DNA of 64,000 bases from NCBI GenBank assembly GCA_023053575.1, contig JAKZAP010000001.1, forward strand, positions 12,912,849-12,976,848. Reading direction: 5' to 3'. The first letter of the stretch is position 1. Each line of letters opens with the position of its first letter. This DNA comes from Branchinecta lynchi (lineage: Eukaryota > Arthropoda > Branchiopoda > Anostraca > Branchinectidae). The notes beneath the pieces are model-generated. The model had not been told where the DNA came from and made no database searches. It saw only the letters and a list, made by a program, of their open reading frames with translations. Made by a program: the position numbers and the translations under genes. Shown piece by piece: positions 1-64,000 of the stretch.

Positions 1-430
1 ACATGTTCCTAGGCACGTGCGAAGGCGTAGCGGGCACCGAGTTCTAGTGCCTGGCCCGAAATCTGTACCTAGGCATGGGTGTAAACTGTGATGCTAGGCA
101 CGTGCCTAGGCATCCGTGCTTGGCTAGGCATGCTTCTGCCTGGCCAAGCTTCTATGAACCTTAAGAAGCATAGCCTAGGCATGCTTCTTAAGGTTCATGA
201 GAGGGAGGACATTTTAGGTTTTCACGGCACTTAGGGCCGCAGGCTCAACTGCCGTATAGCGAACTAGCGATCGTAATGTCTCTCGTTCTGACAACTTTAG
301 CTAGCTAGTACATTTCTACATAATCTAGCACGATGAAACTTGGTATGCGTATGTGGGACCCAACCCTATGCTGCAAGAATCCTTGGCCAGATGTCAAGTT
401 GGGGAGTGGTAAGGCAAGACGTGGAGTGGT
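1..430. repeat. CCTAGGCATG-rich inverted repeat region
   Basis: The first 200 bases contain many variants of the palindromic word CCTAGGCA(T/C)G. They culminate in a perfect inverted repeat: arms 154-171 and 181-198 (18 bp each) around the 9-base spacer AGCCTAGGC. No gene is visible. This could be the end of a foldback element cut by the window edge. Confidence 0.6.
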
Positions 431-1100
431 AAGGCTGGCTATGCAGATGTGACGGTGGTACGAAAGAATAAATATTGTAATTGACACAGTAAGCATAAAG
501 ATGTTGAGTCTACGCGAATCTGATCTAGTCTGACGTCATTCGTGTGGGGCGGGGATCGTGACACCTGTAATTGATCCGAGGGGGAGTTGGAGGATGTACC
601 GCACACGGAAAAGATCAGGTTCATATGATAGAAACGAATGCATCCGAACCGCATCTTACCACAGTTGAGTGAGTTAGAGGGGTTCCGGAATTGTGTTCAC
701 CAGCTTAGAGACTAGACCGATTGGGTGATTTGGGACCAAACTTGGACGGTACAAAGATCATATGCCCGAGATCTGCATTTTGTGTTGGGGCCGGATCCGA
801 TGACGGTGGGTGGAATAGAAAGGGGTAGCGGATATATCTCTCAAATGATTTCATTCGAATAAAATTAGAGAAAATGTCCTGGATATGCCGTTTGTGTGCG
901 AGTCGCATCTGCCCACAGTTGGGGAGGTGAAGGGGGTCCTGGAAATATTCTGATGCGCATGTGGACCAAACGAGTTGAGTGAAAAAAAATGTGCGCCACT
1001 TGTGTGTCCGAACCGCGATTGTGGGTGGGGGAAGGATTTAAGAGTTGGGGCCAAACCAAGGGAGCTTTTCTGTGAAGTTACCATAACCACTCCCGTAACA
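430..1100 (-). repeat. C-rich degenerate repeat family (diverged copy)
   Basis: This block repeats phrases such as 'CCGAACCGCATCTTACCAC' and 'GGGGTTCCGG' at irregular spacing. They are reverse-complement relatives of the blocks at 36.4-38.7 kb, 54.8-55.7 kb and 62.1-64 kb. Open frames here are short and lack coding character. Confidence 0.5.
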
Positions 1101-2040
1101 TGTTTTATATGAGTTCGTATTCTTTGCTATTTACCATCTAGCCAAACAATCGACCACTCTGAACTCAAATAAACCTCATAATCTACGTTTACTGTACCTA
1201 AATGGCGGTGTGTTCACTTGACAAACAAAAAATAACCAAACAAAAAATAACCATGGGATAGATGTCGCGCTAATGTTATAAACAGTCATTCCAGAACCTT
1301 TTGAGCCCTGGTGCTAGTATGCTTGAAACATGCTGCGCCCCATTTGCCTCTGCATTGGTGCAAAATTACTTGTTTACTTGTACTTGAAGCAAGGTTCAGA
1401 CATGCATTCGAGCCCGGGATCCAGCAACTTAACCATACGACGGATTCATAATAACGGATTCCTATAAGTGTTTGTGTAAACAGAAGATGCGTCTACAAAG
1501 TGTACTTTTTCGTTCCAGAACTCCATGACGCTGTGTTCGTTGTTGGGGCCTTGGACGAGACCGTAACTCTCCGAGGACTCCGGTACCATCCAATCGATAT
1601 AGAGAACGCAGTGATGCGTTGCCATAAGAAGATTCCAGAATGGTAAGGACATAATCTTCCCCCCTCACCCTCAGTAGGCCTATGGTTCCATCTTCGCTAT
1701 GACGTTGATGTCAGAAGTGAGATCAATCAATCAATCAAGTTTAATCCAAATAGCTAAAAGCTAGAAGAGGAATACCAATTTACAAAATCCACAGACACGA
1801 AACAAATTAACTAAAAATATTTTGTATATTATTTCACAGTATTTTATTGAAAGGAGTTTAGTTGATTTAGGAATGATTTTGTTTTACAATTTATAAGCTG
1901 TACTCCTCAATTTTGAGGGAAATAAATGAATAAATAAATAAATAAATAATACAGTTACAAGACATGGCCAGAAATAAATGACGGGATGATACTACGTAAA
2001 AATTGGACAGAATAATAAGCAGGATGTGGAGAAAACTGAA
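1100..2040. other. No gene seen; retroelement-like tails
   Basis: There is a (TCAA)n run near 1720-1738 and an (AAAT)n run near 1921-1950. Both resemble 3' tails of non-LTR elements lying on the minus strand. No exon or RNA gene is supported. Confidence 0.4.
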
Positions 2041-2100
2041 ATAGAGTAGAAGATGACGGTAGGAGTTTGACACGGAACAAAAACTGATACCAAAAGACCG

Positions 2101-2200
2101 GAAACCTTCACATGGAAACCTTCCCCACGTCGGGCCTCAAGGATCCCTCTTGAGTATTTGCTACTACCACTAAGATCTGCGCCACCGACCGCTCCAGGCA
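2101..2200 (-). rRNA. 28S rRNA-derived fragment, diverged
   Basis: The minus strand contains GGTGGCGCAGATCTTAGTGG, then GTAGTAGCAAATACTCAAG, and further on GGTTTCCATGTGAA. These follow, in order, the conserved large-subunit rRNA stretch GGTGGCGCAGATCTTGGTGG ... GTAGCAAATA(T/C)TCAA ... GGGTTCCATGTGAA. Several substitutions and indels lie between the conserved blocks. This is therefore a decayed fragment or part of an rRNA-derived repeat, not a working rDNA unit. Homology outside 2100-2200 is not clear. Confidence 0.72.
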
Positions 2201-2429
2201 GGCCTACGCCCAAACCCTTCTACGCGATCGGTGCGACTTCCCTGCTCACTGGCGTGTCAGAACCCCCAGAACTCACCCCCCACGATGAGATCTATGATGA
2301 GGACTAGCGATGTTAAATTCATCATTTAAGGAGATTCGAAAAAATAAGTACACTTGTTGTACACAGTTTCTTGTATGAAGGATTTGACGGTGCTGCTGGG
2401 TTGGTTGATTCAGGAACTTTATCGGTTAA

Positions 2430-3010
2430 AGGTTTTCGGTATTCCATACACAGATAATAACCCTGTTCACCTGTCCGATTTTGATAATCAGGGTTTCAAG
2501 TCCCAGCTTCCTTTTCAGCCAAGTCCGGACACCTGAATGAAGAGTACCAAGTATCATCCCTATCTGTATGACGTCCGTTAACATTGCCTGCAGAAAACCC
2601 AATCCAAATACGAAATACCGTTTCCAAGCTATGATTTTTGCTCCATATTGCATCTGTCCTTATTTCAGTACCGAGCAATTCTTGAAATGAACATATGTCT
2701 CCAATCAACCCTTTTTCTGGAATATTTTTTAACCAGATAAGCCCAAATGTATATCTAGAAGAAATTCCAATATGATCCGACCAGCGCTGTACAAGATTTG
2801 AATGAATTGCGCATTTTGTCTTGGAGTCTGCATGTGCAAACCTCCGGAAACAATCTTCCCTATTTTGAAAACGTCACGCTCTGCAGAAGAATGCTCTCCG
2901 TGTCCATGTCTGTAAATGCATTCTCCATGGTGTGTTCAAGTATGGTTTCATTGTTCAGGTGTCCTTTAAGACAGTTGGCAAAGATGAACTTAGGAGTTTG
3001 ACATTTCCAG
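2430..3010 (-). pseudogene. Coding-like decayed stretch, family not recognised
   Basis: Minus-strand reading frames give protein-like text: IPEKGLIGDICSFQELLG near 2640-2720 and FANCLKGHLNNETILEHT near 2930-2980. They are broken by stops and frameshifts. No domain is recognised. The layout would fit a decayed retroelement ORF or old gene exons. It is listed because amino acid composition and local frame persistence differ from neighbouring DNA. Confidence 0.3.
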
Positions 3011-3424
3011 CACTGGCTGTACCTGAGAAAATAATTCTGAAGACTTCAGTGATTTTTTAATTTCCTTGATTGAAGATGGTTTCCAAGTTTTCATTCTCGA
3101 ACTTTAACACATTAACGTCTTGCTACCCATGACAAGGAAAGGTTTATCGGTCTTCTTCGGATACCCCTGAGCTTCTCAATCAAGAATAAAATACAGATAT
3201 GACGAATCTTCGGGAATACGGGATCCTGAGTTGCTAAGTTGCATTTTCATAGAGAAAGATGCTCGAAAGTCTTTCGAATCTGAAAATTACGACAATGTCT
3301 CCTGTGGTCGAGCGTTCTAAAATCAAGGATATACCAGAGGGAGCTTTTCTAGTTTTAAATAAATAATAAATATCCGTTTGTTGCAGCGCTGTTTTCGCAT
3401 GGACAAACCTACTTGTTGCCGTGG

Positions 3425-3640
3425 TTGAGTTGGATGGACCAGAAAATGAAGCCCTCGATCTTGTCCCCCTGGTGACTAACACCATTCTGGAAGAACAGCA
3501 GCTGATTGTCGGAGTAGTGGTGGTCGTAGACCCAGGGGTGGTTCCGATTAACTCGAGGGGCGAAAAGCAGAGAATTCACCTCAGAGATGGCTTTCTGGCA
3601 GATCAGCTGGATCCCATATACGTGGCTTATAACATGTAAT
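3425..3640 (-). pseudogene. Possible exon or exon relic
   Basis: Both strands are open here, but the minus strand reads most like protein (for example HPWVYDHHYSDNQLLFFQNG). It has stops at both ends and a possible acceptor CAG before the coding-like part. GC content and codon texture are higher than in the surrounding DNA. The opposite strand also gives an open frame of 72 codons, so strand is uncertain. No family assigned. Confidence 0.25.
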
Positions 3641-5670
3641 TATGGTCCTGGGGAATTTCCAGTGCCATGTCGTGGAAGCTGTCTGGAAAAGCTGCGAAAA
3701 TCTTGGCCAAAATTCAGTATGCAACTCCCAAGTCACTAAATCGGCTCGTTGCGAGTGGTGCGTTAGTTGTTTTGTGAGAAGTATTAGAAACTTCACGCTA
3801 AATTATCAAGCCTGGTTATACCATTCAAGCCCTCTGAAACCTCAGCTTTGAGTTACCCACGAAAGAAGCAAGGTTTTAAGCCGACATGTTATTCTCGCTC
3901 ACACCGCTTGGAGTCGGAAAGCTTCCGCAGATCTAGCAGATGGCAGCAATAGAAGAAGATGTGAGCGTGTATGAAGAGTATACCAAGTAATGTGGTAGTA
4001 AGACAAGAATGAATGTGAAGTAGTGAATATGTATGTCACTGAATCCTCATTGTGCAGCTGTGATTTTTAACCAAAATCTGAGACGGTGGACTTTGGTAAG
4101 GCAACAACACAATCTTGTGTGAGCCGTTACAGCGACGAAGCTAGATCCTTTCCGTAGATCAGACCTGGCAACGGTCAGTATGCTTCTGCCGAGCTGAATT
4201 GTAAATAATAACTTTTGTTATGTAAGTTGTAACCCCTTAGAAATCGTTATTAGTGCCATTATTTTTTTGCATACTCCCAGAATTTTGTTGCTCAAGTAAT
4301 CATCTTGCTTCAGGTCATATCGGTTCAGATTTAGTAAGTTATTGCAAGTTGCACCGCAGGGGCGACCTAGTAAGCAAAGCCAGAATTACGCTGCTCCTTG
4401 TTTTCGCAAGCTGGAAATTGGTGCAGATTTTCCGAATAGTAAATTCCAGCTTTTGGACTTTTCTCGGGAAGATTGCTTTTCAAAAATAAATGAAAAAACG
4501 CGAAAAGCAGGATGATCTGCGGAATTCTAATATAAGCCGACTGGTGAAGCCCTTAACATGACCATTTATTTCTAGTATTTCCAGTTTCCAGGGTTTCTCG
4601 GTGAATGAAACTGGAAAGTAGATAGTCATTCTGAGAATAGGTTTTCGGCGGTTTTCTCTTCGCTCGCTGGAAAGTGAATTTCGCAAAAAACTGTCTCGGG
4701 AAACAACCTAACTAGAAAACGGAAGAAAAGTCAAATCCCCCTCGACACACACCGAAAACGAAGAACGTACCCGGTACTATTAATGGCTCAAATCGCGGGG
4801 TTAATACCCATTTCTGCATCTGGGTGGGTATATGATGAATCTGTTATCGTTTCTTTGGCTGCAAAGGCTTGATATTATTTTATTATTATTGTTTTTGTCT
4901 TTCATTTCTTAAAACAATCAATGTTTACCATAATTATTCTTTGTGCAATACTAAATGTTTTATCTTTGATAGTAGGTGTATTGATAGTGAAGTTTGCATC
5001 TTATTTTTGTTTCCGTTTTAAGCAAAAATAGAGCTTGGGATCCGTCTACTCGCTCTTTTTGTGATTCGGTTTTATCGATCTTTATCCCTAGCGAAGGCTT
5101 AAAATGTGACCACTGGTTCCTCTCTTACCATTGTTTTCGGACTGTGACTGAATAGTGGCAGAAGTTCGGATAAATATCCAGATTTCATATTAAGTGTCTC
5201 CTCTTTGCTATGGCTCAGTATTTTTCTCTTTGTTGGCCATTTTTACGTTTCTACTGCCTCCTCTTCATTGTGTTGTTCATATTTAAGTTGTAACGTCCTT
5301 TGATGTAAATAGACAACGCGTTGTTCGTTCGAAAACATAAATAAACAGTTGTGACTCCTTTCGAAAATCGGAGCGTAAATCGTCCAAGGCATCGGTTTCT
5401 CGCGTGTCCGGTCATTTCACTTGCTGACAGTTCTGTTCGATCAGTTCAGTTTATTTTCAAAATATTTACGGACTAGCCGAATTTTCGGTTTTTTGTCAAT
5501 AAAATATAAAATGACGTCGAACGAAAAGTAAAAGTAGCCAATGCGTACAGCGCGTAGTGTCAGTGTCGTGTGGTTTGAAACGAACATGTTGAATCTCTTA
5601 GATTGTCCAGTAGTCGTGGTGGAGAGAGGCATCTATCGTTGCTCGATGAACGTACTCTAGTTGTGTCACG
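3640..5670. other. No gene seen
   Basis: This is AT-rich intergenic-type DNA with scattered short frames and no convincing exon, RNA or complete transposon. Confidence 0.4.
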
Positions 5671-5867
5671 CGAGGGGTTGACCACTCACGATTTGAGTGT
5701 ACAGCAAGTGCCTGGCTGGCACCCGCCGGACCCGGTTGCCACGTGTTAGAATATTAAAATCAGCATGTTTAGAAGCGGAATCGCCTAATTTATGGCCGGC
5801 ACCGCTGGTTTAGGCTGGTGCCGGGAAAAGGGTGTATTGCCGGTGCCGGGGAGGTGGTAACCCCTCG
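5671..5867. mobile_element. GC-rich hAT-type MITE (GGTGCCG family)
   Basis: The ends are CGAGGGGTTGACCACTC and its near-inverse GAGGTGGTAACCCCTCG. The interior has paired CCGGCACC/GGTGCCGG words that would fold back. Flanking 8-mers GTGTCACG and GTGCAATG match at 5 of 8 positions, so the target duplication is decayed. It is the same family as the large element at 16270-18586, whose duplication is intact. Confidence 0.65.
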
Positions 5868-6913
5868 GTGCAATGCCGATCCTCACTAAATGTTTTAGAA
5901 TGTAGTGTGTGCTTCTACATTCTAGATCCCAGACTGGTAGCATGCACCGCGTACCACGTATTTGTTTAAGGTAGTGTGAAATGATTAGTATAATATTATA
6001 AGATGGCCGTTTTCATGTAGACTCGTGGAGACTTTTCCGCGCTGTGGCCGTATGGAAGAAGCTTCAACCATTCAACCCGTGCATGATTTTAAAATGGAAG
6101 GGTGGGAGCGGGGGCGTTAAAGAGGTTAATAGAAAAATAACCTCAATGTATGAAGCAGAAGTTGTACCCCAAAAAGTAAAATGTAAGAAGGAAAATAGAA
6201 AAGATACTACTCGGGTGTATACAAAAAATATCATTCCCGTGCAGGCCACTGCGTCGTTCAGCATCAGCACACACATGACGACGTGATTCGCGTTCACCTC
6301 TCCGATATTTAGGATGGGTCATAAACTTTTCGAAGAGGAAGATCTGGTCTTTCGACGAAATTCCACACGGCTAGCCTAAGGACCTGTGAGGAACTTTCCA
6401 ATGTTAAAGCTTTCGACCCACGGAAAGAATTCATCCCTAATTTTTCCTGTCTGCAAGCCGCATGGATTTCGATTAAACAGTAGAATAAAGACGAACAGGA
6501 TAGAAAAGGAACGGAATCCGTTTAAAAGGAGATCAAATGGCTTAATATGGTATCTACATTGTAAGTTATAACTCTTATCTGAGGACCGTCGTTCAGACTT
6601 GAATACGATCGACAATGAGCGTGTCCGAGAGCTCAAAATGCAGCATTAATGCAGCATTTCTCGACATGTTTTCAGTTCGGACTAGAATTTCTTCTGTCAT
6701 GGGTGAAACTATGAATGAAAGGTATCAGTGATCTAGCTTAAAGCGGGAACTCAACAGGCAGTCGTAGCCGTGCACGTCCAGACACGGCTTGTTGTCATTC
6801 GTTGAAAATCGTCGAAAATGGCGGTTACGACTCTTTACGATGGCCTCCGAGAGCTTAGTATTGCCAATGGAGACCCCACTAATACTGTGGCATGTATAGT
6901 TGCTTTCAATACC

Positions 6914-7085
6914 CGAGGGGTTACTCTTTCTCGATTTTAGTGAGCAGCGAGTGTCCGGTACCGCGGTTCCCACGTGTTATGACTTCAAAATCAGTATGTT
7001 TAGAAGCCGGGTCGCCTAATTTATGGCCGGCACCGGGAAAAGGTGTACAGCAGGTGCCGGGGACTGGGAAAGCCCTCTTGGATAC
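6914..7085. mobile_element. Fragment of the GGTGCCG MITE family
   Basis: It starts CGAGGGGTTACTC and contains the same internal block as the 5671 copy (TTTAGAAGC then CGCCTAATTTATGGCCGGCACC) and a closing GGTGCCGGGGACTGGG. The right end is eroded (AGCCCTCTTGG). Confidence 0.6.
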
Positions 7086-7879
7086 CGACAGGCGCGACTC
7101 TTAATTCGTAAATCGCTAAGAGCCTGTCGCAATATCCTCAAAGCGGCGCAAATTTTAGAAACAGCGCAGATTTCTGCACGGATTTCTCTGTTAAAAAGTC
7201 TGCTTCTAGGTCTGCCCAGTTTTTAGCCTAATGCGACCAGGCTCTGAGTGTTCCTGGTTTCCTGAAATCTCCAATGATTTCCCCTTTGACGAAGGACCGT
7301 AGAGCTCTGGCCTTGGGTTTTTCCAGGCATTTTATTTATCTTCACCTGTCAGTGATTTTTTTTTCCAGTCGTCAGTGAAGCTACTGGGGACGTTGAAAAG
7401 CCAACGATTTTGTTTTCCTGTTGTCCTCGAGGGGTGCCAACTCTTAGAATGTCATCGTGATACTAGACAAGAAGAAGGCGTATCACGACTACTTTCCCAC
7501 CACGAAGCTTGAAGTTGACGATCCCTCGAGGCGATACGCATCACATAAACTACTCAGTTTATCAATCTGTCTAACCTTTCTACGACCTGAGGCAAAGTCA
7601 ACAAACACTTACTCGAATAAAACTCAAACGCGATATTTTAATGCGCAAAACATGCATACGTCAACAATTAAAACAGCGATAGGGTCACCAGAAATTAACA
7701 AACTGTCCATGAGAACTCCGCGCGTTCACACGACGAATTCATGCGCCGGCGGCAGATATGGGAAAACAACTGCGTTTCGCATAGGGCTCACAATTACCGG
7801 CTGTCGGGTTTCTTCCGCCCGTCGTCAAAAGTCTCTCAACCGTGCAAAGGATCAACTTATGCAGGAAGGAAGTGGATAT

Positions 7880-8007
7880 TTATTTCACAGGTCTTCTTGA
7901 AACGGTTAACACAATATCGCCGGTTCGTACTGCTTTGAACATTGCAATGGCTTCGGTGTGCGACAATCCAGTTAGCGGACATCCGTTGACTCCGAGAATT
8001 TCATCAC
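7880..8007 (-). CDS. PDZ gene, last coding exon (end of PDZ2)
   Basis: The acceptor is TTTTCCAG (8008-8010) and the first bases GT complete a Gly codon. The translation [20 protein letters not shown], then [21 protein letters not shown] and a TAA stop at 7880-7882, supplies the missing second half of PDZ2 (helix B with SHTEAI, then the last strand). The protein ends only a few residues after the domain. Confidence 0.85.
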
Positions 8008-11000
8008 CTGGAAAACGAAAACATCAGTGTGCCTCGTGACTAACTGGACACATGCGGGACTAATTAGAACATGTGAACAAGGAACGCGGAATGGGAAAGA
8101 AACAGACCACAGTTCGATTAACATATCCCTAAGCACAGGCCCGTATCCAGGAATTTATTTCGGGGGGGGGGGGGGGGGGTTGCCTGCTAGTCGGACAAAA
8201 AACACATGGATCAGAGGGAAAAGCCTATAAAAATGACTATTTTTGTACGTTTCGGGGGAGGTTTCAACCCCCTAAACCCCCCCCCCCCCCCCTGGATACG
8301 GCCTTGCCTAAGCAATAATTTAAAGTCGAACCGAAAGGGGCTTGGATAGGGCAATCTAGTTACCCATCACTTACTTAAAACACAACTCTTACAAGAAATG
8401 ATCTTTTCCCTATAAAACGGATCAGAAATTTTTTTTCGAAAATGCCATTACTTTCCACATGAAACTAGCGATTCTCTTGTTCGCGCTTGTGATTATATCA
8501 AGCCTTCCTTCACTCCGACGAGGCGGCTGGGCACAAAAGATTTGAAAACTGAACGTGCCTGGGTTAAAAAGTGGGAAAGTTAAGAAAATAAAAGAAGTAA
8601 TAAACAGAAGATTATCACATCCTTGTGTGTAAAAGTGCTATCAGCGGACAATGGAGTGACGGGAAAACTCGGCAAGGCCGAAAAAGCGCTAAAAATTCGT
8701 AGTTACGAAACGAAACAATGGAGAAAGGTGAGGATTTTAGAAGCTTATAATTCCATATGGGAAGGCAGAATAAGCAATAGGGGTCCAAAGGCAGAATAAG
8801 CAATAGGGGTCCTTTAAATTGGCTTGAAGACCCGCTGAAAATCCGTTACTTCGTTGTTCCGCTATTCGCGAATAATCGGTTTTCAAATAGTGGAACTTCC
8901 GTGTGATTTGTGGTACCTCTATGTGCTTGTATGCTTTACGGAGAAGATTTATGATTTTATTTTTTGTTTAGGCACTAAAAATCTTAACCAATCTCGCCAC
9001 TGCCCACTGAAAAGCCGCGTTTGTGTTGAGATTAAAATCTCCCGTGTCATAGTAGAATTTATGCTGTGGGGATGGACGCAGATATTCTGAACGTCGTAAC
9101 TAGAGCAGATAGTGGAAAATAAAAAAAATCTCTTTGCAGAATCCAAATGGCTCATGTAATCAATTAAAGGACACAAAAATAGTTGGCCTTTCAGTTAAAC
9201 TTAGTGTTACTCTCGACACCAGTTGCTTCTTTTTCTGGTTGAAAAAGTATCTTTCAAGCAAAGCTGTAATTTACAAAAAGTATATAGCTCGGATTTTTAT
9301 ATATGGCCCTTGGGCTTGGAAATGCGCTTATAACTAATATAACTCGTATGAGCTAACGGAAGTCAATTAAGTTAAACCTCGATGACCGAATAAAGCTGGA
9401 TCTTCCAGTAAGTAAGGCAACAATTTATTCTTCAGCACAAACAACATATCGGTTAGATGGACGTGAGTCAATCAGCTTAAACCAGATTATTTGCATACTC
9501 GGGACGTCTGAAGTAACCAGGCTATCAATCAAATGTTCGTTGATGTCGCAGGAGGTAGTAGAAATCCCGCCATTGCATTCTGAACCTTGCTGAACCGGTC
9601 ATTCTTTGCTGAAGGTTATTTTTTTTTCCATCACACCACCGTATATACAGCTAGTCAAGTTTTGCTGCATTCACCGCCCACCTATCAGCAGAGCTGGTTT
9701 TCAGATATTCATATCTACGAAAGAAGTGACCTCGATCTCAGTATTCATGATTTCTAGGAATTACTTCGGATATTTCCAGCGCTCTGAAATTTGTACACCT
9801 GCTAAGCGTTTTCTACGAAGTTGGTCAGTAATGGATTCAGCCATCTTAGTGGATGAGAGCCATCTCGTCAGGAAAATCCCCGTCCGCCGAATGACGCACA
9901 TAAACCTACGCTTGTCACTTATGCAGCGTTTACAAGTACAGGAAAACTTGAACAGAATCCGATCTTGCTGACAAGATTATGTTTACACGCAGAGGGATAA
10001 ATTAATTCTTTAAACCAGAAGATCTGACATAAATAAATTTCCTAGGCAATACAAAAATGTTCTGAAAGCATTTATGAGATCAACACTGATGATTTCTGCT
10101 CTCAAAAGCTAGCTAGCCTTTTTTTTAATACTTTTTACCAGCGCCGCCGACAAGATTCCCGTCCTGCTAGACTTTTTTTCTACTCGTCTTCACGACAGGA
10201 ATCCTTTCGAGTCGACCGGAATTCCTTTCTACTCGACGGGATTTCTTGTCCGTGTAAACGCTACATTAGCGAAGACCGAGCCGCGTGTTTTCTTTCAGGT
10301 GGGTTTTGAATAACAGCTATAAGCCCTATGTGTATCTTATTTACTATGTATATTCTTAATATTTCACTCCAGCCTGATACCAGGGACCCATAAATTTCCT
10401 GTAATGAATCCTTACAGGGGGCCAGTCATTTCCTATGCTTCAATGTTGCTATGTTGCCCGAGCATCAGCTAGTTAAAATTCCGCTTGGGTCGAATCGGCG
10501 TTCTTGCTCAGATAGAAAAAATTTGTTCCCACAAGTTTGAAAGAACACAGAAGCCGTCAGCAAATCGGGTTATTTTTATACGCAAGAAATGAAATCCTGC
10601 AAACGTTTTACGGGCAAAACACTGAAGAAATCGAATTCTGCATGCTTTTGTTGCTCCTCAGTAATCCAGAAGAAATAATGAAAAATGATTAATTAAATGA
10701 CAAAAATGATTATATACAATTAATACCTTTCTGTATGAGCCATCTTCACTCAGGACTATTCAGCATACCACCAGGTACCTAAGCTAGGACAAAAGATCCA
10801 GGACACTCTTCCATTACAGAGAAATAATATTCCCTAGTTTCAGCACAATACCTGCGACAATTTTTTTCTATCTGGATAGTAGGGTATTTTATCCCCGTGG
10901 CTATTTCTCGAACTATATGACGCTCGGTCAAGAGCGCATCAAACATCTCTTAATGACTTGCCCCCTGTAAGGAAACATTACAGGAAATTTATGGGTCCCT

Positions 11001-14000
11001 GCTGATACTAGTATTCGGATACTAGCATCAGAACATGGGTTTTCTTGTCCTGACCAGTCGTTAGCCTCCCTAAGTCGTAATAGTGGTGTCAATCAGCTGA
11101 ATTCTTACTGGACACAAAAAGACAATGATGAACGTAAAGTTACATGACCAAATTTCTGGATGCGAACAGACAATGGAACAGGTGAGTACTACGATCTGGT
11201 CCCAGAGAAATTAGTTCTATCCTCGCAAGCAAGGCCAGAAAGGCCAGAAAACTGACCGCTGGTTGGGTTGTACTTTTCAGGAGAAAATAATAGGTGTTTG
11301 TTCAGTGTATTAAAGGAATTAAAGGTAGTAACCTATACGGTGGTTTCTAGGTGGATGCCAATGATTATCTAGGAAGAGTTTTCAACCTCTCTTAAAATTG
11401 TTGCAGGCCCAGTGGATCTACTTGTAACCATTGTATGTGCGCATATGCACGACATTAACAAACATAACATACAACAGAGTGAAGGACGTATCAAATTACC
11501 TTCTCGAAGCTCACCGTGCTCAGCAGCTTGACCGTCTGGGAATATCGTTTTGACGAAGATTCCCATATGACCCTTAGGGGAGTCCCGTCCTCCAACGATG
11601 CTGAATCCGAGGCTTTTCGTTTTCGGGCCTTTCCGGAAGCTGACAATAATGATCTTCGAGGTCTGGGGTTTCCCTTTAATTTCGTGCTCGGGACTAAGCG
11701 GAAACCTTTGCATTATGAGGGCATTCCTTTTAGCGTCATCTGTCGTATTCATCTTTCTGAGTATTGGAGAGGTACCGAGAAGCGCCGCAGTTTCTTCAAT
11801 GTCGCTGTAGTCGCCACAACGGCGGGTGCTTACTTGGAGACGTTCGGGGCTGTTCAACAAGGCAAAACTCTTCATCGGCTCTGCTTTAGTCGGACTGCGC
11901 TCAACTGTGTTGGATAGCATTTGGTCTTCCGGTGTCAACTCGAGCGGCTTCAGGTTGGCCCGTCTGGTCACTTGGCTGGGAACTGAAGGAGGCGGGAGAA
12001 GGGGCTTCTGCAAAATCTTCGATGCGCCATCATCGGTGAAGCTCCTTTCGCTGGTAGTGTTTTCGCTTTCTTCTGAGAAGCTGAATTTGTACATCCTCCC
12101 ATATCGATTGGAGGACTCCTCGGTTAGTGATCCGGACTGGGTCGACCGCATAGGTGCTCTCGGTAGCGGTTTTGCGGATGGATGACCAGGCCTCAACTCC
12201 AGTGTTTCGCCACTCGCATGCCGCCTAAATCCCTGTGTAACCGAGAAACCACCGGTCTTCTTGGTTCGGCCAAGGGTCTGCGTCTGATACACATGACTAC
12301 TGGTGTGAAATGAGTACTTATTTATAGTAGTGACTTCACGGGAGATCACGACATCGACAGTTCCAGAAGCTGGAGTGAGAAGAACTCGAGCCTCCTCCAG
12401 CTCGACCCCCCGGAGACGCTTGCCATTGACGTTTATGATCTCATCACCAGGACGCAGGCGGCCGTCTCTGAAAATTAAAATTGGATTATTATTCTCTCCT
12501 ACTGCACGGACTTCAGGGCTACTCACTTTGCGACAAAGGTGTTACGACCAGAGACATTTTATGATCCGTCTGCGACTGTGGGTCGCGAGGTGAAGCCGCT
12601 GACTGAACGTGTGAGAGAGGTTCAGAGTGGTTGTGGAGGAGCCGAAAAACGAGGGACGACGAAAGGTTGAAACTTTAGTCTATGGCAAAGACAATCCAGC
12701 GTACCTGTGTTATCTACAGACGTCAGCAAATCTAATACTACCGCCGCTTAACCTGAAACCAAATTGTCCTGTGAAGACGACGAGCACCTGACTGGCATGG
12801 TTCCAACCTCTACGAAGGGATGTAAAAGTTATAAGGACGGTAATAGTTTTAGTAAGTTTTAGCAGGCGGTCGAAACACATCTTAAGTAGGCTATTAGTAT
12901 TAGCAAAGGGTAGATACATCAGTCGAGAGTGCCAGGCTACGACACAAAGATATAAGGAAATGCAGCCTGTAATCGTACGCAAGAAAAAAATGTCTGTTTT
13001 TTTTGTTTCTTGGGAGCATTTTCGTGTCTGACAAAGCAACCGCACCTTAACTGTGGGAGGCTGGGCCAGCAGGATACCATACCACAAAACAATTCTAGGT
13101 AGCGGTTTTATCGCCTAATTTTTTATACCTCTTATTATGCACATCCGGAAAGGCAAAAAGAATAGGAAAAGAAGGTGTCTCACATTCTTCAGATTCTCTG
13201 TCATTATACCAAAGTAAGTATTTAATCGTGAGTAAACCAAACATCGTATTTCACTCTATATACTAAACTAAAACCACATGACATCAAAAATAAAACACTA
13301 ATCTAGTCATAAAGTCTCGACTGAAGAAAAGTGATGACGCAACCAATGATCACCAACTACGAAATTTCTAATCTCCTAGTTCTTTTAAAAAAAAAACAAT
13401 AACAAGATTTCTAACATACTTATTACTCACTGCTAAAATTCAGACTAAAAGGAAAGCTAAGACCTAGTTGAGATAAACACAAATACAAGGACATTCGCTG
13501 AGTGTAATATAAAGGACATTCAAATAAAAGATGGCTGCAAGTTTCAGGAATTTGGCAACAATAACACAAGCTAGAAGGAGCTTTACCAATTCTATGTCAG
13601 GAAACTGTTATATAAATTGTTATACCAAAGCAATGTATGAAAAAGACGAAACTCAAAAGAACAATTTTAGTAGTACCAGTAACCCAACACCACAGTAGAC
13701 CGTAATGGGCCTATCTATAGTTATAGCTTGGGACAATGCCTAACAAAACGAAATGGAATTGCTAAAAGGAACGGCTAGGAGAATATCCGCATCATGAGCA
13801 GACAAAACAATCCCCTAAAATAGGCACATGTCTGTGCTAACTAATTGCCAACCTTCGCTCCTCGGGCTTGCCGGAATATCACCTGACTGAGATGTAGGCT
13901 CTAACCCACAATGTCATGTTAGAGCTTGCTATATTGATCCTTTTGTTACGTGTTAACTGGCCATTACTGCAGAATTGTGGTAAGCACAAAAAGACCTAAG

Positions 14001-17000
14001 AGGAAGCTTGTGACCCGAGGCAATCACTTGCGCAAAACAATTAATCTTCACGGTTTACGCGCTACCAGACACAGTATGGTTAATTTATCGTGTGAATGCT
14101 ACGAATTAGCTAAAGTCACTGTCCCGAGCGACGCGCCTATACTCGAATCTCTCTTGTAGCCGGAACAAAAGAAAAGAAAAAGAAACTAAGGGTTCAGAAA
14201 GGAAATGAACTACAACAAAACAAATAGAAATTTCGGCGACATTCGCGAGATCACGACATTGGCAGGAGACAGCAACTGCAGTGTTCAACTCAGCAGGGGA
14301 AAAACAAACTATCCAAGAAACCATTAAAAACCCTTTACAACCGAATCATTTCTTAATCGTCTATTTTATATTAGATTAATTATTGGTCTCTGTGGGAGTC
14401 TGTTTATGGTAGGACGAACGAGATTTAACCATTGTTACTTCACCATTCTCAGAAGATGAGTTCCAGGAGGGGTGCCTGTTTTTTAAAGGGATCAAACTCA
14501 AGACATCTTTTTTATGAACTTTTATTCAAAACTTACTTTTTACTTCTGCTAATATTTTCTGTATCGACCTATTTTGACAAAGAAACATGTTCTTATTATT
14601 TAGTTTTCTCTTTTGCTAATAGGTTTCTTATTTTCACCACCAGTCAGTCTCTGAGCCTCGATGATGGGTCTCGATTTTTACAACCAATATGATGATGATG
14701 ATGGAATTTGTATTACGCACTGGATACGAAAAGGGAAATAGCTACGCTCAAAAAAAGAAAAGCAAAAAATACACTGAGATTATAAGCAACAACATCGATT
14801 GTAGCCCATGCACGAATTATTGTGTTTGTCTACATATTAGTAAATGAGGTCCCTGTGTAGTCTATGTTAAACTGAAAATAGAAGCGATTTCTATACCAGA
14901 AGCAAGCTAGTTTTTATTCAGCTGATTCAAAGAACGCGTGAAGACAACACGAAAGAAATACTGCTTAAACCCAATGACCTACCAGTACCAAAATAACCCA
15001 GTCGCTAGGGAGAAACAGAAATGAAGGGGTTTTAATTTATTTCCCTCTCATTTATTAGTTTTGTCACGGGGTCCCAAATTACCCCTGACAGCATCCCTTT
15101 GGTTGCCTACCTGCTGGGGTCCCAAATTACTAACCATATAGTATCAGCAAGAAACAATGCCACACGATTGGACACGAGATACCGACAGACATTGCTTCTG
15201 GCTACACTGAGTAATTCGAGAGAACCTTTTGTCAAAATTGCTTTTTTTTGCGAGACACATCACCTTCGGGTTAATAAGATCTGATATAAAACTGGTTATA
15301 TTTATGGCTACTACTAGTAGCAAGTCAGTTTCTTGGTGTCAAAATATCAGACTGTTGCTGAGGGTCTATGAACCTTTTCTGCCACTATGTGTAATCTTAG
15401 ACTATTATAATCGAGTCTTTGTGTCAGCTAAAGAGTAGCCTATGTACGAATTGCTTTTCCAAAGCAGTTCCGGAACGTCACCTGACATTCAGTTTAGTGC
15501 CCTGAGAAATCTAGCGGTTAAGTCTGTTTAACACATTTGTATTATGAACAGTTGGAGGATCATCAAGTAAATTATTTAGCAATGAGCCTATGCTAGGGAC
15601 TGTCGGCTGGACCCGAGACCGCAAAGGACTCCTCCCTTCGTTACATTAGCAGGGCTACAGTGCAAGCCTCCTTGGGGCAGGGACATCGCTCGCAAGGGGG
15701 GGGAGGGTGCAGCACCCCCAACTTTGTTAGATTCGGTAAAATTTTGGGCCTTAAGCCCAAAATTTACTAAAATTGCTCGGTATTTTTTCGATAGCGGCAC
15801 TATTCGGTATATTTACGGGGATTCGCTAGTTATACTAAATCCCAAATAGGCTATCGGTACACATCTATTCGCTATAATGATCGGGATTCGGTATAATTTC
15901 CAGTATTCGGTAGTTATCACAATTCGGTGAGAGAATTTACCGGAATTTACTGAAATTATTAGGTAAGTTTTCACCAGAACTATTCGGTACATTTATGGAG
16001 ATTCGGTACTTATAAAGAATCACAAATAAGCTATTGGTCAAAAATTATTCGGTATCGTGATTGGGATTCTTGTCATTTATTCGGTATAATTTTCAGGATT
16101 CGGTGGTTACCACGAGTCCTGACTTTAGTTCTAGTTTCGACGAAATTATACCGTATATGAATATTATTCGGTAGTCTTTCGATACCAAAACAATTCGGTA
16201 TAATAGCCGGGATACGGTAGTTATACAGAACCCCCAACATGCTATCGGTCTAAACTTATTCGGTATAATCGAGGGGTTGCTCACTCCCAAAAACGATGTA
16301 CACCAAGTGGCGCGTGCCGCGGTGCCGTGCCGGTGCCGAGCCGGTGCCGCGGTGCCGTGCCGGTGCCAAGCCGGTGCCGCGGTTTTTTTACTTCAAATTA
16401 CAGTATTGTGATAAAGCACGATTTCTGATGTACATGTAAACAAATTTCATCGGATATTGGCCGAGAATGAAGTCGGCAATGTGTGTTGAATACAAGAGCT
16501 AGCAGCTCATATGGTACTTGCAAGGCTGGGTCAGAGGATGAAATTTAGGAATTTGTAAATTCTTGGGTTTCTTGTGTTTAATTATAAGCCATACCCTTGA
16601 AATAAGAATGATTGTGGGCCCTTGGAAATCAAGAGAATGATCTGGTGAAAAGTATTTTATTTTTGCACTTTAAGGGCACTAGAAATTCATGTGAAAGCAA
16701 AACCCTTTAGGCAAAAGTGACTATGGGCTCATGGGGATCACGTAGTTGTATATTTTGCTCAAACTAATGCAACCTATAATACTAATGCAACCTACTTCCG
16801 TAATCATTACATATATTTCTAAACCCGGAGACCCACGTTTCGTGCGGTACATTCTAACCCCTCTAACAAAACCTCGCTGATTTTCTCACTTGCCGTGTTT
16901 TGCTACCTTAGATGTGTATCACGCTGTCGACGGTTCGAGACGGTTGCGCGACGGTTGTCTGCGAGAATTTTTTCCATCAGGAAAATCGGTTATGCAAATT

Positions 17001-20000
17001 GTTTCCCTGTTTCGCTAGAAGTCAACGGGTCTCGGAAAAGGCTTAAAACAGCCAAAACAGTTAGTTATTTATTGAAAGCACAGCATAGTTAAAGTATTTA
17101 AATACTTTAAAATACTGTAAGTTGAAGAGTGATTAGTGCGAGGGGTCCTTTAAGGGAGCTGGAAATTCATTTTGAAGCAAAACCCTTGTTTCACAAATAA
17201 TCATGGGCTCATGGGGATCATGAAAACATATGTTTTGCTCCAAAGTATTTTCTGTACTTTGTGGTTATGATGAGTACTTTAAGGAATGTGGTTGGCTCTA
17301 TAAAAGAATTTATGAACCAATCTTTTCCTTCCTTGACTACCTACTTAGGCTAACTGGTACATATATTTAGCCACAGCAAGTGCATGAAAATGGCAAAGTT
17401 CGAAGCACGAACGTTCAAATAAGCATACCTCTATTGCACTCCCAGAGTGTCTGATAGGGAAATTGACTTTTTCCAAGTTAAATATGCCTGCCAAGTATCA
17501 TTCTTAGCACACTCTACAAATATGAAAAAAAGATTGGTCGCCACTGAATTACCTTCACCAGAAGCTAAATATACTGAAGCTGACTCAAGTTTTGGGCGAT
17601 ATTCGATACCGATAACGATATATCCATGTATCGGACAAAATATCGATATCGAAAGTAAATATCGATATCGATAACGATATTTGTTCATTCGTAAAGATTG
17701 CAATTAATCCAACATAACCCACACTTATATATACGAAATTGGAGCAATGTGTATTCCGCAATTCCTTTCTTACTTATCCGGAGTTCGAGATGATCCAGTA
17801 TGCGATATATCGGATATCGATCGATCGATATATCGCACCAAATATCGATATCGAAACGTAAATATCGCTATCGAAAACGATATTTGTTCATCGTAATTAT
17901 TGTAAATAATCCGAACTAACCTACACTTATATATCCGAAATTGGACAATATGTTTTCCCTAATTCATTTCTCATTTATTCTGAGTTTGAAATGATCCAAG
18001 ATGCTATTTAATGAAAATTTGGTTCTTAGATTTTGGCGAAACGAAGCATGGTAAGCAAATATCAATATCGATATATCGATTATCGAATATCGAAAGTGAA
18101 AATATCGATATATCGATTGTTGAATATCGAAAGCGGAAATATCGATATATCGATTATCTAATATCGAAAGTGAAAATATCGATATATCGAAAAATCCAAG
18201 TATCGCCAAGCACCAGTACCAAACCATGGTTGACCACTTTGCGCATTTGGTCAACAGCATCTCCTCATATCTAGTTCAGCTTCTTCTTCGGTTGCATGTT
18301 TTCAGTAATTCTTTCATTCAAGTACCTTCGTTATTGGGCGCCAGATACCAGATACCAGATGGCGAAGAGTAATCTGCAGAAAATTTGTCCGTGGCCGGCG
18401 TATCGTGCTAGAGGCGCGCCGGTGCCGTGCCGGTGCCGTGCGGTGCCGAGCTGGTGCCGCGGTGTTGCGCCGTTGCCGTGCCGGTGCCGGTGCCGTGGTG
18501 CCGTGCCGGTGCCGCGGTGCCGTGCCGGTGCCGTGTCGGTGCCGTGTCGAGGTGTACACCGGTGGCGGAGAGAGAGCAACCCCTCGGGTATAATTTATTG
18601 TATTAGTCTAATTTATTCGGTACAATTGCCAGGGGAGTTACCACGAACCTCGAAAGAGGTCAAGGGAAGCACTGGTTGCAGACAAAAGGACTGATGTATG
18701 ATTTCATCGATAGTCCTTACTTGTATTTTGGATCACAAAAAGAAGATCTAATCATAAATGTTTCGAAAATTCCGCCTGCGGTGCTTTTCGTAATATTCTC
18801 TATTTTGTGGAAAGGCACATCATTTGACCGGAGTTTTAAGACAGTTTTAGGAGAAAAATTAAAAGCTAGAATCTGGATGGAAAGAGCTAAATTTCGCAGG
18901 AAAAAGCTAACTTTAAAAAAAAATCTTCTGCGGTGCTCATTTTGTGTGATCATGGGCAGTATTGACTAGACTAGAGTAGCTGCTGCTGCCGTCGTTCCAT
19001 CGTCTCGCTCCATCCGGCTTGTGGAACTTCTTAGAGTCTCGGTATTTAATCCACGGTAAATTATAGAATTTCGCCTGTGGTGCTCGATTTGATTTACTCT
19101 TGGGTATAATAGATAGAAGCTGCTACTGCAACCGTGCCCGGAAATATAAATTGTTGCCAAAGGCAGTGTAGGTTTCAGGATAATCTGCACGGCTTTCCTG
19201 AATTCCCAACTTATTTTCTTGTACCTAGGGATAGTTAACCACTGACGTTCGTTCAGACCAGGCTGACTGCAAATAATATTTGACAGTGCAAAACGGATAC
19301 GTCAGTTGACTTTTATTAGCACTATCATTGGGTCCTCTTCAGGTTGAAGCTGGAAAATGAACTTCTCGAAAAAAGTTCATTTTTACCAGCTGGAGCGGAT
19401 TGAGCCTGAAGAGGACCCTTGCCAAGCCGGGCCGAAATATAGCACTAATAAAATTCAGCTGAAGTATTCGTTTTGTACTGTCAAAGAGCCACTGGTGTGT
19501 ATGAATAGAATATGAATAGAACTTGACAACGGTTACGCCGTCATTAATTAGTCTATATTAATTCCGTCATTTTTTTGTCATAGCCTTTAATCCATTACAT
19601 TGAAAGAAAACAAATGCTATGTTAAAATCTACCGACCTCGACAGATAAGCTTGAGACATTTACTGGTCGAAGTAAATAAAAATCGTAGTTTGATATGTTC
19701 CACGTCTTGGGATATATACAGTCGCACGCAGAGAACTACATCATGCGCATGACAGAAATCGTTCATTAGATGTGTCCGCCATGGCAATTTGTAGCAATTG
19801 CGGGAAGACGTTGGCAGCTATTATGTAATTAATTTACCGCAAAACATTGACGTTGTCTCACGCTCCTGGGCAACCAGTCGTATGAAGAAGAATTTTGCTA
19901 AGAGTACTCTACGCCCCCATGGCCCCATCTGTTACCGAGTCAAGGTACGATCTAAACTGCCAAGTTCATGATCACTGACGAGACTATCATCTTCGCGGTT

Positions 20001-23000
20001 AACCTTTTAGCAAAAATAACTGAAAAATTCAATAGTAATAAAAAGAAAGTAATACAATAACTCAAATAACTTTCATAATCTAAATCTATCCGTAAACTAT
20101 TATTTAATATTAACTGACGCAAGTCACCCACTGCTGTCCTAATGTAATCGTCATAACTGTTTTTTGTTTATTTTACTATCCTCAGAACTGTCAGTATTTT
20201 GTTAATACTTATATCAGTCATAACTGCATACTGAGCCAAATCCTTGGAACCTTGGAAATGCTGTTATAGCCTAGGAGGCCAGGTTACAACAAAAATTTCC
20301 CAAAACGAGGCCACTAGTGCTCAATATCCTAGTATCAATATCCCGTGTTGACTGCCTTGAGCCCTCAGCTCAAACACTACCGAAGGTTTCGATGGGATGC
20401 CAAAAGGGAGTATTTACTGGAAGATTTCCGGTCTTCGTCAGAGCCCATCATGTTCTTTTTGTATATCTATACCACATTATACATTTTATCGGAGGATTTT
20501 GTTCTATCCGAAGTTTCCGGTTTATATCCGAAGGTTACCACTACTCACTCGGTATTAAAACAAATCGGACAGTCGGATTCAGTCTTATTGTCTTTTAACC
20601 GAAATTCATTCATTCAGAGAGTGAAGGGGTTTTTCGCGTAGCCTACTTACGGCGAAATGACTGGTCCGCTAAGAAAATTATGAACCGATATGGATTCGGC
20701 ATATATTCTTACCTACAAATCAAGCCATAGGCGACTCGAGAATCAACCTCTACTTTTACCGAATTTCTGGTTTACGCCGGATTCCGGGCGAACAATGCGT
20801 CTGCCAAATTTTCGGTTTTGGCCGGATTCCGGGCGAACTACTTGCCAGCAAGAAAACAAAGTTTAGAAGTGGATTCACCATGTATCCTTATCCCGAATCC
20901 AAATCCAAGCTCGATATCGTCTTTTTCAAGCCCACGGAAACGGAATGAGCCTATCTACATGTCGGGAAAAAGCAAAGGTATTTGCCCAAAAATTGTGTCA
21001 GGATTGTCGAATTTGTCATTCAAGAGTACCTAAAATCCGTTACATTGCCAAAATCGAACGTGGCCCGTAACCCACTTGTCATATAGCCAAAGCATAATAC
21101 TACGGATTTCCAACAGCAGAGTAACTACAGGTGCTCGGTAATTAGAGATAATTATATATTGGAGTGAGGATTTGAGTTTTTTCTAAGCATCCATACCACC
21201 CTACAAGGAGTGTGCGAAAAGGAATGTAACTTACCTTTCGGCTAGTCCACCCGGTTCGAGCTTCGCTATAATATAACCAGTCGTATCGCCAAAGAGGTCG
21301 TGCTTGTTGGCAATGTAAATTCCCAGTTTCTGAGGTCCCGTAGACTCCCTCGTCAATCGAATCAGCTTGAACTCGCGTGTCGGCTGAGGCTGAGCTGGAA
21401 GACCTAAAGAGCTTGACTGGCTCGATTGCAGGCTGAGAGGCTGATCCGAGTTCAAACTGCGATGGTCTGGAGGGAAGTGAGTAACGGTCTGTCCGGTTTT
21501 GAACGAAGGCCTCCGAGCTGGCGATAGGAACGAATCACGATATTCCGAGTAAATCCCCTCGGATACTGTGCTATCGAAAGATGTGTTGTTTAACCGGACT
21601 GAGCTGCATGTGCTTTCTAGTTTCGAATTATCGCTACGCGGCTCAGACTTGGCTCTGGCGGACCATAGCTTCCTCCGCAAGCTGTCCCACGAATACTGTT
21701 TTTCGTCCGTCGCAGTTTCCTCAATTAGCGGTCTGTTTGCTGGCAATCTGCTTCCCAAATCGGAGGATTTCCGCTTCTCGAACGAGGAATCACTGCTTCC
21801 ACTTGTGTCCGATTCATGAAGGGAGCTTGAATCCGAGGGTTCGATCCCACTATCGCCACTGTCCGAGCGGCATGATTTTCGAAATTGTTCAAGACCCAGG
21901 GTTTGAATACACTGCGTGGAGACACTCTTCACTTTCGATTCATCAGGAGTGACACGAGATCGAATAAATGAGTAAGGAAAGACCTGCTTTACAGTTGGGC
22001 TCGGGGCGCTTATAATGTTCTCACAGCTCATCGTCTTGCTAGTTAGCGATTTTCTTTCCATGAAAATTTCCAATCCCTCGCACGGGTCTTCCGTTGGGAA
22101 ATAGGATGAGTCAAGACGGGAAGTAGAGCAACTCCGATGATGGTTTTTAATCCCCCAGTCGCACTTGGGGTCGGCACTAACGGGGGTAGGCCCCTGGGAG
22201 TTGAGAGACTGAAGCGATAGGTTACGAAACGACCTCGGACCATTCTTGTCGGTTATCACTTCCTTGGAGGTACTCCGTCGAAGGGTTGACAGTTTTGAAC
22301 CCACCTGTCTGCTCCACGTCCGGAAATCTAAAAGGAAGACAGGTGAGATACTTCAGACCAGTCCAAATTAGGTCTGTTCGGATCGAGGTACACCTTAAAC
22401 GCTTCCCCCACCATCACTTTCATTTTCTGATTTGCGCCTTCTGTCTCCGAGATTTATTTTCTTCGAAGGTTGACCTGTTAATCAAGTTTTTAAGCCAAAA
22501 AGCTTAGAGCTTTTCTAGCTCTACAAAAGCCAGTCAAAGTCATACGAACTATTTACAATATATTAATACAATGAACAACAACTTACGAAAAAACCGGCGA
22601 TAACTGTTGGTAAAAAAAAACCCCATAAAAACTCTAAAGATCGTGAGAAAAATGGGAAGGGAGTTTTTACCGACACACGGACTCCCGAAGGGTAGGAGGG
22701 AACAGACGGCTGATTTCGGGACAGAAAAGTTAACCAAGTGAAATCTTAGTCTAGCTAGAGTACAGAGAAATCAGACAGCAGTGGTCATTAGTAACCAAGG
22801 CCGTATCCAGGGGGGGGGGGGGGCTAGATGGTTTTGTATGTCCCCCCGAGACATACAAAAATAATAAATTTGTATAGGCTTTTCCCTCTGATCTATGTGT
22901 TTTTTGTACTTTTTTGTCCGACCAGCAGGCAATAACCCCCCCCCCTCGAAAGGCAAAACCACCCCCGAAATAAATTCCTGGATACGGGCCTGTTAGTAAC

Positions 23001-25935
23001 TAATAATAGGAGGTTGCAGTTGTAATATTCCCTACATTGGCCAGTGAGCATACCCTCGGTCGAAGGAAGACTTAAATTCCAAAGATACATGGCCTACGTC
23101 TAGTTAAATAATTGGCTACTGAGGTACGCTATAACAAATCTCCCTGTCAACAGGATCAGACGGTCGCGGATTAGAATTCCGGCTAGTATTTTCAGCAACA
23201 TCATCAATTCCATGCGGAAAAAGTGTGTGAAACTAGAAAGTTATGAAGAAGGCACAGAAAATCCAATCGGGAAAACCTAATCGTCTGGCAGCACCGTCAG
23301 TGCGGAGTTAAATAAAAAACTAATGATCGGTTATCCTTCTGAATACAATACCAAGGCCGATTGAGAATTGCCAAAATATTGAGAAATCCCCCCTGGGATG
23401 ATAAATAAACAGTAGTGGTTAGTTACTTTGGCCCATGATTTTTGGCTAAACGATAAAATCAAAACCTAAATCACTCAGTCTGCGTTTCCCAGGAGACCTT
23501 CAAGGACCCGTCGTGTTTATAATGCCAGTGCAACCTACTTCGTAGCTGCATTCATTAATTCTAAAGCCCGGATACCCCAATTAAATGTCTTACATTCTAA
23601 GCCCACTAACGATACTGCACTAATCTTTGCACTTGCCAAGATTCACATTTTCCATGCGCATTATGTTCCCGACGAGTGTTCTCATATCATGCTACTGATC
23701 CGTAAAACCGGTAATCTGAATTTTGCCGAGTTTTTGCAGAAGTCAATCGACCTAGAAAAAGGCTTAAAACAACCAAAGCCGTGGATAATTTGTTAAAAAC
23801 AGGGCCTAGTTTCACAGTATTCAATTGTTTTGAACATTGGGACATAAACAGTAAATAGTTCGAGGTGTCCTTTGAGTAAGTAACCACCCACCACGAACAC
23901 TGAAACTGACATTGCCTCAAGCTAACGTTCAAAAGAAGCTCTTCTCTTAGCTTCTCTGTGCCCTATCAGGGATCCATACATTTCCTGTAGCCTAATTACT
24001 CCCCATTCAGGGGGCTAGTCATTTCCTATGCTTCTATCTTGCCCCAGACTCACCTAGTTTCCAAAAATTCCACTTGGGTCGAATCGGCGTTCTTGCTCAG
24101 ATAGACAAAACTGACAGCATGCCACCAGGTACCTAAGCTATGACAAAAGATCCAGGATACTTTCCCATTACAGAGAAATATTCCTAGTTCAGCACAACAG
24201 CTGCTAAAAAAAAATTCTATCTGGATAGTGGGTATTTCTCGAACTATCTGACGCTCGGTCAAGAGCGCATCAGAAATCTTTTATTGACAAGCCCCCTGGA
24301 TGGCGAGTCATTACAGGAAATGTATGGGTCCCTGGCCCTATGCTACTCACTCCAACTACCCGAATTCAACCGAGTCCTCTGTTACCAGGTCTGCAAGCTG
24401 AAGCTCCATCGCCAGCCTTCATATTCTATAACCTGCAAGGTTTTATATTATTAAATGTAAAGAATCTTACTTTTCTTCGATGGTACATTTCCTGGCGACA
24501 ATTCGACATTCTTTGATTCGTCTTCTGTCTTCACCGAAGATCGCGAGTTACGCCGGAAGAGCCGTAAAGCCATTGCCTCGTCACCTTGCCAACTGCAAAA
24601 TTTTATAAGTTACAAAAGGATCGCCCAACGTGGGGCTCGAACCCACGACCCTGAGATTAAGAGTCTCATGCTCTACCGACTGAGCTAGCCGGGCTTGAAA
24701 GTTAACAAATTGGCTCTTAGTTTGAGAACACTGCCTTGTTACGACACTCTAATACCATCATCCACATTCGTCCTTGCAGTTACCGTGGTATCTGATACCC
24801 CATTCAAAAGGTGTTTTTGCGTATCAGACGAAATTACCGTGGAGACTGATGTTCCGATGCCACGGTCCCGACCGTGTTAACTGATCGTGACATCTGAAAA
24901 AATCATCTCACTTTCATCATGACCAACACAGGAAACTGGGTTTTCGTCAAATTGACGAGAAAGAAGTTTGGCACTTGTGATGTTAGTGGATATTTCTATT
25001 TCCGAGAGTATTTCTTTTAGGATGACTTCTGAAAGCGCAAATTCGGCAATTGCCGTTTTTGCAAAGCAACTGTGGAATCAGTTATCACGGCAACTGCACA
25101 AACGACAAAGTTCAAATTCAGTTACCGTGGTATCAGATACCATGGTATCTGCAAAACGAACCTGTTTTTGTTTGTTTGTCACTCCTGTCTGATTGAGTTG
25201 GGACATAAACAGTAAATAGTGACATACACGCATATACATACACGCGTATATTCAAAATATACTCAAAAAGAATATTGCCCTATATAGAGTACTGCATGGC
25301 TATAGATCAGGGATGAAAAAGACGAGGACGACATGCTTCTTTGAAACGTTAGTTGACTCTTAGTTGTGAATGAAATGATAAAATGAAGACCCAAATACCC
25401 ATTCAGGTGTTCTTAGACGCCCTTAATTAGCTACTTTGACTTACTGATAGTCGACTTTCGTAACAGCAAGCGGAGCAAGCACTGTTCGTAAATGACGTTC
25501 GAAACATAAAATGCTGCTTACATACACGCGTCACGTATGACCATTTCAGTTCCTGGTGGTAAACAAAAAACATCAGTTGAAGACTGCTGTTAAATAACCT
25601 AGTATCCCAAGACACAAAACTCACTAGTTTAGGCTACGTCAGTACAACACTGTCACTTTTTCAGCAAAAAGCATGAATCTTACTTACTAGTCTGTTAGTT
25701 CGCACAATCACATTTGACTCAGGTTCACACACTAGTTCTTAAACCGTCAGTCACAATCTCGTTACTCTGTTGCTGTGAACTTGGCTGACACTTAACAAAC
25801 CAAAGACTGAAGACTGATTAGTGATGACCACACCACCTCTAAGTCTAACTCTCCGCTTTGCTCTTACTCACAGAGGAGTTCCGACTTCAGTGGACACAGA
25901 GACTACTGCTAAGGAGCAAGCGAGCTCCGCCCACG
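7880..25935 (-). CDS. Two-PDZ scaffold protein, big bang/PDZD2/pro-IL-16 type (gene span)
   Basis: This is a spliced gene read on the minus strand. Coding exons are 24471-24592, 21235-22327, 11500-12467 and 7880-8007. Phases agree at every junction (A|AT, AG|A, G|GT). Taking the ATG at 24571-24573, the protein is about 763 residues. PDZ1 is about residues 352-442 and PDZ2 about 669-760, near the C terminus. PDZ2 contains [21 protein letters not shown], a signature I associate with the Drosophila Big bang and vertebrate PDZD2/pro-IL-16 group. Such proteins are cytoplasmic or cell-cortex scaffolds that bind C-terminal peptides. The linker is long, Ser-rich and probably disordered. The span includes a putative non-coding first exon, and further upstream exons cannot be excluded. 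Confidence 0.8.
8136..8306. mobile_element. hAT-type MITE with perfect 8-bp target duplication
   Basis: The element starts CAGGCCCGTATCCAGG and ends CCTGGATACGGCCTTG, with long G and C runs just inside each end. It is flanked by exact CCTAAGCA copies (8128-8135 and 8307-8314). A second copy lies in opposite orientation at 22796-22992. Confidence 0.85.
8315..10380. other. Intron of the PDZ gene; a probable MITE, no exon seen
   Basis: Near 9921-10266 the words GCAGCGTTTACA and TGTAAACGCTAC form inverted ends of a possible roughly 345-bp MITE; no clean target duplication was found. The 121-codon open frame at 9606-9971 shows no family resemblance. Confidence 0.35.
10381..11001. mobile_element. 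MITE with 7-bp target duplication, long copy
   Basis: Inverted ends CAGGGACCCATAAATTTCC and its inverse (ends ...ATGGGTCCCTG). It is flanked by CTGATAC at 10374-10380 and 11002-11008. It shares interior words (GGGTCGAATCGGCGTTCTTG, GACGCTCGGTCAAGAGCGCA) with the 368-bp copy at 23967-24334. Confidence 0.82.
11500..12467 (-). CDS. PDZ gene, third coding exon (rest of PDZ1, linker, start of PDZ2)
   Basis: The acceptor is TTTTCAG|AGAC (12468-12470) and the donor GAAG|GTAATT (11498-11499). It opens with [15 protein letters not shown], the core of PDZ1. A roughly 220-residue Ser/Thr/Pro-rich linker follows, then PDZ2 starting [20 protein letters not shown] and running to GELREG. Frames continuing past 12467 or 11500 are intron read-through. 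Confidence 0.88.
12468..15700. other. Large intron of the PDZ gene; nothing recognised
   Basis: AT-rich sequence. The 125-codon minus-strand frame at 12710-13087 shows no domain or codon signature. No RNA gene or complete transposon was identified. Confidence 0.4.
15715..16261 (+). repeat. Degenerate tandem array of TTCGGTA words
   Basis: ATTCGGTATA/ATTCGGTAAA recurs about every 20-60 bases within a roughly 130-base higher unit (ATTCGGTA...GTTATACTAAATCCCAAATAGGCTATCGGT). The array resumes at 18587-18640 after the hAT element, so the transposon inserted into it. Confidence 0.65.
16270..18586. mobile_element. Large non-autonomous hAT element with expanded GGTGCCG subterminal repeats
   Basis: It has perfect 13-bp inverted ends CGAGGGGTTGCTC/GAGCAACCCCTCG and exact 8-bp flanks GGTATAAT (16262-16269 and 18587-18594). 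Just inside each end is a GC-rich cluster of overlapping GGTGCCG words: 16310-16382 on the left and 18415-18545 on the right, the latter strongly expanded. The interior is AT-rich and holds nested repeats. No transposase frame is visible. Confidence 0.88.
17590..18200. repeat. TATCGATA-rich satellite-like block
   Basis: Overlapping ATCGATAT/TATCGATA palindromes occur in two diverged units of roughly 220 bases (17600-17760 and 17820-17990), then a 35-40-base tandem (ATATCGATATATCGATTATC...) at 18060-18190. It lies inside the large hAT element. Confidence 0.75.
18600..21230. other. PDZ gene intron with a foldback and dispersed repeats
   Basis: No exon seen. 19282-19487 is a foldback element. 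20370-21000 holds fragments of the CCGGATTCCGGGCGAACTA repeat family. The remainder is unassigned. Confidence 0.4.
19282..19487. mobile_element. Foldback MITE
   Basis: The arm TTGACAGTGCAAAACGG...GTCAGTTGA...TATTAGCACTAT is mirrored by ATAGCACTAATA...CAGCTGAA...CGTTTTGTACTGTCAA. Inner paired words GGGTCCTCTTCAGG/CCTGAAGAGGACCC form a second arm. Related arms occur at 29.0, 33.5, 43.2 and 61.2 kb. Confidence 0.7.
21235..22327 (-). CDS. PDZ gene, second coding exon (Ser-rich linker and first half of PDZ1)
   Basis: The acceptor is TTTTAG|AT (22328-22329) and the donor AG|GTAAGT (21233-21234). It encodes about 364 residues: a basic start ([18 protein letters not shown]), an acidic Ser-rich stretch ([18 protein letters not shown]), then PDZ1 up to [15 protein letters not shown] has the DSG-x(n)-S shape of beta-TrCP phosphodegrons, which is suggestive only. 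The PDZ1 carboxylate-binding loop reads KLGI in place of GLGF. The long open frame on the opposite strand is a shadow. Confidence 0.85.
22796..22992. mobile_element. hAT-type MITE with perfect 8-bp target duplication
   Basis: Inverted ends CAAGGCCGTATCCAGG and CCTGGATACGGGCCTG, with a G run near the left end and a C run near the right. Flanked by exact TTAGTAAC (22788-22795 and 22993-23000). Same family as 8136-8306, inverted. Confidence 0.85.
23500..23885. mobile_element. Diverged relative of the TTAA-flanked repeat
   Basis: It begins CAAGGACCCGTCGTG and shares GCAACCTACTTC...CATTCTAA...CTTGCCA and GAGGTGTCCTTTGAG with the 45718-46050 element. The terminal TTAA sites are degraded. Confidence 0.5.
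23967..24334. mobile_element. MITE with 7-bp target duplication, short copy
   Basis: Ends CAGGGATCCATACATTTCC and ...GTATGGGTCCCTG. Flanked by GCCCTAT at 23960-23966 and 24335-24341. It lies in the intron just downstream of the first coding exon of the PDZ gene. Confidence 0.82.
24471..24592 (-). CDS. PDZ gene, first coding exon
   Basis: It is bounded by acceptor TTTTGCAG (24593 upward) and donor A|GTAAGATT (24469-24470). The frame contains ATG GCT TTA CGG at 24571-24573, giving [15 protein letters not shown] as a likely N terminus. The frame is open upstream to the acceptor (WQGDEA), so an earlier start in another exon is possible. The last single base A joins AT of the next exon to give Asn. 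Confidence 0.6.
24622..24694 (-). tRNA. tRNA-Lys (anticodon CTT)
   Basis: A 73-nt cloverleaf. Acceptor arm GCCCGGC pairs with GTTGGGC (two G-U pairs). D arm TAGCTCAGTCGGTAGAGCA carries a consensus A box. The anticodon loop CTCTTAA gives CTT. The T arm GTGGGTTCGAGCCCCAC carries a consensus B box. No intron, and CCA is not encoded, as expected in a eukaryote. It lies on the same strand as the PDZ gene, about 30 nt upstream of a coding exon and therefore inside an intron if the 25.9-kb first exon is right. Confidence 0.97.
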
Positions 25936-26860
25936 ACTTTGTTGTAGTAAAATGCAGACCGAATCCCATTATCCCTATCCCATACAGTAAAGAATGAGAG
26001 GAAATTATGATTACAAGCTAGCACGATTTTGTTCTAATTATGCCACGAAATAAAGCTGGCATTATGATTTATTGTCCTGCGTTAGAAGGGGAGAAGCGTT
26101 TTGACTATTAGGCACTGTGAGTGTGAGCACAATTAATTCATCTTCATTCGCTAAATCTAAGGCTTTAGACTCCTTAAAATCCCGACCGAACTCGCAAAAT
26201 CTCATCAGTGCCGAGATCAGTGTACTTCGCGATCGGTTGTTCTGAACTCGTCTGAACTTCAGTTGCTAATAAGACAGGACTCGTAAGAAAAACCTCTACT
26301 GTGGTGTGGGAAACCAATCTTATATATTTTAATGAAAGAAATAAGAACGAGATTTTTTTTTGTTGGGGGGGGGGGGCTTCATCATTGTGAATTCATACTG
26401 TATTTTTGTCTTGCCTTTTCTGACCTGTCAATCGTGCCGGTTTGTCGCACGCTCGCACCCAGGCGCTCGTTGCTCGGCTCATTGAGAAGTCGAGGAGTAG
26501 GATGTGCCGTAGCCGTAGTTTTAGAGAATTTGTTCTGAAAGCAAACTTATTTTTTTATCATTTAACTGAACACGCTAGTTGCGTTTTGCAGACACCGTGG
26601 GAACAGATAGGCCATCTGTTACCACGGTAGCTGGATCTGCTATTAGTCGTTTTTGCAGTTACCGTGGTATCTGAAACTACCGTTGCTCTGCAAACCGACA
26701 ATTGGCGGATTTGCGCTATTACAAATCGTCCAAAAAGAATTACTGACATCCAGTGACATCTAGAGTGACATAATTTCTTTCCCACCAATTAGACAAAAAA
26801 CTAGACTCTTGTTTTAGTGATGATAAAAGTAAGATGAACTTTTCAACTTAAATTTTCCGA
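24695..26860. repeat. TACC(G/A)TGGTA-containing dispersed repeats
   Basis: GTTACCGTGGTATCTGA and inverted GATACCATGGTATCTG words occur at 24779-24840, 25124-25160 and 26590-26680, and again at 28360-28640 and 58850-58930. They look like pieces of a MITE family with palindromic TACCATGGTA ends. Nothing else is recognised apart from the putative first PDZ exon. Confidence 0.4.
25868..25935 (-). promoter_or_regulatory. Putative 5' non-coding exon and promoter of the PDZ gene
   Basis: On the minus strand a GC-box-like GGGCGGAGC (near 25925) precedes a short segment ending in the strong donor CTCTGTGA|GTAAGAG (donor GT at 25866-25867). It would splice to the acceptor before 24592. This is inferred from motifs alone; no TATA box is evident. 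Confidence 0.3.
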
Positions 26861-27440
26861 TTTCAGCCGGATTCGTGGCGAACTATGTGTCCAGGTAGAC
26901 AACGATTGTCGCACACGAATTCAGTATTTCCTACCCGGAAATCGAATACCTAATGAAATTCATATAAAACTTAGCGGATTTTCCGTTTTGGCCGGATTCC
27001 GGGGCGATCTACTTGTCCAACGAGAAAAGAATTTTCATATTCAGGTTCAGCATGTCTCCTTATCTCTAAATCGGACATCTGATCAACTTCAGATAAAACT
27101 CTTTTAACAAACTTTCCGGTTTTGGCCGGATTCCGTGTGAACAACTTGTCCAGCGAGAAAATGGTTTTCATATTCGTGTTTAGCATGTCGTCGTACCCCG
27201 TAATCGACTATCTCATTAGCTTTTAAAACATATTTTTTTCATCCCTTAATTCGAAACCCCTCCCCCTCCCCTAAATATGCAGCTATCGGGCCCATCTAGG
27301 AATCAACCTTTTTCTTGACTCGAAGAACCCTCACACCAAGTTTCATCAAAATATCTCATTCCCTTCGAGAGTTATCGTGCTGACAGACGGACGGACGGAC
27401 AGACGGACCAATTTTGCGATGTCATAGGTATCCCTCCACT
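26860..27440 (+). repeat. CCGGATTCCGGGCGA tandem-core element (short copy)
   Basis: About three diverged units of 'TTTCCGGTTTTGGCCGGATTC...ACTTGTCC...GAGAAAA' are followed by the family tail: TCTCATTCCCTTCGAGAG, GACAGACGGACGGACGG, CATAGGTATCCCTCCACTTA and GGGATCC. Confidence 0.7.
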
Positions 27441-27499
27441 TACGTTTTGGGATCCAAAAAAACTAAGTGGGATATTTCAACTTTGCAAGAGCTACCAGC

Positions 27500-27870
27500 A
27501 AACGTTTTTCCGAATGAAAAGATGCGGAATTCATTACGAAATACGTGTTTGAGGGAAAAGACTTTGTCAGGAAAGAAGAAGCTTTCCAGTACGCTTGCAA
27601 GGAACCGCTGGTGGAAGGCTTGATTCCTGTGGAATTTTCCATAAGTACCTACCTTCGCAGTTTTTTGGCGTAATAGCCGAAAAGATTGAGCTGTTTCATC
27701 TTGAAGAATACTGTGAAGTCATTGATTGGAAGGGGAAGAATTCAGCTGATGAAATTAGGCAAATGATTGGTTATTTCAGTTCTGATGGGATCTCTGAATC
27801 TTCTTCAAGTACGACTTTACTGGAACAAGGATTACTTTATGCCCCTTCTTGCCAACACGATGCTTCGTGA
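27500..27870 (+). pseudogene. Decayed HECT-like coding fragment
   Basis: In one plus frame: YVFEGKDFVRKEEAFQYACK, then EPLVEGLIPVEFSISTYLR and SFLA before a TAA. In another frame: AEKIELFHLEEYCEVIDWKG and ADEIRQMIGYF. The spacing and words are reminiscent of the central part of HECT E3 ligase domains, including transposon-borne G2E3-like proteins. A frameshift and stops show it is dead. Family call is tentative. Confidence 0.35.
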
Positions 27871-28639
27871 CTGGTTTGCACTTGACAACCGAAGAAGACC
27901 GAAATGACTGTGACACTAGAAGTTTAACCAAGGAAAGACAAGGCAGATCACACAGAAGATGCGAGGGGGTTGTGATGTGTTATAGAGCTACTTTACTAGT
28001 TTGCTGTTTCACACACCACTATCCAAAAGGACCGAAACTGCTTCAAGAGATTTCACCGTCGTTATTGTTGTATTTGCTTTTTCTTCATTTTTGTAATGCT
28101 GTGTCCAATCATTCAACTGGAGTATATTGTTACTGTCCAAAGATTTACTGTCGATCCGCAGTATGTCAAATGACCGGAGCGACGGTTCTACCTTTACTAC
28201 TCAGATCCGTAATCGACAGACCTCTGATTTTCTAAGGAGTGACCGGAATTGACTGGGATAAGCTTCAGACAATTCTGCGCCATAATCTTCGTGGAAAATA
28301 GCAAAATCATAATATTATCACGAAGGAAAAAATTCAGGTTTGAAAGGGTTAGTCGTTTTTGCAGTTACCGTGGTATTTGAAACAACCGTTGCTCTGCAAA
28401 ACTGACAATTGCCGGATTTGCACTTTTAGAAATCGTCCAAAAACAAATACTGACATCTAGAGCGACATAATTTCTTTCCCACCAACTTGACACACAACTA
28501 GACTCTTGTTTTAGTGATGATGAAAGTGAGATGAACTTTTCAGATAACTGCAAAAACGCCTTTTGACCTTGGTGTCAGATACCACGATAACTGCAAAATC
28601 AACTTTGGACCGTGTCATCAGATACCATGGCATCTGTAA

Positions 28640-30945
28640 CAAGACCAAAGGTTTCGATGGGATCTCAAAAATTTAATATTTGATCCAGACAATCGGGTCT
28701 TATAGAGGTCCAGTCTTCGCCAGACTCCTTGAGAAACAGATTGCGGCAAATGGCAATAATCTGAGAAGACCAAGTTTAAATACGGATTCACCATGTGTGT
28801 TTACCCTTATAGCCTGCGTCATATCTACTTTGACGGAAGCTCCTGCCTTACTTCTTCCAAATTTCCGGTTTCAGCCGAGTTCCGGGCGAACTACTTGTCT
28901 TTAAAAAAATGTAAGTTCAAAAAGGGATTCAGCTTATCTCCTTACCTCTAAATTGAACATCTAATCAACTTCAGACAAAACTTCAACTTTTAACAAATTT
29001 TCTGATTCATTTATTCAAACAATATTTACAACAGATACGTCAGCTATGATTCTTCATCAGCTATATTTCGGCCCTTCTTGGCAAGGGTCCTCGTCAGACC
29101 GATTTCAGCCGGATTCGCGGCGAACTATGTGTCCCAGTAGAAAATGATTGTCAGACACGTATTCAGCATGTCTTTTTAACCGTAAATCGAACACCTAAAG
29201 AAATTTATATAAAACTTTTACTTTCAACAAATTTTCCGGTTTTTGCCGGATTCCGGGCGATCTACTTGTCCGACGAGAAAATCATTCTCATATTCGGATT
29301 CAGCATGTTTCCATATCCTAAAATCAAACCTCTAATCAACTTAAGATTAAACTTTTATTTTTGAAAGCTTTTCCTGTTCTGGCCGGATTCCCGGTGATCT
29401 ACTTGTCCTATGAAACAAGACCAAAGGTTTCGATGGGATCCCAAAAATTCAATATCTGATCCAGACAACTGGGTCTTGTCTTAGCCAGATCCAGTCTTCG
29501 CCAGACTCCTTGAACATTTTTACAACTAAAATTCAGAAACAGATTAAGGCCAAATAGCTAATCACCTGGGAAAACCAAGTTCAGATTTGGATTCAGCCTG
29601 TTGTTTTTACCCCTATAAGTCATATCTGTTTTGACGAAAACTTCCTGCCACTTCTGCCAATTTCCCGGTTCCGGCCGAATTCCAGAACTACTTGTCCGGC
29701 GAAAAAAGAAAGCTCAAAGACGAAATCAGGGTATCTTCTTTCCCCAGTAATGAACATCTAATCAACTTCAAATAGAAATTTAGCTTATAACAAATTTTCC
29801 GATTCTAGTCGGATTCCGGTCGAACTATATGTCCGGGTAAAATATGATTGTCATACAGGGACTCAGCATCTCTTCTTACCCTAAATCGCTTATCTAATCA
29901 ACTAGAAATAAAACTTTGACTTCCAACAGATTTCCGGTTTTGGCCTGATTCCGGACGAACTACATGTCCGGGTAGAAAATTGTTTTCACATAAGTATTCA
30001 GCATGTCTTCTTGCCCTAAATCGAACATCTAATCAACTCCAAATAAAACTTTCAATTTTGACAAACTTTCCGGCTTGGGCCGGATTCCGGTCGAAATACT
30101 TGTCCGTCGAGAAAATAGTTTTCACCATCGTCTTCAGCATGTCTTCCTACCTCTAAATCGAACATCTAATCAACTTCAAATAAAACTTTTACTTTCAACA
30201 AACTTTCCGGTTTGGGCCGGATTGCGGGCGAAATACTTGTACGTCGAGAAAATAGTTTTCACCATCGTCTTCAGCATGTTTTCCGACCCCTAAATCGAAC
30301 ATCTAATCAATTTCAAATAAAACTTTTACTTTCAACAAACTTTCCGGTTTGGGCCGGATTCCGGGCGAAATACTTGTCCGTCGAGAAAATAATTTTCACC
30401 ATCGTCTTCAGCATGTCTTCCTACCACTAAATCGAACATCTAATCAACTTCAAATAAAACTTTTACTTTCAACAAACTTTCCGGTTTTGGCCGGATTCCG
30501 GGCGAACTACTTGTCCGATGACAAAATAGTTTTCACCATCGTCTTCAGTATGTCTTCCTACCCCTAAATCGAACATCTAATCAACTTCAAATAAAACTTT
30601 TACTTTCAACAAACTTTCCGGTTTTGGCCGGATTCCGGGTGAACTACTTGTCCGGCGAGAAAATGGTTTTCATATTCGTGTTCAGCATGTCGTCTTACCA
30701 CTGAATCGACTATCTCATCAGCTTTTACAAAATAATGTTCTCGCCCCTTAATTTAAAACCCCTATCAGACCCCTATCTATCGGGCCCATCTACGAACTTG
30801 ACCTTTCCCTTGACGTGAAAAGTACTCACGTCAAGTTTCATCAAAATATCTCATTCCCTTCGAGAGTTATCGTGCTTACAGACAGACGGACAACTTTTGC
30901 GATGTCATAGGTATCCCTCCATTTACGTTTTGGGATCCCAAAAAT
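28640..30945 (+). mobile_element. Helentron/HINE-like elements with 137-bp tandem core
   Basis: Two heads (near 28640 and 29410; CAAAGGTTTCGATGGGATC) lead into units of about 137 bases. From about 29930 to 30690 there are some six close copies, exactly 137 bases apart at 30075, 30212 and 30349. Each contains GGCCGGATTCCGGGCGAA and ACTTGTCCG. The tail runs to the palindrome TTTTGGGATCCCAAAA at 30928-30943. The short open frames here are repeat artefacts. Confidence 0.75.
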
Positions 30946-30949
30946 ACAA

Positions 30950-32400
30950 ATACTCAATTGAATTAATTATATGGATTGTTTTAAGCGATTTCTTTTTCAC
31001 TATCTGCCGTGTAGTAGTGAATACCAGAATCTCTATGGCCATCCCCACAACGGAAAGTTCTACTATCTGAATCAACACAGACGCCACTTTTCAACAGTGC
31101 AGTGGTGAGGTTGGTGAATAAAGTGGCTCAAACACATGTCCCGTCGTCAATTTCGCCTGTCCCCCGATCGATTTCGTTTATAATCTTATTTTTATTTTCC
31201 GTGAACCGTTCAACGGACTGTACTATCCAGAAGAAGCATTCTAACTTAGTTTTTGAGCCAAAGAAATCCAGAATACCGCGTCTCAACATGTTACTTTACT
31301 GGTACTAAAATCTTTTAGTCAGTTCTGAAATTTCCTGTTTTCATCGGCGCTCCCGACAGGTTATCCTTACGATCAAAAACATATAGCCTCGCATATAGCG
31401 TTCAACATACATATTTTAACCTCTATGGACACTCTACTCAATCTGCCGAGAAATACTAATTCTTCGCGCCGATGAAGACAATACGTACGTACCGCCACGA
31501 GCCTAGCGAAGAGCTAGATGCGGCGACATAACTACCCCCAACAGACGTTGTTGATTGGTTGACATCGGATTTGAATCAATTTCAAGGATTCGTTCGGGTG
31601 ACCTTTCTCGTTCTTCCCAAGGTTCACTGGCGTGTTTCCGCCCTGATCATATAGAGTATTAGATTATTTCTCTAGAGATCAAGTAATGTCGAAGTACCTC
31701 CGTCCGGTAGTTACTGAGACCACAGTCGGACAGACAAAATCTGCTACCTAATGGTAGCAAATTTACATCCTTCGCTTTTCAAAACATGTTGTTTAACGCT
31801 GGGGCTTAGAAGACTCGTTGACTGTAGTGTTTGTTTTTACTATACCTTTTTGCCTTGCAAATTAACTACCTACCCAACCCTGCATTTATGTGCCATCGTT
31901 GTTTCTTCTTGCTTAATTTGAATAAAAAGAAAAATCATCAGACTCGAAACAAAAAACAAATGAGACATGCTGAAAATGGGTGATTGCATGACCAATCGCG
32001 AGAAACACTTTGCAGTTTTGCATACACAACTTGCCCGTGGAAGCCAAAGGCTCCATTCTACTTTTGCCTAAAAATTTCTTTCGACACCCCCAGACTAGGG
32101 GCGAACTTCTGCCTAGGAAAATAGCAGCTTCCTCGGGCCCCAAGCCTCGGAAAGGGTCAAAAGCGGTAAGTGTATTAACTAGAATGTATACACACAAAAA
32201 AGTCCAGCTACTACTTGTCTATTTCATTTCTAAGTCTGCTTGTCTATTTTTTAAGTCAAAGTGCGTCAAATAAATACAAAAGTTTTTTTTTCTTCTCTAA
32301 ATTACCAAAATGGGCCCTAATTCTGAACTGCCCAGCCAGTGTAAGGCCCCTGGATCACTTGACCTGCCCCGACCAAACAACCGCCACTTTGAATTCTCTG
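30950..32400. other. No gene seen
   Basis: Mixed-composition intergenic DNA. Small open frames occur on both strands near 31913-32273 but none shows family resemblance, splice support or repeat structure. Confidence 0.4.
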
Positions 32401-32617
32401 TGGGGGATTGCCCACTCTCAACTTCAGTGTACAGCATGTGCCCGGTGTTAGAAGTGTCAGAACATCAACATCATTATGTTTTCAAGCCTTTGAAAGATAA
32501 ACCGCCTACTATATGGCTGGGAACGTTGCCGGCACCACTAGTTTTTGCTGGTGCCAGCTTGTGCCCGATCCCGGGGAAGAGTTTACAGCAGGTGCCGGGA
32601 GTGGGTAACCCTCGGTG
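32401..32617. mobile_element. GGTGCCG-family MITE
   Basis: GTGGGGGATTGCCCACTC at the left and GAGTGGGTAACCCTCGG at the right are imperfect inverse ends. The interior has GCCGGCACC and GGTGCCGGG and the family word TTTGAAAGAT. It is a sibling of 5671 and 61895. Confidence 0.6.
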
Positions 32618-32714
32618 CTCTGCGGGACTGTTGACTTTGATCACAATTTGCAAATCAAACATAAATCAAGAAACTCACGCATACTCACGACTACTATTTT
32701 GAGTTCCTACTGCT

Positions 32715-33500
32715 ACTTCAACAAGACCAAAGCTTTCGATGGGTCCCAAAAATTTAATATTCGATACAGACAATTGGGTTTTATCTTTGCCAGACTCCTC
32801 GAATATTTTTAGTATTGAAATTTAGAAACAGATCGAGGCCAAATAGCTAATCATATGACAAAACCATGCTCAGATATGGATTCAGCATGTGTGTTTACCC
32901 ATATAAGACGTATCTATTTTGACCAAGCTGATCGAAACTTACTGCATTACTTCTGCCAAATTTCGGGCTAAGTGCTTGTCCGGCAAAAAAATAAAGCTCA
33001 GAAACGAATTCAACGTATCTCCTTACCTCTATATCGCACATCTAATCAACTTCAAATAAAACTTTAATTATATCAAGTTTTCAGGTTTCGACCAGATTCC
33101 GGGCGAACTACATATTGGAGTAAAGAATGATTGTCATATACGGATTCAGCATCTTTTCATACCCCTAAATCGAACATCTAATCAACTGTTAACACATTTT
33201 CCGGTTTTGGCCGGATTCCGGGCGAACTATTTGTCCGACGAGAACATGGTTTTCATAATCATGTTTTCTTACCCCTTAATATCTCATTAAATGTTTTCTT
33301 TGCCCCTTACTCTGAACCCTCACCCCTAAATCTAGGGCTATAGTGCCCATATACGAACTCGACTTTTCCCTTACCCAAAGGATCCTCACACCAAATTTCA
33401 TCAAAATATCTCATTCCCTTCACGAGTTATCGTGCTGACAGACGGATGGTCAACTTTTGTGCTGCCGTAAGTATCCCTCCACTTCCGTTTTGGGATCCCA
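32715..33500 (+). mobile_element. Shorter copy of the CCGGATTCCGGGCGAA element
   Basis: Head at 32718 (AACAAGACCAAAGCTTTCGA), three or four diverged core units, and the usual tail (ATCAAAATATCTCATTCCC, GTATCCCTCCACTTCCG, GGGATCCCA). Confidence 0.65.
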
Positions 33501-33735
33501 TAAAGACATACAAACTAAGAACAAACTATATTCAAACAATTGATAAAACGGATACGTCAGCTAGGATGCTTTGACAGCTTGCAGGTTCGTTTCTTTCCCA
33601 ACGTTGACCCTTACTAGGAAGGGCCGAGATATCGCTGCCAAAGCATCATAGCTGAAGTATGTTTGTTCTTAGTTTGTATGTCTTTTTGGGATCCCAAAAC
33701 GGATGTGGAGGGATACCTATGCAAAAGTTGACCAA
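33440..33735. repeat. Long inverted repeat
   Basis: The left arm (about 33460-33530: TATCCCTCCACTTCCGTTTT, GGGATCCCA, AAGACATACAAACTAAG, AACAAAC) is mirrored by the right arm (about 33657-33715: GTTTGTTCTTAGTTTGTATG, GGGATCCC, AAAACGGATGTGGAGGGATA). Both the repeat-family tail and an adjoining 25-base segment are duplicated in inverse orientation around a foldback core. Confidence 0.7.
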
Positions 33736-34192
33736 AAGTTTGCCAGTCACCTTGGACTCGAGCATTATCCTTTGATCTTCTTCTTAAATGGCTTCACCTT
33801 CCAGATTACCAGACGTCCGGGGCTTCCGCATAGTCAAGCCAACCCTTCCAGATTTTCATGATAATGATGACAGATGTTTTGCTATTCTTCAAAATTTCCT
33901 AGATGTCCCCTTCGCATTTTCAAATATCTCTTGCATCCCCGTCACAACTGTTAATCACTTTCCCTTTTCTTCCTACATTTGCATGTCTGTTCTGTCTCTC
34001 GCATGGATTGCCTCTATGGTACCTACTAGACATCCGGAGTCTGTTGGTGTCCAACACCCCGAACTTCCAGACGGTTTTCGGCTGCCTGCACCTTCCAGAT
34101 CCGACTCGACGGAAGAAAAATCTGGAAGGTGTAGACGTTCGTGTCATTCTACCCTTAAGCTTCACAGCAAATCTCGTTTTTCATCCCTAGCC

Positions 34193-34457
34193 CAGAGGCG
34201 TCACGACTGGGGGGGGGGGGGGGGGGACGCCCCCCCCCCAAAGCCGTCGGTAAAAAATACCGAGTTGATTTTTAGTCAAAACACTTTATTTTTTTTTTCA
34301 TGAAAACAGTCGGTTTTTCCGAAAATCAGTGGATTTTTAAATGTCATTTTTATTGTTGAAAATAGTCATTTTTCTGCAAAAAAATTCGGTAAAAGTTACC
34401 AGCCAGTCGGTAAATGCCTTGTCCCCCCCCCCAAACGTTTTGCTAGTAACGCCTCTG
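34193..34457. mobile_element. hAT-type MITE with perfect 8-bp target duplication
   Basis: Ends CAGAGGCGTCACGAC and GCTAGTAACGCCTCTG. Exact flanks CCCTAGCC (34185-34192 and 34458-34465). The interior has repeated GTCGGTAAA words and long G and C runs. Confidence 0.85.
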
Positions 34458-34479
34458 CCCTAGCCTACTGCGAGGTAAT

Positions 34480-34700
34480 GAATGTTGTCGGCCAGTTGGT
34501 AAAAAAAGCAGAGTCGGCACGAACCCCTCGATATTTCGTAAAAATAGTTTTTTTTTAAATAACTTTTTTTTCTTGAAATCAGCCGATTTTTCGTCAACAT
34601 CGTCATTTTTTTCTGAATAATAGTCGTTTTTATCTGCAAAAGCAGACGGTAGAAATGACCAGCTAGTCGGTAAATCCCTTGCCCGCCCTCCCTTTACTTC
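34480..34700. mobile_element. Second, eroded copy of the GTCGGTAAA MITE
   Basis: It has the interior of the 34193 element (GTCGGCCAGT, AATAGTCGTTTTTATCTGCA, AGTCGGTAAATCCCTTGCCC) without recognisable ends. Another fragment lies at 60240-60415. Confidence 0.5.
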
Positions 34701-35349
34701 CAAACTAATGTTCCAAGAAGACAGCAGGCATATTAGGGACCCGATCAGACTAACTTAAAATTGCCATTTCCAGGATCCGCTCATCCTTGAGGAGCTGTTA
34801 TCCGTAGGCATTCACATCTTTCGGATTAAAGTTCAGCCCTGAATGGAACTGGTTCAGTTGGAAAGAGCTCGTGTCTCAAGAGGTTCCATTTCAATCAAAT
34901 CCGGACAGGAAATCACGTGGCACAGTTAGAAAAGAGATCGAGACGGGACTCGACAGGACGAACTAAGCACAAGCCCTAGATTCATCTCCATCATCAGATA
35001 AATCTACACCATTGGTCCTTTAACGTGCGACGACGATCTCTCCCCAGTCAAGTGTTAACTCCGGCAGCAGGCAGCAAGACCAACCACCTGACACTGTATG
35101 AGGGAGGGGCTAAAAAACTGAGGCCCAGGCGTTAGTTATGACGTATTCACGAGGAGCTATCAGCTTCAACCATAGCACTACCTATCAGACATTTATTAAG
35201 TGATAATAAAAAAAAGAGAAAAATACAAAAAGCTGCGACAAACTTGGTTGTTATCCAAATGCTGGCGACGGCGTCTGTGTCAACTGGAAGAGAAAGAGAA
35301 AATCAGATTACTAAGGCTAACAGAACATCCTTCGATAAATCAGAGACAG

Positions 35350-35452
35350 TTCCATCAGTTTTCAAATTAAAATCACTGGGCTGACAACCTAAGGACAAAA
35401 GGCAATTTGTCCAGCTGTTCAACCTAAGTCGCAAATTACCTCATCATTCGTG
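35350..35452 (-). ncRNA. Type 3 C/D snoRNA, host-gene copy (18S guide)
   Basis: C box ATGATGA at 35441-35447, D box CTGA at 35355-35358, and a D'-like CTTA after the guide GGTAATTTGCGA. The guide is complementary to 18S GCGCAAATTACC except at its last base. An internal hairpin GGACAAA/TTTGTCC lies between D' and D; its RPL14 counterpart has a G-U pair where this one has A-U. It sits in the last intron, D box 69 nt from the acceptor. Confidence 0.8.
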
Positions 35453-35973
35453 ATCGCAATAACAGGCAGCTCATTCATTTTCCCTATCTTATAAGCGAGA
35501 TGGCTCGGTTCACCTCGACTGTAACCCTACTCGCAGACTGATCCCTACCCTACGTGGTTTTAAGTATATCCCGGCAAATAATCAACACAGCTTTTAGCGA
35601 GCTCATCTGAGCTCGCAACAAATATTTTTAGGTCCCGAAGATAGCACAGTAAAATGATGCCACACAGTTGCGACTGAAGTTCGAAAGTTGACTGAAAGTT
35701 CCTTATCCCGAGGCCGAACGACAGCAAGGTGAGAAGCCAACAGAAGTAAGTACATTGCTTTATACTTATGTTATGTAGTTTGTGCAGTATGAATAAATAA
35801 ATGAATGAAGAACTAGGACATACCTTGACTACTGGTGGCAGACAAAGATTTAGGACTGGCTACCAAACGCTGACGCAACCAAAAGACACAGGTCAAATCG
35901 GACACTTCACCTGTGAAAAAAAAGACATTTCAGCAAACGCAACTGAAAGATTCAAATAACGTTATAAGCCAGA

Positions 35974-36042
35974 AAGAATCAGTTCTGGAGTTAGCTGCAT
36001 ATGTCGATCAGTCGGCACTTCCTAGAAGTATCATCACGTTTC
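35974..36042 (-). ncRNA. Type 1 C/D snoRNA, copy K
   Basis: C box GTGATGA at 36031-36037, D' CTGA at 36008-36011, D box CTGA at 35979-35982. The conserved core TAGGAAGTGCCGA precedes D'. The D box is 66 nt upstream of acceptor TTCACAG (35911-35913). All key boxes are intact. Confidence 0.85.
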
Positions 36043-36387
36043 AAAGCCACATCGGACTCGCTGACCAAACGCAGTGACTTCGTAAGGTATTTTCGTAGAG
36101 AATGTCGAAAACAATCGATTTGCTAGCAGAAGAGGCTACTCTAATCTTAAGGGAACGGAGATTTGGCAGAGCTACAAATTGTTTGACCATGTTGTTGAGT
36201 TTGTGCGCATAAGAGAAAGAAGTTGTGTCAAAACTTCTCTTTTGCTCGTTTCCCGCGGGATCGGTCATTCAACCAGAATCCGGTAAAGCCGCCGCAGGCT
36301 GTAATCAGGAGGGTTCGCTGTGTGCAGGCTTGCGTTTGGTAACATCACGAGATGAAAAAAGAAGAAGAAACAAGAACTACGAGCTCA

Positions 36388-38719
36388 TATGGCACTTGTT
36401 ACGAGTAGGCAGTACAAGAAAGTAGATGAGAACGTGACAAAATACACCTGCCATCCAAAAATGCGGTTTGGAAATAGAAGTAGGATATTTTGTTTCACTC
36501 ACTTCTGAGCAGTTCTGGCATCGTCTCGATTATCAAATGCACATGACTGTTCAAACTTCTAAGTTTCAGCCTAATAAATCCACTCGTTTGATCCCTAGAC
36601 GTGCTACAATATTTCCGGTACTCCCTCCATCTCCCCCTACCGTGGCCGAATCTGGTTCGGACTAAAAAAATGGATTATCTAAAGTATCTTCTTTTATACC
36701 ACCTATCAAGTTTCGATCGAATCTGAGCATTTTTGGAAAATTCTGGTACCCCCTCCCCCCACCAACGTTGTCGGATGCAGATCCTGGCCCAAAATAAGTC
36801 ATCTAGGGTATATGCTCTCTCTAAGTTCTATGTTTCATTTAAACTGATGCACTCGTTTGACTCCTATGCGAGCCTCAAAGTTTCCGGCAATCTCCCTCCA
36901 ATCCCCCCCACTGTGGCCGAACAGGACTTGAAAACATAAACGTCATATCTCCTAATTCCCTCTTCGTGTCCATCAAGTTTCACTGAAATTGGAACATAGC
37001 CTATCTGCAAGTTTTCAGTACCCCCCCCCCCCCTACCTTGGCCGCATCCGGCTCGGACGCCAAATAACAAATCTAGGCCGCATAAACCCGGCACTGTCGA
37101 ACTTGCATCTCATTCGGTCCATTCGTTTGGTTTTTGTACATGTCAAAAGTCCCCCCCCCCCGAATTCCCCCAACCGTGGTCGCATTTCGTTCGAACGCAT
37201 CTTTTACATGTTGAGGCCATCGATTCTTATCACCAATTTGTTTGACCTTAGTTGGTCGTATCCTAGTTTAAATAAGTAAGTCAATTAAGTCGGGTCGCTA
37301 ATATGCCTGCAAAGTTTCTTTGTCTTAGTACTTCTGGAACTATTCTGACCCCCAACTACGGGTATTCTAGGAAAGCCCCTCTACCCCCCCCCCCCACAGA
37401 GCCCCGAAACCATCTAGCTCCGTAAAATTCGGATCTAGGCCTGATGCTTGTTCTCTCCATTAAATTCCGTCCCAATCCCTCTGCCTTAAGCGTTTCTTGA
37501 GTTTTCCGGTCCCCCCCCCATCCCCACAGGTACAACCCGACCCGACGCGGACTTAAACACTGAACATCCGAGGCGATAGCTTTTTCCACCTGACAAGTTT
37601 CATTCAAATCCGATCACCCGTTCAAAAGTTATACACGCCACTAGATTCCGGACTCCCCATCCATCCACTCCCCCCACGATGGTCGGATCGGGCAAACGGC
37701 TGTTCTCAAGTGAACCTGTTCGGGTCCCTGACATACCTGCCAAGTTTCATCGCCCTACCACATCAGGAAGTATGCCGAACTCGAGGGATCGATAGAACTC
37801 CCGACCCCCCCCCCCCCAACTCCCCCAGAGTGCCCGGATCTGGTCCGCTTATATCAATGACGTATCTAGGACTTGTGCTTGTTCTTCCCACCAAGTTTCA
37901 TCCCGATCCCTCCACTCTAAGCGTTTCTCCAGATTTCCGGTTCACTCCTCCAACTCCCCCCAGTGTCATCGGATCCGGTCCAGATTTATAGTGGGAAGTC
38001 TGAGACACGAGGTCATCCTAAATATCAAATTTCATCAAGATCCGATCACGTTCACAAGATAAAAATACCTCAAATTTTGGCTTCCCCCTCCCAGATGGTC
38101 GGATCGGGGAAATGACTATTTCCTATTTAATATGGTCGGGTCCCTGACATGCCTGCCAATTTTCAGCGTCCCAGCACATCAGGAAGCACCAAACTCGCGG
38201 GATCACTAGAAATTCGGACGTCTCTCCCCCCCCCCACTCCCCCAAAGGAGCGGATCCGTTCCGGTTATATCCGTCACGTATCTAGGACTTCTGCTTGTTC
38301 TTTCCACCAAGTTTCATCCGAATCCCTTCACTCTAAGTGTTTTCCAAGATTTCTGGTTTCCCCCTCCAACTCCCCCCAATATCACCGGATCCGGTCTGGA
38401 TTTAAAATGGAGCGTCTGAGACATGACATCCTTCCATATATCAAGTTTCATTAAGATCCGATAACCCGTTCGTAAGCTAAAAATATTTAAGTTTTCCTAA
38501 TTTGTCCGGATTCCCCCTCCCTCACTCCCCTCCAGATGGTCGGATCAGGCAAGCAACTATTTCTTATTTAATCTGGTCAAGTCCCTGATATGCCTGCCAA
38601 GTTTCATCGTACTAGCTTATCTGGAAGTGCCCGAACTAGCAAAACCGGGACCGACAGACCGACTGACGGACAGAAATTACAATCGCTATATGGCACTTGG
38701 CCGAAGGACAAGTGCCATA
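36388..38719. mobile_element. C-rich repeat element with terminal hairpin, in a host-gene intron
   Basis: It starts TATGGCACTTG (36388-36398) and ends with an 11-bp hairpin: TATGGCACTTG, loop of 9, CAAGTGCCATA (38689-38719). The interior is about a dozen degenerate units of roughly 150-200 bases, each with 'AAGTTTCAT(C/T)', a poly-C run and 'CC(G/A)GATC(T/C)GGT'. No coding sequence. The 3' hairpin plus tandem core suits a Helentron-derived non-autonomous element. It splits an older host-gene repeat unit (36230-36310 resembles 39380-39450). Confidence 0.65.
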
Positions 38720-38896
38720 AAAGACAACAACACAGAACTAGGTCATACCTTGTATGTCATGGTAGGAGAAGACGATGTAGGGCTTTCTATCAAACCCTGA
38801 CCGGTTCAAAGGTAGAACGTCATCCACTTAACCTGCAAGAAAGTAGATACTCTAAAAAAATGAAAAATAAAAAACTAAATAACGATTAAAGGCAAT

Positions 38897-38965
38897 AAGA
38901 ATCAGTTCTGTAGTTTGCTGCATATGTCGATCAGTCGGCACTTCCTAGAAGTATCATCAAGTTTC
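38897..38965 (-). ncRNA. Type 1 C/D snoRNA, copy J (C-box variant)
   Basis: C box reads TTGATGA (38954-38960), with T at the first position in place of a purine. D' at 38931-38934 and D box CTGA at 38902-38905 are intact. D box to acceptor is 67 nt. Confidence 0.75.
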
Positions 38966-39631
38966 GGCTTCTATTTTTTCAACTTCACATCCGATGCTCT
39001 CCCCAAACGCAGTGACTTCGTAAGGTGGTGTTGCAGGCAGAGATGGACGAATCCGGATTCGGACGTCTAATTCTCCAACCTAAACCCAGGATTTACCTCA
39101 GATAAACTATAACGATGTATATGATTTGATTTTTGTTAAGGTCGGATTCATACCTACCCCTGGATTCGGATTCGAATCGTTTCACGATCGGATTCGCCCA
39201 TCTTTGGTTACAGAGATGATGTCCTGAACAATGGTGTACTGACAGGGGGCAACCCAGATAGAACCGCTGCAAGCCTGGGCGGGTGGTAATACTCTTGGAA
39301 GGAAGAGACTCCCTACGGTTTACCAAATTGTTGGGTTTGTAGGCATAAGGATAAGATAAAGAAGCTGTGCCAAACTTTTCTTTTGCTCGTTTCCGGCGGG
39401 CGGCGGGATCGATCGTTCAACCAGATCCCCGTAAAGTGGTCGGTATCTGAAAGCCTGTGCAGGTTATAGGACGAAAATTCAAAAGAACAGAACACCGAAC
39501 TAGGTCATACCTGGACTGTCGTGGTGGGAGAAGACAAACTTAGGACTTGCTATCCATTGCTGATGGGTTAGAAGGCAGAAGAAACTCTGAACAAAAGAAA
39601 ATGAAAACCTCAAATAACAGTATTAGGCATT

Positions 39632-39700
39632 AAGAATCATTTCTGGAGTTTGCTGCATATGTCGATCAGTCGGCACTTCCTAGAAGTATCATCACGTTTC
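39632..39700 (-). ncRNA. Type 1 C/D snoRNA, copy I (D box lost)
   Basis: C box GTGATGA at 39689-39695 and D' at 39666-39669 are intact, but the D box reads ATGA (39637-39640). The usual acceptor block (CCTGCAAGAAAG on the plus strand) is also deleted, leaving a makeshift TTTTGTTCAG 48 nt away. Probably not processed. Confidence 0.6.
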
Positions 39701-40005
39701 AACCTCACATCGGATACTCTCCCCAAATGCAGTGACTTTGCAAGGTTTAGTGGTGCAGTCGTTCAACCAGATCCCCGTAAAGTGGTCGGTATCTGAAAGC
39801 CTGTGCAGGTTATAGGACGAGAATTCAAAAGAACAGAACACCGAACTAGGTCATACCTGGACTGTCGTGGTGGGAGAAGACAAACTTAGGGCTTGCTATC
39901 CATTGCTGATGGGTTAGAAGGCAGAAGAAAGGTTAGAAGGCCTGCAAGAAAGAAGATACTCTTAACAAAAGAAAATGAAAAACTCAAATAACAGTATTAG
40001 GCATT

Positions 40006-40074
40006 AAGAATCAGTTCTGGAGTTTGCTGCATATGTCGATCAGTCGGCACTTCCTAGAAGTATCATCACGTTTC
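40006..40074 (-). ncRNA. Type 1 C/D snoRNA, copy H
   Basis: C box GTGATGA at 40063-40069, D' at 40040-40043, D box CTGA at 40011-40014. It lies in a unit almost identical to copy G, offset 374 bases. Acceptor CTTTCTTGCAG is 67 nt downstream. Confidence 0.85.
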
Positions 40075-40379
40075 AACCTCACATCGGATACTCTCCCCAA
40101 ATGCAGTGACTTTGCAAGGTTTTGTGGTGCAGTCGTTCAACCAGATCCCCGTAAAGTGGTCGGTATCTGAAAGCCTGTGCAGGTTATAGGACAAAAATTC
40201 AAAAGAACAGAACACAGAACTAGGTCATACCTGGACTGTCGTGGTGGAAGAAGACAAACTTAGGGCTTGCTATCCATTGCTGATGGGTTAGAAGGCAGAA
40301 GAAAGGTTGGAAGGCCTGCAAGAAAGAAGATACTCTTAACAAAAGAAAATGAAAAACTCAAATAACAGTATTAGGCATT

Positions 40380-40448
40380 AAGAATCAGTTCTGGAGTTTG
40401 CTGCATATGTCGATCAGTCGGCACTTCCTAGAAGTATCATCACGTTTC
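40380..40448 (-). ncRNA. Type 1 C/D snoRNA, copy G
   Basis: C box GTGATGA at 40437-40443, D' at 40414-40417, D box CTGA at 40385-40388, with 67 nt to acceptor 40316-40318. The D-side spacer is shared with copies F, H and K. Confidence 0.85.
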
Positions 40449-40908
40449 AACCTCACATCGGATACTCTCCCCAAATGCAGTTACTTCGCAAGGTTTTGTG
40501 GTGCAGAAATAATGTTTTGCAGGGGAGCAACCCAGGTAAAATCGCTGAAAGCCTGGCTGGATACTAATAATCTTATGAGGTTTGTCGGCTTAAGGTAAAG
40601 AAGCTGTGTCGAACTTTTCTTCTGCTTGCTTACGACGGGACCAATCATTCAACCAGAACCCGATGTAATTATGTAATTACGGGTCGGTATCTGAAACCCT
40701 GTGTATGGTAATATCATGGGGCGAAAACTCGAAAGAACAAAAAACTGAACTAGGTCGTACCTTGACTGTCGTGATGGCAGAAGACGAACTACAGCTTGCT
40801 ATCCGTCGCCGATGGGTTATAAGACATAAAGTCATCCACATCATCTGCAAGAAAGTAGATACTCTTACAAAAGAATATGAAAAACTCAAAATATCGATAT
40901 TAGGCATT

Positions 40909-40977
40909 AATAATCAGTTCTGGAGTTTGCTGCATATGTCGATCAGTCGGCACTTCCTAGAAGTATCATCATGTTTG
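40909..40977 (-). ncRNA. Type 1 C/D snoRNA, copy F
   Basis: C box ATGATGA at 40966-40972, D' at 40943-40946, D box CTGA at 40914-40917. Acceptor TTTCTTGCAG at 40845-40847 is 67 nt away. Confidence 0.85.
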
Positions 40978-41541
40978 AAGGACACACTGGATATATCTTA
41001 CACGGCCGCAGGACTTGGTCAAGTTCGTTTTCCGAAACCAACGCTTCGAAAAGGGGATATACTGGCACAGGAGGTCACTCAATTTTTGAATGGGTGGATA
41101 CATTTTTGGGATCCAAAACGCTGGTGACGGTATATTAAAATCGATATTTGTCAATCTGTAAAAACATTTTGTTTTATCAAGACTGACACGAGGCTTCGTC
41201 GGGTCGAACTACATCATTCTCTATTCCCGGTCAAATTTAACAGATTTGGACAGTATCAAGAAAGAAACAACCACAGTCTGGGATCCCAAGTGAAATCCCG
41301 ATATTATACCAGCTTTTGTAACATTTGGGAGTGTGGGTTCTGTGTCTATCCTAGCATTGAATGTCTGCAATAACGCCAAAAACCTTGTCGACAAAACGAT
41401 ACATACCTAAACAGTATTCCTCCTTCCAAAAGGAGCATACACCACACTGGCTGCATCAACCCACTTGTTGTCTGAAAGGAATTTTTTTTTTACTAGAAAC
41501 GGCTCAAGGAAAACGGTATTGAAGGAAAAGGTGGTTGTGCG

Positions 41542-41609
41542 AATAGTCAGAATAATTTTAGCTGCATATGTCGATCAGTCGGCACTTCCTAGAAGTTTCA
41601 TCACGTTTA
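41542..41609 (-). ncRNA. Type 1 C/D snoRNA, copy E
   Basis: C box GTGATGA at 41598-41604, D' at 41575-41578, D box CTGA at 41547-41550. The D-side spacer is CAGCTAAAATTATT, shared with copy D. Acceptor CTTTCAG at 41472-41474 is 73 nt away. Confidence 0.85.
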
Positions 41610-42131
41610 AGCACCACGTGGGAACTAACCAGTTAACTGAGCTTTGCTGTTCTGAGCGTGGTCCTGCACGACCACCACTTCCATTACTGAAGCTTCATCA
41701 CGTTTAAGGAGCATACAGGATCCAACCAATTAACTAACTTCACTTCTGACTGAAACTTAAATTGTATCAGCACCGTAGAATATTCCTACCAGGTATCAAA
41801 TATTACTGCAGCCTAAGCTGACTGCGCCAAACGGATCGTCAGCTGATATTTACTTAATAAACCATTGACGCATCCGTCTAGCAGTCGCTTCAGTAGCAGG
41901 TTCCTTAAGTCCGCAAACTTATTCTATCCTATCAGACAGAACGTTACCTTAAAGATGATATAGTTGTCGTGGGCCCTTGTCCAGACATTCAATCGACTCC
42001 ATCCAAACACAATGGCACTTTCCGACGATGAAGTCACAACGCGGATTGACGAAGTTGAAATCCGGCTGATGATAGAAAGAGTCCGTTATTATCATACATA
42101 ATACAGTTAACAAGGTATTGCAGAGTGACTG

Positions 42132-42212
42132 AGAGATCAGAATTCCGTTTTGAATCACAGTTCGGAAACCGAAGGCAACCTTCTAAGACGAACGAGATAA
42201 ACATCATTTGAA
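42132..42212 (-). ncRNA. Type 2 C/D snoRNA, copy 2 (28S guide)
   Basis: C box ATGATGT at 42201-42207 (one change from consensus) and D box CTGA at 42137-42140. Just after C comes ATCTCGTTCGTC (42187-42198), complementary to 28S GATGAACGAGAT with one G-U pair, followed by a weak D' (TTAG). Acceptor ATCATCAG at 42066-42068 is 69 nt from the D box. Confidence 0.7.
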
Positions 42213-42428
42213 GTGCGAAACAAAAGTAAAATCAATGCAAAGAATGCTTGAACTATTCCAAGCTGTGGTGGCTGTAGTAACTGTCGACTATTCTGGTTGA
42301 GGGATCTTTTGTCAGCAACAGATATACCAATCAATCATGAGTTCTTGCTTATCAGCAAATTTGAAGATAACATACACATTATTAAGGACAAGTAGAAGGT
42401 ACCGCCATCAAGGAAGAAATACTTAATT

Positions 42429-42481
42429 TAAAGTCAGTTTCATTTTTGGCGGCACTTCCTACTTAAGTATCGTTATGTTTG
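42429..42481 (-). pseudogene. Decayed type 1 snoRNA copy
   Basis: It keeps GTAGGAAGTGCCG and a CTGA (42434-42437), but D' is deleted and the C box reads ATAACGA (42470-42476). The corresponding splice acceptor is also lost. Flanks match the copy C unit. Confidence 0.75.
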
Positions 42482-42967
42482 AAGGTCGTCGGATATACCT
42501 TACATGGGTGCAGGACTTCGTAAAGTTCGTTTTCCGAAATCAATGCTTTGAAAAAGGGATATAAAAGGGATAGTGTTCAAATCGATATTTGATAATCTGT
42601 AAACACAAAACATTTTATTTTATCACGATTGATGCCAGGCGTCGTCAGGCCGAACTACATCATTCTCAATTCAAGATACAAACAGTGTCAAAGAAGAAAC
42701 CAACCCCAGTATGGGATGCGCAAGTCAAATCTCGATACCAATTTTTGTAACATTTCAGAGTGCGGGATTTTAAGTCTATTCAAGAATCCCTGAATATCTG
42801 CAATAACGCCGAAAACCTTGTAGCAAGAACGATACATACCTTAACAGTGTTCCTCCTTCCAAAGTGAGCAGAAACCACATTGGCAGCATCAGACCAATTC
42901 CGTTGTCTGAAAGAAAAATTACTAGAAACGGCTCAGCAGTACGTATTGGAGGAAATGGGTTTGGTTG

Positions 42968-43035
42968 ATTAGTCAGAATCATTTTAGCTGCATATGTCGA
43001 TCAGTCGGCACTTCCTAGAAGTTTCATCACGTTTA
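42968..43035 (-). ncRNA. Type 1 C/D snoRNA, copy D
   Basis: C box GTGATGA at 43024-43030, D' at 43001-43004, D box CTGA at 42973-42976. Acceptor TTTCTTTCAG at 42907-42909 is 64 nt away. Confidence 0.85.
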
Positions 43036-43204
43036 AGGAGCACATGGGATCTAACCAATTAGCTGAGCTTTGCTGTTCTGAGCATGGTCCTGCACCGAAA
43101 CCAGCCATTCCATTACCGCTGTTTGGCCACCACCTAAGTAATATTCTCGCTGAGCTTCAACTGCAACTGAACTTCACCTGCGTCAGCCCCGTAAAATATT
43201 CCTA

Positions 43205-43395
43205 TCAGGTATCAAACATTCCTGCAGTCAGGTGACTGCGCTAAACGGATCGTCAGCTGATTTTACTCGAACGATATTTCGGCCCTTATCAAGGGCCCTC
43301 TTCAGATCCAAAGCTAGAAAAGTGAATCAGAGATCCCAGATTCACTTTCGAATAAAACCATCTGACGTGTCCATTTAGCAGTGAAATATGAAGTA
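43205..43395. mobile_element. Foldback MITE inside a host-gene intron
   Basis: Arms GACTGCGCTAAACGGATCGT and ...CTGACGTGTCCATTTAGCAGT flank inner words TCGGCCCTTATCAAGGGCCC and AGTGAATC...GATTCACTTTCG. Same superfamily as 19282-19487. Confidence 0.6.
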
Positions 43396-43666
43396 AATTT
43401 AGTAGCAGCTTCGCTAAGTCCGCAAACTTATCGTATTTTATCAGATAGAAAGTTACCTTAAATATGATTTAGTTGTCGTTGACAACTTCCTTTACATCCT
43501 CCTTGAAACTCATGTCTTACATTCAATCGACTCCGCCCAAAACAATGGAATGGCACTTTCCAACGACGAAGTGGCAACGTGGATAGGCGAAGTTGAAATC
43601 CGGCTGATAATAGAAAGAGTCCGTTACCATACATAAAACAGTGAACAGGGTATTGCAGAGTGGTTG

Positions 43667-43747
43667 AGAGATCAGAATTCCGTTTTGAATCACTGTTAGG
43701 AAACCGAAGGCAACCTCCTAAGACGAACGAGATAAACATCATTTCGA
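43667..43747 (-). ncRNA. Type 2 C/D snoRNA, copy 1 (28S guide)
   Basis: C box ATGATGT at 43736-43742 and D box CTGA at 43672-43675. Guide ATCTCGTTCGTC (43722-43733) is followed by TTAG as a degenerate D'. GTGATTC may be C'. The acceptor at 43604-43606 is 66 nt downstream. By target region it is comparable to vertebrate U30/U79, but no sequence homology is claimed. Confidence 0.7.
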
Positions 43748-43933
43748 GTGCGAAACAAACGTAAAATCAATGCAAAGAATGCTTGAACTAATCCAAGCTG
43801 TGGCTGTAATAACTGTCGACTATTCTAGTTGACGGATCCTTTGTCAGCAACAGTTATATCAATCAATCACGAGTTCCTGCTTCTCAGCACTTTGAAGGGA
43901 GCAGTGATATCCCCAACATCTCAGCTAACTTAA

Positions 43934-44285
43934 AGCACATTTTTTACCATTTGCTGTTTCTGTTCCAATATTCAAAGCTATCTGAATACTATGAAATTAT
44001 GCTCTACTTTTAACGAATTATCCACGGCTATGGCTGTTTTAAGTCTTTTCCCAGGCTCATCGACTTCTAGCAAAAACTCGGCAAAAATTCTGATAACTGA
44101 TGTTACGCATCAATAGAAAGATAAGCGAGCGCTCATCGGTAGCATGATGCACATGGCAATAGTGAATCGTGGCAAGTACAAAGATTAGTGAGGTGTCGTT
44201 AGCGAATTTAGGGGGCATTATTTAAAAATAAATGAATACAGATGCAGAAGTAGGTTGCATCGGCATTATAGGTACGACGGGTCCT
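43934..44285. mobile_element. TTAA-flanked MITE
   Basis: Bounded by TTAA at 43930-43933 and 44286-44289, with inverse ends AAGCAC.../...GGGTCCT. Interior resembles the 45718 element on the opposite strand. Inserted in a host-gene intron. Confidence 0.6.
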
Positions 44286-44552
44286 TTAACATGTAGTAAG
44301 AGCCTGCAGGTATACAACGCAGGACTGGAACTGAGGGTCTCTTCCTACTCCAGTTTCACATAAGTTTCGCACGCAGATCAAACAAACATTTAACAAAAAA
44401 ACGTACCTTATATCATGTGCAGAAATTCAAACATTAGCCAAAGCCCGACCGCTTAACTGCAGATGACCTCGGCTCAGCATGAGTTGCCTGGAAGGCAGAC
44501 ATAATTAATGACAAGTACAAGGTACCACTATCAAGAAAGAAATGCTTATTTT

Positions 44553-44621
44553 AATATTCAGTATTATTTTTAGCTGCATATGTCGATCAGTCGGCACTTC
44601 CTAGAAGTTTCGTCATAAAAG
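44553..44621 (-). ncRNA. Type 1 C/D snoRNA, copy C (C-box variant)
   Basis: C box reads ATGACGA (44610-44616), one change from RTGATGA. D' at 44587-44590 and D box CTGA at 44558-44561 are intact. Acceptor CCTTCCAG at 44488-44490 is 68 nt downstream. Confidence 0.78.
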
Positions 44622-45602
44622 TTACATGGCACTGTCAGAAGTTTGGCAACACTTACAAACAAGACGCTAATCCCTGTTTTGACATGATGATACTTCTGTT
44701 GTGACCCTTTTGGTTTCGAGACAAAACTTCTATTACGACCCTTTCATAATGTTTACTACGAGGATGTCGAACTTCCGACAGTATACCAGCCTTGGATCAA
44801 AAATTCGGAAATAGTTGAACTGTTCGATATTGCCCAGCGCTGCCCTGCCAGGAAAGTCTTTTACACCGTCTAGTTTGAAGCTGAACAAAACCCATAAGCA
44901 AAAGCAAATCTGGTGTTGGAAATAATCAGCATGAAGGCTACACACATGACACCGTTGCACTTAGCACCGATGCGAAAAGTTCAGCCTATCTCGCAACTGT
45001 AAGTTGATGTTAACCGAGATACTAAATTGTAAAAAGTATATTAGAAACACTTCATTTGAAATCACAAATCAAGAGAATTCTGGTTTCTAAGTATCAGTAA
45101 GAAGGTACCGCGGAGTTCGGCACTACCAAAATTTTAAGCTTGTCTATCAATAAAGGTCGAACTTTTGCATAGGGCATCAGCCTCGGAAGGCCACCGGCCA
45201 TGTGCCGAAATGGTGAGCATAGAATTCTGTGGAAAAAAGTACAGTTGTGTGTTCTGCCAAACTACCATCTTCATGTCCCGGATTGAGTTAGTTGCCACTT
45301 CGTTTTCAAGTACCGGATACAAATCTTGTCAATTGCCCAAGCTTTTAAGTCCGTTTATCACTTTATTCCGGAGACGAGTATATTGAAACAAAGACATCAC
45401 GATGGAACTAGCAATCTACAGCTGAAGTTTTGCCTGTATCAATGTGACTTACTTGACTTCACTGCAGTCCAGATGGAAGATTGGGACGGGACAGAGCTGG
45501 CAATCCAGTAGAGTGAACCATTAACAGTGCAACAGAAGTCTGAAAATGGGTAAGTGTCAGAAATATAAAAGCAAACAATACCATCTCGGAATTCCGCGCT
45601 GC

Positions 45603-45671
45603 AAGTTCAGAATAAAACAAGCTTCATATATCGATCAGTCGGCACTTCCTATAGAAGGTTCATCATTGTGT
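45603..45671 (-). ncRNA. Type 1 C/D snoRNA, copy B
   Basis: C box ATGATGA at 45660-45666, D' at 45635-45638, D box CTGA at 45607-45610. It shares GATCGATATATGAAGC after the guide with the RPL14 copy, where all other copies have GATCGACATATGCAGC, so it is closest to the RPL14 intronic gene. Acceptor CCATTTTCAG at 45540-45542 is 65 nt away. Confidence 0.85.
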
Positions 45672-45717
45672 TCTTTTAAGCTGGCAATTTTCATATTCAA
45701 AACTTAAAGGACGTGTC

Positions 45718-46050
45718 TTACTTTTAATACTAACGGAACCACTTCTGTAATCACTCCATATATTTCTAACCCTGGAGACCCCGCTTTCGTACGGTACATT
45801 CTAACCCCTGTAACGAAACCACGCTGATTTTCTCACTTGCCATTTTGCTACCTTTGATGTTTATACGACGGTTGTCTGCGAGAAGTTATTCCATCACAAA
45901 AGTTTCCCTGTTTTCTCTTTAAGTCGACGGGTCTAGGATAAAAGGCTCAAAACAAGCAAAACCGTCGGTTATTGGTTGAAACCACAGCCTAATTTTAAGT
46001 ATTCAAATATTTTAAGGAACTATAAGTGAGTAAATAGTGCGAGGGGTCCT
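45718..46050. mobile_element. TTAA-flanked MITE (about 333 bp)
   Basis: Flanked by TTAA (45714-45717 and 46051-46054), with inverse ends AGGAC and GTCCT as in piggyBac- or Kolobok-type insertions. Interior is shared with 16760-17150 (CGGTACATTCTAACCCCT, CGCTGATTTTCTCACTTGCC). Confidence 0.65.
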
Positions 46051-46599
46051 TTAAGGACCTCATCAACTCGAAGTGACACTGGCACGTTGCATCTAGCAAA
46101 AGAGGGTTTGCTGAAAAAAAAACTCACAAAATAAATACATGCACAAGAACACTTGATCTTACCTCCAGCTTAGTACATCTGATGTCCTAATGAAATTCTG
46201 ACTTTGTCGTTATCTTTGTAACAGCAAGCCATTCCGAAACGTCGTCTTCTTCACCTGGAACAAATAAACCCACAGCACACCTCCCTTTCCCCATAATAAA
46301 TAACAATCTTTGGTAGATGGAAGCGTTGGGATAAGGTGCCTTGTCACAGTGACACAATATTAAAGACGGACCTGGCCGCGTATACCCTACAACTCACGAG
46401 GCGTCGTCTGGGGTGGGGGCTTAACATGAACATAAAAAGCGATTTGACAAAGCGCCAGGTGACAAAGAGACAAAGCGGTTTGAAAAAACGATTGCAGGCA
46501 ATTGAGAAGAGTGGAACGTAAGAACATTACTGACCCTGAGCGACGTCACCCCCCCCCCCCTTGGTGAGACTATGACGAAGATACCTGATATTATAGCAA

Positions 46600-49500
46600 A
46601 ATCTGGGGTCCTTGATTTTTTAATTAAAAAAAATCAATGACAAAATCACTTAGCCTTGGCCTTGAGCTTCTGCACACGAGCGCGGCTCCTGGTGGTGGTC
46701 TTGGATACTTTCTTGGAGGACTTCACCTTGGCAACCACAAGTGCCTGACGGAGGATGGCATTACGGCTCTGCTTGGCCTTCTGAACCTTGTACCTCTCGA
46801 AGTCGGTCAAGTTTGCTCTCTAAAACATATGAGCTAAGTGTAAAATATTGCAGCTGAGATCACTGAAGCTGAGAACTTAAGAGGACAGAAGATCAGATGT
46901 AGTTTTATAATCAACAGAACAAATCGCCTTAATGGACAATAGGCATTCGTCCAGCTATTTGCCCTCAGGCGCAAATTACCTCATCATTTAGAATGCTAGA
47001 AAGGGGAAGAATAGCAGACTTCCAAGGCAATTTAACTTTCCGTTTCTTCTTTTAATGGTACCAAACCAAATAAGAACAAAATCAGTGTTAATCCCCCTAT
47101 CAATCTACCTTTGCATGACTGGTGAAACTGACAAATCAGAGTATCAGCAAAAAACCCAAAAGTTATAACTTTATTTTAGAACAATTAAGAAAAGATTGTG
47201 GTGGATCTGGGTGCTAATCAGGAGTGAAGGATACTGGTTCTGTAGCACAAAAACAACTTTTTGTTCTCACAAAGCTCTAAATACGGCAACAGACAGTGAC
47301 ATTTTTTCCTGATATGGCTAAAGCATAACAAGGTTCAACTTTGAATTAACCTCACTCTATTAAACCAAAACTGCATGGATGAATATTTGAACTGGGTTTT
47401 GAGGTGGTCGATGGCACAGATTGCTTGAATAGCTCTGTATATAAATTCAACCAAACTGAGTCTCCGATGATTATAAGGAATATTGGTTAAGACACTTGTC
47501 TGATTATCAATCTGAACTTTAAGCATGGAAAAACAAAGCCGGGACTCTAGAGATGCCCGGACACATGCCATTTCTACCATAAAAATTTCATCCCAGTCAC
47601 CCAATTAATTGTGCAGCTAGTAATAAAAAAGTCACTGCCATTGCTGGAACATCATCTTACCTTGGCACGAGCAGCAATCCTGTTGGCCCAGTTGGAGGCG
47701 TTCCATTTGTCACTGATCTTATCAGCATCCCAAGCTAGCCTTACGGCCTTGGTGGATGTTCCTCTGTTAATTTTGATAACATAGTCAGTCAGGTGCATGT
47801 CGTTGAAACGAACAGCCTGTCTGGTTACTCCACTGCATGGTCCATCAACTAGTCCCTAAAAATATGAGAAAGCCTTACAGAACGTATGCCTTAAAAGACA
47901 ACTCTTTTCTCCCTTTACATGGAATTTCAGATAAGTTCTAGCTTCATATATCGATCAGTCGGCACTTCCTAGAAGAATCATCATAATTAAAAACCAAGTC
48001 TCTCTGTCCTAGCCAGGACACTCCTACAGTATTAGGTGCATCTATATTTCAATCTCTTGCAGGTTTGGCTGAAACACAGGCAGCAACATGCTTCTGAGCA
48101 CTCAAACAATTTGTAAAAGACATTTTAATGTTTTATAAAGAATGAAAACAATCGAGGGTAATGGAACTACTCCGGAAGACCTTCGCCATGCTATTAGCAT
48201 CAATACTGTCAAAAATTGTTGTATTACACAGCTGGTGCCTTGGAAGTGTCCAGTGCCCAGCCTTAAATCTAACTTTAAGACTAAGCTAGGTCTTATTGCC
48301 AAAGTCTTTAGCCACTATGTTAAAACTTTGCCAAATGGTAGAAACTTGAAGTAGTAAGTTTTGGAAACTAATACCTGTATGCCTAACAAAACGTGTGAGA
48401 CAATCTGACTTAGGCAGGGTAGAAGTAGAAGGTAATGGCCATGTGCAACACAAAACTACAAGAATGTGGTTTAATTTGCTCGTCTTAAAGTGCTAGGTAT
48501 ATCAGTGTGATTTTCTATTTTTTAAAACAGGTGACAACATGCTTGAACAACTACTATGCATCATATCAAAACTTGTAAGGATAACTAGCTACATATTGGG
48601 TCATTTTAACATGGAAGAACAAGAGCAGTCCTTTTTCCCTTGCTGGATTTTTCAGCTAACCTGAATCTGATCAAATTGTCAAAAGTTTCATGGCCCAAAA
48701 GACAGTTGAGGAAAGTTAATTTGAATGATATAAACTTTGAAGTGATTGCTAAAACCAACAGGCCTACCAAGCAACTGTTATTACAATATTTGTACTGACA
48801 AGTTCAGTTTAGGCTCCATTTATTGGTTGTTAGCTGGACACTCAAGTACTAACCCTTTTACTATTATATCTGTTGGCTTTTTTTTCAAGGGGTTGCCAAG
48901 CTGGTTATTTTTCCATAAACAAGAAGAAACACACCTTTAGAGGACAAGGAGAAAAGGATAACTATTACGACAAGAGCTTCCTTGAACATTAACTGTGGTG
49001 ACTGTAAACACGGCACAAACTGCTTGATGCATGATCTGTGCGGAAGGGTGCAAAATTAAATGAGCATCAAGGACAAAGAAATACCAGCTTTTATATACAG
49101 GAGTGGTTTCCAACACCGAATTTCCACAACCTCAAACCTGTCCTAAAAAGGTTGGAAGGAAATTTCAATCCATTCCTAAAAAGGAACTTACTATCAAGAA
49201 GAGAACTCCAGAGTCACCTGGAGTCACTCAGGACCTGTTTTAGACAGCACAGAAATTTCATTGTGAGGTTTTCAGGCCAAGTTTGATGTCATAAACTCGA
49301 GGTTGGATACTACTCCTGTATAACTTCCTGTTTCCTTCCAAATACTGCGCATTAGTACTGACTAGATCTGGTTTCCACCATATATGTTGGTGTTGTTCAA
49401 ATGGAAGGCAATGTTCAAATAAACATACCCTCTTCGTAACTGATGCATTTGAGATACAGGAGGGGTACCTGACGTCGTTTCTCCACTACCTGAATACCTT

Positions 49501-51483
49501 GATTTTTGCAACGAAAATGTTAAAATGAAATGTATATGCTGTCCCAACAGTCAAGAGGCAAAACAAAATCGCATGTCCAAAAATATTCATAATTCTGTGC
49601 CTGTCCTTTGTTTTGAAGCTGCTTTGGGAAAGGATTTTCTGGCTATTGGCTTTTCTTACTCTACCTTTTCATGATTTAGTAAGTCAATCATTGTAGGGCA
49701 AAGCGACCAGTAACCGGCCCTCGACACTTACTCTAACTACAATCAATCATTCAATCAATTCTTATTTGATTTTCAAGAATCATACACATGCAGAATCGCA
49801 TTTAAATGCTGTTTGTGACGACTGGAAAGTTTTCTGTCAGTGTTGCCACATAAGATTTTGGTACAACAAATCAGCTTGATGTGTTAAGACCAAAAAACGA
49901 CCACCTTGAAATATGCAATTACTTCAATGTGTCTGACAATTCTGTGTATTCAAGTAAAAGAAAAGATTTGCTTTCTAGTCCTGTTGTTTGTTTTGATGAA
50001 TTTTGTTGAAAAATTCAATTATTGTAAGTTTTAAAGTCTATGGAAATAATTGGCCAGTTTTTCCGTCACAGGCAGCTCCTTCTAACCCTAAGGTTAGACT
50101 GAAATGATCTTGTTTGAAAAGAAAACTAGCTCCTTCTAACCCTAAGGTTAGACTGAAATGATCTTGTTTGAAAAGAAAACTATGTGTAACGAGAAATGTT
50201 GATGCAATATATATTTATCCAACATTTAAACCATTCAGTTAGTAGGGTAGCTACTAAAAAAATAACTTTCAAATTCTGATCTTTTGGTAATAGGACCATG
50301 ATACTCCTGAACTTAAGCAATGGTTTGAGTTCAATAATACCTCACTAACTTGCTGTTGAGTACTCCAATTCTCAATTAGAAAAACACTCATTCCTATGGA
50401 AGCTTGCCGGCAGCATGCTGGTACCTGTTAAAAAATCTCGGAATTTGGCGCCGTGAATTTTCTGGGAACGATGACATCAAAAAGCAAACGACTGCCAAAC
50501 GAATTGTGTCCACCATCTTGTCTTATAATATGTATTGATACAGTGTGTTAGTTTTTAACACTGAATGCAGCTGCACATGGATTACAAGAGAAACTGGGAA
50601 TCTGATGCTTAAGTTCAGACAACAAGCTATATACTGGTGTGAAGCACCATAGATATTGAGACCTTGGTATCAATAAATTCTTTCTAGGAAAGTTCAGGTA
50701 ATTTTTTATACCTGAATTTCCATGCCATTATAAATATGATAATAAAAGCTAGCTAGGAAAAAGCCACAGGCCTTATTAAATTAGGGATTTTTTCCTGAAT
50801 ACAGTGGCATATTCGAAACATTTTTGTCAGCTGTTTAAGACTGAACAAAATTGAAAATATGATGAATTCCCGGCAATTCATTTCATTACGGAGAAATCTG
50901 CAAATCAGCGCTACTGCAGTTAAGCTTTTTGTGGCTACCCTACAGTTAGCTTCAATCTAGTATGTTTGTCATATTTTTGGGTTCCTTTTACAGATTATTA
51001 TGCAGGAAAGACTTCCATCTTGTCTGGGGTTGGATACCCCTCTGTATTGTAGTCCTACTGATGAGCTGTTTAAACTCAGTGAAACTGTGATATAACTATC
51101 CTAACAAAGAAAAGCTCTAACCTTAGTCTGGTCAATCAGATCAACAATGACGCAAGTCTTGCCAGCATCTTCTCCACTGACAATGTAGGCAACTCGCCCT
51201 ACTTCCACAAAACGTTTGAACAACTGCAAACACAACTGAAGATTAGATATGAACACAAGGTACAATTGTATACATTTCAGCCTGAATGCAGGTAGGCTAG
51301 CCTAACATGACTGAAAATTGTTTATTCTAACAGTAACTAACCGCCGTTCAAGAGAAAAATACGATAAGTAGCATACAGAGGAAATTCACATTTTATGATC
51401 AGTTAATACCACGCTACGTTAATTATAAAGTATTTCTCTTCATTTTAAAGAATTTTATACCATTTTGATTCTTGTGACGGAAG
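46600..51483 (-). CDS. RPL14: 60S ribosomal protein L14 (eL14), gene span
   Basis: Four exons, CDS join(51461-51463, 51122-51223, 47661-47855, 46646-46819), 157 residues. The product is a 60S ribosomal subunit protein. Translation contains [45 protein letters not shown] and [19 protein letters not shown], matching the eL14 family, and ends in a Lys/Arg-rich tail. Length is near that of arthropod eL14 and shorter than the vertebrate form. ATTAAA at 46619-46624 is a likely poly(A) signal about 22 nt after the stop. Introns 2 and 3 host snoRNAs, the usual arrangement in animal ribosomal protein genes. Confidence 0.95.
46646..46819 (-). CDS. RPL14: RPL14 exon 4
   Basis: Acceptor GTTTTAG (46820-46822); stop TGA at 46646-46648. 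Encodes [20 protein letters not shown] and the basic C terminus [12 protein letters not shown]. Confidence 0.95.
   Translation of the reverse strand, partial: RANLTDFERYKVQKAKQSRNAILRQALVVAKVKSSKKVSKTTTRSRARVQKLKAKAK
46888..46991 (-). ncRNA. Type 3 C/D snoRNA in RPL14 intron 3 (18S guide)
   Basis: C box ATGATGA at 46981-46987, guide GGTAATTTGCGC (46969-46980), D' CTGA at 46965-46968, D box CTGA at 46893-46896. The guide is fully complementary over 12 nt to 18S GCGCAAATTACC. The D'+5 rule points to the first A of that AAA run, in the region where animal 18S carries 2'-O-methyl A near position 468 (human numbering, from memory). Internal hairpin GGACGAA/TTGTCC. D box lies 71 nt from the exon 4 acceptor. 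Confidence 0.87.
47661..47855 (-). CDS. RPL14: RPL14 exon 3
   Basis: Acceptor TTTTTAG (47856-47858), donor AAG|GTAAGA (47659-47660). Encodes [19 protein letters not shown] to [12 protein letters not shown]; 65 whole codons. Confidence 0.95.
47922..47990 (-). ncRNA. Type 1 C/D snoRNA in RPL14 intron 2 (copy A, 28S guide)
   Basis: C box ATGATGA at 47978-47984, D' CTGA at 47955-47958, D box CTGA at 47927-47930. AATT immediately before C (47985-47988) pairs with AATT immediately after D (47923-47926), forming a terminal stem. The D' guide TAGGAAGTGCCGA matches 28S TCGGCTCTTCCTA at 12 of 13 positions; the fifth base from D' pairs with the C of CGGC. The D box is 69 nt upstream of the exon 3 acceptor. 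Confidence 0.9.
48000..51121. other. RPL14 intron 2, remainder
   Basis: About 3.1 kb with no further exon or recognised element, apart from a (TCAA)n run near 49742 and a 54-bp duplication at 50074. Open frames here are short and non-coding in character. Confidence 0.5.
50074..50181. repeat. Exact 54-bp tandem duplication
   Basis: 50074-50127 is repeated identically as 50128-50181. Each unit starts AGCTCCTTCTAACCCTAAGG and ends GAAAAGAAAACT. Identity implies a recent event or assembly collapse/expansion. Confidence 0.95.
51122..51223 (-). CDS. RPL14: RPL14 exon 2
   Basis: Acceptor TGTTTGCAG (51224-51226), donor AAG|GTTAGAG (51120-51121). Encodes [20 protein letters not shown] through IVDLIDQTK; 34 whole codons. 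Confidence 0.95.
51461..51483 (-). CDS. RPL14: RPL14 exon 1: short leader plus only the start codon
   Basis: ATG at 51461-51463 in good context (AATCAAAATGG), directly followed by donor GTATAA (51459-51460). Upstream, CTTCCG at 51483-51478 is a plausible 5' TOP start, about 24 nt downstream of CATAAAAG (51509-51502). A first coding exon holding just Met is known in RPL14 genes, and no other in-frame Met is available in exon 2. Start position is inferred. Confidence 0.65.
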
Positions 51484-51501
51484 TGATGAAAGTGGAGAAG
51501 T

Positions 51502-51509
51502 CTTTTATG
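51502..51509 (-). promoter_or_regulatory. TATA-like box of RPL14
   Basis: CATAAAAG on the minus strand, placed 24-30 nt before the pyrimidine-rich start region CATCACTTCCGTC. Confidence 0.4.
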
Positions 51510-52700
51510 GACGAGTTATCACACAACTCACAGTTAAGAAGACGATACGGTATAAGAGTTCTTGGTACTATATAACTCAGATATAACCGCATTGGTCTTT
51601 CAAGTTCCAATTACTGCGCCGGGAAATTGCCAGTAAACAACCAAATAGAAAGGTAGGTGCCAATTTAAAGGAAGAATGAGTGAAAGTATCTTAAGCCAAT
51701 GGATGGAAAGCTCTTCGGAAGGTTGTCTTCCAGCCAGGATGCGTTTCAGCGGAAGGGGATGGCTCAGCCACCCATTGCCACAGAGATTCTTGCTCTTAGT
51801 AGTCTGTTCTGAACTTTTCAAAACGAAAGCTGTATATTTTCAACATACCCTCTGCAGATTAGTTCTTTTTTTGCGACTAGATGCGCTAGCAGAAAGTAAA
51901 GAATGACACACATGCTTCTTCGTGTAAGTTTAAGCAGGTCTGTTGGGCTATTTTCAATTTCTCTTAGGCCTAGCCATGTTTAAAACTGTTTAAAATTCCT
52001 CTCCCTTTCTGTTTTATGTATGTATTCGTGTTAAACTGTTTTTTGTTGCCATTTTTTTTTTTTTTTTTTCTCATACTCTGCCCACTTTTGTACTTTGTTC
52101 AGTTTTGGCAGGTGATAGTTATATCAGATCGTGATTTGCTCTGCTCAACTCTGTTCTGACAAATTCTCGTTTTCAACTTCAGTACTGACATCTGGTTGAG
52201 TTTTCTACGATGCTAATGCGCTTATCGGTAATCGGTATGAACCGAGAGCCTAATCGCTTATTCCTCTTTCAGATAACTCGTATCAAATTCTGATTTGTGA
52301 TTGTTATTGTTTCTTAGCGCATCTGGCGGCAATTCTTCATTAGATTCTATGAAGGGCGTTTTCCTGAAGACACGCCACCGAAAATAACTCGGCGAACGAC
52401 CGCTGAAAACACTTCGCTGCTCCCGTTGGTAAATTGGGGGTGCAGAACCTGTTCAGGTGAAGTGTTATACCCCGAAACAAACTGAGCGGAGCCATCCATA
52501 AATTGTAGAGCTAGAGGTACTTACTGAGCTTTGAATTGATACCCGTCTACTTCCCTCTTCGCCGCTGCGCATATCAGAGCAACAACTGTAGCAGGCGCAG
52601 AGGACCCGCTCTGCAGTGCGTCACTTCTGACGTCACAAAGGTAGCCAAACAATTGGCTGTTACCCTCGAAATTTCTTTCCGGGGCTTTATCTCCCGGGCT
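51510..52700. other. No gene seen upstream of RPL14
   Basis: Mixed DNA with a long T run at 52052-52070. No exon supported on either strand. Confidence 0.4.
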
Positions 52701-52918
52701 CACATCCTTGTGCTTTATTCTCCATGGCTCCGCCTGTCTCTGCCAATTTGGCAGAAGTTGTATGAGCCTGGTCAAATATTTTTACTTTTTTGTCCATGTG
52801 ATATTTGCACTTTTTGCCGCGTTGGTTCTTTTTTTGTCTTCTTCTTTTTTCCTTGTTTTCTTTGTGATATGGTAATTTTTTACTGGAATAAAATTGATTG
52901 ATTGATTGATTGATTGAA
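52700..52918 (+). mobile_element. Non-LTR element 3' end with (ATTG)n tail
   Basis: Plus-strand AATAAAATTG leads directly into ATTGATTGATTGATTG (52889-52917), as at the 3' ends of RTE/CR1-like LINEs or their SINEs. The preceding about 180 bases are T-rich and show no reverse transcriptase. Confidence 0.5.
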
Positions 52919-52964
52919 CGCGGTATAGCTGAATATAGCTTTTTTTACAGGTAAGGAATTTCGA

Positions 52965-53345
52965 TGTTCCACGTAGCTCCTATCCTCCGCACGTTTGCAT
53001 CGGACAGGGTATCGGGAATTTATTCTACTCTGCACGGTCGTACAGAGATAGGGAGACGGGGGTTCTTGTGTTTATTTGTTCTTGGTGCTATACAGCGATC
53101 TATCTCACTATTCTACTCCGCACGGTCGTATTACAGAGATAGGGAGGCGGAGGATCTTGTGTTTATTTGTTCTTGGTGCTATGGTGCTGGTGCTATGGTT
53201 CTTTGTGCTCCTACCCTCCACACGTTTGAATCGAGCAGGGTATCGTGAATCTATTCTACTCCGCGCGGTCGTATTACAGAGATAGGGAGACGGAGGTTCT
53301 TGTGTTTATTTGTTCTTGGTGCTATACAGCGATCTATCTCACTTT
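52965..53345 (+). repeat. Imperfect tandem repeat
   Basis: TTCTACTC(C/T)GC(A/G)CGGTCGTA...AGAGATAGGGAG(A/G)CGG...CTTGTGTTTATTTGTTCTTGGTGCTA occurs three times (about 53022, 53110 and 53253), with the partial words CACGTTTG(C/A)ATCG around them. Confidence 0.8.
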
Positions 53346-53499
53346 TGCTAGTTGGGACACTATCGCACACGTTAGGAAAATGAAACTTGGCATGCATTTA
53401 ATGGACACGACGCCCAACAAACCTGCTCTTCCCCGATCCGTGTGGGGGTTGAGGAACGGGTGATCCATGAAACTTGATGGGTAGTAGGTGCAGATACAT

Positions 53500-55700
53500 T
53501 AAACTGGCCCGAATTTCATCGCTGTCCCAGCCGTACTAAATATGTTGTCTGAAGTCCAGATTAGATACGGATTTGGTGGACAGGGGGACCGTATTCGTTC
53601 GGGAGTGCTTCCGTTCCAGTGAAACGCGATAGGCGGCAAAAGCAAATTCCTTAGACGTAACATTTATGTGTCCGAATCGCATCCTACCACGGTGAGGGAT
53701 GTTTGAGGGCAAGACTGTTTTGAACAAGCCTTGTAAATTGTTCCTCTGATTCGAGTGAAACTAGGTGTTGTATTTTTGTGTGGGGGGGGGGGGTGGACTT
53801 GACATAGACTTGACAATTACTGTGAGACGGTTTCCGGATATTTTGTGGTGCTCTTAGGAATCAAACGGATGGACAGACTCTTGCTTGACGGTACAAATTC
53901 TATGGGCCCTACATGCCGCATTTGAGCTCTGCGTCAGATACGGTCTTTGTGGGGGAGATGAAGGTGGGAGAAGACATTGTCTGGAAGTTGTCAGATTCGA
54001 GTCACACTTGATGGGTGACACAAGCAATTGCTGCAGATGTGACATTTATGAGTCTAAACTGATCTGACTTGGGTGGGGGAGGGAATCTTGTTGCGTGCAT
54101 AACTCTCGAAAGAGTCATCCCATCTGGAGGAATCTCGTTAGTTAGCAAGAATACGTACCATACCACAGATATTCCATTTGAAGGTCTGGACTGGATCCGA
54201 CGACCATTGGGAGAGTCGAAGATAGGGTGTGCCGGGTTGACAATAGAGCACACGTCCTAGATGTTCGATTTGTATGACCGGACTGTATGCGACCCTAACC
54301 TGAAATACATGATACTACCCTTGCAAGTGCCACATGAGCTTTCAGCTTTCCTTTCACTAAGGTATACTTACGTTTAAATAGCCTACATAAGAGAAAATAA
54401 TACAGAGAATCCACGACGAAAGAAAGAAATAATACTTTTAAAGGTTAAAAAAGTGAACAAATTTCGGTTTATAGGAAAGTTGCAAAAATTTGCTTGAAAA
54501 CTGATACACTAAAAAGTTGCTACAAATAAAGCAAACGCGGATGAATCGACGGCGCGCCGCCAATTTTTCTTTCAAATTTTCTCCACCATCGAATTAAAAA
54601 GCTTTGGTGGGGCCCGGGGTCTATAGTTAGAACGACATCACAGCGACGCAAAGTTACCAGGTTGTAAATAAAATACCAGATTTTACTCCTGTGCTGCGAG
54701 GAGGCCGAAAATAAGTTCACTACATCCTCTGATATAATTTTAAGAAGGTCGGATATCTCCCACTCGTATTTTTAACGAGAGCTGTAAGCTTCCCAGACCC
54801 TCTTCGAATCCCTCAAAACATATGATAGATTATGTCTAGACATGTCCACCCTAACTGTGTCACAAGATTTCCAAGCCCCCCCCCCCCCCTCACACACACA
54901 CTTAACTGCACACAGCGGACAAAAGGCCACCATATAGCATCTGGGATACGTGCTCAGTTATCAAGTTTCAATCAGCTCGGATAGTTCGTCGGAAAATTGT
55001 ATGTCTCGAAGATTACGTCAGAACCATATCACTCGTCATATTACAGATTTACATAATTCAAAATATTTCTGAAACTCCCCTCCATCTCCACCACTGTGCC
55101 CGGACTTGGTCCGATTAGATGAAAGACGTTTTAAGGCTAATGTTTGTTCTTCTACCATGTCCCATCTCGAGCATGCGACGAAATTTCCGAAACTTTCCGG
55201 GTCAACTTGCCAATTTTGTCTTTTTCTGTCAATCTTGCCAAGTTTCATTCAGATCCGATCATCGTTAAAAAAGTATGCATGTCAAAATTTTCCGGATCAA
55301 TCTGGCCGAGCCCCTAAAATGCCTGCCAAGTTTCGTCGTTCTAGCACACCGAAATACAGACCCTCCCCCCCCCCCCCCCGACACCCGCACGGTGTTCGGA
55401 TCCGGTAAGCCCCCCTACCCCACAGTTGATGTCTTTCGAAGTCGAAACATCAGTTATGCAGGTCACAATACACCGGATTTCCCCTCTCTCCAACATAGCC
55501 GGATGGTCTCCAACATAGCCAGGTCAATCTGGTCGAGTTGCTCACATGCCTGCCATGTTTCATTGTCCTAGCACACCTGGAGTACCCTAACTCGCAATCG
55601 TGGAAGATGGTAGACGGTACGACCAGACGGTAAAGCCAATACTTGGACCGGAGGCTGCAAGTGCCGTAGAAACCAGGAATCAAAACCCTCTCCGTTTATA
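53500..55700. repeat. C-rich degenerate repeat blocks, both orientations
   Basis: 53500-54260 repeats the 430-1100 phrases (CCGAATCGCATCCTACCACG, GATCTGACTTGGGTGG). 54850-55620 is in the 36.4-kb orientation, with poly-C at 54871-54888 and 55366-55379 and CAAGTTTC(A/G)TC words. No gene is supported between them. Confidence 0.55.
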
Positions 55701-56500
55701 GCAGTCCATCTACGAACTTTACCTCACCCGGGCCGCAAAGATTCCATGTACACTAACTTCCGTCAAGATATCTCAATCCGTTTGGGAGTCGTATGATTGT
55801 CATGGGTAGCCTTTACTTTCATTTGGAACCCTGAAGAGATGCTCAAATCACAAGTATTACCAAAATAATATTATCTGTCTAATGGGCTCGTCATTTCACC
55901 GGAGCTTTATGTTTAGGATTTGGGGGTTTGAGCAAGTAAAAAGCGAAAATTCTAATGAGAAATAGTCTTTCAGAAATAAGGTGGACTAAAAAAAATTGGC
56001 CTTGGCGCCTGGGATCAGTTTTATTTTGGGCAGTATGTTTTAGAGAGTAGTCGCTTTTATTCAAACAACACAAATCACTGTTAATCTTACTTAGGATTCG
56101 TAAAAGTTTTAGCCGGTGGTACTGTATTTTTCCTCCTGTTTCTCGTTGGTACAGAACCTTGTCGGGCATTAACTACTCGAATGTTTCGAGGTCGCCCCAC
56201 CCTCACAGCTCCAAACTCTTGGAACCAATCCCGTCAGTTTCAGGAGATAATTTTTACCAAATCCACTGATATTCGATTGCAGCCTGGAATAGTATTTTCT
56301 TATTTAAATGTATATATACCACTTTTAACTTTTCCCAACATTTCTATGGCAAAAGGGTTCACCAAGGCCGAGACTTTCATAAGGGTGAATCTGGAAGTCT
56401 GAATAGCTCCAATAATTTTTGCGTCGGCTGTTTTGGCGACTTCGGCTAAAACTCGCTCCGCTTTCCAGAGCTATTTTTCGGATTCCAGAACAAACGTGAG
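55700..56500. other. No gene seen
   Basis: Unassigned DNA bridging two repeat blocks. A 92-codon minus-strand frame at 55891-56169 shows no family resemblance. Confidence 0.35.
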
Positions 56501-58308
56501 TGGAGAGGTACCTATGAATTCGTAAAAGTTACCCGTCTTCCGTCTGTCAGCACGACAAGTCTCGACGGGGTACAAATATTTTCTTCAAACTTGGTATGAG
56601 GATCCACTGTATCATGATCAAGTTCGTTGATGAGTCATTTAGCCCTATATTTAGGGGTGGGGGAGGGGCTTTAAATTAAGGGATGAAATAAAATATGTTT
56701 TAAAGCTAATGAGATATTCGTTTTAGGGATAAGGTAACATGCTTAATCCACATCTGAACTTTTATTTCCTGCCGGACAAATACTTCACCCGGAATCCGAC
56801 GAAGACCGGAAATTTGGTAGAAGTTGTTTCTGAAGTCGATTGGATATTCGGTATGGGCGAAAGAGATATTCTGATACAGTATAGAAGATTATTTTCTTGC
56901 CGTATATGTAGTTCATCCTGAACCCGACCCAACCCGGAAATTTGGTGGAATTAAAAGTTATTTTCTGAACTTGATTAATGAATCCATATAGGGGTAATGA
57001 GACTTGCAGAGTCATTTTTGAAATTAGTTTCCTTGACGCATAAGCTGTTCGCTTGGAATCCGGTCAAAGTCGGAATTTCCTCCACGTTAAAGTTTTTTTT
57101 TTACATGAAGGAAATTCTTACGAAGTCCATTAGAGATTCGATTTAGAGGTGACGAAATGCTGAATCCGTATCTGAAATTCATTCATTCATTGGACAAAGA
57201 ACACGTCCGGAATCACGCAACCCAGAAATCTCATAAAAGTTAATTCTGGAGTAGTCTAGAGCTTCGATTTGATGACAAGCTTGTAGCTTATGTTAGATTC
57301 ATATTATGTTCTTTCTTTTCTCGCTGATCGGTCGTCTAGCCCTAATCCATGGAAAACTTTTACTCTTCTACATTTCTAACAAATTCGATTTGTCGGTATA
57401 AAGATAATAGGACTGAATCGATCTACTTGCTTCGTCTTACTACCGGGTAAATGGGACGATTAGAATCCGATATGGTCAGAATTTACAAAACCATCCGATA
57501 TAATTTACTAGCTGGTAGATACATAAAGAACATGTTGGATCGGAATAGTTTTGACTAGTATTAGAATTCCGGTCGTAATCTAACCCCACTCTGGGTTATC
57601 TAAGTTGGGGAAAAACAAAGTGTTTACGGGATCCGGCGAAGACAGGAAACCTACAAGAACCGATTTGACTGGATCAAAAATCCAACAAACATAAGATTTG
57701 TGGGATCCCATCGAAATTGTTGGTCTTGTTGCTCTCAGCTAGCTTCAGAAGTCGTCGTGAATCGTCCTGGAAAGCCAATCCCCGACGGGAGTGAAAAATG
57801 ATCCAGGAGATTTGTATCGGCGGAACAACTTTCCCAGAGTTCTTGCGCATGTCGGGTTTTCGCTTTACTTTCCCAAATATTTTGTTCCAACTTGGTGTGA
57901 GGATCCACTGGGTGGAAGTCCAGGTCAAGTTCGTAGATGGGCCCGTGTAGCCCAATATTTCTGGGTGGGGGATGGTTTTTAAATTAAGGGATCAAAAAAA
58001 TGTTTTTTCAAGCAGATGTGAGAGTTGATTTAGGGGTAAGAAAGAAACACGCTGAATCCGTAGCTGAACTTCATTTCTCACCGGACAAATAGTTCGTCCG
58101 GAATCGGGAAAAAACGGAAATTTCGTAAAAGTAAAAGTTCTGTGTGAAGTTGAATAAAAGTACGATACAGGGGTACAGAGACATGCTGAATCTATTTCCG
58201 AATCTACCCTTTTCGTCGGACAAGTAGTTTGCCCGGAATCCGGCGAAAACCGGAAAATTGGTAAGAATGAAAGTCTTATTTGAGTTGATTTGAGGTTAAA
58301 CGTTGGAT
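56500..58308 (-). mobile_element. CCGGATTCCGGGCGAA element, reverse orientation
   Basis: It is the reverse complement of the 28.6-30.9 kb family: tail words at 56500-56680 (ATTCGTAAAAG, GACAAGTCTCGACGGG, TTTAGGGGTGGGGG), core units through 57280, a head at about 57690-57735 (GGGATCCCATCGAAATTGTT), then core units of a second copy to 58308. The second copy is interrupted by the hAT element at 58317. Confidence 0.65.
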
Positions 58309-58596
58309 GATTAGATCAGTGGTTCCCAACCTTTTCTGTACCGCGTACCCCTAATCAAGGTTCGAAAAGATTGTGTATCCCTTTTTGAGAACGTGAAAAA
58401 GACGATAGTTATTGTCATAAATGGTTAGGCATGCATTTGTAAAAATGTATACAAAATCAATGAGGCAATCTTTGTAGCAAAAATTTTGTTAAATCGCGGC
58501 TCGACGTCTTTAGCGGCATATTTTTGTGGTCAGCCAGTTTCTGCGTTGGGTTTTGACGTTCTCCGTACTTTCATATCGCAAACTTGTTCGTTAGCT

Positions 58597-58778
58597 TAAA
58601 GTGCGTTTTTTTGTATGTAGTTTCGGTGTACTTTGACATACTTGTGTTTTAGTTATGAAAGTATAGTACCTGGAATAGACAAATAAAACCGTACACGTAC
58701 TGTACTTTCGTAACTGAAACAGAAGTACGTCAGACTACAGTGAAACTACACCGAAACTACATAAAAAAAACGCACATT
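58597..58778. mobile_element. Nested foldback element
   Basis: Left arm TTAAAGTGCGTTTTTTTGTA, ATGTAGTTTCGGTGTA; right arm TACACCGAAACTACAT, AAAAAAAACGCACATTTAA. Inner paired words TGAAAGTATAGTAC / GTACTGTACTTTCG extend the palindrome. Confidence 0.75.
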
Positions 58779-59189
58779 TAATTCGCAACCTGAATGACAA
58801 TATCACTTGCAGTGTCTTTGATTCTTCTTGAAACAATAGTTACGTTTTTGCTGATACCATGGTATCTGTTACCATGGTAACTGGATCTGCAATTAGTCGT
58901 TTTTCCAGCTATCGTGGTATCTGGTACACGGTGCTCTGCAAACACGACTATTCCCGAAATTGCACTTTTCGAAGTCATCCCAAAAGAGAAACAGATTTTA
59001 CGGCAGTAGGCTAGCTGTTTTTGAATCAACATTATTTCAATCAATTAGTCTTCATTCTTCAAAAACATCACTTACGGTATTACCAAAAAACTGAATATTT
59101 GTTCTCTCGTCCAACATAATTATATGCAATTGTGTTATTACAAATTAAACCGCCAAACTTCAAACATCAACACAAAAAAAGGATAAGGA

Positions 59190-60222
59190 TTTTACTTAAA
59201 ATTTCGTATTGAAAAAACTCACAAAAGAGGGGACAAAACTTCTTTCATACCGCGCATGATCTGCCTGTATGGGTAGGATCTTAGGAGCTGGTTGTGCTAC
59301 CATTCTCTTTGGCCTTCTACGCTCAGGAATGTGGGGGAGGGGGAAGTATGTGACGATGGATGGGGTCTTCCAGTAGCTGGTCACCAAACTTAGTAGAAAG
59401 TTGGTGTCTGCTTTTTGACAAAGATGCGAGGCGAAACTCGTTAAGAAGGGAAATGTATGGGATTTTGGGGACTTTGATATTACTAGTAAAGAACGAAACT
59501 GGATCCTCTTGAGTCGTTCCGACTGCTCCCGTGTTAAATCGAAGTGCCACACCGGACAGCAGTATTCGAGGGAAGGGCGAATGAACCCAAGGTAAATGCG
59601 AAGGAGGTGGTGTTTAGGGGTCCCATGGCGGGAGAGCATTTTGAGGGAACTTATGCCCATATTGGCTCTTTTTAGCATATATTGAACTTGCTTATCCCAC
59701 TTAAGATCTGAAGTTAGATGAACACCTAAAAGTTTGAACTCCTCCACTCTACTGTGATCCGGTAGCACAGGTTGGAAAGTTGGATTGTACTTGAGAAAAG
59801 ATACAGTTATAACTGCTGTTTCGTCTTGGTTCACGGTCATTCGGTTAACTGAAGCTTCTTCACTGATGTCATTCATTATGGTGGCTGCACTGCTGCGAAT
59901 TCTTGTAACAGCGCTCTAAGATCGAGAGATCATCGACGAATTTCAAGCGGTCGTTACAAGAGCCTGCGAGGTCATTGATCACGACCAGGAAAAGTAGTGG
60001 TCCGAGCAGAGTGCCTTGGGGCACACCACAGTAAGTTGGAAGTGGGTCAGAAAAAATATTTCCCTACTTTGTTCCTGGGACCTGTCAGAAAGGAAAGCTG
60101 CGATTACTCGGGCAAGGAAAGGATGAACACGAAAATCACTTAAAAGCTTCCTTAGCAGAGTAGAATGGCAGATGAGGTCAAAGACTTTTTTCAGATCAAT
60201 GGCTTCCACTAGGGCTTGTAAT
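59190..60222 (-). pseudogene. LINE reverse transcriptase fragment (CR1/jockey-like), 5'-truncated and frameshifted
   Basis: In order on the minus strand: EAIDLKKVFDLICHSTLLRK (block A), GVPQGTLLGPLLFLVVINDL, catalytic KFVDDLS (FVDD), then after a frameshift near 59880 the open frame 59196-59876 with EEFKLLGVHLTSDLKWDKQV, RIYLGFIRPSLEYCCPVWH and a Lys/Arg-rich end. The 5' boundary at about 60222 is abrupt, typical of incomplete reverse transcription. Codes for an inactive retrotransposon remnant. Confidence 0.88.
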
Positions 60223-60565
60223 CAGATATGTCGCACACGGGGTGACAAAACCCAGCCTCCCAAAAAGGTCGGCCAGACGATTAAAAAGAAAGAGAGATTT
60301 TTCGTAAAAGCACTTAGTAAAAAAAAAAAAAAAACAGTCGGTAAAAATGACCTGTCGGCCAGTAAAAATACCTTGCCTCTTAAAATACATTTTGGCTAGT
60401 GATGCCTCTGTTGGTAAGATAAGGCTTTCGGCAACAGACTGGCTACAGACAGAAGCTCAGAAGCCACAAATTAAATCAGTTTTGGTTCCTTCGCGTACCC
60501 CTTGCAAGGATCTCGCGTACCCCTTGGGGTACGCGTACCACCGGTTGGGAACCACTGGATTAGAG

Positions 60566-61130
60566 CATCGGTTTTGACGTACGAATACATCCTGAATTTA
60601 TATGTGAACTTTATGTTCCCGCCGGACAAGTAGACTGACTGGAATCTGGTAAAAACCGGAAATTTGGTGGGAATAAAGTTTATTCTGAAGTCGATCGGAA
60701 CGTCCTTATAGGAGCAAGAATAAAAGCTGAACCTATGTGTGAATCTGAATTTCCTCGCTGGATAATTAGTTCATCCGGAATCCGGCCGAAATCGGAAATT
60801 TGATAGAAGTAAACAAATTATTTAAGGCGATCGGAGAATCTATAAAGGGCTAACAGTACGTGTTGAATCACGGTGAATCAGGATACACTGTTTATTCTCG
60901 CCTCGGATGGATAGTCCAGTCAGAATCTAATCAAAATACGACCTTTCGAATAAGCCTGATTCTTTGATATGCTTTTAGCTGGAAAGTATGACTTAGTGGC
61001 TGTTGTTCAGTTGTCTGTTAAAATGATATCAGACGTATGCGGTTTCGGCAAAGATCTGGAAGACTTGGTTACCTGTATATAAAAGGTCGACAAATATTCC
61101 CCTTTGGGATCCCATCCAAACCTCTGAGCC
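60566..61130 (-). repeat. Continuation of the interrupted CCGGAATCC repeat
   Basis: Units with GCCGGACAAGTAG, GGAATC(T/C)GG and AAACCGGAAATTTGGT resume after the hAT target duplication and end near GGGATCCCATCCAAACC at 61107-61123. Confidence 0.65.
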
Positions 61131-61206
61131 ACTCTATCGTGGTCGACAGTGACAGACTTCAATACTCCTTCAGGTCAAGCTGACTGGAAGACATATATTC
61201 ATACAG

Positions 61207-61324
61207 TTGGCAAGGGTCGTCGTCAGGCTGTCGAACGTCAAGGACAACGTTTGGCAAACCGTTCGTTTCTTCGGTTCCCAACGTTGTCCCTGACTTTCAA
61301 TGGCCTGACGAGGACCCTTGCCAA
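61207..61324. mobile_element. Foldback element
   Basis: Arms TTGGCAAGGGTCGTCGTCAG and CTGACGAGGACCCTTGCCAA, with inner GACAACGTTTGG / CCAACGTTGTCC-type pairing. Same superfamily as 19282-19487. Confidence 0.75.
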
Positions 61325-61894
61325 GAATTGCCAAAATTTCGCTCATAAAGCACCGAAGTTGACGTTACCGTTCTTATCAATTCTATGAATACATAATGAT
61401 AGACTTTGAACCGAATTCCTTAATCGGAACATACGACAGACCAAATAATAAGCTGCTAGTCCCTTATATATTTGTCTATATTTGTGATAGAATTGGTCAG
61501 TGTTGTGGAAGTACTTGAGTACATACTTAAGTACTCCCAAGTACTTCTATTTTTTTGTGAGTATTTTTTACGTAAGTTAGAGTACAAGTGGTCAGATTTT
61601 TTACTTAAGTACTTTTTACTTTATTTCCCAATACTGCTCGGCAAGAACGAGAAACGACTCCCGAATAATTACTCAAATCCTGCGTCAACCAATAAACGAC
61701 GTTCATTGGGGACAGCTGTGGTGTCTGGCTCTTAGGCTAGGTACACGGCGAGTCTCCATCGGTCCGTAGAGTTAGTCATCAAGAGTATGTTCCCACAACT
61801 TGCCGTGTGGTTTGCAAGGCAAAAAACGCGTCCCATGATCCTACCTGGTGGAGAGGGCTTTTGACAATGCTGCGAACACACGATCAGGTTTTCC

Positions 61895-62115
61895 CGAGGG
61901 GCTGCACACTCTCGATTTTAGTGTACAACAAGTACTCGGTGCCGGCACCTGTTTACATGTTTTGAAGCGTTTGAAAGATGAATCGTCTAATGTATGACTG
62001 GCGCCGGTGCCGACACCGCTGATTTCGGTCGGTGCTGGTACCACTGATTACGGTTGGTGCCCGCCGATGCCGAGAAAGCGTGTACAGTAGGTGCCAGGGA
62101 GTGGGTAACCACTCG
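61895..62115. mobile_element. GGTGCCG-family MITE
   Basis: Ends CGAGGGGCTGCACACTC and GAGTGGGTAACCACTCG. Interior CGGTGCCGGCACC, GGCGCCGGTGCCG, TTTGAAAGATGAATCG. Flanking 8-mers GGTTTTCC/GGATATTC match 5 of 8. Confidence 0.65.
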
Positions 62116-62148
62116 GGATATTCTTCACGCTCCTTATGAATTTGAAAC

Positions 62149-64000
62149 AAGAGCTACGAGCTCATATGGCACTTGTACGAGTAGGCTGTACAAGAAAGTA
62201 GATGAGAACGTCACAAAATACACCCGCCATCCAAAAATGCGGTTTGGAATATAAATAGGATATTTAGGTTCACTCATTTCTGAGCAGTTCCGGCATCGTC
62301 TCGATTGTCTGTAGCAAATGCACAAGACTGTTCAAACTTTCATCCCAATAAACCCATTTGTTTGATCCCTAGACGTGCTACACGATTTCCGGTACTCACT
62401 CTATCTCCACCTACCGTGGCCGAATCTGGTTCGGAATAAAAAACAAGAGCTACGAGCTCATATGGCACTTGTACGAGTAGGCTGTACAAGAAAGTAGATG
62501 AAAACGTCACAAAATACACCCGCCACCCAAAAAGGCGGTTCGGAAATAGAAATAGGATATTTAGTTTCACTCATTTCTGAGCAGTTCCGGCATCGTCTCG
62601 ATTGCAAATGCACATGACTGTTCAAACTTTCATCCCAATAAATCCATTTGTTTGATCCCTAGACGTGCTACACGATTTCCGGTACTCACTCTATTTCCAC
62701 CTACCGTGGCCGAATCTGGTTCGGAATAAAAAAAAATCGACCACCTAAAGCATCTTCGTTTATACCATCTACCAAGTTTCACTCGAATCTGAGCATTTTT
62801 GGAAAGTTCCGGTACCCCCCCCCCTTCCCACCAACGTTGTCGGAGCCGGTTCGGGCCCAATCTCTTAATTCCCTCATCAAGTTTGACTGAAATTGGAGCA
62901 TAGCCTATCTGCAAGTTTCCAGTACCCCCCCCCCCCCTACCTTGGCCGAATCCGGCCCAGACGCCAAATAACAAATCTAGGCCGCATAAACTCGGCACTG
63001 TCGAATTGCATCTCATTCGGTCCATCCGTTTGGTTTTTGTGCATGTCAAAAGTCCCCCCACCCCCAATTCCCCTAATCGTGGTCGCATATGGTTCGAACG
63101 CATGTTTTACATGTCGAGGCCATCGATTCGTATCACCCATGAAGTTTCACTCGAATCAGACCACTCGTTCGCAATTTATAGAAGTCCATATTTCTCTTCT
63201 CTTGCTCCCCAAAAATGCTCGGATCTAGGAACGGAAGTTTCCGGGGGTATGTTGTGTCAGGTTTTTAAGTCAAGATAATTCGGGTCGCTAATATGCCTGC
63301 AAAGTTTCGTTGTCGTTTTACATCTGGAACTATTCTAACTCACGACTACCGGAATTCCAGGAAACCCCCTCCAACTCCCCCCACAGAGCCCCGAAACCAT
63401 CTGGCTCCGTCAATTTCATCTAGGCCTAATGCTTGTTCCATCCATTAAGTTTCGTCCCAATCCCTCTACTTTTAGAGTTTCTTGAGTTTTCCACCCCCCC
63501 CCCCCCATCCCCACAGGTATCGGACCCGACTCGGACGTGACACTGAACGTCCGAGGCGATAGCTCACCAGACAAGTTTCATTCAAATCCGATCACCCGTT
63601 CAAAAGTTATGCACGCCACTAGATTCCGGACTCCCCATCCACCCACTCCCCCCACGATGGTCGGGTCGGGGAAACGGCTGTTCTCAAGTCAATCTGTTCT
63701 GATCCCTGACATACCTGCCAAGTTTCATCGCCCTAGGAAATCAGGAAGTATGCCGAACTCGCGGGATCGCTAGAAATCCGGACCCCCACTCCAACTCCCC
63801 CACAGTGACCTGATCCGGTCCGGTTATGTCAATGACGTGTCGAGAACCTGTGCTTGTTTTTCCCACCAAGTTTCATCCCGATCCCTCCACTTTAAGCGTT
63901 TCTCAAAATTTCCGGTTCCCTCCTCCAACTCCTCCCAGTGTCATCGGATCCGGTCCGGTTATGTCAATGACGTGTCTAGGACCTGTGCTTGTTTTTCCCA
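62149..64000 (+). mobile_element. C-rich repeat elements, two stacked starts, running off the window
   Basis: Starts at about 62166 and 62457 share AGCTACGAGCTCATATGGCA and CTTGTACGAGTAGGC with 36376. The body repeats poly-C runs (62816, 62926, 63495) with CATCCGAAT/GATCCGGT words, closely matching 36.6-38 kb. The right end lies beyond the window. Confidence 0.7.

Follow-up and report, generated by a model that had tools for sequence, protein, structure and literature searches.

The minus strand of a 64,000-nt window (the whole stretch of DNA analysed) from Branchinecta lynchi (GCA_023053575.1, contig JAKZAP010000001.1, positions 12,912,849–12,976,848 of the forward strand) carries a snoRNA array from 46254 to 35190. 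Its transcription very probably gives a spliced non-coding RNA valued for its introns, and the array most likely grew from snoRNA introns of coding genes. The model has 13 introns, each with one box C/D unit, between 14 non-coding exons, bearing out a preliminary description of 13 such minus-strand units. Along the array the units are u1, u2, v1, u3, v2, u4, u5, u6, u7, u8, u9, u10 and a last, SNORD16-like unit; u1–u10 form a SNORD49-like family of ten, and v1 and v2 form a second family, v (Table 1). Support in the sequence covers the units, their paralogy, selective conservation and rRNA complementarity.

Table 1. Features of the snoRNA array and of the neighbouring RPL14 gene, in window coordinates.
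Feature	Position	Strand	Remarks
RPL14 (eL14)	46646..51223	-	coding exons 51223-51121, 47855-47661, 46819-46646; PF01929 E 4.3e-29, PDB eL14 chains
SNORD49-like in RPL14	47927..47984	-	71 nt from acceptor before exon 47855; Rfam SNORD49 E 0.0029, below gathering
SNORD16-like in last RPL14 intron	46893..46987	-	Rfam SNORD16 E 0.36, below gathering; 12 contiguous 18S pairs
E1	46163..46254	-	preceded by an acceptor scoring 4.6; donor at 46163 scores 6.3; either the first exon or an internal one
u1, SNORD49-like, intron 1	45607..45666	-	Rfam SNORD49 31.6 bits, E 4.7e-4 (gathering 37)
E2	45453..45539	-	exon model
u2, SNORD49-like, intron 2	44558..44616	-	C box ATGACGA
E3	44407..44487	-	exon model
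v1, C/D unit, intron 3	43672..43742	-	C box ATGATGT; 68 nt to acceptor
Exon after v1	43457..43603	-	donor 4.1; weaker donor at 43521
u3, SNORD49-like, intron 4	42973..43030	-	
Exon after u3	42840..42906	-	
Decayed SNORD49-like copy, intron 5	42417..42474	-	16/56 mismatches to u5
v2, second copy of v1, intron 5	42137..42207	-	3/71 different from v1; 71 nt to acceptor
Exon after v2	41948..42065	-	
u4, SNORD49-like, intron 6	41547..41604	-	
Exon after u4	41407..41471	-	
u5, SNORD49-like, intron 7	40914..40972	-	
Exon after u5	40761..40844	-	
u6, SNORD49-like, intron 8	40385..40443	-	
Exon after u6	40231..40315	-	
u7, SNORD49-like, intron 9	40011..40069	-	
Exon after u7	39857..39941	-	
u8, SNORD49-like, intron 10	39637..39695	-	D box ATGA
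Exon after u8	39511..39586	-	acceptor shifted by deletion
u9, SNORD49-like, intron 11	38902..38960	-	C box TTGATGA
Exon after u9	38749..38832	-	
u10, SNORD49-like, intron 12	35979..36037	-	
Exon after u10	35824..35910	-	
SNORD16/snR87-like, intron 13	35355..35447	-	Rfam snR87 28.2 bits, E 0.18 (gathering 37); 71 nt to acceptor
Last exon	35190..35283	-	AATAAA at 35197

All 13 introns are GT-AG and the exons are 65–147 nt long, in keeping with the short exons and matching donors described earlier; the AATAAA reported for the final exon is also present. The C box is exactly RTGATGA in nine units, with a single mismatch in u2, v1, v2 and u9, and the D box is CTGA in 12, u8 having ATGA; apart from these departures, the RTGATGA...CTGA arrangement first described stands. 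As had been claimed, each unit is followed by a 3′ splice site; it lies 66–75 nt from the end of the D box in 12 units and 50 nt in u8 (calculated by hand from the unit coordinates). The acceptor of u4, with an A-rich tract, scored below threshold and was placed by hand. Box C to box D distances are 58–93 nt in 12 of the 13 units; u8, whose D box has been lost, fails this test and is probably dead. Paralogous exons of u5–u10 vary in length (84, 85, 85, 76, 84 and 87 nt). The spliced model comprises 1252 nt, and a coding reading was rejected: its longest ATG-initiated reading frame, 78 aa, is equalled by 21% of 2000 shuffles.

A strict search (C box, CTGA and an acceptor 60–80 nt on) gave nine matches between 46300 and 35100, against a mean of 0.145 and a maximum of 2 in 200 dinucleotide shuffles, and a laxer search recovered 11 units, with 13 distinct D boxes, where 60 shuffles gave 1.5 such boxes on average and 5 at most; both searches were designed after the units had been seen, and tandem copies are non-independent. 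In the rest of the window, the strict search found two matches in RPL14, one at 15566 (minus strand) and three overlapping starts at 14689–14695 (plus strand). C/D-like stretches near 42660 and 41226, without CTGA at 40–110 nt, were not counted; they diverge at 9 of 60 positions, compared with 226 of 1400 across the whole duplication. A C/D pair at 36348–36308 was also set aside, lying 394 nt from the nearest modelled acceptor.

The Rfam SNORD49 model (RF00277) matched 12 places, namely the ten array units, the decayed copy and the RPL14 unit, at 31.6 bits or less. None reached the gathering score of 37, and the units are therefore named SNORD49-like only. The guide AGGAAGUGCCG is present at the D′ box in all 11 SNORD49-like copies, aligned to the Rfam SNORD49 consensus. 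Fragment L119 was used for the 3′ part of the animal's own 28S, since the L131 copy does not contain the site string. Here the guide pairs at 12 of 13 positions of the SNORD49 site, and the C corresponding to Cm4426/Cm4456 faces the fifth nucleotide counted upstream from D′. A U–U mismatch at position 6 occurs for the Rfam consensus guide as well. The site ranks top among all rRNA stretches scanned with this guide; shuffled guides scored equally somewhere in rRNA in 4 of 40 cases (2 of 40 for u1). Two papers assign Cm4456 (Cm4426) to SNORD49A/B (PMC9941101) and Cm4426 to U49 (PMC3511168). The second, D-box guides of eight SNORD49-like variants (seven array, one RPL14) had no outstanding rRNA site, 14–40 of 40 shuffles being equal. 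In a test of 13 units, which did not include v1 and v2, terminal stems were no better than at random places, and the Rfam SNORD49 model itself shows no pairs. Wider stems were not supported either; in one unit of 13 (u3) the wider pairing was matched by only 1% of its shuffles. No match was obtained in a viral sequence collection for the rRNA or snoRNA core, or in a prokaryote collection for the snoRNA core. The 28S site pattern occurred in at least 105 stretches of the prokaryote collection, mostly archaeal by title, one of which was confirmed as archaeal LSU rRNA.

The SNORD16-like guide (SNORD16/snR87, CL00046) is predicted to target an 18S A in GCGCAAATTACC, positioned opposite the fifth nucleotide. 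It makes 12 contiguous pairs with the animal's own 18S in the RPL14 copy and 11 in the array copy, whose D′ box is CTTA, and 0 of 40 shuffled guides did as well; both copies fall below Rfam gathering. For v, Rfam returned no match (E up to 5), and a 351-base search gave just a weak fungal match (E 0.28). Its D guide found nothing outstanding in rRNA (30 and 34 of 40 shuffles as good). The guide before CTTA forms 10 pairs with 18S, equalled by 8 and 17 of 40 shuffles; that before CTAA/CGAA pairs over 13 positions in 28S with two wobbles (2 of 40 as good). None of these sites was accepted as the target of v.

Comparison of the tandem copies indicates which parts have been retained. Across six older pairs, among u5, u6, u9 and u10, the snoRNA bodies differ at 1–3 of 59 positions, 20 of which are conserved by choice because the units were selected by an exact 20-mer, whereas the exons differ at 27–34 of 82–84 (32–41%; Fisher p 1.2e-5 to 6e-9). 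The very recent pairs u6–u7 and u7–u8 show no such contrast. In deeper SNORD49-like pairs, the 32-nt guide segment is 0.89–0.98 identical, with exons and flanks at or near the shuffled level. The v1 and v2 difference given in Table 1 compares with 223 of 1329 elsewhere in the duplication that contains them (p 0.003); these units are not clearly better kept than their immediate flanks (19 of 208 differ, p 0.31). A decaying array of unexpressed pseudogenes would fit the broken u8, the broken copy at 42474 and the low Rfam scores, but is very unlikely given that D box and spacing are kept in 12 of 13 units and bodies are held while exons drift. Architecture, spacing, conservation of snoRNA over exon and pairing with the animal's own rRNA instead point to non-coding exons with the introns as probable product, as the preliminary description had proposed.

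RPL14, directly upstream of the array, hosts one SNORD49-like and one SNORD16-like unit, that is, two of the array's three families. A search of the 576-Mb genome placed RPL14 at a single site, where its exon 1 was not found. Within that genome, neither the 11 exact SNORD49-like cores nor the two SNORD16-like matches found occur outside RPL14 and the array. Literature searches pairing SNORD49 with RPL14 and SNORD49 with C4426 gave no match, and PMC3412847 makes no mention of L14, U49 or SNORD49.

E1 lies on the same strand, ~390 nt past the RPL14 stop, and its predicted acceptor means that 46254 need not be the 5′ end of the transcript. The array may thus be a 3′ extension of RPL14 rather than a transcript of its own, with longer transcripts running into it through alternative splicing or polyadenylation, a reading we place close to an even chance. 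No promoter was recognised, and Drosophila offers a precedent, dUhg6 having turned out to be the extended 3′ portion of mfl (PMC1821038). However, RPL14 has its own ATTAAA at 46624, pyrimidine tracts that are candidate TOP starts lie between its stop and E1 (46509, 46469 and 46439), and acceptors scoring >4 occur about once per kb, so the one at 46254 may be chance.

Alternatively, RPL14 may have been duplicated in tandem, a copy of its 3′ part losing its coding exons, keeping both snoRNA introns and multiplying one. Two families share order and strand between RPL14 and the adjoining array and turned up nowhere else in the genome, which agrees with this, yet we consider it rather unlikely: RPL14 exons were unrecognisable in the array among 42 exon pairs tested (36 + 6, the 36 with some borders slightly off the final model), and the v units came from, or went to, another gene. 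The best pair, E3 with the last RPL14 exon, was equalled by 0 of 200 simple shuffles and had p 0.002–0.005 uncorrected with dinucleotide shuffles, which is not significant over 42 tests; a score of at least 17.5 was reached by 4 of 2068 genomic pieces. E12 against an RPL14 exon (0 of 200 at first, then p 0.09–0.59) was rejected.

The other gene encodes a DEAD-box helicase. On another contig, an intron of this gene holds a third v copy, 72 nt from the acceptor, matching at 91% over 73 nt from two bases before the C box to the D box. Array and helicase copies have the body and 3′ splice site in common, but not the upstream intron. Because v has this relative, single snoRNAs did move, making descent of the whole array from RPL14 less likely and movement of single snoRNAs likelier. 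Single snoRNAs, or a snoRNA with its 3′ splice site, may have entered a pre-existing or growing non-coding gene one by one, which is quite possible, if slightly short of an even prospect. The deep SNORD49-like copies, which share the snoRNA body only, are consistent with this, as is the shared part of v, and snoRNA mobility between hosts is described in PMC3511168. Nevertheless, it would be coincidence for both RPL14 families to have reached the adjacent array with their order unchanged, and saturated flanks would give the same picture. A tentative and less probable version has the gene built intron by intron from cassettes, each a snoRNA together with its 3′ splice site, that were copied out of RPL14 and the DEAD-box helicase gene, both coding; the cassette would supply the intron end, a nearby donor would arise, and exons would be mere spacers.

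For transcription, splicing, processing, methylation, dosage and direction of copying, we infer the following course. Minus-strand transcription through 46.25–35.19 kb would give a spliced non-coding RNA, each intron, once excised, being trimmed back to a C/D snoRNP located ~70 nt upstream of its 3′ splice site. The D′ element from ten SNORD49-like introns (nine with intact boxes) would direct 2′-O-methylation of the 28S C that corresponds to human Cm4426/Cm4456, while one intron would yield a SNORD16-like guide for 18S and two a v C/D RNA. RPL14 introns would make one SNORD49-like and one SNORD16-like RNA, and the helicase gene one v. Most likely, the array grew by copying of snoRNA introns from coding genes and multiplication of intron–exon units, after which exons would have drifted and snoRNA bodies been kept. 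A raised guide dose is the likely effect.

The array looks like a known kind of gene, of which it would be an extreme though understandable case. In UHG, too, C/D snoRNAs sit in consecutive introns between short exons that do not encode protein. GAS5 and UHG carry mostly different snoRNAs, whereas one family makes up 10 of the 13 array units. The SNORD115/SNORD116 arrays likewise repeat a single C/D snoRNA many times across successive introns of a host, but these are imprinted and without clear rRNA target, while the present array carries a canonical rRNA guide. GAS5 (PMC2653536) resembles the array in its short non-coding exons and C/D snoRNAs in tandem introns. Human SNHG29 (SNORD49A/B and SNORD65; PMC9622897) is likewise a non-coding host of SNORD49, with two copies in one intron rather than ten in ten introns beside RPL14. 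In Drosophila mfl/dUhg6 (PMC1821038), each of four tandem DmSnR60 copies occupies an intron of its own, with ~70 nt between it and the 3′ splice site; the exons are non-coding and follow a gene for ribosome biogenesis, as in the array. The host there is a pseudouridine synthase gene instead of RPL14, the copies are DmSnR60 and not ten SNORD49-like units, and the 3′ extension is proven, where the array may be one.

The v family represents a snoRNA with a 3′ splice site common to genes on two contigs. Ten copies of a canonical rRNA guide raise a question of dosage, namely why so much guide would serve one 28S methylation. Finally, a coding host of these snoRNAs and a non-coding one are neighbours here, with copies of graded age, which makes the birth of a non-coding host gene traceable.

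The array model comprises 14 exons and 13 GT-AG introns, each intron carrying a single C/D unit (Table). The preliminary description had proposed a snoRNA host gene with a C/D-box snoRNA in all 13 introns, and both this model and comparison with shuffled sequence bear that pattern out. When C box, CTGA and acceptor were sought together, the array gave nine matches, whereas 200 shuffles averaged 0.145 and never exceeded 2; under laxer C/D criteria it gave 11 units (13 distinct D boxes), and 60 shuffles averaged 1.5 with at most 5. Since both searches were designed after the units had been seen and tandem copies are non-independent events, these figures establish the pattern as real but do not tell how frequently it originated. 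The D box is CTGA in 12 of the 13 units, and its end lies 66–75 nt from the acceptor. In published work the C/D snoRNA optimum is put at ~50 nt before the branch point (PMC8162545), and for Drosophila a distance of ~70 nt to the 3' splice site is given (PMC1821038). The spacing in the array fits splicing-coupled C/D snoRNP assembly. Unit u8 shows the converse: its D box is mutated to ATGA and its acceptor has been shifted by a deletion, so that u8 is probably dead. Judged from sequence, the snoRNA array is real and probably working.

The ten array units u1–u10 represent a single RNA in multiple copies. Exact matches to the 20-mer AGGAAGTGCCGACTGATCGA number 11 in the window and the same 11 in the 576-Mb genome, ten in the array and one in RPL14; allowing two mismatches adds two genome places, against one for a reversed-pattern control. 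Rfam in E-value mode named all ten SNORD49 (best 31.6 bits, E 4.7e-4), although all 12 SNORD49 matches, one of them a decayed copy, fall under the gathering score of 37. A further C/D unit, present as v1 and v2, gave no convincing Rfam match.

Selective conservation is seen among the older copies. In six older pairs among u5, u6, u9 and u10, the snoRNA body differs at 1–3 of 59 sites and the exons at 27–34 of 82–84 (Fisher p 1.2e-5 to 6e-9); because an exact 20-mer served to select the units, some of the body identity is by choice, and the other 39 sites hold all 1–3 differences. Two very recent tandem pairs show no such difference in divergence between body and exon. In deeper copies the guide segment is 0.89–0.98 identical, while identity in exons and flanks equals or comes close to that of shuffled sequence. 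Units v1 and v2 differ at 3 of 71 sites versus 223 of 1329 in the remainder of their duplication (p 0.003), with no clear difference from their own flanks (19 of 208, p 0.31). Equal conservation of exons and snoRNA cores across species had been named beforehand as evidence against a host gene; the comparison made here addresses that contrast between paralogues, not species.

Against the organism's own 28S (stretch L119, identified by Rfam LSU_rRNA_eukarya), the SNORD49-like D' guide finds its best pairing at the site known for SNORD49: 12 of 13 positions pair, position 6 is a U-U mismatch, and a C lies opposite the fifth nucleotide. This mismatch is common to u1–u10 and the guide of the Rfam SNORD49 consensus, and therefore seems an old feature of the guide. 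The site ranked top across the 18S, 5.8S and 28S stretches scanned. Shuffled guides scored as well somewhere in rRNA in 4 of 40 cases (2 of 40 for u1), so the predicted SNORD49 target rests on homology as much as on pairing. Published sources assign SNORD49A/B to Cm4456 (Cm4426) (PMC9941101) and U49 to Cm4426 (PMC3511168). The SNORD16-like guides formed 12 and 11 contiguous pairs with the own 18S, which none of 40 shuffles equalled; the D-box guides gave nothing above chance in the rRNA scan, nor did the pairing search lead to a target assignment for v. The 18S pattern occurs near both ends of the contig holding the window (stretches L119, L130 and L131); of the two ends, Rfam confirms rRNA only at the high one, and the 28S copies are unequally complete. 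In a contig assigned to a bacterial MAG (L038), the sequence at the site resembles eukaryotic 28S by eye, which is probably contamination.

RPL14 lies directly upstream on the same strand (PF01929, E 4.3e-29; PDB eL14 chains) and was found at one genome place only. A SNORD49-like unit sits in one of its introns and a SNORD16-like unit in its last intron; the latter sequence has at least two genome matches, a lower bound, those two being in the RPL14 last intron and the array. In Drosophila, dUhg6 was first termed a separate non-coding host and later demonstrated to form the extended 3' portion of mfl (PMC1821038). Such an extension is established for mfl and only possible for the array: its first exon, E1, opens at a predicted acceptor ~390 nt past the RPL14 stop, as an extension of RPL14 would have it, but RPL14 has its own ATTAAA, and we regard this reading as falling somewhat short of an even chance.

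Duplication of intron–exon units is plain from the sequence, with a 374-bp unit in 2.5 copies, a pair of ~1.5 kb duplicates and older duplications. By common letters, the SNORD49-like copies grade along the array from the RPL14-like u1 through u2–u4 to u5–u10. Human C/D families lie mostly within one host, which is ascribed to cis recombination (PMC8178906). Two snoRNA families are shared by RPL14 and its neighbour and follow one order in both, which points to descent of the array from RPL14 and argues against its having been built by movement of snoRNA cassettes. Cassette movement is in turn pointed to by the lack of recognisable RPL14 exons in the array and by a v copy in a helicase gene, both of which count against descent. 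This third v copy (91% over 73 nt) lies on another contig, between two exons matching DEAD-box helicase (PF00270, E 6.5e-10 and 3.3e-13), 72 nt before the acceptor. Its likeness to the array copies runs from 2–6 bases before the C box through the snoRNA and 3' splice site to 11–18 nt into the exon (75–76% over 159–171 columns); on this extent, a snoRNA with its intron end is common to two genes.

Features of the array and its surroundings, by window position
Feature	Position	Strand	Observation
Array model	46254–35190	minus	exons of 65–147 nt
Predicted acceptor, start of E1	46254	minus	
ATTAAA	46624		belongs to RPL14
v1, v2	two array introns	minus	71-nt units, C box ATGATGT
SNORD16/snR87-like unit	last array intron	minus	Rfam 28.2 bits, E 0.18, under gathering
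~1.5 kb duplicates	43.9–40.8 kb		
374-bp unit	39577–40506		
Decayed SNORD49 match	42474		
Further decayed SNORD49-like copy (by eye)	41676–41749	minus	79% alike to u3 surroundings (43081–43009)
Dispersed G-run-rich repeat	36361–38640		within intron 12; sub-period ~416 bp
Second copy of that repeat	62144–63985		window end; 75.7% over 1650 columns
Hammerhead-like match in RPL14	51047–51090	plus	weak, 21.8 bits (gathering 48.5), E 0.56; probably chance
Repeats also matching DNA upstream of the helicase-locus (L134) v copy	26832–33280	plus	66–76% over 259–662 columns, among the 12 matches listed
ORF with PDZ matches	11369–12541	minus	PF00595, E 1.6e-14
Long ORF	21231–22352	minus	no Pfam match
tRNA-Lys (CTT) gene	24622–24694	minus	
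239-aa ORF	59196–59915	minus	resembles by eye the tail of a reverse transcriptase from a retroelement; Pfam gave nothing at 1e-3

Searches of an open-access library turned up no description of the array. Its distinctive features are that a canonical rRNA guide is present in ten copies, that it is linked to RPL14, and that it shares a cassette with a helicase gene.
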